Shown: piece by piece, positions 1-64,000 of the stretch
How positions within the stretch are numbered: position 1 is the stretch's first letter
Layout of the letters: every line of letters begins with the position of its first letter
Origin: Vitis vinifera
Lineage: Eukaryota > Streptophyta > Magnoliopsida > Vitales > Vitaceae
Direction: 5' to 3'
Assembly: GCF_030704535.1 (NCBI RefSeq)
Contig: NC_081815.1
Location: 3,544,501 to 3,608,500 of the forward strand
Length of the DNA stretch: 64,000 nucleotides
Translations under genes and position numbers: made by a program
Notes under the pieces: model-generated
Database searches by the model: none
What the model saw: the letters and a program-made list of their open reading frames with translations, nothing else
Told to the model about the DNA's origin: nothing

Positions 1-1180
1 AGTAAAAAAATTATAAACAACAAAGAAAAATGAGAGTTTTCACCATTGTGATTTTTGTATCTTCGTTTGATTCATAAATTCTCGAATGTTAATATGTTTC
101 ATGGATGCAGGGAACACGTTAATGTGACATTGATCATCCAACCATGACAAAATTTCTTTTTTTTTTTTTTTTTTTTCTTTTTTTTGCTCTTTTGGGCGGC
201 TATGTTAACACAATGTAACAGCACTAGTGCATTGAAAGGAACTTTATTAGTCTTTGCAAAACAATTCTACAACTTTGTGTCGTTGTAGTTGGGTGCTGGG
301 ATCACTCAGAAAAATCTGAATGGTATGAATAGGATCAGAGATTAGCCAAGGAAAGATGATGCCTCACGTCTTGTCTCTCCTCATGGTGCTTGTTTATTTG
401 ACTCATGTCCTTTTTCACGCACCTTTTAACCTACACTCGGTTGAAAAAAATGGCTACTGATAAGGACCCTCAAATTCCATTTTTCATTTCAAAAAAGAAC
501 CATTACTGCCATTCAGGAAATCAAATCTCCAGTGGCCATGGTCGGCTCACAAGATCTTCAGTTAGGTGCCAAAAAAAGGCACTTTTAATGCCTTTTTCAT
601 TGCTCTAGACCTTTCTAAAGTCTTTCATCTTAACTGGAATGAAATTTCATGCAGAGAGAGAAGCTTGAAATCAGAATTCGTCCACACTCTCTACAATTAA
701 TTGCAGTAGACATTGGTGCAGTGCGTTGACCATTGCCAGATGGATAAATGTGAATGTTGGCCTCCTCTCGCCTGCTAAACCAAATTAAAGTTATTGGGCG
801 TGCCAAGTTGTTTGAACTTCACCTAAAAGGCTAAAACCCACAACTTCAAAAATATTGGCTACTCATTTCCAAATCTAAGAAGGTAAAAAGTAATAATAAT
901 TAAGGAAAATCAAGTACTTCGTATACCCACATGGAATCCTTTGGGAAATCACAAAATCTTAATGAGAATTTTAGGTTATGTCCGGTAACCATTTTTGAAA
1001 ACAGATATGAAAAATATTTTTTGAGAATAGTTTTTTAAAATTATTCTCTTTTGTAAATAAATGTTTATTTAGAAATCTGAAATATTTTTAACATGTTTTT
1101 TATATTTTTAAATATATTTTAAAATTAACTTTTATATGTAATATTTTTTTTTAATAATTTTCTATATGTAATAATTTAAT

Positions 1181-1680
1181 ATCTCACATCTTCCGGGGAG
1201 TGAATGGTGAAAAGTCATATATGGAGGACTTTTACAACACATTGTCGAGACCTTTTCTTTAATGCGTAGGCCTAATAAAAAAACAAAATTGAGGCATGTT
1301 GATGGGTTGTGTGTACGCCATTGCAGCCCTGAACCCGACAATATTAGACGGAGAGTAGGGTCGTGACAAAATAGTATCAAAGTTTGATTTCCGACTGAAA
1401 GTATACCAATGAGGGCACTGGACCCTAAGGGAAGTGGACTATAATATCTCACATCTCCCAAAGAATGAATGGTAAAGAGTCGTATAGGGAGGGCTTTCAT
1501 AACAAACCTTTTTTTGAAATCATAGGCCGATAAAAATGCAAAATCAAGACCAATTAGTGGACTATGTGTGCAGTGGACTTTCAAAACACGCTAACTTGAC
1601 CTTTTTTAAGAGCATTGACTCAATAAAAAAAAACAAACTTGACAATATCGGATTGAGAGTGAATTCGTGATAAATAACAT
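1181..1680. repeat. Two adjacent copies of a dispersed repeat
   Basis: Two related units follow each other. Both begin with ATCTCACATC, then a G/A-rich stretch and GAATGGT (about 1181 and about 1445), and run through similar blocks ending near GTGACAAAATAGTATC (first copy) and GTGATAAATAACATC (second copy). The reverse strand reads like the dispersed plant repeat found next to TGAGATATTA motifs. The element class is not clear to me. A 140-residue open frame on the minus strand across this repeat has no protein-like features. AT-rich MITE-like sequence flanks both sides, so the repeat may have inserted into an older element. Confidence 0.5.
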
Positions 1681-3220
1681 CATAAAACAAGCAAAAACAA
1701 TCGAAAACAATTAAAAAATATTTTCTAAAAATATTAATTTTTAATTTTTAAGAGTAATTTTTTTTTTCATTTTCTAGTTGTTAAAAGTGGTTATCTTTTT
1801 TTCTTTTTCTCTTTCTTGAAAAACAAAAAGTTTCTCTCGAAAATAATACCAAATAGAGTCTTGATTTATGGTTGAGAGGGATTGTGCACCCTTGAATTGC
1901 CGCAACCAAAATGCCCATGCCATATAATCTTTCATTAAAATGTTGCTGGACATGAGCTTGCAAAAGAGAGACACATCACATGGCACATCGGCAAGGACTT
2001 ATCTTCACCACGACAGCCATTCAATGCCACGTGCATGCGCCCACACACATGAGCCACATATGAGCCTTATTCCTAATGCCACTGCCAAAAAAAAATCGGA
2101 ATATGAATAAATAAAACATAGTGATCACTGATCACTAAGCAATAGTTTTATATATTAGTCACATAAGCTCAAAAGATCGCCGTCTTGGTCGTCATAAGTG
2201 ACAAATCTAGGCACTTTTCCTCTTCAGAAAACAAAAAAAAAAAAAAGACAAGCACTGGAAAAAAGAATCTCCAAGGAACTACTTTATTGGTGTCCCTCTA
2301 GTGCGATATATACAGGGGCCTAAATTTCTTGTCTTGATCCATAGCGTGCTGCATTTGATTTGAGGATACTTTTTTCCCACCCTAAAGGAAAATGTCTTCA
2401 AACACATTCTTGGGCATTTCTAGTTGTCTATTTCTCCTTTGTTCTCATCCAAAGTGGCACTTAGTCTTCAATTTTAATGTGTCATCAGGTTAAGATATTG
2501 AGTAGGTTTCATCTTCTTATCATGTGTGCGAGGTGTTAAATCAGATTGAAATTATTGCATCCGTCATAGCATCATCCAATTACATATTCATAACCTCAAC
2601 AATTTTCTATTCAATAAAAAATAATATATTGATATTAACAAATTATTTTTAATTTAATAAAAATAAATAAATAATTTGACTTTTTTATTCAATCAAAAGC
2701 AAATACGGTTGGGTGTTAGATTTTTTGTTCGGATTTTTCTAAGGAAATATCAACAACCAAAAAAATGAAACGAAAAGAAAAATAGCTTAGAATTATGAAC
2801 ACTCAAAAAGTTGAGGGCCAGGAGCATTAAAACTCAAAAGTTTCGGTCCAACCAGCCAACTGCTTTGAGTTATTGCCTTGTGGGCCATGATTGGGACTTC
2901 ACCATGCCACTGTCCTCCCATAAATTTGTGGTTATTTTAATACTGTCACGATCTAATTTGACACATGATTTTTCAAGGAAAAGGACTATATTACCATACA
3001 ATTCTGGTCATTGAAGTGTGAAGAAATCAAAATTATTTAATAACAATAAAAAAATAGTATTAATTAAAAAATAAGACTTAGTATAAAACAAAGATATCTA
3101 ACAAAGTACAAAATAAAAATATTTTTGGTACTTATGATATTAATTATAATACTAAAAAAATTGTTTTTTTAACTTGGTTTTCCTACCTCGAATGTGGCTT
3201 TTTGAAAAATTAGTATGAAA

Positions 3221-3462
3221 AAATATGTCACACTAATCCCTCAATAAGTCAATATCATGCCAAAAATGACGCAATTGTAATTACATCAAAATTTGATGGT
3301 TTAACAAGTGCCAATTGGGTAGTCTCAAGTCATTTTCCCTTAAGCAAATATGTCACACTAATCCCTCAATATCATGCCAAAAATGACGCAATTGTAATTA
3401 CATCAAAATTTGATGGTTTAACAAGTGCCAATTGGGTAGTCTCAAGTCATTTTCCCTTAAGC
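3221..3462. repeat. 125-bp direct tandem duplication
   Basis: The block starting AAATATGTCACACTAATCCC at 3221 recurs from 3346 to 3462. The copies are almost identical, except that the second lacks 8 bases (AAGTCAAT) present in the first near 3246-3253. The near identity points to a recent event. Confidence 0.9.
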
Positions 3463-5390
3463 TTTACGGGACTCAATGACATATCTTCTTCTTGACTCAT
3501 TATAAATCACATAATGAATCCATAAGTGATTTTGCTTTTAATTTTTTTTCCTCCTAATTTTTTTTCTCCTTTATAATTTCTTTTCTTTCTCGTTATTTCT
3601 CCATAACATGTAATTCAATACATAAAAAAAAAAATTAAAATTCCCCATAAATTAGAAGTAAGGTTAGGATTTGAAGTATCAGGTTTGAAGGTTAAAAAAA
3701 TGAGGGGTGAAATGATTTTAGAAATAATTGGTTACAAGGATGAAATACTCTTGTATTTGTGAATTTATCACTTTCCATGTTTTTGTTTGAAAAATAACTT
3801 CTTTTTTTTTTACATAATTACCCTTAATTATTTCATATATTTATAATATATTTTAAAAGGAAGAGTTTTTGTTTTATAAGAAAATAATATGAATATTTTT
3901 ATTAAAATTAAGTAAAAAAAGAATAGAGGGTTAGATTTATAAAATTGGGTTTTCACCGAAGATTTTATGTATTTTATTTTGTTTATTTAAGCAAATAATA
4001 AAGAAAATTTCAAGTAAATATCCATAATTATTTTAAAGAATCCCATAAAGGCAAACATAGGACCCAACGCATGCCTATCTTGGTCGTCAGGCAAAAGGTC
4101 GTGGGGCCGACCCTCTTTAATGGAGAAAAGGTTTCCCTTGGATTTATCCCGGTGCACTATCACTCCCCACGCCTTATCGCTTCATTCTTGCCCGTGGCTA
4201 TGCCTTCTTGGGTTTGGAAAAAAACCTTTTTTATTGAGGATGGTGGGAGATGAGTAGAACTGCCCTTTTATGTAATTTAATAAGAAAGCATTTTCATCGC
4301 TTAGAATTATCCTTCCAAATTGATTGGCCACTTTGATTATATTCAAACTCAGCAATCTAAAATTCCAAAACGACCATTCAAACAATTTGAACGTCCAATC
4401 TGATCAGCGTTGAAAATGGCGCCCTTTGATAAAAGATGAATTTTGTCCCATTAGAAGCCCAGTTCTATTTTCGTTGATAATTTCTTGATGTGTAACTGTT
4501 TGATAAAATGCCTCAGCCAAAGGAAGGAACAATGCACTATGATAGGCTGCATAGAAAGCTATTGGAACACGGCAACCTCAATCAAACACATTCTTCTTGT
4601 GGGGACTAGCCTATTAACCAATCTACTATAAAGTCAATGTCATTAAATCATCCCAACGGCCTAATGGATCGGTCCTCCCTCTACAGTTCCAGCTACTAAA
4701 TTACCGGATCCCCTCCTAGTTTCATGCCGAGATTGACTCTTGTTTAACACATTCCAAAGTGATATCATGTGATCAATCTATTCTTTTTATTTTGTATAAA
4801 AACATTAATTAAATTCAAGGTAAAAGAATTTTCTCATGAGTATATACCAAGGGCAGATCTAGAAGACTGCATATGCTACCCCATAAAGATATGGTCTAGA
4901 TTTGTGATGTCGGCAACTTTAGATTATTGTGGTAAATGTGGTGTCTTTCTTGGACCCATAAAAGGCATTTTTGTTTTTTTCCTGTCCTTTTGCTAAGAGG
5001 GGATGGCACCAATAATATGAAGAAAATATGCAGAAAGTGGGTTTGTTTACTCTCATGGGCTCATTTCTATATGATTAAATCTTTTAGAAGAGGGTGATTT
5101 TAGGTTTTATTTTCGGCTATGTTGATCAAATTGTTTGCACGTTCAAGGGAAAGTTGAGGTGTTAATTATTGAAGTGGGGTAGAAAAGCTATTTTATATAC
5201 CCAACAGTTGAAAGCTTTTCTAAGAAGAGCATAAAAATCTGATGCATGCTAACGTCATAATCGAGGTCAATGCCATTTTCAGAAACCACAGGGAGGTCCC
5301 TAATAAGATTATCATCAGTACCATTCATAAACTGTAATTTTACAGTAAACCCATTTGCAATTTACTAGTTTAAGCCTCCTTTGATTCTTA

Positions 5391-5396
5391 TATAAA
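5391..5396 (+). promoter_or_regulatory. Probable TATA box of the DLK2-like gene
   Basis: TATAAA sits about 150 bases before the start codon at 5544, in an otherwise AT-rich promoter. It leaves room for a pyrimidine-rich 5' leader, which contains a CTT microsatellite at about 5475-5515. The spacing is typical of plant genes, but the transcription start was not measured. Confidence 0.6.
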
Positions 5397-5474
5397 GAGA
5401 CCATAGAAGAGCTAGCATGTAAATTAACATAGCTTAGCTATTGCTCTAGACCTCCACCACTCTCTCTTTGTCCT

Positions 5475-5520
5475 TGCTTCTTCTTCTTCTTCTTCTTCTT
5501 CTTCCTCCTCCTCTTCTTTT
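5475..5520 (+). repeat. CTT/CCT microsatellite in a 5' leader
   Basis: A run of about ten CTT units followed by CCT units lies just before the start codon at 5544. Pyrimidine-rich leaders are common in plants. Its length is likely to vary between cultivars. Confidence 0.85.
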
Positions 5521-5543
5521 TCTTCTCAATTCTTCTACCAAGC

Positions 5544-7746
5544 ATGTTGGTGATAGAAAAAGGCCTTTCAGCAGCCATGAATGCAAGAATGATTGGTTTT
5601 GGTAATGAGGCCATAGTTCTAGCGCATGGATTTGGAGGAGATCAGTCCCTTTGGGATAAGATCACACCCCACTTAGCTCGAAGCTACCGTGTTCTAGTCT
5701 TTGACTGGAATTTCTCGGGCGCTGTAAAGGATCCCAGCCTCTATGATTCAACAAAGTATTCTTCATATGATGCTTTCGCTGATGACTTGATCGCTCTCCT
5801 TGACGAGTTCAAACTGCTGGCGTCAGTTTTTGTCGGGCACTCTATGTCCGGTATGATTGGATGCATTGCTTCCATTAAGAGGCCTGAGCTCTTCAAGCGG
5901 CTCATATTCATTGCAGCTTCTCCCAGGTATGTAGAAAAAAAAATGGCAAATAAAAAATAAATTACTAAAAGAAAATGCCCCCAGTTTCTGTTGTTTTCTC
6001 CTTTGAATTCCTCCCTTGCTGGTTTATATATTTGGTTTTTGCAGTTGCAGATTCAAGCATATATCCATAAATTTTAGTTTCTCAAATTTCTAGATTTTTA
6101 AGAAGCTATCTTTTCTTTTTCTTTTTTCTTTTTTTTTCTTTTTTAGCATTTCTTTCTTCCCTTTTCCTCTTAGTGGGTTTTAGAAATTACAAAAAATATA
6201 GCTTTCAGGCTTCCTTTTTTCTAACTGTTCAGGAAATAGCCATGATAGCTACTTCCTGCGTGGGCTAATAAAGATTATAATTTGTGGCACAGAAGCTACA
6301 TCTGGCTTGGCTGTGCAAATAAAAGATATCAAGCATGCATGTGATTGGGTATAGTTAATGTGTCAGAAGTGTTGGATAATTTGTGGGGTTTACAGACATG
6401 TGGACAGGAGAGTTTGGGTAGGATGGTACACAGCTTTTGTCTTGTATTCTTGTGCCCATGTAGGGTGAATTTTTAATGGCCCATAACATCAAGGCTGGTG
6501 ATCAGTACTAATCAGATAAGCTCAACCCCTCCCTAGCTTTTTTAAGAAGATGCAAGGCTCGAATTGGAAACTAACTGAAAGCTGCCTGTTTGATAATGAT
6601 TTCAAAAAACTAATTTTTAAAAAAATAGCTTTTTAAATCTCTCAAAACAAAACTTTGGGAATTTGTAATATTTTCAATTTATTTTCTTTATGTTAATTTA
6701 TTTTTTAAAAATAACTTTTATTTATAATATTTATTTTTTGAACAAGTTATAAAAATACTAATATTTTTTTAGTCTTTTTTATCGATAATTTTTAAATAGA
6801 TTCTAGGATTTTCATAGGCTTTTTTTTATACCACACACATATATATATATATATATATGAAAAATCTAAGTGAAAATTATATCAAAGTACAAAGGATTGA
6901 GATTCATATATGTATGGCAAGAATGTCTTAAGTTACATGCATAGCACCACCCGATTAATGGTGTCTTTTTAATATATACCGAAGAACTATCACTCCACAT
7001 CACGATGGGTCTCTCTTTATATATCAAACTAGCTGAATACATGAAAATTTTGTATATTAGCTGTCAATTAATATCTGCTATGTCTCGCTTGTGCAAGTCT
7101 ATTCTTGGTTAGATTTTCCTAATTCAATGCGTGAAGCTGGTAGGTAAGATACAGTTTCGCACTTAAAAGCTTGACATGATCAACAACCCGTTTCGCTCGC
7201 ATTAACTATGTATAGGGATGAGACCAATAAGGTAGGGGTCATGTACAATACAAGTTCTCATGGACATTACTCTTGTTAATGTTGTATGTACGTAGGTACT
7301 TGAATGCCAACAACTATGAAGGGGGGTTTGAGAGATCAGAGATTGAGCAGATCTTCGCCAACATAGAATCCGACTTTGACAAATGGGCTTCAAACTTTGC
7401 CCCTCTCGCTGTGGATGTCAATGACCCTCTCTCAGTAGAGAAGGTAGAGAAATGTATCAGAAGAATGAGACCTGAAGTCGCTCTCCCCTTAGCCAAAACA
7501 GTGTTCTGCTGTGACCATCGTGACATTCTCGACAAGGTTACGACCCCATGCACTATAGTCCAGCCCACTAATGATATCGTCGCCCCAATCTCCGTTGCTG
7601 AGTATATGCAGAAGAAGATCAAGGGGAAAACAACAGTGGAGATCATTGACATGGACGGCCACTTTCCCCAGCTCACTGCACACCTCCAGCTCCTTAGTGT
7701 GCTAGACAGTGTCTTGGTTTTGAGCCCTGATCATCAGGAGAAGTGA
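5544..7746 (+). CDS. DLK2: DLK2-like alpha/beta hydrolase of the KAI2/D14 family
   Basis: Two coding exons, 5544-5926 and 7296-7746, joined across a GT-AG intron inside an Arg codon, encode 277 residues, the usual length for this family. It is an RsbQ-type alpha/beta hydrolase. The nucleophile is Ser100 in GHSMSG, with Asp221 (TNDIVAP) and His250 (DGHFPQL) completing the triad. The segment FDWNFSGAVKD replaces the KAI2 and D14 loop sequences and matches the DLK2 branch as I recall it (Arabidopsis At3g24420). KAI2 senses karrikin-like signals and D14 senses strigolactone; the DLK2 ligand is poorly known. The start at 5544 gives a normal family N-terminus. No signal peptide is visible, so a cytosolic or nuclear site is likely. 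The intron is AT-rich with a TA repeat. The family is sure; the DLK2 branch rests on remembered sequence. Confidence 0.9.
5927..7295 (+). other. Intron of the DLK2-like gene
   Basis: The donor is GTATGT at 5927 and the acceptor is CGTAG ending at 7295. The intron contains a TA dinucleotide run at about 6838-6858 and an AT-rich segment at about 6590-6800 that resembles a decayed MITE. No coding sequence is seen. Confidence 0.85.
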
Positions 7747-9089
7747 AGCAATTAGCTGAAAATCTCCACTTTTTCTCTATTTCTATATCGATATATATAA
7801 ATGAGAGAATAAGGTAAACAAATCAAAGTCCATCTGCAGATGTTGTGTATTCAAGATCACTTGATGGGCTAGCTAGATACATAGATCACTGGAGTTAGAT
7901 AGTGTTTTGAGTTGTTCTTGGAGTGATTACTTCTGTAGTGTAAAAGGTGTAGCCTGGAGTCTGGATTGCATTGCTTTTGTTTGGTTGCTGTAAATTAATG
8001 TGAAAGTTGTGCACAGAAATCATCTTTGGGTGTGCCATTGTTCCTGTAAATTAATTAAGTAAAGGTATTGAGATGAGTGTTAGATGGGGTTGGAATTAGA
8101 GAATTAGGTTGAATTCCAAAGATAATTCTGAGATCATTTGGGAATTAAAAATTAAGGCTATGTTTGGTTCGGGAAAATTTGAAGAAAAATGTAAGGAAAA
8201 AATAGATTTAAAGTTAATAATTATTTTCATATACTATTTTAAACTCGTTTTAGTTATTTTAATTCTTATATATAAAAATTAAATAATTTAAAAATGTATA
8301 AATTTTTAATTAATCTTAATTATATTTAACTTTATTTTATATTTTTCATAATACAACTAACTATAAGAAAATCATTTTTGAGAAAATAAAGCTAATCTAA
8401 TTAAGTAAAACACCTAAGATGATGGATGAATTGAGTTTTGAAAAACATTTTCAAGCACAAGAATTTAAAGCAAAATAAGGAACAAAAGTAAAGAGATCAA
8501 CTTAGAGAGAACAAACACAATTTTATGGTGATTTAGAATCCCTTGCCTATATCCATTCCTCTCAAACTCCAAACCAAGCGAGGGTTCTACTATTTTTTAA
8601 GCTTATCAGTTCTTTTTATCTTTCTCAAAATTAGAATTTTTTGATAATATGATTAAAGGTTGGAAAATAGAGAAATTAATTATAAGACATAAGATAATTG
8701 CACTTTATTTGGATTAATATATATATATATATATTTGAAAAATAAAAAATCTCATTCATATCCCCTTTTCCATTTTTATTTTAATTACAATAAAAAAAAT
8801 TAATATTTATCAAATACAAATATTAATGATTGTAAAATTAATATTTACTAAATATATAAAATTGAGGTATAAACTGTTTCTAATATTTCTAAACTATTAT
8901 TTTTATTTTTAAAGAAAAAATACATGTGATATGATAAAATTTGTATACATAAATTTCGATTTATAAAATTAAAAAATAACGAAATAACAACAAATAAAAA
9001 GAAATATTTGATTAAAATGAATAAAATAATCCCTAAATTATGAATTTAACTCTTCTCATGTTTTTTCTACCCATTTTTTTTTACATAAA
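7747..9089. other. AT-rich intergenic region
   Basis: This holds the 3' end of the DLK2-like transcript, whose exact poly-A site is unclear, then AT-rich sequence without genes. The stretch at about 8160-8400 resembles segments at about 15630-15790 and 16100-16300. All share runs such as AAATTAAATAATTTAAAAA, and some start or end with GTTTGG-type sequence, which suggests copies of one AT-rich MITE family. A TA repeat lies at about 8717-8735. Confidence 0.5.
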
Positions 9090-10315
9090 CGTCTTGTAGA
9101 CCCTTTATAAACTAAAGGTTTTTTTTTTTTTTACCACCCGAATGAACTAAGCATTTCATTTTTGGAGTGGGGGTGGTTCCTAGATGAGCCAAGCTGCATG
9201 GGACGTGTGGCAAGGATTACCAGCTCGCCATGGTGGTGGTTGGGGTGGTGATTTTTGTTGAAGGGTGAGCAGTGCAGCTGGTAGAAGCTTGCAAGAAAAG
9301 AAAAGGATGAGACTAGGAGATGACGGTTTTTTTTAGAAGAGAAAACAAGAGCAAGCAGGGCGAGAGAAGGGCTATCCATGGGTGATTGATTTTCAAAGGT
9401 TTTGAGAGAGAGAGGAAGCTGTAGGAAGAGAAGTTTTCAGCAGTGGAGTTTTCAGAGAAAAAAATAGAGAAAGAAATAGAGAGCTAAAGAAAAGGATCTT
9501 TAGGTACGTTTGTTGTCATTTCTTCATTTTTTCATACTTCTTGCTTCATTTTTCGTCATCTCATATGGTTCTTAAACATTGTTGGTTTGTTTGGTGGTGA
9601 ATGTGTGCTAATGCTCTGTTTTTCTCATATTTTCTTATGATTTCCATCTGAGGATAAGTCGGTATACGACTTTTGGTTTTTTTTTCCCCATTGATCATGG
9701 AGCCCATTAATCTCAAAATGAAATGGGTTTTCCATTTAATGGGTCTTTTGTTATCAATCTAGACGGTGCTCTGTTTTGGGACGTTTTCCTTTCCATGTAG
9801 CTGGTATCTCAAGTCTCATCTCTATTTATTATCATTAGCTGTCCTTGCTTCTAATTGATCTATTTTGCTTGTGGAATTTCTGGTTTTTGTGTTCATGGAG
9901 GGCAGCTGAGATTTATTTGAGTGGTATGGTTTGAAAAGAACCTAACACCGAGAAGGAAGACCCAAAAGTTTGAAAAACATAGAGAAACAGAGACTGTTAT
10001 CACCCTCGTCGCCAACACTGCCGGCGTTTGCAACGGCTATCTCATTCCCACAATCGGTCGCCGCTGCAACCCCTAGCTCCACCATTCCCGACATTTACAC
10101 CTCACTACAATCATCACCACAACCGCTCCTAGTTGCTCTTTTCTCCACCATAGTCATTCATTTTCCATCCAAGTGTCGACGAGATCCATTTGAAACCCAT
10201 GCGAACTCCGTTCTGCTCACTCCCAAGTCGACACCATACCCATTACCTAACCCACCTAGCCATCAACACCTACCCACCTTCATCCTGCCCAACCTGTCAC
10301 AATCACAACCTGGGT

Positions 10316-10975
10316 AGCCCGCACAACCACCTCCTGTTCCAAATGGCTCCTCTATGCCTGCTGATAATAGTAAAATGTGTAACAAATTCAACACCACAGA
10401 AGGCTGCAAATTTGGTGACAAATGTCATTTTGCCCATGGTAAATGGGAGCTTAGCAAGCCACTTGCTCCATATCATGATGATCCTCGAGCCATTGGATCC
10501 ATCCCAGGCAGCTTAGCTGGTCGAATTGAATCGTCACCAATCGACCCTGTTGCTAGCTTTGGTGCCTCAGCCATTACCAAAATTAGCGTAGATGCATCAT
10601 TGGTTGAAGCCATCATTGGGAAGGGCGGTGTGAACTCGAAGCAGATATGTAGCCAAACAGGGGCCAAACTTTCCATACGGGAGCATGATTCAGATCCAAA
10701 TATGAGGAATATTGAACTGGAGAGGACTTTTGAACAGATAAAGGAAGCGAGTGCAATGGTAAGATAACTAATTGTGAACATCAGTGCAATGCCAGGGCAT
10801 GCAAGAACAATTGCAATGTCAGGTGGTGGCCAAGCCCCTCCGCTAGCAAATACAAGACTAAGTTGTGCGACAATTTTACAAAAGGATCATGTACTTTTGG
10901 AGAAAGGTGTCACTTTGCTCATGGGGTTGGTGAGTTGCACAAATCTGCAATATAAATGGCACACTGCTATACCAT
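10316..10975 (+). pseudogene. Intronless, broken copy of a CCCH zinc-finger/KH-domain gene
   Basis: The reading frame from about 10318 matches plant CCCH-KH RNA-binding proteins (KHZ1/KHZ2 type, At3g12130/At5g06770). It holds a CCCH finger C-x8-C-x5-C-x3-H (MCNKF...CHFAHG), then a KH domain with the GXXG loop in IIGKGG. A TAA stop interrupts the conserved MVR-LIVNI segment at about 10765. A frameshift near 10850 then moves the second finger, C-x7-C-x5-C-x3-H (LCDNF...CHFAHG), into another frame. The N-terminal part of the parent gene is missing and there are no introns, which fits a 5'-truncated retrocopy. It lies inside the solo LTR, so it was either captured by the retrotransposon or landed in it. 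No clear poly-A tail remains. Confidence 0.8.
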
Positions 10976-11254
10976 AGTAGTAGTGGAGTTAAGAGGAAAC
11001 CAAGGTAGCAGCCTATACATCTGTAGAGATGGGAAAAGATGAGAGTGCTCAATTGGGAAAGCTAGAATTTGACAAGTAGGATGATTGGGATTTGATTTAA
11101 TGAAATGGGTCGGGATTGTGTTTTGAGAGACACGTGACCTATCCTTCAATCTTTCCATGCATGTTTTTTTTAATCAACTTTAAAATTCCACCATCCAATG
11201 CACCACCTATAGGATGTGCGTCATCCTCTTGCTTCTTCATATTTTGATGTCAAA

Positions 11255-11765
11255 AATTAATTTTCAAATAATTTTCTAAACTTCAATTCCTTAATTTAAT
11301 CTTTAAAACTCTAATTTCCAAAACTCCAATTTAATTTAATTTAATTTTTAATTTTTAAAACTCCAATTTTCAATTAATTTTCAAAACTCTGATTTCTTTC
11401 TAAATTAATTTTCAAAGCTCCAATTCTCAATTAATTTTCAAATTTCCATTTTTTTTTAATTTAATTTCCAAAATTCCAATCCTTAAATTTAATTTTCAAA
11501 ACTCCAATTTTCAAATAATTTTCGAAACTTCAATTTCTTTCAAATTTAATTCCAAAAATTCCAATTCTTAAATTTAATTTTTAAAACTCCAATTCTCAAA
11601 TAATTTCCAAAATTCCAATTTCTTTCAAATTTAATTTCCAAAATTTCAATTCTTAAATTTAATTCTCAAAACTCCAATTTTCAAATAATTTTCGAGACTT
11701 CAATTTTTAAATAAATTTCAAAACTCTAGTTTTCTTTTAAATAGTTTTAATTTCACTCTAGTTTT
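11255..11765 (+). repeat. AT-rich array of imperfect short repeats inside the first solo LTR
   Basis: Variants of AAAACTCCAATTTTCAAAT and of TTTAATTTTCAAA alternate for about 500 bases. Spacing is irregular and the units are diverged. The second solo LTR has a shorter, related stretch at about 14815-14890, so this is probably part of the LTR design, expanded in this copy. Confidence 0.65.
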
Positions 11766-13159
11766 TCAAATATTTTTTAATTTTGCAACTTTTCATCCTT
11801 TATTAAGGTTTTAAGTCGCCAAAAATCCTGATTTTAATAAGTCTGCTACCATTCTCATTTTGGTATGCATTTGTATAATTTTTCTTCAATTTTCAAATAA
11901 TTTTTTGTTTCTCTTGATTTTAAATAAATAAGAATGAATTTTTCATAATTTCAAAATAATAGAATTTGTGAGTTAATTCATGCTAAAATAAATTGGGTTT
12001 TGGTGAGGGCCCAACATTCATAATTTTTCTTTCGAAAATAATTCAAGTGAATTGCATGATTGATATTATTCGATTTTAATTGGTTTTGTGCGAGATGCTT
12101 TACACTTATCATTATGCACTAACCCCATTTAATTAATAATGCATCTTTAATTGCTGCTAAGGTACGATCTCATTCCTACTTCATTTATTTATTCGTTCTC
12201 ATGCTTGATTTGTTTTATTATTCGGTCGTTTTATTGGTATCCATTGATTTCCTTGTCAATTATCACATTTGTTTCACTTTATTTAATAAAGACCAATTTT
12301 TAGGGGCTTAGAGGGGTACTACAGTCTTTACCGTACCTTCCTAATAAGCAACCTGATCCCCGAACCTAGGTTTGGTTTTTCATAAACCGTTTTTTTTAAA
12401 TAAAGAGTCACACTTAGGGTTTTCTTTCTTATTTTGTTTTCTCTTTAAAAAAATAAAACAAAAATAAGTGGCGACTCCAAATCTTTTCTAAAAATCAAAT
12501 TTTTACCAAACAAATAAAAAAACGAATTTCGTCATCAAGTGGGAACACATAGAGCGAAATGCACGTCTTTTATTATTTTAAGTATTTACATATGGGTTTT
12601 AAAATAGAGTTATTTTTGTAAGAAAATAACGAGGATATTTTTGTGTAATTGAGGTCAAAAATGGTGAAAGGTTAAATTTCAAAATTTGGGTTTTCAAAGC
12701 CCCATTAATCAAATAACCCAAATAAATATGTCAGCACGCTTTTCTAAGATATTTTTAGAATAAAAAATATATATAATTGCCTTATTTCATCTCCCAGGCA
12801 AGTATAGCATGAGAAGGAAAATTCTATTCAACTTTTTTCTTTCTTTTCTATAAATAATTTCTATTTTTATATTTAAATAATTATTTGAATTTTTTTTTTT
12901 TTAATTTAAGACTTAGTTATTGCAGACCCCCATTTAGGCATGGGTCACTTTTTCTCTATTTGTTTTTGCAAATCACATTTTTTAGCCAAGTGTCACTATC
13001 CTAGCGGGCCACGTGTCACATCCTTAGTGGTCATAAGGAATCAACCTCGCTTTTTGAAGCTACAATAAGACTTTGACACGTGGAGGAACTTTCTGGAAGG
13101 GGGTCCCGCAGGCCGTTAAGGGGCGCGGATGAGAGAGAAGGAAAGGTAGCTGCTGCAAG

Positions 13160-13330
13160 AAGGGAGGTGACAACATTGTAGTGGTGCAGGAAATGTGGCT
13201 GCTGCAGAGATCGTTGGAGGTGACAACATTGTAGAAGAGCAGAGGGTTTTGCTTTGGGGAGATCGTTGGAGGTGACAACATGGTAAGGGGGCAGAAAAGG
13301 TGGCTGCGGCAGAGATCGTAAAAGAGATCC
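13160..13330 (+). repeat. Three-unit tandem repeat of about 52 bp
   Basis: GACAACATTGTAG-like starts occur at 13169, 13222 and 13274. Each is followed by a G-rich stretch and AGATCGTTGGAGGT. The copies are imperfect. The array lies in the 5' part of the second solo LTR. Confidence 0.75.
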
Positions 13331-14319
13331 GAAGAAGGAGAGAAGTGAGGGAGGCTTGTTGAGAGACGGAAGAGTTTTTCTGAGGGGAGTTTTTCTGAGA
13401 GTTTTGAGAAAAGCGTATTGGCTGAACTTGGGGAGGAAGCTAAGAACAAAGGAGCGTAGAGTTGCTAGGAAGGGACCAGGACACAGAGCTGAGAAGGGAG
13501 ATTTCCAGGTATGACCATTTGTTTTTGTATATTTTCCATTTTTATCAGACTGAACAGGTCTGATTCTCATCGATTTTTCATTTCTGCTTGTTGGGTTGCT
13601 CTGTTTTGGTGATTATTGATTAAATATTGAAAGAGTTTGTTGTGTTTTATGCCCTATCCTGACGAGTATTTTCCATCTTAACTCACTGGATGTTGGACTC
13701 ATGGATGAAAAGATGAAATGAGTCCGATATGCTGGTTAAAGTCTTCATGTTCTTCTTCTTGTTGCTATCCTGTTATCTCCTTGTTTTCTTTTCCTCCCTG
13801 AGTGCATACTCAAGGCTTCAAAGTCTCAGTTGCTTTTCGTGAAGCTTCAAGCCATGGCCTCCTTGTGGTTAGAATCTGGGTTCTCAGTGATGATGAGAGC
13901 AGGCCTTTTCAGTTTTCTCCAAGCTTTCACAGTCAGCAAATACCCAAGGTTGCATACTACCAGACATAGTTGTCGGCTAGACGTGGAGGTGCGTCTGCTG
14001 GTGGCCTGCCCATTGTGTTTATGTCCATGCACGCGTCTTCACTCTGCATGACCCCTATCTCTATTCTCATGCAAGCGGGTCGTCATCTCATCCCCATGTA
14101 TTTTTCCTTATCCACCATACCCATCATTCATCTATTCATCACTCTCTCTAGGTCGTCATACCCATTTCCTCACTCAAGCTTGCAGGAATCAAGCATCCTC
14201 CACCACACCCATTTTCCTCTCATTCATTCTCCACCCCACTCCCTCACTTACATGGAGTCTCGCGGGTGCATGCTATCCTTCACTCCTTCACATACCCATT
14301 AACATTCCACCCGGGGAAG

Positions 14320-14650
14320 AATTCTGTCCGCCGACGTCCCCCGCCTTCTCAGGATGTCTCACATCCGGAATTTTGTCCGCCTACGTCCCCCCCTTCTCCG
14401 GATGTCTCACATCCGGAATTCTATCCGCCGTCATTCCACCCTTTTTCGGATGTCTCACATCCAGAATTTTGTCCGCCGCCATTCCACCTTCTCCGGATGT
14501 CTCACATCCGGAATTCTATCCTCCGTCATTCCACCTTCTCCGGATGTCTCACATCTGGAATTCTATTCGTCGCCATTCCATCTTCTCCGGATGTCTCACA
14601 TCCGGAAATTTGTCCGCCGACATTCCACCTTCTCCGGATATTTCATATCT
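14320..14650 (+). repeat. 47-48-bp minisatellite with a hairpin in most units
   Basis: Seven units have their GGATGTCTC (last one GGATATTTC) cores at 14352, 14400, 14448, 14495, 14542, 14589 and 14636, so the period is 48, 48, 47, 47, 47, 47. In the best units the core is a perfect 9-bp inverted repeat, TCCGGATGT and ACATCCGGA, with a CTC loop. Between cores lies ATTCTRTCCGCCGYCATTCCACCTTC-like sequence. Long open frames in all three forward frames come from the repeat and carry no protein signal. Confidence 0.9.
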
Positions 14651-15625
14651 AGCGCTTGACGTCGGATGGGAGAGGAGGGCGATTCAACTTCCCCGGATAG
14701 CCATGTCCGGATCCTCTGATGGCGCTCACCCGGAGAGCATCCGCAGCCGACAATTCAGATTCCATACTCCCATTTCTTATATTTTTTTTTCAAATTCAAG
14801 CTATTAAATGGTTTTCCAATCTCTAAACCCTTTCAATAATTTTAGTTTTTAAAATTCTCATCCTTAAAGTCTTAGGTCCTAAAAATCACATTTTTAATAA
14901 AAATTGGTTGCCACTTCCTTTCTGGCAAGCCATTTCCACACCTCCTCTGTTTTAAAAATGTTTTGAAATAAGCAATGAATCAAATTTTGTAATTTTGAAT
15001 AATGGAATTTACAGATTTAGTCCATACAAAAATAATCGGGCTTTGGTGGAGGACCCACATACATGATCTCATGATCGATTGATTGATCCGATTTGATTGA
15101 CTTGGTTATCATACAAGATTTATTTATCCTGCTCTCTGACATGCATGCTATTATTCCTTAATTGTACACTAACCCTCTCTCTTGATAGTGCATGGTGGCT
15201 TATTGCCAAAGTATGTACCCACTTTCTATCTGATCATTGTTTATGCATATTCGAACTCTCATACGTGCATGATCATTCTGAGTATTCATTGATTCTCTCA
15301 TCAATTGTTATAATTGCTTCATTTTATTAGTAGAGACCCGACTTTAGGGACTTAGAGGGGTGCTACGGTCTTTACCGTACCTTTCCGATAAGTAACTTGA
15401 CCCCCGAACCCGATCCGGTTTTTCGTAGGCCAACCTTTCCTAAAACAAGTAGTCACACTTAGGGTTTTTTTTTCTTATTTTGTTTACCCTTTAAAAATAA
15501 AACAAAAATAAGTGGTGACTCTAAGTCAGTTTTCTTAATCAAATAAAATCAATTTTCCAAAATAAAAATCGAGCTCGCCATCGAGTGGGAAACGCATTGA
15601 GCCGAAATACGGGGTCCACAGTTAT

Positions 15626-16583
15626 TTTTTATATATTAATTTAAATTCATTTCACTTATTTTAACTATTTAATATAAAGATTAAATAATTTAAAAATACA
15701 TAAGTTTGTAACTAATTTTAATTATATTAAATTTTCCTTCATATTTATATAATACAATCAAATATGAAAAAATAATTTCTTATGGTATTTGTGTAATTAT
15801 ACCAATTATGATTATTTAATTAAAAAATAATTAATTACTTTTCATATTTAGATTTGTTATTACAGAGTAAACATGTGCATAAAGTTTTTACGATGCTATA
15901 ATATATTTTTAAACACAAATAGTTAAAAGTTTTTAAAAAATTTAAAATTTTATTTTTTTATTAAATTAAATTTTCTATCATTTTTATTAAATAATTAAAA
16001 TATATATAACATTAACTTTATTATTTAATTGTCCCATGCCTTGCACTAGGAACAAACCAAATAAAACCATAGAAAATAAGATTAAATTTGGATACAAAAT
16101 AATGAAATTTAGGTTATGATACAAATAAGAAATGTATGAAAACAAAAAATATATTTAAAATAAATAAATTATTTTATATACTATTTTAAATTTAGTTTAT
16201 TTATTTATTTTTCTTAACATAAAAATTAAATAATTTTTAATTTTTTTTATTTTATTTTTTCTTTTCTATCATTCACGTTGAAACCAAATATGATAATTTT
16301 TTATTTTTTTTTTATAACAAATTTTTCCTCTCTCTTAATACATTTCGGAACCGAAGGATTGTCAAGAAGATAGCAGTGGACCCTTTAGATTTTTATTTTT
16401 TATTTTTTAATAATAAACCCTGTAGTTACAAAATTTTACAAAGTACTATCCGAGACAAAAAAAATGGGAGTTGGACTATTTGATGCGAGGGTAAATTGGT
16501 GGGTAAACTCGGGGCAAAATGGACAACTAAAATGGGAAGTTCTCCATCACCTCTTACACTCTTGCTCACACGCAGATAAAAAC
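15626..16583. other. AT-rich intergenic region and 5' flank of the hydrolase-like gene
   Basis: Mostly A+T with two stretches related to the repeat near 8.2 kb (about 15630-15790 and 16100-16300). No promoter element stands out. An in-frame ATG at 16464 would add 40 residues to the gene starting at 16584. Confidence 0.5.
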
Positions 16584-19500
16584 ATGCGAAGCCTAGTGGG
16601 CGCATCGCAACTCTTGAACCGATCCTCTACTCTTTTCCTCTTTCGAGGCCCTAAGTCTCATTCTCAATATCTCCATTTTGGCAAAACATCATCTTCTCTT
16701 CGAGGCTTGGCCACTATGGCTGCTGCTGCTGCTGAGGAATTTGTCAAGGGAAATGTTCATCCAAATGGCGTTGCTGTGATAACTCTTGATCGCCCCAAGG
16801 CTCTCAATGCTATGAACCTAGGTTTGGTTTTCTCATGTTTTCCTTGTTCCATCTCTTAAAGCACATCATTTGTTCGTTTTGGATTAGGATGATTGCATTT
16901 GATCGAGTGTTCGTTGCTGAAAGTTTTGGTAAATTTGTATGAATTTTATGCTTGGAAATGTTTCATTAGGAATAATTCGGGTCTGGATTTGATATTAGTA
17001 AACCTAATTGCTTCTGATTTTGGGGAGATGGTATTAAAGTGTGGTTGTAATGACCCGTTTGCAAACGATAGATGATAGACTGTAACCCTTGATTCAATTG
17101 AAGCAATAACATTTTCAGTCCCTTCGTCTGTCCTAATAACTGCATTCTTTGCTTGTGATTTTTGGAATGCTTTTTTCCTCTATTTAAGGAAAGTGATATT
17201 TCTGAAAACTCTTTGTGCATGCCTTGTAATTTTTTTCTTTTTTTGGTTTTCCTGAGAATCAAGGGCATTTATTATGGGTTTAAAAAAGGGGGGTCGTTTT
17301 TGGAAAAAGGCAGATCAGATTCCATTCCCCAAACTGTTGAAAAACAAAATTTTTGTACTTCATCTTTCTCAAGGGACCCTTCTTGAGGTTTGTGCCAAGG
17401 TTTCAGACTGAAAGGAAATAGGATCTTTGAATACCTTCTCTTAACCAGTTTCGTGGAAATTCTGTTTCTGATAATTGAACACCATTATTGGTGCATTTAA
17501 CATGCATTTCTCAATTCCAATCCTTTAAATCTTCAGACCACTCGGGAGATTGAAAAAATAACATACCTAGAGCAATAACATGATGAACCAAGAAGTCTCC
17601 AGGACCTATTGTTAAGAATACTGAATTACAATTCCCATTAACAGCTTGTTTTCGGGATAAGCAATTATGTTATGATTGTAAAGGGACAATCTTAGTATGT
17701 GAAAGTTTCATTAGATATGAAACGGCTTCCTTTGGGCATGGCCCAAAGAAAGAACATCCAGAGGAGCAATATTGTCATTTTTTTTTGTTGAGGTCTTTTT
17801 AAAGTTAAAAGTATTTTTACCAAGATCACTCAAATACATATAAAAGCTTTTATTGGGTATGAGGAAGAGCTTGTGGTTTTCAAAAAAACCCATCCAAACC
17901 ACAAAATAGTGTGTATTTGTGCTGGCAGCTGAGCTCAGGAATGGAAATCCTATTTCCAAAAATGAATCCTGGAATGGAATGATTAAGTAATCCCAGTTCC
18001 ATTTTTGGCTACTAGAATTTGAGATTTTGGTCAACTTCCATTCTCATTCTGGTGTTTGGTTATTTAAAAAAATTGCAAGAAAATTAATGCAAATTTATGA
18101 AATTATCCTTTAAATTATATTTATGAAAATTATTTATTTTTTGTAATAAATAAGGAAATAAAAATGGGTCGTCAACATTTTTTTCCCCATAAAAATTCTA
18201 TGATGGAGATGAGCAAGATATTTCAACTTTTTTTTTTTATATAGACAAGATAGTTCAACTAATTTGGAACTTTGGAAATCAAACTTTTCAAACTTGTGTT
18301 TCTCAAATAGTCATCTTATATCTAGGAATATAATACCCATTTTCTAGTTAAAATACATAAGAAATACATAATACTTGGAAATGCAGTTGGTGGAAGTGGT
18401 GTTACTTAGTTGTAAATAATAGGCTACCACTCCATTTTTCACCACCTAATCCAAGGCAGTATCCTTAGCAATCATCTCTTTTCTTACTGTCTTAATCCCA
18501 AGTGAAGCAGGCTGCATAATTTCTTACTCATGTTACCCTTCAGTTTGGTGGATAATCATGTGTTTTCTTACTGCATTGTCCATATTCTTTCTTGTCTTCC
18601 TCATCCTTGTGGCACCTTCAACTTAATAACATTGCTTCTTGTTGGGCCTTTCTTGCACATGTTCAAACCATCTTAAAAGACTTTCCAATCCTATGTTGGC
18701 GTACCTTTAATTTCTCATGGATGAATTGACTTTTAGCTTCATCACTCTCATCTGGGTCATCTTCATTTCTTCAATGTGTTGTTTCTTGATTGAATATATT
18801 CCATTCCATAAAGCTTAGTTTGCCTTTAACCATGTCAGATGTTTGGTTTCCTTTTGGCTTGGTAGGTTTTACATTGTGATGATGTTTATGTTCTTGACCA
18901 GTTGTTTTTGGAGAATTTATGTGTGGGAAAATATTGAAACCACTTGTCATGTTTCAGATGGGATGTGATATAATATGTTGTTGATATCATTGCAGAAGTA
19001 CTTTGTGTATCATTTTGTCTCTCATTATACTGACTTGTCACTGAATTATAATGTGTAGATATGGATATAAGATACAAAAAATTTCTTGATGAATGGGAAA
19101 TGGACCCAATGGTCAAATGTGTTTTGGTTGAGGGCAGCTCGTCTCGTGCCTTTTCAGCAGGTAACATGAAGAAAAATAGAACTCCTCTGTTTTCCCTGTT
19201 AAATAATGTTTTCATGTATTAAATGTACTTTTTTTGTTGTTTAGCATGAGCTTCAATTTTTTTTTTTTAAAATCTAATTTTTTAAAAAAATTTTGGGGTA
19301 ATGTTTTGTAATTCTGAGTGTTAGGTAAGATTTTGAGGGAACCATTTGTGGAAAATGCAGGAATGGATATTAAGGGGGTTGTTGCTGAAATTCAAAAGGA
19401 CAAAACTACACCTCTTGTGCAGAAGGTTTTTTTTTTTTAAATTGCACATTTTATATTCAACTGTCTGTTGGATAGATCATAGTTGACCATGGTTTCTAAT

Positions 19501-22500
19501 CAGTGTCATTTTCACTTCTATATACCCTGTGTTGTTTGTTGTTTGTATGTTTTATTGTTGTGATGGCAATCATTTTGAACCAATACAGTAGCGTAATGCT
19601 TGTCAATTGATAACCCAAGTCTTAGTTTATCTGCAGGTGGTGATGTGAAGCAGATCTCAGCCAGGAAACAACTATCATATGTGATTGAGGTCTTGTTTGT
19701 ATGCTTGTGATTATGTATCTCAGATTTTTCATCATGTAAACATTGCTGAAGAAAAGCTAATAGTATCTGAATGCTATTTAAGGTTGTTCTTTAATAATGA
19801 TGACCATGACCATGACCAATAACAGAGCTGACCTTCTTAATAATAGTCTGTGAGTCCCTGACGCCTCTAAAGGACTTCTTTCCTGTTTTGTTTGTCAGTG
19901 TTTCTTTAAAAATATTTGAATAGCTGACTTTTGGGTGGGGGAATAGTTAGGATCTCAGTGCCCCCAATTTTTGGAGAAATTTTCTGGATAAGGAGTTGGA
20001 GTTAGTGCAAGATTTTCTGCACAATTTTTTTCAAAAAAGGGATCATTCAGTGTATCGATTTAGTGCTCTTAAGGATAGGTTGCCCAGATAAGATGGTTGG
20101 AGGTTAGCAAAAGTTATGCTATGTTCTTGTTTAAATCTTCTTATAGGCTCTTTTTTGTTCAAGGGAGCAGAGTTATGCTGCTACAAAAGAGGTTTAGGAT
20201 TTATTGGCACCTTTAAAAGTGTGCCTGTTTTCTTGGGAGGTTGGTTCAGTGAATTTGCAGAACCAAATGTATCGTATAAATTGACCAAATTCTTGTGCCA
20301 TGCATGTAGCTTGTGCATCATATGGTTATCCACTTCATAGCGCATGCATTTTCCTTATTTTCTATGGATCTTGGCACTTTGATCTTGCAATCCATGTTTT
20401 TTCCAACTTATTACTAGATTGTGTGATTTGATTTTGATGCATGACTAATTTAGGGGGTGTTTATCAAGCTGAATTAAGTAATAAAAACTATACTGTTAAA
20501 AGTTGTAACCACTGAATCTGTAGTGGTGAGAAGTATATTGGTATCATTTGAAACATAAGTGCTAACTTTAATTCAACCATTTGATAAAAAAAATAAAATA
20601 AAAATTGAAGTTTGAAAATAGTTTGTTTTATAATTTTGTCATTACCCATTATTATAACAATTTTTAAATATTTACTTAGTATGTCAATAGGTACCACTTG
20701 GCACAAAAAATGTCATATGGGTTATATTCTTGAAATAGGTAGAATCGTATTAATATGATACAAAGCTTACAATTTTGTAGTTAGGCTTTAGATTTTGGAG
20801 CTAAAATTGTATCACATGGATACCTCAGAATAAGCAAAATTTCATAGTAGGATTCGTGTTGGATAGAAAATGTTATTTGAACCACTAGTTTTACTACTTT
20901 TTTTTTCATCTAATGATGTGATAATTAGTACCTGGATCTGGAAAAGTTGTTGCATTTATTTTAGAGCAATACCAATCCCATCACCTTTTACAGCCTTACC
21001 AAAGTTGCAAATGGTAATTGAAGGAAAGAAAAAGTCAGAAGAAAAAATAAGGTTTATTCTTCACCCATCATCACTTGTCACCTTGCAAAATGGTAAAAAG
21101 GTGGTAAAAGGAAGGTAAGAAGAAAGGCATTTTCATTTATTTTAATTACCTTTTTCACATCCACTTACCACCAACCATACTAACCATGGTAAAAAATGTG
21201 ATCAAGTAGTGATGCAAATAATGTTTTCCATGTTGAATTTATAATTTTAGATGATATATTAATAAAAAAAGAATGCCGTGATACATTATTGTTGTTGTTG
21301 TTGTTATGATTGTTGTTTCTTTGTTATTTTTGATATAATAGAGGAGTTTGGATAATGCAAGAGACCCAAATTTCTTCACACATATAAAGATACCGAAGTA
21401 AAAAAGTCCAATAAAATCTAGATAGAAAATCTTGTACTCTCCAACAAGCAATTAAAGTTCCTTAAGATTTTGAATGGAAGATGGCAAAGAATTGGAATGC
21501 TAATTTTCTTTAGAATCATTTTATGCAAATAAATCTGGCAAAGTATTCATTAAAACAATTCTTTCTTTGGCATGAAATTCAAATGTTATTTTGTATACTA
21601 TTCAAACTAGACAAGATCTATTTGATTTCTTTGTCAGTGAAATCAGGGACATTTTTGAAGAGTGATTATTAAATATAGTTTGGATGGTAAAAATGGAATT
21701 TAAAAGATAAAATTTATTGAACCACTTATGGTGTTTTGCTTGAAGTGTTTGGTAAGGTTCCTATAACTTTAACAGATTAAGCAGTTTTTGGGTAGATTTC
21801 AGCCATAATTGGCTACTTGTTTTTGCATCAAACAAGCTGAATAAATGGAGTCCACTTGCTTTTCCTCTTTTCAGCACTTCATAGTTTATTAAACTAACCA
21901 TAGTCAATTCCTCATTGGTTTGGGTAGCATTTTTAAATCCTGGGCAGGTTGCCATTTGTCCTGTATGTGGTGGTTCATTATATGTCTTTGTACTAGATTG
22001 TATTTATTCTGTTGCCTGAAATTGATACCTCACTCTGCCAAATTTTCTGGCAGGTATTCACAGCAGAATATTCCCTAATATGCAAAATTTCTGAGTACAA
22101 AAAACCATATATAAGCCTCATGGATGGCATTACAATGGGTTTTGGAATTGGACTGTCTGGTCATGGTCGCTACCGGATTGTCACAGAGGTATAATGGCCA
22201 TATATGGACATAAATTTGTTTTGCAACTTCAATTAGAATAATGTTCTAATTTCTGATATTTATTTGTACTAATTTGTTTCAGAGAACTCTTCTTGCCATG
22301 CCAGAAAATGGAATTGGCTTGTTTCCAGATGTTGGATTTGCTTACATAGCAGCACAGAGTCCAGGAGAAGGATCAGTTGGTATGCTTTTTGTTATTTAAG
22401 AGTTTTGATGGTTTGAGGATGGAACCTTTTATTTAGTTTCACATCAAAGTTTTTGTATCTGCTATCTATCATAGGTCCACAGGATTTTAAAGTTTCATTT

Positions 22501-25500
22501 TAAACTTAATTGTCAATAGTCACAGGGTCTAAAACCCATTATAATTGAAGTGCTTGAAAGAAGACAGAACTTGAAATGGGTCTTCTTCACATTATTCTTA
22601 GGCCATTAGCTTATTCAACTGATATAAAACTGATTTTTGAAATCCATTTGATGTGGGTTATAGACTCATTTTCAGCAGACCTTCTGTCTGCTTCTGTGAT
22701 GTAAGTAGGCTAAACATAGTTACTAGAACTTTCAGATAGATTTCCTTTTTGGAATAGCGTACACCTATTTTCATTTTTATCCAACTTTGCATAGAGGCGT
22801 CTGTATTTTTTGGAATGATTTTTCATCCTTTGTACTTATTTTTTCAATGTAATGAAATGGTTGCTTCTAATAAAAACAATCCATAGTTATCGGAACAAGT
22901 AAAAAGGCATAAAGCAAAAGTGGTGGGTGGGAAGAGAAAAGGGACAAAAATGTTAGAGAAATGTACAAGAAAAAATTATGAAGGCCTCTCAATAAAAGTA
23001 TATGAAGTATTTGACATGTAACATATATTAGGATGCATCAAATCCAAAAAAGAAAAAAGTTTATAAATACAAGTGATAACTTTACTTTTGGGTGTACATG
23101 CTTTAAATTATCATTGATTCACCACCAATTGTTGCAATGTTTAGTTAACAAATACTAACAATGACCATCAATTCTCATAAAATACATGTAGCTTCTAATG
23201 ATCTTGAAAGTGCTATTTTGAATTTTTTTTTTTTTTTGATAAGTAAAGCAAATTGTATTAAAACAGAGGCGAGAAGCTACAAAGCATACAGGGGGTATAC
23301 AAAGCAACTAGCACCTCTCAAAGCAAAAAGAAGACCAACAAAGCCTCACCACCCCTTAATTGGACGCTAACCATTCCAAGAACCGTATAAGGGATAGACG
23401 CTCCTCTCCAATATACAATCTAGCCTAGCTCCATAAATTACAAACAAAAGAATTCTTAAGCTTCTGAATATCTAACACTCCTCCCCTAAAAGTTAGTCTA
23501 TTTCTCTCCTTCCAAACCGTCCAAAAAATAAACAATGGTATGGACTTCCATATCTTTTTCCTTTTCTTTCCCACAAAAGGGCCCCTCCAGCTAGTTAAGA
23601 CCTCCTTTACAGTTTCTGGAAAGACCCACTGCACACCTGATAACCCAAGGACAATATTCCACAGAACTCTGACCACTATATAGTGAATAAGTATATGATT
23701 TACAGTTTCTTCTTCACACCCACACAGAAAGCAACAATTAGGAAGCTGTCATCCTCTTTTCTGAAGCCTATCAAGAGTGAGCACCCTCCCTCACGTAGCC
23801 TCCCAAGCAAAGAATGCAACCTTGGTTGAAACTAAATCCACCCAAATACATCTTGACAGAAAAACAATATCATTGGGATTGGCCAACAAGCTGTACGCTT
23901 CTTTGACCCTAAACTTTCCGTTTTTTCCTCCCTTCCAACAAAATGAATCTTCCTCCATAGAGGGCTTGTAGCCCCTCAGAGCATAGAGCAATTCCCCTAT
24001 CATATCCAACTCCCAATCATTAAAATCCCTCAGAAATCTTAGATTCCAACCCCCTGACCGAAATTCTGATCCCACATCTCCTCCACCGTAGCATTCCTAT
24101 GGGAAGCCATAGCAAAAAGACGAGGGAAATTTTGGGACAACGCTATACCAGTACACCAAACATCAGTCCAAAAACTGATTTTGCTTCCCTTCCAAGCTAT
24201 GAACACCATGTTATCCCAACACCAATTAGTTTCCTTCAAAATTTCCTTCCGCACCCCTACTCCGAACGCCCCATAAGCCCTCTTTGCTCTCTAACCATGA
24301 CCTTCTTGCCTGTATTTCGCCGTTATCACTTGTTTCCAAATATTATCTTTATCACAAGCAAACCTCCAGATCCATTTACCAAGCAAAGCTTTGTTCAAGA
24401 GCACTAGCTTCCTTAAGCCTATCCTTCCCTTGTTCTTGTCCACACAAATCACCTCCCATTTAATTAGATGAGCTTTCCTTTCCACGTTTCCCCCTCCCCA
24501 AAGGAAGTCTCTTTGTACTTTTTCTAATCTTCTAGCAACTATCTTAGGCATCCGGAATAGAGACATATGATAGATTGGCATGCTAGCCAAGGTGCTCTTT
24601 ATGAGAGTGATTCTCCCACCTTTGGAGATATATTGCCGTTTCCGCCGTGCTAGTCTCCTCCTCATTTTCTCTTCCACCCCATCCCACACAGAAAGTGCTA
24701 TTTTGAAATATTAGAGTTACCATTTCAATTTTTTTAAGCACAAGTGGTTCAAAGAACTTTTGAGTTCCAATGGTAATCCTAAGAATCGAAGAATCAAGCA
24801 TGAATAGTTTACTCTGATGTGTGCTGCCACAAAAGTCTGGAAAACATATCAATACTGCCATTCTCTAAGGGCTAAGAACAATCTTTTATTTCTAGTTAAA
24901 GAGGTTTGGGGATCAGGTGCCTCTCTCAAAACTCGTTTTTTGATTAGGAAGCGGTGTGGGGGAAGATATTAACTGTAGATACGTTGATGAAGAGGGGATG
25001 CCCCTTGGTTAATAGATGGTTTCTTTGTAAAAATAGTGAAGAGTCAGCTGATCATATTTTGATTCATTGTAATTGAAAATGTGAATCTCAATAATGAACT
25101 ACACCTAGAGGGGGGTGAATAGGTGTTGTAGAACAATTTAAAAAATCCTTCCAACAAAGATTACCTAACCTTAGACTATCTTAATGTCAAGAATTTTTTC
25201 TTCTAATAACTTTTCAACAAAGCAAAACATCCACAAGCAATAATGTATGCATCAACACTCTCCCAACAATTTATAAATGCAAAACACATGCAAATACTTC
25301 AACACTCCTCAAAAATAAATCAAAACATAGAGTGAGAGAAAGAGACAATGAACACCGGATTTTTAATGTGGAAAACCTCCGAAAAGATCAAAAACCACGG
25401 GCCTATCACCGATTGAAAACTCCACTATGAAGAATAAAAAAACTGAGTACAAAGTTTTACCTAGTTCAAGCCAACCAATCCTTCCCGGAATACTTGACTA

Positions 25501-28500
25501 GTACCTTCATTTTCAGCTTCTCCTTTTGGAGCACACTTGGAGTCCGCACCAAGCTCAATCTTGGCCTCTTCTTGAATCCACACAAGAAGAAAATGGGTTT
25601 TTGCACAACCCAAATAGAATGAGAGATTTAGATGTGAATGAAGGAATGAATCAACCCATTTATTGCTCAAGAAAATCCATTGAAAACTAGTTTTGAAAAC
25701 ATTAAGAGAAGTGGATTTTCTTTGCAATCAAAAACCCCAACTTAGGAAAGCAAAAATGAGAAATGAAGAACACTTGGAGTGTGGCTACTCTCCCCACATT
25801 TTCTGCAGTCTCTCTATTTAGAAAATGAGAAAAGATTTGTTTTTAAAGTGTAAAAAGAAACCCTTAATCTAATGGCTGAGATTTGATCAAAAAAACATTA
25901 GTTGGATAAATCCACCCCTACACTTGGATCGATCCAGAAACAGAGGAATGAAAGCCTTGCACCAAAAACCATTTTTCCCAACTTTCTAACACATTTAAAA
26001 ATTAAAAACCGAGTTGATTCACACCCAATCACTCCACACTCGACTACATACCTCGGCCTCTTAGTAAAGTCTTAGTCTTCAAGTCAAGTAGTCCGAATAG
26101 GAATAGGAAAGCCGAGTTAGGGGACACTTAGGAATTTTGTCCGGAATTGCCAACCTAGCTAAACACTCACAGTAATAAGACAAGACAACTTTGGTTAGTG
26201 TTGTTAACGACTTTTGATTTGGTATGGGTGTTCCTAGCTTCAGTGAGAAATCTTCTCCTATAATGGAAATTCAGGGACTCTAGAGAAGAAGAAGAAGAGA
26301 GCAGTTTGGCGGCTAGCTCCGATTTGTTTATTTTGGTGTATTTGGGGAGAGTGCAACTGAAGGATCTTCGAATATGAAGAACTGTTGGACCAAAGGCTGA
26401 GTGGTCCAAACAGTTGCTGAATGTGGAAATCCCCTCTCATCTGAATTTTCTGGAGACTCTATATTGTGGCTACCCTTGCTTTTTTCTAGGTTTTTGTCTT
26501 TATTTTCTGGTGCTTGGGTTGGTTTTTTTTGTGTGTACTGCTTGTTACATTGAGTATGCCCCCTTTTTTTGGCGCTTCTTAATACAAGCTTTTGTCTATC
26601 CAAAAAAAATTTGCCTTTCCAGGTGACCTGTTGGGTTTTCACGGTAGCAGCTCCTCTAGGTAATAGTAATACTAAGGATCAAAAAATGAAATATGAATAG
26701 TTGCTCTAAGGTGTGCTACCAGAAAAGTCTGGGACATATATTGGAACCTGCTTTCCAAGTGAGTGACCTGTTGGGTGTTAGTAGCAGCTCCTCTAGGCTT
26801 CACCTTAAAATATTGTCTCTACATGTGTGATCGAAGAAACTTAAAACCAAATCACATGATCATTGTACAATTTTTTTTAAAACCTGGAACCTTCCACAAA
26901 CCCTTCCCATCCCTTGACCACTTGAGTCAGGCCTCAAGGGCTTGCATGATCATTATACAATATCAACACCAATGCACATACGAGTTCCAGATCTACCAAC
27001 TTGAAACTTGCTGCACTTAGACCAAAACCTTTGCCGGCTACATCAATAAAGGAACTTGAGGAACAGCAATATTGGAACTAGAATTAAGTTGCTTAAATGA
27101 AGGTAATAGCATAAAAAAATTAAGTTATCAAAGTCCTGACTAAAATTCACTTTTGAATGATGGGGGCCATGGCATGGAAAGTAAAAGTTGGTTGATTTGT
27201 TGAAAGATTTTTTTGCTATGTTGAAAGTTTACAAGATCTAGGTCCTTGCCTTGATCCTCCGGGAGAGGGTCTTTAGATGAAATGTCACCAAATGCGACTA
27301 ACTGGGGCAATGGCATGTCAAGTAAAAGTTGGTTGACTTGTTGAAAGATTGTTTAGCTATGTTGAAAGTTTACAAGATCTAGCTCCTTGTCTTATTCTTC
27401 TAGGTAATGGTGAAACAGGAGTTTTTGTTTTTTCCCATCTTCTACATCGGCATAGGGAATAATTTATCCTTCCTAGGCATATTGTTTATCCATCTTTTTG
27501 TAGCTGTTAAACCTAGCTTTGTTATAAAATAGTCGATACCATGGTCTTCTGTGTTTATTTCATGCTTTAACTAATTCAAGTTTTTTCAGGTGCTTATCTT
27601 GGAATGACTGGAAAAAGGATTTCTACATCAGCAGATGCACTATATGTAGGTCTTGGAACACACTATGTGCCATCTGGGAACTTGAGTTCACTGAAAGAGG
27701 CCCTTCTGACAACCAGCTTGTATGCCTCAAACAATCTTTCTATGCATGACAACAACTATTTTTGCCCTGCTGAAACTGCATTACGCATGACCATATGCTT
27801 TCACTTACATACATGATTTACAAAAATTGCCTTGTGAACCATTATTTATGAATAGGAGTTTTCCCCTTTATTGACATCATTCTATGAATCTATCAATCTA
27901 GCTTGATAAAATGATGGAACATTCATGTCACTCACTGATGTAGGTTAGGTTTTTTAATTGCTTGATGTCTTTTCATTGTAAATTTACAATTTTTACAACC
28001 AATGTATGAAACTGAGGCGTTCAGTTTCTGTTATTCATATACCATCTAGTCTGGGATGTATTCTCCATTCATGTATCTGTTTATCATATATCCACTTTCT
28101 CACTAGAAAATCATTATCGATTGTCCATACAGTTCAGAGGATCCACATCAGGACATCAGAGAGCTGTTGGTGAAATACAGCCATGACCCTGAGTCTGAGG
28201 CCCAGTTAAAGTTGCTTTTGCCTCAGATTGTTTCAACCTTCAGTGCAGATAAGTCAGTTAATGAGATTATAGAAGAGCTGAAAAAGCATCAGCTTAGCAC
28301 TGATGCTATAGGTAAGCTACTTTACACCATTCTTTTTATGGTAGATCAGCTCGGTGCCTTGGACATCTTCTCCTACTCAATCTAGTAATGTTGGCATCTA
28401 GTTCTTGCTTCAGCTCATTTCATCCATCATTTTGATTGCCATTGTTTCCATGAACAGTGTCAGAGTGGGCTAAGGAAGCCCTTTTAGGTCTTGGAAAGGG

Positions 28501-29595
28501 GGCTCCTTTTTCTCTTTGTTTAACACAAAAGCATTTCTCCAGAGTTGCTTTGGCACGTGGAAAAAATGACAGTGATTTGTGCAGTGTGAGTTGCTTTTTC
28601 CTGCTTTTTTTTTTTTATAAAGAAAAGAAAACTTATTTTGCTAATTCCCAAAAGGCCACAAATTTTAAGAAGTAACGGGTATTTTCCTGCAATTGGCTGT
28701 ATCCAGTTAAGCGGCGTGATGAAAACTGAATATCGCATTGCTTTGAGGTCTTCTCTTCGGAATGATTTTGCTGAAGGGGTCCGGGCAGTCTTAGTGGACA
28801 AGGATCAGGTTTGTCTCATTATAGTAGGAAGCCATTTATATGTTAGAAGCATATGAACTGGTGAAATTCTGAAATTCTGTTTGATGCTGCATGCTTATCA
28901 AGTGCATGTTACCTTGTGGGTAATTTTTTACAACACTATATTACCCTATGTATACCATCATGGTCCCAATAGCTTCCTTAATTTTTTTACACTTAAATAG
29001 AATATTAGCTGCTTCAGTTTCTTCGGAATGATTTACTTAAATTCCCATCTGCATTCCTCATCTTAGTAACAGTGGTGAAAAGGCATCTTACTAGACTGCC
29101 ATCTCGCCTAGTTTCCTCTGCAGATGCCTCCATTTTGTTGCAGTTCATTACTAAGCTAAACTCCTATACAAGTGAATATTAGCCCTTGAGAGGGTTTAAA
29201 TTGGATGGAAAGTGGAGTTTGAACAGCCATCATGTTCCTTCTCATTACATGCTTGAACCAGAGATCCTTCTGAGGATGATATCACCTTGTATCTTTCTGA
29301 GTGTGATCCATCAACCCATATGACCACTTCAAATTCATGAGACCATCACTCTAGCCTATTGTTGAGATTTCTTGTAATGTGAACTGAGCTGAGTATTGTA
29401 GTGTGAGTGTTTGATTTTCCTTTTTACTTGCATTGAACTCGCTGTATCTGAATAAAATATTTTAATGCATTTTCCATCTTCATGCCTCTGCAGAAGCCAA
29501 AGTGGAACCCCTCAAGCTTGGAGGAAGTGGATCTAAATGAAGTGGAAGCTGTCTTTGAACCATTAAGCCAGGGAACGGAGGAATTGAGAGTTTGA
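16584..29595 (+). CDS. Mitochondrial 3-hydroxyisobutyryl-CoA hydrolase-like protein (mS47 type), with alternative exon 3
   Basis: Exons: 16584-16821, 19059-19160, 3a 19361-19425 or 3b 19637-19689, 22054-22188, 22283-22379, 27590-27719, 28133-28311, 28458-28585, 28707-28808 and 29494-29595. With 3a the protein has 425 residues, with 3b 421; both keep frame. It is a crotonase-fold protein of the HIBCH family, which removes CoA from 3-hydroxyisobutyryl-CoA in valine breakdown. The closest plant type as I recall (At4g31810) is also a mitoribosome small-subunit protein, mS47. Residues 1-55 are rich in Arg, Ser and Leu like a mitochondrial presequence, so I chose 16584; an in-frame ATG exists at 16464. 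Conserved [15 protein letters not shown] (exon 4) and [13 protein letters not shown] (exon 5) include the Glu and Asp used by HIBCH. Exon 2 ends AFSAG where the family usually has AFCAG. Introns 1 and 5 carry transposons. Confidence 0.92.
18440..18820 (-). mobile_element. Decayed LINE reverse-transcriptase tail in intron 1
   Basis: Read on the minus strand, the stretch around 18640-18700 gives [11 protein letters not shown], close to the LRWFGHVQRRP motif near the end of many plant LINE polyproteins. Weaker matches lie on either side and stop codons interrupt the frame. Ends and target duplication were not found. Confidence 0.5.
19361..19425 (+). other. Alternative exon 3a (GMDIKGVV version)
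   Basis: A 65-nt exon between ATGCAG and a weak donor, GTTTTT. With the last base of exon 2 it encodes [12 protein letters not shown] followed by [10 protein letters not shown] and ends in phase 0, ready for exon 4 (VFTAEYS). It puts Met-Asp in place of the Gly-Asp usual in the oxyanion-hole segment of the hydrolase family. This version matches the mS47-like plant sequences that I recall. Confidence 0.85.
19637..19689 (+). other. Alternative exon 3b (GGDVKQIS version)
   Basis: A 53-nt exon between CTGCAG and a weak donor, GTCTTG. It encodes [18 protein letters not shown], has the same entry and exit phases as exon 3a, and lies 211 bases after it. It restores the canonical GGDV of HIBCH and CHY1 enzymes. 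Using both exons adds 118 nt and breaks the frame, so the two must be mutually exclusive for a full protein. Confidence 0.85.
23223..24690 (-). mobile_element. 5'-truncated LINE with a 17-bp target duplication
   Basis: The 17-bp GAAAGTGCTATTTTGAA occurs at 23206-23222 and 24691-24707, bracketing the insert. The poly-T run just inside the left end is the poly-A tail of a minus-strand element. Minus-strand frames encode the C-terminal part of the reverse transcriptase (about 24689-24291: [31 protein letters not shown]) and the zinc-binding domain with a tail (24075-23425: [30 protein letters not shown]). Stops and frameshifts make it inactive. The start is cut within the reverse transcriptase, as usual for LINE insertions. 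Confidence 0.92.
24885..26609 (+). mobile_element. Second LINE 3' fragment, split by a solo LTR
   Basis: The plus strand at about 24895-25073 encodes a zinc-binding reverse-transcriptase domain ([31 protein letters not shown]). The continuation resumes after the inserted LTR at 26172 ([10 protein letters not shown], then [16 protein letters not shown] near 26310), followed by untranslated sequence and a short poly-A stretch at about 26601-26609. Several stops are present. Related 90-bp segments lie on both sides (about 24768-24860 and 26665-26755), so the site may carry an older duplication. I did not find the target duplication. Confidence 0.75.
25074..26171 (+). mobile_element. 1.1-kb solo LTR inside the LINE
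   Basis: TGAAAATGTGA...ACTCACA with TG...CA ends, flanked by the 5-bp duplication GTAAT (25069-25073 and 26172-26176). Removing the insert and one duplication joins the LINE frame from HILIHC-N to KTRQLW, which supports these borders. It contains the CTACACCTAGAGGGGGGTGA motif that I associate with dispersed plant retroelements. The family is not identified. Confidence 0.8.
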
Positions 29596-29674
29596 GTTGT
29601 GTTGGTCATCCTTTGCGCTTTGAATATCACAGACGTTATTAGTGCTATTGAAATATGTCATAAACCTGTACAAA

Positions 29675-29680
29675 AATAAA
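29675..29680 (+). terminator. Candidate polyadenylation signal of the hydrolase-like gene
   Basis: AATAAA lies 80 bases after the stop codon at 29593-29595. The next gene, on the opposite strand, ends at 30316, so the two transcripts converge across about 700 bases. Confidence 0.5.
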
Positions 29681-30315
29681 CTAATTTGACAAAGGGCATG
29701 CTCCATTACGTTGTGGTGCTACATCAAATTTCTTTTGGTCTTTTCTCAAAGGTGGCGGATAACTTTGTTAAAATAAAAGGAAAAACATCAGCTAATTTGG
29801 CAGAAAGTCGAGGGTTACAACATATTCATTTCTATTTTCTGTCAATCCTTTTTCTCCATTTTTTTCAGTACTTTTGGACTTGACTAAGTTTCTTAGAACA
29901 TTTTATTCAATTTTTATTCAGTATAACATGGTAGGAGTTTTTGGATTGTGCCCGAATATCTTGATTTTGTAGTTATCCACTCTTATGTATGCTGCACTAA
30001 TCCGTCCTTTGCTAAAGGGCATGGGAGCACTCAACCCAACCATTAGTAGGTAGCATTAGATTAAAGAAAAATGCTTAATTCTAAATTGTTGCCAGGCTCA
30101 TCACTAAGGTTGAATGCGTAACCAGGATCTCACCACTGAATCCAACCACCATTGGCAGTTCTATATCTTTGGCTTTCAGTCGACAAACCAACTTGTATCA
30201 AAAAAACATACTATTATTGCAAATGGGATGCTGTTTGGTCATAAATTCAATGATAAAAAGGACTACATACAGCATCAGTGTGGCTTAAAAAGAAACAGCA
30301 AGGAAAATGTGCATA

Positions 30316-33300
30316 TTACGAGCAATCTCCGCTCCTCAAGCTCTGAAGTAGCTCCAAGTATCCTAAACTATCAGGGCCAATATACCTGCAAATATGAGAG
30401 AAGTAAATAATTGGAATAAGCAAACTGTTGGAACATTTTTTTCTTACGTCTGCTAAAAAACTGGATCAAAATAACTCATTTTGCTTTACCATGGACACAA
30501 CTTCCAATATCTTCAGTATGTTTAGCAACCAGCTAGTACCGAAGATGATATGTGATGACCCATTCTTTTCCATGTAAATATTGTCAGCTCTAGGCTAGAA
30601 CACTAGGTTGTCATCTTATTGGGACTTTTTTTAGCTTCATTTATTATAAATTCCAATTCTTTCTTTTATTCTAAATTGTCTAAATGGTTTCTTAGTAAGT
30701 TTTAGTTTGAAATTGTTTTGAAGAATAGCAAAATGTTTGATGTTTTTAGAGGATTTTCTTTTTTTTTTTAAGCTTCAAGGAAAAGTAGTACGTTTTTACT
30801 CGCTCTAAACATGAATTTGGTAATGGGTAACTTTCCTATTACAAGATGTTTGTTTGAGTCATTCCCATTTTGACTCTCCATGCTTGAAATGTAAAATGAC
30901 CATTATGCCTATAGAGTGGGTCCTAGGGCGTGCCATGATATATGCCAAATAATAATTGTTTCCATTCATTCACACAAAAGCAGGAGAACAACAAGAGAAG
31001 GAATAGAGAAAAAGCTATACCCATGGCGAAACAGGAAATCAATGATGACAAGAGAACAATTTGACTTGAAAAAGTGTGTCCTCCGTACGACATCTGCAAC
31101 CTGTGACACAGGGATCAATCTGAAGCTCTCCACTTCTCCATCTGTTACATGTTTAAGAAGCCATTAAGGGGGATGGATTGAATCCAAAGAAAAATATTGC
31201 AGTTAATAACTTCCAAATGAAATGGAAAGTTGGAAACAAAGCAAATGCTCCAAGACTGAGTTGCAATTTTACAATTTCTAAAGTGGAGAAGAATGAGGTT
31301 GTGATGACAATTGATGAAAACTGAGCATCAATATGTTTACCTTGGTTCTTAGGAATGAAATCGTCAGGGAGTTTTAAATCATAACAAAATAAAACATCTC
31401 GCTTGTATCTATACCCATCAATGTCACCATATGAGACAGCACCAACTGGTACAGCTCTGTGAGTCAAGCATGTTCCGTCAATATTATAAATTGTAAATGA
31501 AGAAGAAAATAAGAGAGGCAGAGAAGTCGGAATGAAAAAATCTAATGCAAATCAAGGATATATATTTGACAAACCAAATTTCAACTTCCTAGCCTCTATG
31601 AGCCATATGATGAATATGGAAAAAGGAAAAGAAAATGCTTAAAATTGTTCGACCAAGTACTTTTAAGCACTGTCTTTCTTTCTGTTGCTTTTTTTTTTTT
31701 CTCTTTTAACAAAGCCAGTTGGACAAGTCATAGTTCAATGGCAAAGGAAAACCTACTCTTTAGACATGGATCTGGGGATTCCTGCTTCCTCTTCACATTC
31801 CTTCATAACATTCTCCATACAGGCTATCCCATGAGGCTGCAATTTTGATCAACAAAGTAAGAGATACAGAACTGCCTCAGAAAAAAAAGGGCAAATGCTC
31901 TTATTGTACATGAAATTGAAATTTTGTTGATTGCACAGCCAACTAATTTTATATAACCAACTTCTGATAGCCTGCATAATGGAAAAACAAAGGTCCAGCC
32001 AGAAAATGGGCAGCCCTACAATGCCCACTTGGAATTTTGTTGTCTTTCCCCTTTAGTTATATACTTAAGATATAAATGTGAAACTGACATCTAAATAATG
32101 CTTTGAGCAGCACGATATAACAAACAGATGAACATGTTAATTGCATATTTTATGGAATATTTTTCATTCAATGGATCCTAAAACCTTTACAAGAATGGAA
32201 AAACCTTATTTCTCCCCATGAATGGTATGGATCATAAAACTCTCTGATTCATTATTATGTATAAAAGCAGACAAACATGATTTCTTGCTTGATCCATGCA
32301 AGGGATTTAAGTCATGACCTTTGAGATGCCATTAGGCTATGACCTTTATCAGAAGGAATGTGACACAATGGGACATAGAAAGCCCTTTTATGAGGCCACA
32401 ATGCATTAAATTACTTATGAGAGCACATAGAACTGGGTAATGCTTGGTAAGCAAGAAGAAGAACTGTCAATATATGCAAAGGTAAAAGGCTGTTATATAC
32501 CAGTCCTCCAGAAACTAGATGATCAAGCATTCCTGGATAAGTGGTCTTCACTTGACTTCTCTTGCCTATCCACAAGTATTTCTGCCCGTTTCTTTCTGTG
32601 TAGCCATTCATTTGAATTCCATAAGCCTATTCTTCAAAAAGCATTTAAAGGTGAAAACATAAGATGGATGGTACAATAATCAGCATATAAACATAAAATA
32701 CCTTGGATTCATTTGTCAGACAGCCTTTGATACAAGAAAAATGCATATCTTGCCATATGTGAAGATTGAATGTTTTTCAGCCTTTTATTAGATGTAACAA
32801 GGTGATGAGAATTACATGGAAGAAGACATACAATCCACAATTAACACATGTAGAAATAATCAAAGAGGAGATGCACAACCTTTCACCTCTATGGTATACA
32901 ATCAAAATTTGCACCATCTTTTATTAGCAAAAACATGTGGATTTACCCTTGGCCTTTGGATGAAGGACTCACTATACACTATTTCCAAAATGGTGTAAGT
33001 AAAAAATTTAAGTGAGACCATGACAAGATGATATTTCTACAAGACAGACAGTTCTCCAACTTGTAAGCCACACAGAATATGGCACTAACATGGTCTAAGC
33101 TCAGAAAATTTTCTGCAATGCATAGTACCATATTATAAAATAATATGCTTGATGAATAGCTCATCTATAGTTTCCTTATGCACAACTAGCCAACACCACT
33201 TTTATAGGCTTTGTTCAACAGATTGAGAAATATAAGTAATATGAAAAATGAAAAAACAGAAAAATGCTTCCGTGCAACAGATTGATTAAGGAACATGCAT

Positions 33301-35362
33301 CACAATTATAATTTCAGTGGTTTAAGAGTTAAGAAAAAATTTCTTTATGCACTACTAGCCAAAACCACTTTCTTAGGTTGGTGATGTCCAAACAAATCAC
33401 TGAATTAAGCCATGGTCCATGATGATTTTGGAACTCAAAGACAATACCACTAGAGCATAGAGGAAAAAGAACATCTCAGGTCTCAACTCCATATTTTCAT
33501 ACTCTATTTCATTGTTCTTATTTTTTATTTTAACACTAATAATCAACCCATCAAAATCAGAGCAATGTGAAACTTATTACACTAACCAAGATGAATTTCA
33601 CTATTTAGTGTCTTGATATTTCCAATGCCCAACATCACAAACTGGTAATGAATGCTTAAATTATCTCATTTTAGTTTGTGTTTCCAAAAGGGGGAGCAGT
33701 TTCAATACAATATACAAAGGCATGACCAACCTTTATCCCAAAATAAGGAGCGGCTGCACGTTCCAGCAAGAAAAACACCGGTGCCCCAAAGAGTGATGCA
33801 ACAGGATATAGCTGAAGAAAACCAATGTCAATAATAATTCACCAATGAAACAAAAAACGAAGTCCAAAAAAAGAAAGAAAAAAGGAAAAATTGAGCTCCA
33901 AAAAGTTTCAACAATATAATAAACAGATCCAAACTAAGCAAACCAAAGCATTTGATAACACAAATCCACACACTGAAGGAAAGATGAGAATCAATAAATC
34001 ATTTTAGTGATCTGAAGTAGTACCTCCTTCCGTATACCTGGAATCAGTTCTTCCCCTAAGCATTTAACTACATCTCCAACTGCTCTAGTCCTTTCATTGG
34101 GTGTCCTCAGTACAGGGTGTAGCATTATATGGGAGTTATCTTGGGTGAAAATAAACACATTAGAAAATCTCTTTAAGTGATCATCGAAAAAGCTGCACAA
34201 AGTCAAAATGCATTCATTAATACAAACATACTGTTCAAGTTTTTCTAGATCTAAATTCAACAACAATAAATAAAGAGGCCCATTATCGAGTGCAGGTCAC
34301 TTTTTGTGAATTTAGGAGTGGTTCAACAACTGGTAATAGACCTAAATTCAGCAATTTTTCAATAAAGTGGTTGTGCAAAATGTCAAGCTGCAGTTGCTCA
34401 CTTCACTTGACAGTCCAAAAGTTACCAATGCACCTAGTAATGGCTGCTCTTTCAGCTGTACAAATTGTGTCCGAACTTAAACTACAAGTTATCAATCAAG
34501 TCATTAACTCATTAAGTATTACATAATTAAGATAATTGATGATGATATTACCCTTTATGAATATAGCCAACAGTTTGGTCCTCAATGACAAATGGAAGGA
34601 AGTCCGATTGTTTTTCCTGCACGAAATTTCAATCAACAACTACTGATTTGGTATGGCTAATGAGAAAATGTAGGGAAAACAAAAGTAAGTTATGACATCT
34701 CCCAATTTTCATCACAACCAAAAACCTCCACTCAATTGATTCCGATACAACTCGAATGCTATTCATACAAGTAATTTCACTTAAGAACTAGCGACTTAGA
34801 TTCTCTAGTAACCATTTCAATTAAGAATTACAGGTTTAGATGCTCTGTTTGGTCACATAGAAAACGAAGAGAAAATAAATTAAATTTTGAAATCTCGGGA
34901 TTTTGATCATTTATCCAAAAACCTCCCCCTAATTGATTCTAACACAGATTTAATGCTTCTCCCATTCTGCTCAGAGACCATGACAAATTAAAACAAAAGT
35001 TCAAACTTTAATTTTCTTTTCCTTGCTTTTCTCGGCAACCAAACATGTGTTGCATACATACATAGAGAGACAGAAAGAGAGTGTGTGAGAGATACTAAGC
35101 CGCGATTGCAGACTCTGATCTTCTCAAAGAAGCCTTGAAGGTCGGACGAGTGTCGCGAAGAATCCTGGGAGTCGGAGATTCGAACGACGTCGTCCCAAGT
35201 GAAACAAGTGGCGGAGACGGAAGGAGAGCTAACCCTAATTGGAGTGGAAGCCAAAGTGCGTGATGAAAGGGTGAGTCTAGTTGGAAGAAGAGGAGAGGAG
35301 AGAGAAGCAATGGAGCTTCGGACAGAGTGGCAGAGACGCAGATGATGGTGATTGCAAGCCAT
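30316..35362 (-). CDS. NUDT20/24-type Nudix hydrolase, copy A
   Basis: Nine exons in transcript order: 35362-35096, 34616-34552, 34192-34024, 33811-33731, 32626-32501, 31836-31757, 31456-31341, 31141-31021 and 30385-30316. Total 1095 nt, 364 residues plus stop, open throughout. The N-terminal 55 or so residues are rich in Ser, Leu and Arg like a plastid transit peptide. Then comes the Tnr3-type leader domain (TWDDVVRIS, FVIEDQTVGYIH, GEELIPGIRKE). The Nudix domain (GKRS near residue 215, GGLPHGIACMENVMKECEEEAGIP at about 234-258) has a slightly degenerate box with Lys for the usual Arg. The ending is YLELLQSLRSGDCS. Plant and yeast relatives are reported to hydrolyse damaged thiamin diphosphates such as oxothiamin diphosphate. 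It is convergent with the hydrolase-like gene. A GACGTC-centred palindrome lies upstream. Confidence 0.93.
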
Positions 35363-35442
35363 GGAGCGTCGAGGGAGAGAGTGCGGGAATGGGAGACTCC
35401 TTTTGGGCCTTTGGCTGTTATACGGTTATCCATGCCCTTCAA

Positions 35443-35454
35443 AACGACGTCGTT
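35443..35454. promoter_or_regulatory. Perfect palindrome AACGACGTCGTT upstream of Nudix copy A
   Basis: A 12-bp perfect palindrome with a GACGTC core, a C-box-type bZIP site, about 80 bases upstream of the start codon at 35362. The same 12 bases are kept upstream of copy B at 50380-50391, although nearby sequence has changed. It may lie in the promoter or the 5' leader. Confidence 0.5.
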
Positions 35455-37439
35455 GGAGCTCTTGCATTCTCCGAGGTGACTTGTGTCAGCCATGCACCTG
35501 CCTAATAGGCCATGTGCCCGCTTCGCAAAATTAGGTCTTCAACTTTTACACGAGAGGACTCGAGCGTCGAGACAACTCCTTTTAGAAAGCATTAAAAAAA
35601 AAAAAAGGCGATTAAAAGGATGAAATCAATCGACTTATGGAATACTAACCTTCACCTTTTTTCAATCTAAAAATTATCTATAAAAATACTCTCCTTTTTT
35701 TCTTATTAAAATAATAATTTTTAAAAACATACACATAAATAATAAAAAAATATTAAAGATATTTATATCAAAAATTAGAAATTCAAAAATAGGAAAAATT
35801 AATTTTACAAATTTAAAATTTTTTTCATCTCTTTTAATCAACTAGTAACTGCAAATGTGCCAAAGCACATAAGAGAATATAAAAAAAGTTCAACAAAAAA
35901 ATTAGTATGTGAATTTATTTTTTTAAAACTTATATAAAATCAAGTAAATATTCAAAATCAAATAATTGAATTAAACATGAAACCAAATTAAAAAAATAAT
36001 TAGGATTAAATACAAATAAGATTACATTTTTGGGCACCAAATTTTATGATAATAAAATTATTTTTTAACTAATGTTCTTATATTATAAAAATAAATATCC
36101 TTGGTCATAAACATTTACCAATTTAAATTTAAACATATTATTTATTTCTTTTACACTAAATTTATAAAAAAAATTTGTGTTAATTATTTTACATATGTTC
36201 AAATTTTTTTTTTGCCTTTTATATAAGACTTTTTTTTAATAAAAATAAGAACAAAAATGAATTAATTTGAGCAAGAAATTTGAGGATTAAAAAAATTTAA
36301 AAAAAAATCTCAAATCGATGGCATTGTCAGACCAAACCCATTGGAAGAGTTGAAGTGAAAATTTTGAAAAGAATAGAAAATGACAAAAGAAGAAAAAGCT
36401 TTTGAAACTTTAAAGAGAATAAAATTTATAATGGATGAGAAATTTGAAAAGTTTTTAAACTTTTAATAATAAATTTTTATAACATTAATTATATTAATTA
36501 TGTGGTTTTAAAGAGAATGAATTAAGACATTTTTGGAATGAAAAAATTGAAGAGTAATTAAAAAATTAATGATTGATTTTCATAACTTTCTTTTCAAAAA
36601 ATAAAAAATAAAATATTTATATTAAATTTAAAAATTCTTATGGAAAAATTATTGACTATATATTATGTTGTTCAAAATTATTTTAAAAATATATTTTTTT
36701 AATTCATTTTTAAAAACCATTATATATTTTATAAAACTTATTATTATTTTTTGTTTCTAAGATAGAAAATAGAATCCAAATTAAATTAAATAATTCCATA
36801 TCAAAGAAAAATATATAATATATCAAATTATTCAATCAACCGAAAAAAATATAAAGGAATAATAAGTTTTGTTCTAAAAAAATTTCTAAATCAAAATAAT
36901 TAAAATTTTAATTAAAATTTTTTTATCATTTTGGTACATTTTATATCAAAATCTTAATATTTTTAATATAATGTTGTAATTTCCTTAATAAAATTTAAAT
37001 TTGTTTAAATAAATAATGTAAATGAGTGATGAAACTTTTTATTCAGTAATTATCTATAATATAGTAAGTGTTATTATTAATTCACTATTATTTTATTAAA
37101 TATAAAAGTTTAAAATATTTAAATATCTCAAAATGAATGAAAATCACTATTTATAGTTATAAAAAGTAAACAGTTTGATGTAATTAATTTTTAAAAAAAA
37201 ATAATTTATTTCATTGAAGAAATGAAAGATAGGTTAGGATAATAAGAAAATATTAATAATAAATATAAGTATTAAATACATTTTATTTGTTTTCTCAAAA
37301 CACATTCAAATACGATTTAACATACTTTGAATTTGTTATTAAGAAAAAAAAAATACCTAATTTGTAGAAGAGTTTTAAACAAATCCTAATTGTTCTTCAT
37401 GTCAATTCTAAATCCGAAATCGAAAAAACACTTTGCGGT

Positions 37440-37665
37440 GATCTCCAATCATAACCAAACTTCTCTCCATACATATTATAAATAAAGACTAATAAACATC
37501 ATATTGGTGGATCATAGGGCACTTCATCAAATAGGATGAAGGTCTCTTATCATAACAGACTTCTCTCCATACATATTATAAATAAGTCAAAATCAATGGT
37601 TAAAACTAATAAACATCATATTGGTGAATCATAGGCACTTCATCAAATAAGATGAAGGACAAATT
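37440..37665. repeat. Tandem duplication of about 100-110 bp
   Basis: CTTCTCTCCATACATATTAT occurs near 37461 and again near 37560. Each copy is followed by AATAAACATCATATTGGTG and CACTTCATCAAATA.GATGAAGG. The copies differ by small indels. Confidence 0.8.
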
Positions 37666-37867
37666 GTTGTGCCAAAGGGGACGTAGGATTGTTGTGTCGA
37701 AGATGAATGCTCGATTTGAGAGGTTTCTCACAAATTAACAGTTTCCTTCATAGTTTATTGTGAAGAGTTTTAGGATTGAATTTGAATATAAATTAAAATG
37801 AAGTATTGAATTTGAATATAAAATCAAAATGAAGTTATAAATATTCACATTAAATTGAAGACAAATG

Positions 37868-39258
37868 AAAATATTAAATTTTTCGTTTACAATGACAATT
37901 TATGGAATGACTTCCATTAACCCTAATGAAATAAAAAGATTAAATTCTCATTTAAGTTGATTATGAGTATCAAAAAGATTAAATTTTAAATTATCTTTTA
38001 GGTTCGTTAATTTCTGGAATGGTTTTCGTCACGTGAAGTAATTAAAACTCTAATTAAATAAAAAAATTAAATAATTAGTATTGAAAATATTAAAAAAAAA
38101 TTAATTACCTTTTAGGATTGTGCTGATAATTTTAGGAATAGTTATATCAAATAATTAAAACTCCAACTAAATGAAAAGATTAAATTATCATTTAAATTGA
38201 TTATTAATATTGGTAAGGACATTTCTAGAAATAAAAAAAGTGAAAAACAGCTCATAGTTTTATAGGTGGTATAGAATGGAAATTGAAGGCAAATGAAAAT
38301 ATTAAATTTTTCATTACCTTGGGGGTGTTTGGTACATGGAATAGGAAAAGGAAATGAATATTTTGTTTCATTCCTAATGGAAATGAATTTGTCCATTCCA
38401 TTTCTAGTGTTTGGATGAATGAATTCAAGATTGGAATAATTATTTGTTTACATTCTAATGTGTGGTAATAACAAGAATGAGAATGAAAAATGACAATAAT
38501 ACCCTTACACAGTTTAAAATAATTTTTTTTATTTTCATTGAAAAATAAATAAATTTTGAAAATTTTCTTTTTGTTACTAAATATTAATACTAAAAAAATA
38601 GTCTTATTATGGGATGAAGAGACACCATGGCTTGATAAATGAAATGTAAGGGTAAAATAGTAATTTGAGACTATTTTATATTTTCTTATCCGGTGAATGA
38701 ATCAGAATACCACCTAGTTGTGATAAATTGAAATCCTTCTTATAAGTGGATTTGATTTCTGTAGGAATATTTTTTTATTCCATTTCTACCTTCATAAAAT
38801 TTATTCAAACATGGGAATGAGGGAGAGAATGAATGAGATGTCTATCTCTATTCCTCATTCCCACAAACCAAACGCCTCCTTTAGGTTTATGATAGGAATT
38901 TTATGGACGACTTCCATTAACCCTAAGGAAATAAAAAGATTAAATTCTCATTTAAGTTGATTACAAGTATAAAAAGATTAAATTTAAATTATTTTTTAGG
39001 TTTGTGATAGTAATTTGAGGAATTAAAATTCTAATTAAATGAAAAGATTAAATAATTAGTATTGAAAATATTAAATTTTTTGAATTACCTTTTAGGTTTT
39101 TTATGATAATTTTATGAATAACTTTCATTACTTCAAGTAATTAAAATCCTAAATAAATTAAAAGATTGAATTCTCATTTAAATTGATTATTAATATGGTA
39201 TGGCCATTTCTAGAAATAAAAGAGTGAAAAACAGCTTATACTTTTATAGGTAGTATAG
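37868..39258. repeat. Direct duplication of about 380-415 bp, copies separated by a MITE
   Basis: The block from TTCCATTAACCCTAA through GTGAAAAACAGCT and TTTTATAGGT occurs at about 37868-38282 and again at about 38890-39258, with the same order of motifs and moderate divergence. The insert between them is the MITE-like element at 38327-38883. Confidence 0.75.
38327..38883. mobile_element. MITE-like element with GTTTGGT inverted ends
   Basis: The left end reads GGGGGTGTTTGGTACATGG; the reverse complement of the right end reads GGAGGCGTTTGGTTTGTGG. The interior is rich in GGAATGA/TCATTCC motifs facing each other. Flanking ATTACCTT...TTTAGGTTT matches unoccupied relatives at about 38104 and 39087 (ATTACCTTTTAGG), which supports an insertion. 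The target duplication is ambiguous because of the T run. No coding capacity. Confidence 0.7.
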
Positions 39259-39869
39259 ATTAATCCTAAAAAAAACAGGAAAACAAAAATATAAATAAAA
39301 AAATAAGTTGGTTAACGTATTTTAATACTATTTTTTAGAATTTAAAAAAAAATACACTGAGAATAATTAAATATAAAAATTTAAAACACTATATATAACA
39401 TGTTTAAAAATATAAAAAACATATTGTGGATCAATGTCCACTCGAAAGAATACAGGATTCATATATATTGGTGAAAAAAATGATTTTAAAAAAAGTTGAA
39501 ATCACTATCTATTTTAGTTTATTTTTAAAAGAAAAAAAAATAAGAAAAAAAACTATAACTCCTTATTTAGGAAAAAACCTTATTTAGAGTCTAAATTCAA
39601 TTATCAAGTTACATATTGAGACAATATAGTGATAATTCATAACTCCCTTTAAGCCCCCATACTCACTATCTTTACTAAACATGGAGAAAATTATGAGAAT
39701 TAATCAATTAATCATAGATACCAACCACAAATCAATATACAGAAAAATAATAATTATAGCATATTACAATAATGTACTAGATAAATGATATGAGAATTAT
39801 GCAAACTAATAAAAAAGAAGATATTTCAAAAAATTAGGTTTTCAAGAAATTCCAAACTTTATTAAAAAC

Positions 39870-41050
39870 AATTTGGAATTAATGATTTCAATTTAATTTT
39901 TTATAAAAAAACTTTAATTTATTTTTAATAAATGATTTGATTCAATTTCACTTGTATTCAATTTTCAAAAAAGTTATTTAGACTTGTTATTGTTAAAAAG
40001 AGTTTATTAAGAACAATTTTATTAAAATAAAATAAAAAAATTTGATTTTATTACAAGAAAATAATTTTTATTTACTTTTGTTAGAAAAAAAGAAAGATTT
40101 TTTTACAATTTTATTTATAAAAGTGTTTCAATTTTATTTTTTATTTAAGAAAAGTGATTTTTACAAATTATTTAGAAAAATGATTTTTTATGACTTTATC
40201 TAGCTATGAAAGATATTCCAATTAAATAAACAAGACTTTTACTTGTAAAAATATTAAAATTCAATCCAATTGTATTAATAAAAAAAAAATATTAATAGGA
40301 AAATTAATTTTCACATAATCATTTACAAAAATGATTCATTGTTTGATTTTATTAAAAAAAATCTCTGACTCTACAAAAAGAGATTTCAAACTTATTGCTT
40401 TTTCAAAGGTTTCAAATTTATTAAAAAAAACATTAGAAAATATTTTTATCTAAATTTATAAAAGAGATTTTCATAATTTCACTCACAAAAGGTATTACAT
40501 TCGATTTTTTAAATTTATTTTTATTTTCTTTTGAAAGGACTTTATTTACTTAAAAAAAAAAAAAAAGCTTACAATATGACTATTTTATCTAAAAGAAAAA
40601 AAAAATTTACTTTTATTATTAAAAAAGGAAGATGCTTACAAATTGTTTAGAAAAAAATCTTTTACAATTTTAAATAAGAAAGAGAGAATTTTGGTTGACT
40701 TTTATTAAAAGGGAGTTTTATTAACAACTTCATTAAAAAAAATTGCTTTTTAAAAAGAATTTTTACAAGTTTATCTAAAAACAAAATTTTTATTTATCTT
40801 ATATTTCAAAAAAGAAAAATATTTTCACAATTATCTTTTATTAAAAAAAAAAAAAAAAGATATTTTCACAAGCATGGTTTTCAGATTCTGAAAAAAAAAA
40901 TTTGATTTTTTTTTTATTTTGATAAAATTAAGATAAGATTTTCAATCTTACTAAAAAAAGAAATGAATTTTAATTTTACTGTAAAAAAAATGTGCAGATT
41001 GTTTTTTATTTTTTGTTTTAAAAAAAAAGTTTTATGGAAATTTGGGGTTA
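39870..41050. repeat. Degenerate A/T-rich repeat array
   Basis: Motifs such as GATTTTTACAA, TTTATTTAAAAAAG and AAAAAAGATTTTCACAA recur in loose order with A-runs between them. It looks like a heavily decayed minisatellite or low-complexity expansion. No clear period was found by eye. Confidence 0.5.
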
Positions 41051-41194
41051 CTTTTCAAGCTTACTTCATGAGCAAGTAGGAGAAGGTGAGTCAAGGACTA
41101 TTTCCTTCATGAGAGATAGGTAGAAAAGGTGTTCTTAGATCTTTAACATAACATTTTCCACATAACAACATTTTGTGCAAGACATATATATTTA

Positions 41195-41745
41195 TATATG
41201 CCAATTTTAAAGGGAAGTATGCTGGATTGAAGCTAAGAGGTCTTTTTTGGGCAGCTATAAGGGCTACCTAAGTTCAATAATTTAATGGTTCTCATTGTTA
41301 CATGAGCTGGTGGGGAAGAATATAAGGTATTAGAGAAAATAATGGTTCTCATTGTTAATGTGTAGCAAATGTTGTGTTAATGTAGAGCAAGGCCGATAAG
41401 TGATATCCCTTGTAAACATGTCATGGCTTGCATTAACCATAAAAGAACATATTCAACACCATTCATTCACCAATTTCCTCTCAAATGAAGCTTATTTGAA
41501 GACATATAGTTGTATGATTCATCCTATTCCGAATCAAGCCATGTGGCTTGAAGTGGAGTATGATAAGTCGTTGCCCCTTTATTTAGAAGTGCATGCCCGA
41601 AATACCTAAGCTTAAAAGAATGAGACAACTTGATGAAGAGATTTAAGGAAAAAAAAGGTCTTTCCCTATAAGGTATGGCTTGTGCAAGAGTCTTGGACAT
41701 AACAAAAGATCATGTAATCATGATTCTAGTAATAAAAGAAGAGTT
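41195..41745 (+). pseudogene. MULE (MuDR) transposase C-terminal remnant
   Basis: The plus strand encodes NFKGKYAGLKLRGLFWAAIRAT (about 41203-41270), the segment that precedes the end of MULE transposase domains. After a gap comes IPCKHVMACINHKR (about 41405-41445), a SWIM-type zinc-finger half. Then AYLKTYSCMIHPIPNQAMW continues to EVEYDKSLPL (about 41490-41580). Frameshifts and stops separate these blocks. Terminal inverted repeats were not found, so it may be only a fragment. Confidence 0.75.
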
Positions 41746-41749
41746 AAAA

Positions 41750-42556
41750 CAATGCAGGTATTCATACTACATCATTTCTAATTAATTAATTATTATTTTT
41801 CTTTTTTCTTAGCACAATATTGTAATTTTTTTCTAGGAAAATGTTGGTGCTCCAACAAAGTGTGCAAGATGGTGGACAACAAAGTGAACTAAATTGATGA
41901 ACACAGTGAGCCCTTTGGTGGACAACAAGACTAGGATTTTGAAAGAAAGATTTTATTTTATTTTTCTTTTTGGAAAACAATGGATTCCAAGACTAGTATC
42001 AGTTTATATCCTCTTTTTTTGTTCTTGGTACTGTTTTGTTACGGGATCATGTCTCCTTGTTTTTATGATGCACAAAAGGATATGGTTTTATATATGGAGT
42101 GTGAACACATTGAAATTTGCATATATCGTCTTCAAATACAACTATTTATAGTCCACCCAAGTAAATTCCTTCATTTTCATTCATTGAAGTTTACAAATTG
42201 TATTTTTTTTTTCACGCTTCAACAATCATAATTGAAATACAACTACTAAAATTTTAAATAATATCATATCCAACCATTATCATCGTTATCTTTCAAATCA
42301 CTTTACACTCCTAACTTTTAATATCAAATGATTAAATTCTTCCGTTGGTAAAATTGGTTTCCAAAAAGACATCAAACTACTTCTCATCATTATCCCACAA
42401 TTACAACTTTTATTCTTGAATTTTATTATGCCTCAATTAATTTTGTTATTGGAGCTTGTAGATATCATTAAGGGTAAATAAGTAATTTTGTTACTTACAT
42501 TAGTTTCGGGTGTAAGTCTATTTAAACATTATTTCAAGGCGATGGTATTTTTCTTA
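41750..42556. other. Intergenic stretch, nothing recognised
   Basis: AT-rich sequence after the MULE remnant. The short open frames show no motif. It could include the 3' end of the MULE element. Confidence 0.4.
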
Positions 42557-44137
42557 CTTCCGTAATCATCGTTTGGAATCAATTTTATCATGGAAAGGAT
42601 TAGAGAGGTTAGACCATACGAGGATTTTGGTCGTTTGAAGCAAAATAGAGGGAATTTATACTCTGCTCTTTATTCCACCATATCTGGAAACATTAAGCAA
42701 TGAATCTCAATCTCTGAAGATCATCACCATCGTCGCTTTATAACAGTCGGTCTCGCATAGAATTCTCACGCTCCCGCGCGGTTTTTGCCACCGTCACCGT
42801 GCAATCAGTGGCGTTCATGCCGGATTTTCTGCCAGAAAATGTCATGCACGTCAGAAGCCGCGCCTCCCGTGCTCCAAACAGTCACCGCCACTACATCATA
42901 TCCGGAGCTTATAGTACGTATCTTGATGGCCCTGTTTGGTTGCCGAGAAAACGGAGGAAAAGGGTTGGAAATGAAGTTTTGTGTTTTGATTTTTCGGATG
43001 TTTGGTTCCCTGGAAAATGGAACACTCGACGTGAGTCTGTCAAGGTGTTGTGCGACACTCAGTTGAGCTGTTTCTTTCGTTATTGGGAACTGAACAAACG
43101 AGAATGGTGTGATGTGAATTTTGTTTCCGTCACTCTTTTCTTTTTCCGATTCTCAGCAAGCAAACAGAAACAAGTTGTACCTTTTTCGGAGGGACCGACG
43201 AAAGGAAACGGAAAAGAAGTTCACTTTCTTAAGAAACTAAAAACCTCATCTCACTAAAATGATTGTATAAGACTTAATTCAGTTGATTATTCTTTTTATC
43301 TCCTTAGGAAACAAACAATTGAAAATACGCGGTTTGATCTTTTCCATTTATTTTCTTCTATGTTCCTTCCATTTCTTCTGCTTGTTTGGAATGCGTTAAT
43401 TCTTCTGCTTGAGTTTTATTTGTATTGAAATTGATTGAAATAGGACAAAAATGCTGATTTATCAATGAAGATTGAAGAAGGGTTCGGACCCAATGGATTG
43501 GGTATTCTGACAACAGCTCATGTAAGAATGTTTTACTAGTGATTCTTTGTGTTAATTCTCTCTCTTTTAGTATTTGATTTTCATAAAATCAGCAGGGTTT
43601 CGTGCCTTGATTTTGTTCACGGGCTAATTACTAGGTTATCATTATGGTTGATGTTCAAATGTTTTATAGTTGATCCTTTTGTCACATTCACTATGTTGAA
43701 ACTGAAAACATTCAATATGTCATATATACCTAGTTTGCTGGTAGTATGGAAAATTTTCACTCTTTATCCTCTAGTTATGAAATCTGTTCGTTGATCCCCT
43801 TAATTTTCACTGCTCTCAGTTCTCACTTATTCTTACTTTCAAATTGATATTATGCTATCCATTGATCCATCATCCCTGGTTAAGAACCATTCCACGACAT
43901 TTAATTGCTTATATTTATTTATTTATTTTCCCTTTGGTAGTACTTTTGAAAACTACAACCGTCATTTCTTTGCATCTGTTCTTCTTAAAGTCCTACCTAT
44001 GCAACATTTTAGGAGATCTTCAGAATAATGTGCTTCTTCTAGCTTGAGATATTGCAGATATGACACAAATGTAGTGTTAAATAGGTTCTTCTGAAGTTCC
44101 ACTTGTCTTGTCTTATGATAAATATGAAAGGAGAAAA
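42557..44137 (+). pseudogene. Truncated, frameshifted copy of the 2OG/Fe(II) oxygenase-like gene
   Basis: This matches 59998-62170 of the gene at the right edge. Exon 1 (ATG at 42700, donor at 42914) has TGA as the sixth codon (42715-42717), where the right copy has TTA, and an extra base near 42768. Exon 2 is kept at 43444-43521 with a Gly-rich core (EEGFGPNGLGIL) and His for Asp at its last codon. Exons 3 and 4 are missing: sequence corresponding to about 61226-61838 is absent, joined near 43805. Homology stops at about 44137, so exon 5 onwards is absent. It is a dead 5' fragment unless an internal ATG is used. Confidence 0.85.
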
Positions 44138-44199
44138 ACAATAGTATCATAAATTTAAAGCATTCTGAAATTTAAAATTATGGTTATGGTATTGTCTAA

Positions 44200-44417
44200 G
44201 TGGTGTTTGTTTTTTTGGCATAGAAAATATCAAAATATTTGGTTTTTTCTATTCAGCTAAAAGTAACATGTTGACATCATCTAACATAACTAAAGTGAAC
44301 TTGTTATCAATATATTGAATTTAATTATGTTGAATGATATCAATAGATTACTTTTAACTTAATAGAAAAAGACAAATATTTTGGTTTTTTCTATTCAACC
44401 AAAAAACAAACACCGCC
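44200..44417. mobile_element. 218-bp PIF/Harbinger-type MITE
   Basis: The left end is GTGGTGTTTGTTTTTTTGGC; the reverse complement of the right end is GGCGGTGTTTGTTTTTTGGT. TAA flanks both sides (44197-44199 and 44418-44420), the 3-bp target duplication expected for PIF/Harbinger elements. The inverted match extends inward through TTTTTTCTATTCA. The ends closely match those of the large transposon at 52606-58687. Confidence 0.88.
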
Positions 44418-44420
44418 TAA

Positions 44421-45091
44421 GTAATTGGTGAAAAAAGGATAGCCTAATAATGGGCCTTTACTGAACACAAATATCACTGAGAATCAAATCTTATAAAGTT
44501 AAAATATTGAAAAGCATGTGGTCTCCCTAGTTTTTTGGTTCACTGGACTGGACAAGAAGCAGCTTATTAAACAGGGATCAACAGATTGATCCTGTCTTAT
44601 TGGGTCTCTTCTCAACTTTGTATATAATCTTTAGGGAATGTTCCCCAAGTTAATGGAGAGAATCTTTCTAAAGCCTGAAGGCACAAGTTAATGATAAGAG
44701 AGAAAAAAGGATGATGAAACAGGAAACAGTTGCCAATCTTTTTCTCTTCCTCCTTTTTATATTTTTTTGCAATGGAAAGGGCAACACATTTCTCAAGCAG
44801 GTAAAATAAATAATCAGAAAGTAAGAATCTCTCTGGCAAGTCCTATTTCTGCTTTATGTGATAGCAGTAGGTTTCTGGGTCTAAGTGACCAGGAAATCCA
44901 GTGAGGGTAACAAGGAAAGTTATATTTACTGTGATGCAATTTTCACAAATTAATATCAATCAACTTCCCTGATATTTCATATAGTTCCTCTGTTGATTCT
45001 GTGACTGAAGTTGTCTGAGCTTCCCTACAATTATTAAAGATAATAATAATAATAATTATAGTTAAAAGAAACAAAAAACAAAAAGGGAAGA
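44421..45091. other. Intergenic stretch between the oxygenase remnant and Nudix copy B
   Basis: No gene or clear repeat is seen. This spans the junction between the two duplicated blocks, and a simple tandem breakpoint is not visible. Confidence 0.5.
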
Positions 45092-45131
45092 TTGAGAAAA
45101 TGCGACAAGGAAAATGTGTCATATTACGAGT

Positions 45132-48100
45132 TTACAAGCAATCTCCCCTCCTTAAGCTCTGAAGTAGCTCCAAGTATCCTAAACTATCAGGGCCAATATA
45201 CCTGCAAAAATGAGAGAAGTAAATAATTGAAATAAGCAAACTGTTGGAACATTTTTTCTTACATCTGCTAAAAAACTGGGTCAAAATAACTCATTTGCTT
45301 TACAATGGACACAACTTCCAATATCTTTAGTATCTTTAGTAAGCAACTAGTACTGAAGATGGTATGTAATAACCTATTCTCTTCCATGTAAATATTGTCT
45401 GCTCTAAGCTAGAACACTAGGTTATGATCTTATTAGGACTTTGATTTAGTTAAGGTTGAAGATAAATGAGTGATGCATTAGTATAAGTTTTAGCTTCATT
45501 CAGTATAAATTCCATTTCTTTCTTTTATTCTAAATTGTCTAATTAGCTTCTTAGTAAGTTTAAGTTTGAAATTGTTCTGAAAATAGCAAAATGTTTAATA
45601 CTTTTAGAGGATTTTTTTATTTTATTTTATTTTATTTTTTGAAGTTTCAAATGAAAGTAGTATGTTTTTACTCCTCTAAACATGAATTTGGTAGTGGGTA
45701 ACTTTCCTATCACAAGATGTTTGTACGAGTCATTTCCATTTTGACTCTCCATGCTTGAAATGTAAAATGACCATTATGCCTATAGAGTGGGTCTTGGGGT
45801 TTGCCATGATATATGCCAAATAATAATTGTTTCCATTCACTCACACAAAAGCAGGAGAACAATAAGAGAAGGAATAGAGAAAAAGCTATACCCATGGCGA
45901 AACAGGAAATCAATGATGACAAGAGAACAATTTGCCTTGAAAAAGTGTGTCCTCCGTACAACATCTGCAACCTGTGACACAGGGATCAATCTGAAGCTCT
46001 CCACTTCTCCATCTGTTACATGTTTAAGAAGCCATTAAGGGGGATGGATTGAATCCAAAGAAAAATATTGCAGTTAATAACTTCCAAATGAAATGGAAAG
46101 TTGGAAACAAAGCAAATGCTCCAAGACTGAGTTGCAATTTTACAATTTCTAAAGTGAAGAAGAATGAGGTTGTGATGACAATTGATGAAAGCTGAGCATC
46201 AATATGTTTACCTTGGTTCTTAGGAATGAAATCGTCAGGGAGTTTTAAATCATAACAAAATAAAACATCTCGCTTGTATCGATACCCATCAATGTCACCA
46301 TATGAGACAGCACCAACTGGTACAGCTCTGTGAGTCAAGCATGTTCTGTCAGTATTATAAATTGTAAATGAGGAAGAAAATAAGAGAGGCAGAGAAGTTG
46401 GAATGAAAAAATCTAATGCAAATCAAGGATATATATTTGACTAACCAAATTTCAACTTCCTAGCCTCTATAAGCCCTATGATGAATATGGAAAAAGGAAA
46501 AGAAAATGCTTAAAATTGTTCGACCAAGTACTTTTAAGCACTGTCTTTCTTTCTGTTGCCATTTTTTTTTTTTTCTCTTTTACCAAAGCCAGTTGGACAA
46601 GTCATAGTTCAATGGCAAAGGAAAACTTACTCTTTAGACATTGATCTGGGGATTCCTGCTTCCTCTTCACATTCCTTCATAACATTCTCCTTACAGGCTA
46701 TCCCATGAGGCTGCAATTTTGATCAACAAAGTAAGAGATACAGAACTGCCTCGGAAAAAAAAAGGGCAAATGCTCTTATTGTACATGAAATTGAAATTTT
46801 GTTGATTGCTCAGCCAAATAATTTTATATAGCCAGCTTCTGATAGCCTGCATAATGGAAAAACAAAGATCCAGGCAGAAAATGGGCAGCCCTACAATGCC
46901 CACCCGGAATTTTCTTGTCTTTCCCCTTTAGTTATATACTTAAGATATAAATGTGAAACTGACATCTAGATAATGCTTTGAGCAGCACGATTTAACAAAC
47001 AGATGAACATGTTAATTGCATATTTTATAGAATATTTTTCATTCAATGGATCCTAAAACCTTTACAAGAACGGAAAAATCTTAGTTCTCCCCATGAATCG
47101 TATGGATCATAAAACTCTCTGATTCATTATTATGTATAAAAGCAGACAAACATGATTTCTTGCATGATCCATGCAAGGGATTTAAGTCATGACCTTTGAG
47201 ATGCCATTAGGCTATGACCTTTATCAGAAGGAATGTAGCACAATAGGACATAGAAAGCCCTTTTATGAGGCCACAATGCATTGAATTACTTATGAGAGCA
47301 CATAGAACTGGGTAATGATTGGTAAGCAAGAAGAAGAACTGTAATAATATGCAAAGGTAAAAGGCTGTTACATACCAGTCCTCCAGCAACTAGATGATCA
47401 AGCATTCCTGGATAAGTGGGCTTCACTTGACTTCTCTTGCCTATCCACAAGTATTTCTGCCCGTTTCTTTCCGTGTAGCCATTCATGTGAACTCCATAAC
47501 TCTATTCTTCCAAAAGCATTTAAAGGTGAAAACATAAGGTGGAGGGTACAATAATCAGCATATAAACATAAAATACCTTGGATTCATTTGTCAGACAGCC
47601 TTTGATACAAGAAAAATGTATATCTTACCATATGTGAAGATTCAATGTTTTTCAACCTTTTATTAGATGTAACAAGGTGAGAATTACATGGAAGAAGACA
47701 TACAATCCACAATTAATACATGTAGAAATAATCAAAGAGGAGATGCACAACCTTTCACCTCTATGGTATACAATCAAAATTTGCACCATCTTTTATTAGC
47801 AAAAACATGTGGATTTACCCTTGGCCTTTGGACAAAGGACTCACTATACACTATTTCCAAAATTGTGTAAGTAAAAAATTTAAGTGAGACCATGACAAGA
47901 TGATATTTCTACAACAAAGCGACAGACAGTTCACCATGATGTAAGCCACACTGAAGACTAGCTGGCTTATGGTTATTAAAGGAGGGTGACCAAAAAGAGG
48001 GAAATCACCAAAATCGACATTTAGAAAAATGTGGCACTAACATGGTCTAAGCTCTCAGAAAATTTTCTGCAATGCATGCTACCATATTATAAAATAATAC

Positions 48101-50307
48101 GCTTGATGAATAGCTCATTTATAGTTTCCTTATGCACAACTAGCCAACACCACTTGTATAGGCTTTGTTCAATAGATTGATAAATATAAGTAATATGAAA
48201 AATGAAAAAAACAGAAAAATGCTTCCGTGCAACAGATTGATTAAGGAACATGCATCACAATTATAATTTCAGTGGTTTAAGAGTTATTATGCACTACCAG
48301 CCAAAACCACTTTCTTAGGTTAGTGATGTCCAAACAACCGCTGAATTAAGCCATGGTCCATGATGATTTTGGCACTCAAAGACAATACCACTAGAGCATA
48401 GAGGAAAAAAAACATCTCAGGTCTCAACTCCATATTTTCGTACTCTATTTCATTATTCTTATTTTTTTTTACTTTAACACTAATAATAGGTTAACTATCA
48501 AAATCAGAACAATTTGAAACTTATTATACTAACCAAGATGAAATTCACTATTTAGTGTCTTGATATTTCCAATGCCCAACATCACAAACTGGTAATGAAC
48601 GCTTAAATTATCTCATTTTAGTTTGTGGTTCCAAAAGGGGGAGCAATTTCAATACAATATACAAAGGCATGACCAACCTTTATCCCAAAATAAGGAGCTG
48701 CTGCACGTTCCAGCAAGAAAAACACCGGTGCCCCAAAGGATGATGCAACAGGATATAGCTGAAGAAAACCAATGTCAAAAATAATTCACCAATGAAACAA
48801 AAAACGAAGTCCAAAAAAGAAGAAAGAAAAAAAAAAACTTGAGCTCCAAAAAGTTTCAACAATATAATATGCAATCGGAAGTAAACAGATCCAAACTAAG
48901 CAAACCAAAGCATTTGATAACACAAATCCACTCACTGAAGGAAAGATGAGAACCAATAAATCATTTTAGTGATCTGAAGTAGTACCTCCTTCCGTATACC
49001 TGGAATCAGTTCTTCCCCTAAGCATTTAACTACATCTCCAACTGCTCTAGTCCTTTCATTGGGTGTCCTCAGTACTGGGTGTAGCATTATATGGGAGTTA
49101 TCTTGGGTGAAAATAAACACATTAGAAAATCTCTTTAAGTGATCATCAAAAAAACTGCACCAAGTCAAAATGCATTCATTAATACAAACATACTGTTCAA
49201 GTTTTTCTAGACCTAAATTCAACAACAATAAATAAAAGAGGCCCATTAGCGAGTGCAGGTCATTTTTTATGAATTTAGGAGAGGTTCAAAAACTGGTAAT
49301 GGACCTAAATTCAGCATTTTTCAATAAAGTGGTTGTGCAAAATGTCAAGCTGCAGTTGCTCACTTCACTTGACAACCCAAAAGTTACCAATGCACCTAGT
49401 AATGGCCGCTCTTTCAGCTGTGCAAATTGTGTTGGAACTTAAACTACAAGTTATCAATCAAGTCATTAACTCATTAAGTATTACATAAGTAAGATAATTG
49501 ATGGTGATGTTACCCTTTATGAATATAGCCAACGGTTTGGTCCTCAATGACAAATGGAAGGAAGTCAGATTGCTTTTCCTGCACGAAATTTCAATCAAAA
49601 ACTACTGATTTGGTATGGCTAATGAGAAAATGTAGGGAAAATAAAAGTAAGTTATGACATCTCCCAATTCTCATCACAACCAAAAACCCCCACTCAATTG
49701 ATTCCGATACAACTCGAATGCTATTCATACAAGTAATTTCACTTAAGAATTAGCGACTTAGATTCTCTAGAATTACAGATTTAGATGCTCTGTTTGGTCA
49801 CTAAGAAAACGAAGGGAAAATAAATTAAATTTTGAAATCTCGGGATTTTGATCATTTATCCAAAAACCTCCCCCTAATTGATTCTAACACGGATTTACTG
49901 CTTCTCCCATTCTGCTCAGAGACCATAACAATTTAAAACAAAAGTTCAAACTTTAATTTTCTTTTCCTTGCTTTTCTCGGCAACCACACATGTGTTACAC
50001 ATATACATAGAGAGACAGAAAGAGAGTGTGCGAGAGATACTAAGCCACGATTGCAGACTCTGATCTTCTCGAAGAAGCCTTGAAGGTCGGACGAGTGTCG
50101 CGAAGAATACTGGGAGTCGGAGATTCGAACGACGTCGTCCCAAGTGAAACAAGTGGCGGAGACGGAAGGAGAGCCAACCCTAATTGGAGTGGAAGCCAAA
50201 GTGCGTGAGGAAAGGGTGAGTCTAGTTGGAAGAAGAGGAGAGGAGAGAGAAGCAATGGAGCTTCGGACAGAGTGGCAGAGACGCAGTTGATGGTGATTGC
50301 AAGCCAT
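45132..50307 (-). CDS. NUDT20/24-type Nudix hydrolase, copy B
   Basis: The nine exons mirror copy A: 50307-50041, 49578-49514, 49154-48986, 48758-48678, 47501-47376, 46710-46631, 46327-46212, 46012-45892 and 45201-45132. Exon lengths equal those of copy A and total 364 residues, uninterrupted. Differences are few: Gln for the third His of the MACNHHH start, Gly for Ser in RVSSP, Tyr for Asp in SQDSS, SYGVHM for AYGIQM, VAGGL for VSGGL, and the ending RRGDCL instead of RSGDCS. VKPTYPGM here keeps the usual Pro that copy A replaced with Thr. The exon 6 donor is GTAAGT, stronger than GTAGGT in copy A. Role and domains are as for copy A. It looks functional and closer to the family consensus at several sites. 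Confidence 0.93.
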
Positions 50308-50379
50308 GGAGCGTCGAGGGAGAGAGTGCGGGAATGGGAGACTCCTTTGGACTGTTATACATTTATGGACGCCCTTCGC

Positions 50380-50391
50380 AACGACGTCGTT
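50380..50391. promoter_or_regulatory. Perfect palindrome AACGACGTCGTT upstream of Nudix copy B
   Basis: Identical to the 12-bp palindrome upstream of copy A and again about 80 bases before the start codon (50307). The 20 bases to its left differ between the copies by substitutions and a deletion, so the palindrome is among the better kept parts of this short region. Confidence 0.5.
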
Positions 50392-50485
50392 GGAGTTTCC
50401 TTCATTCTCCGGAGTGACTTGTGTAAGCCATGCACCTGCCTAATAGGCCACGTGCCCCTTCGCAAAATTTGATCTTCAACTTTTA

Positions 50486-52602
50486 GAAAACAATTAAAAA
50501 AACAGGAAAACAAAAATATAAATAAATAAAAAATTAGGAGGTGCGAAAATAATTTTGAAAATAATTTTTTAAAAACAGTTTTTCTTATTTTTGTTCAATC
50601 AAAATTTATTTAAAAACATAAAATATTTTTAACCTATTTTTAATATTTTAAAAAAATTATATTATTTTTTTATAATCATTCTACATATTTATATAATTAT
50701 TTTTTAAAATACATTTCATAAAATATGTAAAAATAATATAAAACAATTAAAAGATGTTTTTTTTAAACATCTTGTATTCTATTCTTAAAAATGGAAAATA
50801 GAAAACAAGTTTTTGTTGTCAAATGTATTTTTGTGTGTTTTTTTTAATAATAGAAAATTCCCAAATAGTATTAACTATCTTTAAAATTAAAATACTATTG
50901 AAACTTAAATATGAAAAATAGTTGCTTAACTTATTATCTATAAAAGGTAACTATCTACTTATGTGAAATGCAAAAGTTAACAAAATATTTTTTATAATTT
51001 TTAATTGTTATCCAAAATATTTTATAAAAAATAATTGAAATACCAAAATTTTATTTTTAGAAATAATTTATTTTTGCATCAAATCCTCAAAAAAGCTTTT
51101 TTTTTTATTATAGATTTATCAAATATATTTTTTTGAGTTGTGACAGTATTTTCTAAATTAGCTTCCAAACAAAACTTTAATATTTGGCCTCAATCAAACA
51201 AATAACTATTTTTTTACACCTGTATGTACTTTTTTCTGTTTAGTATTTATTTCTATTTCTATGATTATTTAATTAAAATGGTCATTAGAAATTCAATTTT
51301 CCAATCTAACCCTCCATCATTTTTTAACCATATTTTGACAAAAATACTTTCACTTTTTTCTTGTAAAAATAACCGTATCTTTTAAAATCTACATGTAAAT
51401 ATTTGAAATAATTAAAGGTATTTATGTCAAAAATTGGTTAATCTTCAAACAAAACATGACAGAGATTAAATTCACAAATGACAAATATTTCATCTATTTT
51501 AACCAATTAATTCTTATTTTTATTGGTCATCTTCCTTCTTCTTCTTTTTTATCTAATCATCATGTTTGAAAAAACAATCTCTATTAATTGAAAATTGAAA
51601 AAAAAAAAAAAAAAAAAAAGAACTTAGATTGACATTTTTGAGTGTGAAACACGAAAAAATAATCGATGTATCGTTTTCCAATAAAATGTTATATTTGATG
51701 TTTTCAAAATATAGAGATATTATTCTAAGGTTGTGTTTGTTTGGTGGGATAGAATAAAATAAGACATGTATATCCCCATATATATCATATTTTATTTTAT
51801 TGGAATAGTATATTTTAAGATATTATTTCTAATGGTATATGATATCATTTGATATTGTTTTAAATAAATTTGATATCTTAAGGTAGTAAATGCACTTATA
51901 TATGTGATATTATACTATATTTAGGCTGTAAAATTAAAAATTAAAATAAAATTGAATTTATATTATTTTTTAGTGTATGGTATTTGTTTTAAAAAAATTA
52001 TATTGCATTTCAATATTTGTTATTGCAAAAATGAAATTTCTCTTATGTTTAATAATATTAATGATTAAAATATTTAAAATTTATGAATAATTTTTTTTAT
52101 ATTATATCATTCAATTTATAATTTATATAAACACATATAATACATATATTAGCTATGGCAGAACTAGAGACTTTTGCTAGGGGCATATGCAAAAAATATA
52201 TTATATTATAGTCATGGTTCATAAATTGTAAGGTAATTAATGGTATTTTATATTATTATTAAATAATTAAATCATTTTAAATATTAATTATGAAAATGTA
52301 TTAAATTCAAAAATCATGGCACTAGGAACACTTTAAAAAAGATTTAGATTTTTATGTAAAATAAATAAATTATTAAGAATATTTAAAGGAAAATTTCAAA
52401 AAAAAAAAAAGATGGAAAGAAAAATCAATATAAATTTTCAATAATTTTAATCATTTCATAGCAAAATCCTTTAAAATTATTTTAAATAATTAAACAATTT
52501 ATGTCATGGATACTTTAAAAAAAAATAAGTGTGTCATTTAAGGTCTCAATGTTTTATAGCTTGATCTTATTTATTTATAACTTGATCTTATTTATTTATA
52601 CC
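50486..52602. other. AT-rich intergenic region
   Basis: No gene is seen. About 50538-50850 resembles a MITE with AAAACAGTTTTT-type inverted ends. About 51725-51860 (GTTTGTTTGGTGGGATAGAATAAAATAAG...) resembles segments near 59250-59360 and 59660-59810, probably a further short element family. A poly-A run lies at about 51598-51620. Confidence 0.5.
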
Positions 52603-53094
52603 TTAGGTGGCGTTTGTTTTTTTGGCTTAATTCTAAATAGAACTTTTTTTTAACTTAATACTAAATAATGCTTAATAACATTAAGCATTAAGTTGTTTGT
52701 TTTTTTAAAATTTTATTTCTATTAAGTATTAAGCTGTTTGTTTTTTTATATGCTGAAAACCAATATCTTAATATTTTAATGTATTAAAAAAATATAATTT
52801 AACTTATTTCTAAAAAGTTCAAAATAATAAAATTGTTATAATAAATAATTTATCATTATCATTCTTACAAAAAATAATTAATATATTTATTTTTTATATA
52901 ATTAAAATAAAATATTTAAACTTAATAATATGAAAAATAATGGATTGATAAAACCTAAATCAAATTAAAGAAAAAACATAACAATTCAAGTACATATTTT
53001 CAAATATCCGAAGACATCACATAACAATTCAAGAAATACTTCTAATATCTAAACATTGCATTTCTTACAATGGTAAAAAGCTAAAAATGACAAG

Positions 53095-54499
53095 TTAACT
53101 AAACACTTGAAAGAGTTCATTTGCAATTTGGTTTCGGAACTGTTGCATGAATTCTTGATCAGATGCTGCAAAAAAACTGCTTATAGTGGAGGTTTGATTT
53201 TGATTTGCATTGTCACTTTCCAATTCCACTTCATTGTCATATTCAGAAAATAATCTATCCGCAACTGAGATTTGTCGAAGAAAATTGTGAATGGAGAAGC
53301 ATGTCATGACAATTTTTGTTTGAGTAGTAAACGAATAAGGTGTCATTCTCTTCAATATTGGAAAACGCGCCTTAACAACACCAAAAGCACGTTCAATGAC
53401 ATTTCTTAATCTTGCATGACATTGGTTGAATATCTCCTCTTTTCCTACAGCTTTACCACCACTACGAAAATCACTCAACCAATAGCGCACATTACGATAT
53501 GGTGCCATAAAACCTCGAGTGTGTGTGTATGCTGCATCTACTAAATAATATTTTTCTGAAAAAAAAAAAGGATTGAGTTGATTATTATAATGAATAAATA
53601 TAAATCATATTAAATAAAATGAAAATAAAATATTTACCTGATGGGGGCATTGGAAAATTATGTTGTGGGTTACGGATAGTTTCTGTCAAGACTCTTGAAT
53701 CATGAGCTGTTCCTTCCCATCCAACAACAACAAACCTAAATATCATGTCAAAATCACAAACTGCCATAACATTTTGAAAACATTCTCCTCTCCCACAACC
53801 TCGATAAGGTACTTGTTGATTAGTGGGAATACATGCATGAATAAGAGTTCCATCAATTGCACCAACAGCATCCTACATGGTAATAATTCTTTAAAATATA
53901 AATAATTATTTTTTTGAGAATAATACAAATATGATATAAATAATTAGAAATAAAAAATAATATACCTTAAAAATTTGTCTTAGCCGACGATTGGAGATAC
54001 CATTTGAACTATCATTGAATGATGGAGGAGTAATCATCTCTTTTGAGAAATTCACCATGGCCACTAAAACCTCATGGAAGTATTTGTGAATTGTTTGACT
54101 TGAGTGTTGGAATCTATTCTTAATCAATCGATTCTGAAGATTATGACTAATAGTCATAAGAAACATGGCCATTTTCTCTTCAACATTCAAATGTTTACTG
54201 TCAACAAGCCATCCTTTTTCTCGAAACATGTGACATAGAGAAATAAATCCATGTTTTTCCATCCGCATTAGTTCATAACATGTGCTAGATGAACCATTTA
54301 ACAGCTCTTGAATGAAAAGTGAACCTGTAAATGATGAAGTAGAGACTCGTTCCTTATCAATGGATGAGTCACTTAATAATTTGAGCAACAACACAACCAA
54401 TCTTTTTTTTAAAACTCTTGTCACTTCTAACTTTGTATCTTCATCTTCACTTGATGATGATGAACTTGAACTATTTGAGTGATGTGAAAGATTCTCCAT
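53095..54499 (-). CDS. Harbinger DDE transposase (HARBI1/ALP1-like nuclease), apparently intact
   Basis: Three exons in transcript order: 54499-53966, 53872-53638 and 53555-53095, joined by GT-AG introns, give 409 residues without interruption. It belongs to the DDE_4 family of PIF/Harbinger transposases, which cut and paste the element. The acidic triad is visible: Asp in AIDGTLIHA, Asp in GTAHDSRVL and Glu in NVIERAFGVVK. The N-terminal part has a Ser-rich stretch and the region before the catalytic core (LMRMEKHGFISLCHMFREKG, VEEKMAMFLMTISHN). I chose the ATG at 54499; an upstream in-frame ATG at 54544 would add 15 hydrophobic residues that look out of place. Plant Harbinger transposases need a second Myb-like protein, and here that ORF is broken. 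Confidence 0.9.
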
Positions 54500-54751
54500 A
54501 AGAATATCTATTATAAAAAAACAATAGTTATGAAATAAAAGCATAACAATATAATCAAATAGTTATAACAATGTATGAGTAATAAATATCCAAAACAAAT
54601 ATCCATAAAATGTAGAGAAAAAGTCTTATAATTGGAAAAGTTTAAATGTATCAAATATCCAAAACAAACAAACCAAATGTACCAAATTAAAATCATCATA
54701 TAAGTCATATACCCTATGTATTCCACAAATCTAAAACAAATATTTAAAAAG

Positions 54752-55245
54752 TTATTTTCGCAAGCTTTGAATCCATCCCATTCGCTCTTCGTCACTTTCC
54801 ATCTCCATCCACACCTCTCTGTACTCTTTCTTCTTGCAAAATGCATTAATTGCTACATAGTATAATGGATCCTCATAAGTCAAGAGCCTCTTCAAAATCT
54901 TCATGCATTCTTTGACTGAGGGTCCTTCAAAATTCTCCAACACATTCACTATTCTATTCATTTCTTCTTGAGTTTGCTCTTTCTTTCCTTTCTTCTATTT
55001 TTTCTTAGAACCTTCTGCTTCATCATTAGTATTTCTTGGCAAATCCTCATCTTCTTCTAAACTAATTGAAGTTTCGCTAGGCATAGATGTAGAATGTGTT
55101 GATGATTCCTCAGCCCTAGAAGCTATCACTCCTCCAGAGCTCCAATTTTTAGACCCAGTAGCTAACACTCCTCCAAACAATGCCTCTAATTCTTCCACAT
55201 TTGCTAATGGTTTAAAACGGAATTGTTTAGCTTCTGGATATTTCT
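54752..55245 (-). pseudogene. Harbinger ORF2 (Myb/SANT-like protein), 5' part missing and nonsense-broken
   Basis: The minus strand reads YPEAKQFRFKPLANVEELEALFGG from about 55245, then an acidic Ser/Thr linker. A TAG stop at about 54995-54997 lies inside a Lys-rich run (GSKKK-stop-KKGKK). The same frame goes on to MNRIVNVLENF and a C-terminal segment ending GWIQSLRK at 54752. This is the C-terminal two-thirds of the Myb/SANT-like proteins encoded beside Harbinger transposases. The N-terminal SANT domain is not found upstream, where the captured gene fragment begins. A single base change could have made the stop. Confidence 0.75.
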
Positions 55246-55710
55246 ATTTTACAAGATAAACAACAAGATAAAACTACTATCATAAGTGAAGCAAAGTCAT
55301 TGGTTCAGCATGCACAACAAATAATAGATATGACTAAACAGCTGAACAGTAGGAACAAGCTTTGAGTCCTTTGTGCCATCTGTTTGGAGTCATGGGTCCT
55401 CAACCATTCCATTCTGGTTGAAACTGTAAAGTTAAGACCTCAATTTTGGATTTATCTATTTAATTTTGAGCTATACCCATGCCTAACAATGATAGTAGTT
55501 TCAAAGAAATGTATTTGATCTAAGACCTTACCCTGTTCAAGACTGTAAAAAAGACCTTAACCTGTTTACATAGTCAAGCTGTGACTAGTAATTTATATAA
55601 ATTAATGACTCATAGGATAACCTGGTTGAATATTCTGTACATAGTAGTTCTTCTTCCCTATAAGATAAAAATCCAACTCAATCTATATCTTCCCTATAAG
55701 ATATAAACAA

Positions 55711-56276
55711 CCCATGAAGTTGTTTATATCAATTTCAGGGTCCAAGTTCAGAGATCCCAGCATATGTGATGTTGCCTATAAGGACCCCATCAAGGTCAGA
55801 TCAGTCCACTTCATTGGAGCCAAGGACTGGTTGAGATTGCCTTCTGAGGACCTCGCCACTGCCTTTGACAACCCTCTTATCATAAGGCACCCTCAAGGCC
55901 ACACCATCCCCAGATTAGGTGAGTCTTTCCTCATTCCCAAACCCTAAGGAAGTTTTCAAGTGTTTAAAGCAATGATTATAACTTTGGCTACCTATTTCAT
56001 TGTTGCGTGTGACAAGCAGATGAGGCAGCAACTGAGCAATTAAGAAGCTGTAGCACGGAAATCCTCCTCCATCAAAGCAATAACCCTTCAGTTAACAAAC
56101 ATAATTTGGAGAATGGAGAAGTGAAAGCAGATGAGGCACAGATGGAGAATGGAGAAGTGAAAGCAGAGGAGCACAAGGGTAAGGTAGAAAAAGCATGTAA
56201 GACCCAAAAACCAGAGGGTGTAATTGAGAAAAAGATGGAGAATGGAGCTGGGGGGTTAGAGGCAACACAAGCCTGA
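55711..56276 (+). pseudogene. Captured 3' fragment of an FSH-type serine hydrolase gene
   Basis: The plus strand encodes KLFISISGSKFRDPSICDVA, then GAKDWLRLPSEDLATAF and HPQGHTIPRL, up to a GTGAGT donor after 55918. It resumes after CAG at 56020 as DEAATEQLRSC and runs to TGA at 56274-56276. These are the last two exons of plant FSH-domain alpha/beta hydrolases. The Asp (AKDW) and His (GHTIP) of the triad are present but the Ser nucleophile and all upstream exons are absent. The intron is kept, so DNA rather than RNA was copied. The tail has a 36-bp direct repeat (MENGEVKA units at about 56108 and 56144). Sequence to about 56600 reads like its 3' UTR. The opposite direction to the transposase genes suggests an insertion into or capture by the element. 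Confidence 0.78.
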
Positions 56277-56599
56277 AGCAATCAGGTGGGGATATAGATA
56301 AAGGTAGTCCTCCACTCAGGACCATGCTTTCAAAGAAATTTTGGAGTGTGAGGGAAATAATGTTTGCCTATTCTTATCATAGTTTTCCTATGTAGAACAC
56401 CTTGGGTGCTGAAGGAAAATTAGTGCTCCCCCTGGATTAACTTTGGTTTTTCTTCTTTTGATTTGTAATATGTTTCACCTCTATTTATGGGACTCATCAT
56501 CGTTTTGCCCCTACCATGTCTGTGGAATGATCTTAAGCTCTTCTATTCTGAAGTTTTTCCTTCCTCAAAAGACATTTTATCTGAAAAAAAACGCAGACA

Positions 56600-58687
56600 A
56601 ATAAAATTATCTCAACCCTATGATCCTTGCACCTAAGCAATAAACAAGGCAGGTGACATGCTTTACACCCTTCTTTTACTAGAAGCTCCTGGATTTCTTC
56701 CCCTTCCAGTAACCAGGGGCAGAAAATGGTCAAGAAAAATGACGTAGGTAGAATCACTATAGCAATTGGGTTCTGAAAAAAAGTTTGGGGAACATTAGAG
56801 AGAGTAATGTCTGCAGGATTACAATTCCCACAGCTTCAATCAGGTTGAAGACTAACCTAGTACTGCCCAGAGGGTCTCTTTAAGCGAGTGACATGAGCTA
56901 AAGTAATGTTGCACCAGTCCAGGTTGGTGTAGAAGTCTGTTTCTATTTAAACGAGTTCATACAGCAATGGAGCTGAGTTGATTCAGGTGCGGTAAACTAG
57001 AGTAAGAAGGATTACAAGGGATGTATACATCCAGAACCAGATCGACAAATCAGGTTCACAGTGGGATGCCAGTGCCGCTTAAAAAGTTTTGTAATCTTGT
57101 GTTAAAGGGCTCGTACCCAATTTTCTATTTAACACTATATTAAACAAACACACATCTGATGTTTGCTCTTTCTACTTGGAAGGCTTTCTACCTGAAGGCT
57201 ACAAACAAAACTAATGGCAGAAAAAAGTTCCCACGCTAGGTTGAATTCGAGGCATACCCATCACTGCTCAAACTGTGTTTGTTCCACTTAAAGACATCTC
57301 TCCCAAGTCGACTCAAAACTTAGGCCATCTAGGAAAAAAGACATTAGAGTTTCAAGGGAAAATTCACTTTCATAAATTTTTTTCATTGTAACTAGGCACT
57401 CAAACGGTTGCAATTAGTTCAATTTTTTATCGTTCACTTGTAAATTTGTGAATAGGCCCTAGAATAACTAGCATGATTATAATCATTAGAAGAAATATTG
57501 TATTGCATAATAAGATTTGGTAAATAATACCTCTAAATATATATCACCAATAGACATAATATTTTGAATCTTCAAACACAAAGAAATATATCATATTAGC
57601 ACAAAATTAGTAACCCTCTATGATTCTCACTCAGCAAACAGATGGAATAGAAACCATACCCATAAACAAGGCAGCTTATAACCCTGTTCGTTAAACCCAT
57701 CTAACAAAATCCAAGAAACATTCCATAGATTATATATGAAAATATAGGCACATGCTATAAGAGTCTACAGTCTCACTACAGCCAGATCATTAGAGAGTTT
57801 AAAAGGATGGATACCCATGGACCAAAGCCAAAAATTCAGAAGTCGATCACAAGGACAGGATGCATAAACAGAACCCAAGTAAAATTCAGCAAACAAAGCA
57901 TCCACATACCAATCAGAGAAATGGTGTAAGAGAGTTTGAACAACTAATTCAAAAGGGTTGCAAAAGATAGAAATTAAACTCCCAACCACCCATTGAATAC
58001 TCCTGATTTGGTCTTGTTGAGACAAAAAAACCCAAATACCCGATACCCACATTCTTTGTAATCTCAAACAAAATCAATAGCCTATAAATCTTTTCTTAAA
58101 AATGAACTCAAACAAAAGAAACACCCACACAGCTCCTCTAACAGAGCCTAGAAATCCTAAAATTATCTTAGGACCTGCAACACGTGAACTCAAAAACCCT
58201 AAACAGAGCACTTGCATATGTGAACCAGAATAGAGAATGAGAGTTTTAAAGAGAGAAGCACTAGGAAATGAGACTCGACTGCTCTATTAAAATCCGAAAA
58301 TCCAAAATAAATTTGGGTTGAGGGTTACCTTCAATCAGATCAACAATGTCGATTGAAAGTGAAGCGTCTCCAACTGTGTAGTCTCGGATGCAGAGCGATG
58401 GAGGAGGAGAATGAAGAAATTACCGCTCTGGGGATGAGGTGAGGCCCTGAGGGTTGAGGATGCCAGTTGCAGAAAGCTTTGAGGGGATGGGTGGGCTAAG
58501 GTCGAGCGTCGGGCGTCGGGCGTCGGGCTTTGAGAGGTTTCAAGAAAAAGCTAAATATTTTGGCTTTTTTTATTTAGCCAAAAATTTTAAAAATTTAGTA
58601 ATAAGTCATTAAAAATTAAAAAAATAAACAACCTAAATTCTAAAAAGAAATTGCATTAAGTAAAAAGCCAAAAAAACAAACACCACC
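56600..58687. other. Unassigned right part of the Harbinger element
   Basis: I recognise no gene. The minus-strand open frame at 57765-58067 has no motif. A GC-rich stretch at about 58330-58540, with GTCGGGC repeated three times near 58508-58528, could be the promoter or first untranslated exon of a minus-strand transcript; a minus-strand GGTAACC donor follows near 58325. Confidence 0.4.
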
Positions 58688-58690
58688 TTA

Positions 58691-59997
58691 GTCTTATTTT
58701 TTATACTTACATCCAAAAGCATAAATTAAGATTAAGATTAAAATTTTCATAGATGCCATATTAATACCTTGATTTTTTTCACTTTTTCAAATAACTAAAT
58801 TTAAGATAGTTGAAAGTAATTTTTTTTTTTTAAACTTATGTTTCAATGTTTCATACAATAAATCAGTAAAACATTAATAGCTTAATGGTTAGATTTTGAT
58901 GGACTAATATTAATATTATTACTTCCAAGTAAAAATATAAATAGTTAATAAGAACTAAATAAATATTATTTTTTATGATTTAGTTAAACCAACATAAAAA
59001 AAAAGTATAAAAAGGAGAAATATTGAATTAACAAGAAAAAGTAAGTATGAATAATATTAAATAAGTTTTTTTATATTTTATTTTAATCTTAATATATTAT
59101 TATTAAGTAATGGTGAAATTTGTGTTTTTGGTAATGTCATTCAGTCGCCATAATTTTTTTTATTTTTAAAATTTAACCAAAAAAAATATTTTTTTGAATA
59201 TGTAGTTACATTTTATGTTGGTTGGACTAATGACAAAAATAACTTATTTTATTTTATTATCAATTAAATATGAAATAAGATATGGTATTATCTCTTATCA
59301 TATCCCATCTCGTGTTATATCAAATCAATCAAATATGATATAAGTAAAATTATTTCATGTATATGCTCACTTTCTTTTTCTATCTATTCGAATAGTGATT
59401 TTTTTAAGGACAAAAATGTATTTCGATGAAATAACCAAACTACCCTTAACAATGAATATACATTCATCTCTCATTAGTGTTTGACATATTAAGCCCGAAC
59501 TTCTACACAATGTTTAGCCTTCCAGACTACAACGTAATGAGGTTTTTTTTTTTTTATTTATTAAATCACATCTAAATTATTCTTAATTATTTTTAACTAT
59601 TTTTACAACAAGTCTTTTTATTTATTTTTAATCAAATTTAACATTAAAAAAAAACTCATATTTGGTTGATTGAATATAGATGAGATAGAATAAGAGAGAA
59701 ATAATATTTTCGAATCTATATTTGGTTGGTAATATGATGCGATAAGTTATATTGTCATTTATTCTATTTTATATTCAATTAAATATAAGATAAAATAAGT
59801 GATATATTTATAGTTTTATTATTTATTTATTTTAAAAACAAAAAAAATAAGTATCCCCTCTATTTAAAAAATGATAATAATTTATTTCAACTCCGATAAT
59901 TAATATATTGTTTTAATATTTTTATTAATATATAAAATTTTTAAAATTAAAAAAAAAAATCTAATTTTGATTTATTCAATCTTTTATGAATAAATAA
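58691..59997. other. AT-rich intergenic region, 5' side of the oxygenase-like gene
   Basis: No gene is seen. Segments near 59250-59360 and 59660-59810 resemble the AT-rich element at about 51725-51860 (ATAGAATAAAATAAG-like, GTTTGGTTGAT-like). Homology with the left duplicated block begins at about 59998. Confidence 0.5.
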
Positions 59998-60095
59998 TTT
60001 CCTTCCATAGTCGTTTGGAATCAATCTCATCGTGGAGAAGTGTTTTGGACTGTACCAGGATTTTGGTCGTTTGAAGCAAACTAAACGGTCAAACA

Positions 60096-63000
60096 ATGAA
60101 TCTCAATCTCTTAAGATCATCACCATCGTCGCTTTATAAGAGCCGGTCTCGCATAGAATTCTCCGCTCCCGCGCGGTTTCTTCCACCGTCATCGTCCAAT
60201 CAGTGGCGTTCCTGCCGGATTTCCTGTCAGAAAATGTCATGCAAGTCACCCGCGCCTCCCGTGCTCCAAACAGTCACCGTCACCATATCATATCCGGAGC
60301 TTATAGTACGTATCTTGACGGCCCTGTTTGGTTGCCGAGAAAACGGAGGAAAAGGCTTGGAAATGAAGTTTCGGGACTTTGATTTTTCGGATGTTTGGTT
60401 CCCTGGAGAATGGAGCACTCGACGTGAGTCTGTCAATGTGTTGTGCGATACTCAGTTGAGCTGTTCTTTCTTTATTGGGAACTGAACAAACGAGAATTGT
60501 GTGATATGAATTTTGTTTCCGTCACTCTTTTCTTTTTCCGATTCTCAGTAAGCAAATAGAGACAATTTTTACCTTTTTCGGAGGGACCCGACCAAAAGAA
60601 ACGGAAAAGAAATTCACTTTCTTACTTCTTCTAATGTTTGGTTCCTGAGAAACTAAAAACCTCATCTCACTAAAGTGATTGTATAAGACTTAATTCAGTT
60701 GATTATTCTTTTTATCTCCTTAGGAAACAAACAATTGAAAATACGCGGTTTGATCTTTTCCATCTATTTTTCTTCTATGTTTCTTCCGTTTCTCCTGCTT
60801 GTTTGGAATACGTTAATTCTTCTGCTTGAATTTTATTTGTATTGAAATTGATTGAAATAGGACAAAAATGCTGATTTATCAATGAAGATTGAAGAAGGGT
60901 TCGGACCCAATGGATTGGGTATTCTGACAATAGCTGATGTAAGAATGTTTTACTTGTGATTCTTTGAGTTAATTCTCTCTCTTTCAGTATTTGATTTTTA
61001 TCAAATCCGCAGGGTTTCATGCCTTGATTTTGTTCACGAGCTAATTACTAGGTTATCATCGTGGTTAATGTTCAAATTTTTTATAGTTGATTCTTTTTTT
61101 CATATTCGCTATGTTAAAACTGAAAACATTCAATATGTCATATATATCTAGTTTGCTAGTAGTATGAAAAAATTTCACTCTCCATCCTCTAGTTATGAAA
61201 TCTGCATGTTGATCCCCTTAATTCTTTCACTAGATAGCATCTACACTGGCCATGATAAGACTCTTCAAAATGTAAAGACATGAATACCCACCAGATGTTG
61301 TCTTGAGCTATTGTGAAGGTTTTTTTAACTATCTAAAATTTTAATAGGTTCCATTTCTGCCTTTTTTTTTTCATTTTTTTTTTTCTAAAACATGATTTGC
61401 CAAATGTCGCTATCTATGAATTGACAATTACTCCACAAAAAATGTTGCATTTTCTTTATATTTCTTCTAATTTTGTGTGTATTGTTTACTTTGATCTGTG
61501 AAATTTTAGTTGCCAGTGAGATTTTTAGGGCACTACTCACTTTATGCTTGATTTCAATTTCATCTTTACTGCCTTTTTGAGATTGTTCTTTTCTTCAATA
61601 TAGGTACCTGGATTTTCTTTATTGCGTCAAAATCTCCTACGCCTTTCACCTAGGTATAAGCTTGTAAAAGGAATTTCTGTATTTATCCGGATCTCACATA
61701 GATCTAACATGAAGATAGAGGCTTAAAGTAATTCTTATGCCGTTGCTCATAGGATTGATCCTGCTCTTTTATCAGGTTAGCAAGCCTACCTGAGGAGGTG
61801 AAGAAGGAACTTGAAGATCCTAATAGCAGGTAATTTTTACTGTTCTCAGTTCTCACTTATTCTTACTTTCAAATTGATATTATGCTACCCATTGATCCAT
61901 CATCCCTGGTTAAGAACCATTATACGGCATTTAATTGCTTATATTTTTATTTTATTTTTTCCTTTGGGAGTACTTTTGAAAACTACAACCATCATTTCTT
62001 TGCATCTGTTCTTCTTAAAGTCCTACCAATGCAACATTTTAGGAGATGTTCAGAATAATGTGCTTCTTCTTCTAGCTTGAGATATTGCAGATATGACATA
62101 AATGTAGTGTTAAATAGGTTCTTCTGAAGTTCCACTTGTCTTGTCTTATGATAAATATGGAAGGAGAAAATTATGTTTGAAGTTCCATTTTGGTGGCAAA
62201 TCTTACTCAGATACAGAAAAATGAAAACTTTTTAAAATAACAGGAATCAGTATAAAAGAAAATGCATGGAAACTCCACTGAACTTTTAATAATACTGAAA
62301 GATAAGCCAAAAAGGTGATGCAGTTTGTTGGTAATTTCTTAGCACCTTTATAAGGCCAATATAGGAGGAGTCAGTGAAGGTATCATGTGTCAGAAGGGCC
62401 CAAGGAAGGGAATTTTCTCTATGAAGTCTTTTTATAATGTTTTGGTTATTGGAGGTGAAAATGTTATCCCTCGAAGGAGATTTGGTGCAGCTTGATACTC
62501 TGAAAGACATCAAGTTTCTGATGACTTTTAGCTGATCACCTTCCATTGCTTATAGATATCCTATGGGAGACAGATATTTTTCTATAAGCGGTTGTGATAT
62601 CAGCTTTCAATTTTTAACTTGCCCTTAATCACACATTTACATCTAACTTTGCTTCTTTTTAACCGCTCTCATCTGTAGGTACAACTTTGGATGGAGTCAT
62701 GGGAAAGAGAAGCTTGAATCTGGAAAACCTGGTAAGTATTTTTTTTTAGGAACTCTATAAATGATTTATGACCTAACACAATCAAGCTTCCTCTTGTGGA
62801 ACCTCCTGTGGCACATAGAGCAATTATTCTCTAAGTCTTTTTATAGTTCATTAGTATATAAGAAAATATTAAAGATCATTTGAGAGAACCTCAAAATGTA
62901 TATGATGCATCTTCCCTCACCCAATCAATCCCTCAATCAATGCCTCAATTTTATAATTAGCAAAATGATTTTTGCTTCCCAGTTTAGTTTTCAAAGCAAT

Positions 63001-64000
63001 ATTTTCAGTTATGAAAAAAATAAAAGGCCATTCAATAGTCGTTAGGGAGATGGCCATGGCCCTTACGGTGCTGTTGAGATCGGTTGTTAATACATGTATA
63101 AGATAGAGCTCTCTGTTTTTTAATTTCTTCTAATGCTTTTGGTAAACCTACCCTTAGGTTTCCATCAGCCTTTTCTAGCACCACCAGATTGACCGAACTG
63201 TCAAAAATGTAAAAGTTATGTTTATTTATGAAAGTAAAAGTTCAGAAAATTGCAATAACTCTCTAATGTACAAAAGCAAATGTTATTTCATTTATTCGTT
63301 ATTTACTAAAATAAACTTGTTGGCAAGGTTATGACAAGAAACTAAGATAGTGAATATCTTTAGTATTTGCAAGGTCAAACTAAATACTTCAACTTTTTGA
63401 ACAAGTTGTTGGGTTGACTTGTTTACTAATGGTTCAGGGTCCAATAAATATATATTCTTCACCTGTTGCTTTTCTCTTGCATTTTGTTGTGCAGATATGT
63501 TGAAAGGCTCTTTCTATGCAAATCCAATATTAGACATACCCACAACTGAGGCACCTCTTATCCAACGGTATAATGGCTATGAACATTTTTATTTATTGTG
63601 CTTTTAAATATTGCTCATTAATCCTAGATTGTGTATATGGCTAGGGAATCTGTGCTCTGTGAGGGAAGAAGCAACTTGATAATTCAATACAATTTTCCCC
63701 TTTCAAGATTAAAGAAAATTTGTAAATTGGCAGATGAACAATGTCTGAAAGAGTTTCTTATGCTAATCAACTGTGAAAACCATAATGTGACCCAAAACCT
63801 TAACCTACTAGGTCATTGGCCAACAATATATATATCAAGCTGGCATAAACACTTTCTCCCACATGCAGTCTTCTCTTGCTTTGCATGTGGACCCATTAAA
63901 TATACATGACCTCTTGAAAACCAAGGCTATGATACTATGTTGCACAAACAACATATATTAGGTTATGGCCTTAACAATCATTAATCTTCCTCAAAAACAC
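60096..64000 (+). CDS. 2OG/Fe(II)-dependent oxygenase-like (isopenicillin N synthase-type) gene, 5' part
   Basis: Six exons are visible: 60096-60305, 60861-60938, 61604-61653, 61776-61829, 62679-62731 and 63495-63567, giving 172 residues in one frame. The gene continues past the right edge; the rest of the window is its sixth intron. The first 40 residues are Arg/Ser-rich, possibly a plastid or mitochondrial presequence. Then come ISYPELIDKNADLS, EEGFGPNGLGIL, VPGFSLLRQNLLRLSPRLAS, LPEEVKKELEDPNSRYNFGW and DMLKGSFYANPI. This resembles the N-terminal domain of isopenicillin N synthase-like dioxygenases of a poorly studied plant group. The iron-binding His-x-Asp...His would be downstream, so enzyme activity cannot be judged. 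It is the intact partner of the fragment at 42557-44137. Confidence 0.82.

Follow-up and report, generated by a model that had tools for sequence, protein, structure and literature searches.

A putative pair of mutually exclusive exons, known from other plants, in an HIBCH-like gene of Vitis vinifera

Analysis of a 64,000-nt stretch of Vitis vinifera DNA (hereafter the window) revealed a gene that is very probably (about 0.9, a figure that covers the identity of the splicing event alone and not its function) the orthologue of the plant enoyl-CoA hydratase/isomerase (HIBCH-like) gene with published mutually exclusive exons of 65 and 53 nt. In the parts of the original report that were available, Exon3 (65 nt) and Exon4 (53 nt) of Medicago AC145449_47 are described as mutually exclusive and give isoforms of 418 and 414 residues, and this arrangement recurs in the nearest homologues from Lotus, Arabidopsis (At3g24360), and rice (LOC_Os06g39344) (Wang et al., 2008; PMC2277414). 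As the exon lengths, their order, and the four-residue difference between the isoforms match the printed description, the window would represent a further instance of the published event, and the exon pair as such has been known since 2008 from legumes, Arabidopsis, and rice. The initial annotation had proposed mutually exclusive exons in a hydrolase-like gene, a proposal that was supported and that the ESTs of other plants, as given in the same parts of the report, already show (PMC2277414). Among the ESTs described there, an isoform with both exons is not reported and one Medicago EST carries neither exon, so that exclusion is not absolute (PMC2277414).

The gene is encoded on the + strand from the ATG at position 16584 to the end of the stop codon at 29595 and has ten coding exons in either form (Table 1). 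All four borders of exons 3a and 3b are AG/GT, and each of the two completes the Gly codon begun in exon 2 and ends in phase 0, giving proteins of 425 residues with 3a and 421 with 3b. Inclusion of both exons shifted the frame and gave a stop directly after "...VQKVVM", and skipping of both likewise shifted the frame, with a stop after "...IFPNMQNF". The anatomy described in the initial annotation was therefore exact with respect to exon positions, the 65- and 53-nt lengths, the 211-base spacing, the shared Gly codon, and the phase 0 exit; its two open proteins were confirmed by the full spliced model, and its statement that the frame is lost with both exons or with neither agreed with the premature stop found in each form.

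Table 1. Coding exons of the gene and the intron separating the two alternative exons (positions within the window).
Feature	Position	Strand	Description
Exon 1 (coding part)	16584..16821	+	Start codon and presumed mitochondrial leader; from the gene model
Exon 2	19059..19160	+	Last base opens the split Gly codon
Exon 3a, 65 nt	19361..19425	+	Shared G plus exon gives 22 residues starting GMD
Intron separating 3a from 3b, 211 nt	19426..19636	+	Begins GTTTTTTTTTTTT
Exon 3b, 53 nt	19637..19689	+	Shared G plus exon gives 18 residues starting GGD
Exon 4	22054..22188	+	Phase 0 start; contains MGFG
Exon 5	22283..22379	+	Contains E184 and D192 (isoform 3b numbering), both invariant
Exon 6	27590..27719	+	From the gene model
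Exon 7	28133..28311	+	From the gene model
Exon 8	28458..28585	+	From the gene model
Exon 9	28707..28808	+	From the gene model
Exon 10 (coding part), including stop codon	29494..29595	+	From the gene model

The two exons were the highest scoring of the segments that could occupy their place in the gene. The region 19230-21990 contains 309 complete candidate exons of 29-119 nt that are flanked by AG and GT and preserve the phase, 98 of them open. The open candidates were placed between exons 2 and 4 and evaluated with a profile of bacterial relatives built from the best 80 among 590 confirmed stretches. Exon 3a ranked first (87.3 bits) and 3b second (86.3 bits) among the 98 open candidates, and the top candidate without overlap to either reached 74.9 bits. 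The 98 open candidates had a mean of 66.3 bits (s.d. 5.7), much of which comes from the flanks common to all, because the profile covers constitutive sequence on both sides and gives every candidate a high base score.

The genome searched comprised 495.6 million bases in 21 contigs, with the window located on contig C11. At a threshold of E<=0.001, all nine matches of a 345-residue isoform-3a query and both matches of a 67-residue isoform-3b query fell inside the window, the DNA of exon 3a gave one match, also in the window, and exon 3b gave a single match in the genome. A second gene of this kind was not found in the whole genome (21 contigs) at E<=0.001, and more distant ECH_2 genes were present elsewhere, with 46 matching stretches in all. 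These results bear on the possibility that only 3a or only 3b is in use in this plant and that the other is an open-looking relic, a loss reported for At4g13360, which in the available parts of the report has the 65-nt exon only and no trace of the 53-nt exon (PMC2277414). The splice sites of both exons are also poor by simple scores. However, 3a and 3b are both open, phase-correct, and family-like, and the copy able to take over one isoform was lacking from the genome search, whereas Arabidopsis has two genes, and the relic explanation is considered very unlikely.

An origin of the pair by recent tandem exon duplication was rejected, the DNA likeness of 3a and 3b lying within that of shuffled sequences (96/500 as high). 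The two peptides have G-x-D-[IV]-K in common, a likeness that failed to beat only 16 of 2000 shuffles. Since the peptides are more alike than nearly all shuffles and the DNA is not alike, any duplication would be old.

Both isoforms matched Pfam ECH_2 (PF16113; 356.2 bits with 3a and 354.0 bits with 3b, cut-off 27.2) and the NCBIfam 3-hydroxyisobutyryl-CoA hydrolase model (NF004127; 319.0 bits with 3a and 319.2 bits with 3b, cut-off 274), and the top match of both in a PDB search was HIBCH (3bpt). The window protein had 41 percent identity with human HIBCH, on which isoform 3b scored 207.8 bits and 3a 204.6 bits. The residues E184 and D192 (isoform 3b) of constitutive exon 5, which we take to be active-site residues, were identical in 80/80 bacterial relatives (best 80 of 590). 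The GGD/GMD position, presumably the first oxyanion-hole residue (Gly), was GGD in 79/80, GAD in 1/80, and GMD in 0/80 of these relatives (best 80 of 590). Exon 3b supplies Gly (GGD) at this position and 3a supplies Met (GMD; Met115 of isoform 3a), such that the earlier likening of the 3b motif GGDV to catalytic relatives was borne out by the 79 of the best 80 of 590 bacterial relatives with GGD. The MGFG/MGGG stretch, presumably the second oxyanion segment, has Phe161 (3b numbering) in both isoforms, and the relatives carry Gly (77/80) or Ser (3/80; best 80 of 590). As the second-oxyanion Gly (MGGG), a feature of the HIBCH/ECH_2 family, is absent from both isoforms, membership is claimed at the level of the ECH_2 family and not as a 3-hydroxyisobutyryl-CoA hydrolase.

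The two forms differ in segment length as well as in residue. The stretch from the Asp of GGD/GMD to the next conserved Glu-Tyr measured 22 or 23 residues in 62/80 relatives (range 19-28; best 80 of 590), and in the window protein it was 20 residues with 3b and 24 with 3a. Isoform 3b has the usual residue in a rather short segment and 3a an unusual residue in a segment of ordinary length. Judged from their sequences, neither isoform would be simply "the enzyme", and both are putative hydrolases.

It had also been suggested that one exon gives an enzyme and the other a mitoribosomal mS47-type protein, with the GMDIKGVV of 3a likened to mS47-like relatives. mS47 and HIBCH are of one fold family, in keeping with the alignment of the window protein to plant mS47 6xyw_BE (E 5e-47, 32 percent identity), and exon 4 alone aligned with mS47 at 42.5 percent; human HIBCH is nevertheless nearer to the window protein than plant mS47 is. 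Isoform 3a scored above 3b on 6xyw_BE (164.0 vs. 158.3 bits) and 9evs_f (166.2 vs. 160.6 bits), whereas 3b scored above 3a on 6yw5_88 (166.1 vs. 161.2 bits), 5mrc_88 (136.2 vs. 130.3 bits), and 8d8l_8 (135.9 vs. 130.0 bits), which we take to be fungal mS47 chains. In a tree of 25 rows (the window, four PDB stretches, and 20 of the best 80 of 590 relatives), with residues 1-44 and those of exon 3b taken out of the window row, a common clade of the window protein and plant mS47 had an AU p of 0.323 and the human HIBCH placement a p of 0.165, the tree neither favouring nor rejecting either placement.

Against this, plant mS47 is identified as At4g31810 in the available parts of PMC6953067, and 6xyw_BE corresponds to that gene, since it contains the AT4G31810 peptide printed in the accessible portion of PMC4986872. 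Both 6xyw_BE and 9evs_f read SGADV where 3a gives AGMDI, and an mS47-like exon of this genome on contig C4, where exons were taken singly, reads SGGDV. An mS47 query gave 39 genome matches at E<=0.001, of which 0/39 were on C11, with the lowest E-value on C19 (72 percent) and the top identity on C4 (87 percent). The mitoribosome explanation was rejected on the motif mismatch (SGADV/SGGDV vs. AGMDI) and on mS47 being another gene, and must be regarded as exceedingly improbable. The likeness of GMDIKGVV to mS47 did not stand up to these motifs, nor did the proposal of a single gene for an enzyme and a mitoribosome-type protein to the location of the mS47 matches on other contigs.

Compared with CAG/GTAAGT, the donors of 3a and 3b matched at five and four of nine positions, and their U1 duplexes were -4.1 and -4.2 kcal/mol, respectively. 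The weakness noted for both donors in the initial annotation is therefore real, but its interpretation as a mark of regulated choice does not follow, since the donors of constitutive exons 5 (-4.2 kcal/mol) and 6 (-0.5 kcal/mol) are no better and weak sites are thus no proof of regulation. The 3a acceptor had 7 pyrimidines of 17, the lowest among ten acceptors, and the 3a donor leads directly into 12 T, with a second run of 12 T in the preceding intron; proteins of the TIA-1/UBP1/RBP45 type, which bind U-rich RNA, could help the use of 3a. By eye, no U12-type sites were seen among the ten donors. A crude test for competing RNA structures placed the intron/exon duplex energies of all 11 pairs within those of shuffles, the lowest duplex pairing intron 2 with the 401 nt that directly follow 3b (z -1.6, 3/60 shuffles as low). 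Simple steric exclusion appears unlikely because the 211-nt intron is long enough for splicing.

The most likely picture is that exclusion would arise by competition between two sub-optimal exons, whereby a single pre-mRNA would give rise to two CoA-hydrolase-fold proteins differing only in the first-oxyanion segment, and the frame-shifted both-exon and no-exon transcripts would be cleared by nonsense-mediated decay. Alternatively, the choice could serve mainly to set the transcript level via decay of mis-included or skipped forms, with the two proteins equivalent, as might be expected from the early stops in the both and neither forms and from the both-skipping form among the Medicago ESTs (PMC2277414). 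The two full-length isoforms described for dicots and rice in the available parts of that report nevertheless suggest that the peptides matter (PMC2277414), and 3a departs from the Gly of the GGD found in 79/80 relatives (best 80 of 590), so that this alternative is held to be unlikely. It concerns function only, is compatible with the published event, and overlaps the best explanation.

The exon swap may retune acyl-CoA binding or the substrate range, and the protein would not be moved to the ribosome. Tentatively, the pair could constitute a splicing switch predating the monocot-dicot split that changes Gly to Met at the first oxyanion residue and swaps the acyl-binding segment in a mitochondrial-type enzyme, by which a single gene might encode two enzymes that act on different acyl-CoAs or catalyse different reactions, with the tissue or the metabolic state deciding between them. 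Mutually exclusive exons of such kind are, to our knowledge, rare in plants. The gene would offer a clean plant case in which they replace an active-site segment, with dicots and rice represented in the parts of the report available (PMC2277414). Knock-out of At3g24360 altered a number of metabolites and raised oxylipins up to 11-fold, according to the accessible portion of PMC6314165, which points to a role of the gene in metabolism. Searches of an open-access library found no paper in which the two isoforms were assayed individually; the available parts of PMC2674458 and PMC7397149 (the latter on At5g65940) held nothing useful, and the words enoyl, hydrolase, and hydratase were absent from those of PMC2646279 on grapevine transcripts.

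Compared with known systems, HIBCH (3bpt) shares the fold family and the invariant Glu and Asp with the window protein, but Met replaces the oxyanion Gly in 3a and both window isoforms have MGFG. Plant mS47 (At4g31810; 6xyw_BE) is distantly related within that fold family and is set apart by its SGADV and MGCG motifs, its lower identity of 32 percent, and its genome matches on other contigs. At4g13360 is a close homologue that also has the 65-nt exon, whereas the window gene has both exons (available parts of PMC2277414). The event described by Wang et al. (2008) is like that in the window in the order of a 65-nt and then a 53-nt exon, in their mutual exclusion, in the domain affected, and in isoforms that differ by four residues (425/421 here and 418/414 in Medicago), and unlike it in the species and in the evidence, which is DNA alone here and ESTs in the parts of that report available (PMC2277414).

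A further in-frame donor site (GTATGC) was identified 9 bases beyond the end of exon 3b (19690-19698), the use of which would lengthen the protein by three residues. The resulting 62-nt version of the exon scored nearly equally with exon 3b against the profile of bacterial relatives (85.6 versus 86.3 bits; best 80 of 590). Exon 3a was flanked by T runs, and 11 runs of at least 12 T were present across the whole window.

Two direct repeats were identified in the window, including a first pair with approximately 93% identity, 15 kb from start to start, in which both copies held alike reverse-strand reading frames and which was probably a recent local duplication. The second pair displayed identities of 91 and 94% in two pieces, and within the window copies of the two repeats alternated, as though a single larger stretch had undergone duplication. 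Other reading frames included a reverse-strand group inside intron 5 of the HIBCH-like gene that presumably resembles the end of a non-LTR retrotransposon, and an alpha/beta-hydrolase-like group that presumably resembles the D14/KAI2 type.

Features of the window and an example of an mS47-like match elsewhere in the genome.
Feature	Position	Remark
Alpha/beta-hydrolase-like frames	5433-7746	
T run	19257-19268	12 T, one side of exon 3a
T run	19427-19438	12 T, other side; begins within the 3a donor site
Reverse-strand frames	23425-24710	intron 5
Direct repeat 1	30299-35548; 45106-50485	~5.2 kb each
Direct repeat 2	42695-44137; 60091-62170	~17 kb apart
mS47-like match	contig C15, near 16212122	

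Numerous short matches to the mS47 query were found on contigs C4, C15, C2, and C13 of the same genome, several with stops within the matched stretch that may represent introns or broken copies. A table of PMC4986872 lists AT3G60510 and AT4G31810 as Clp protease, a label that conflicts with the names found elsewhere, those of the hydrolase family and of mS47.
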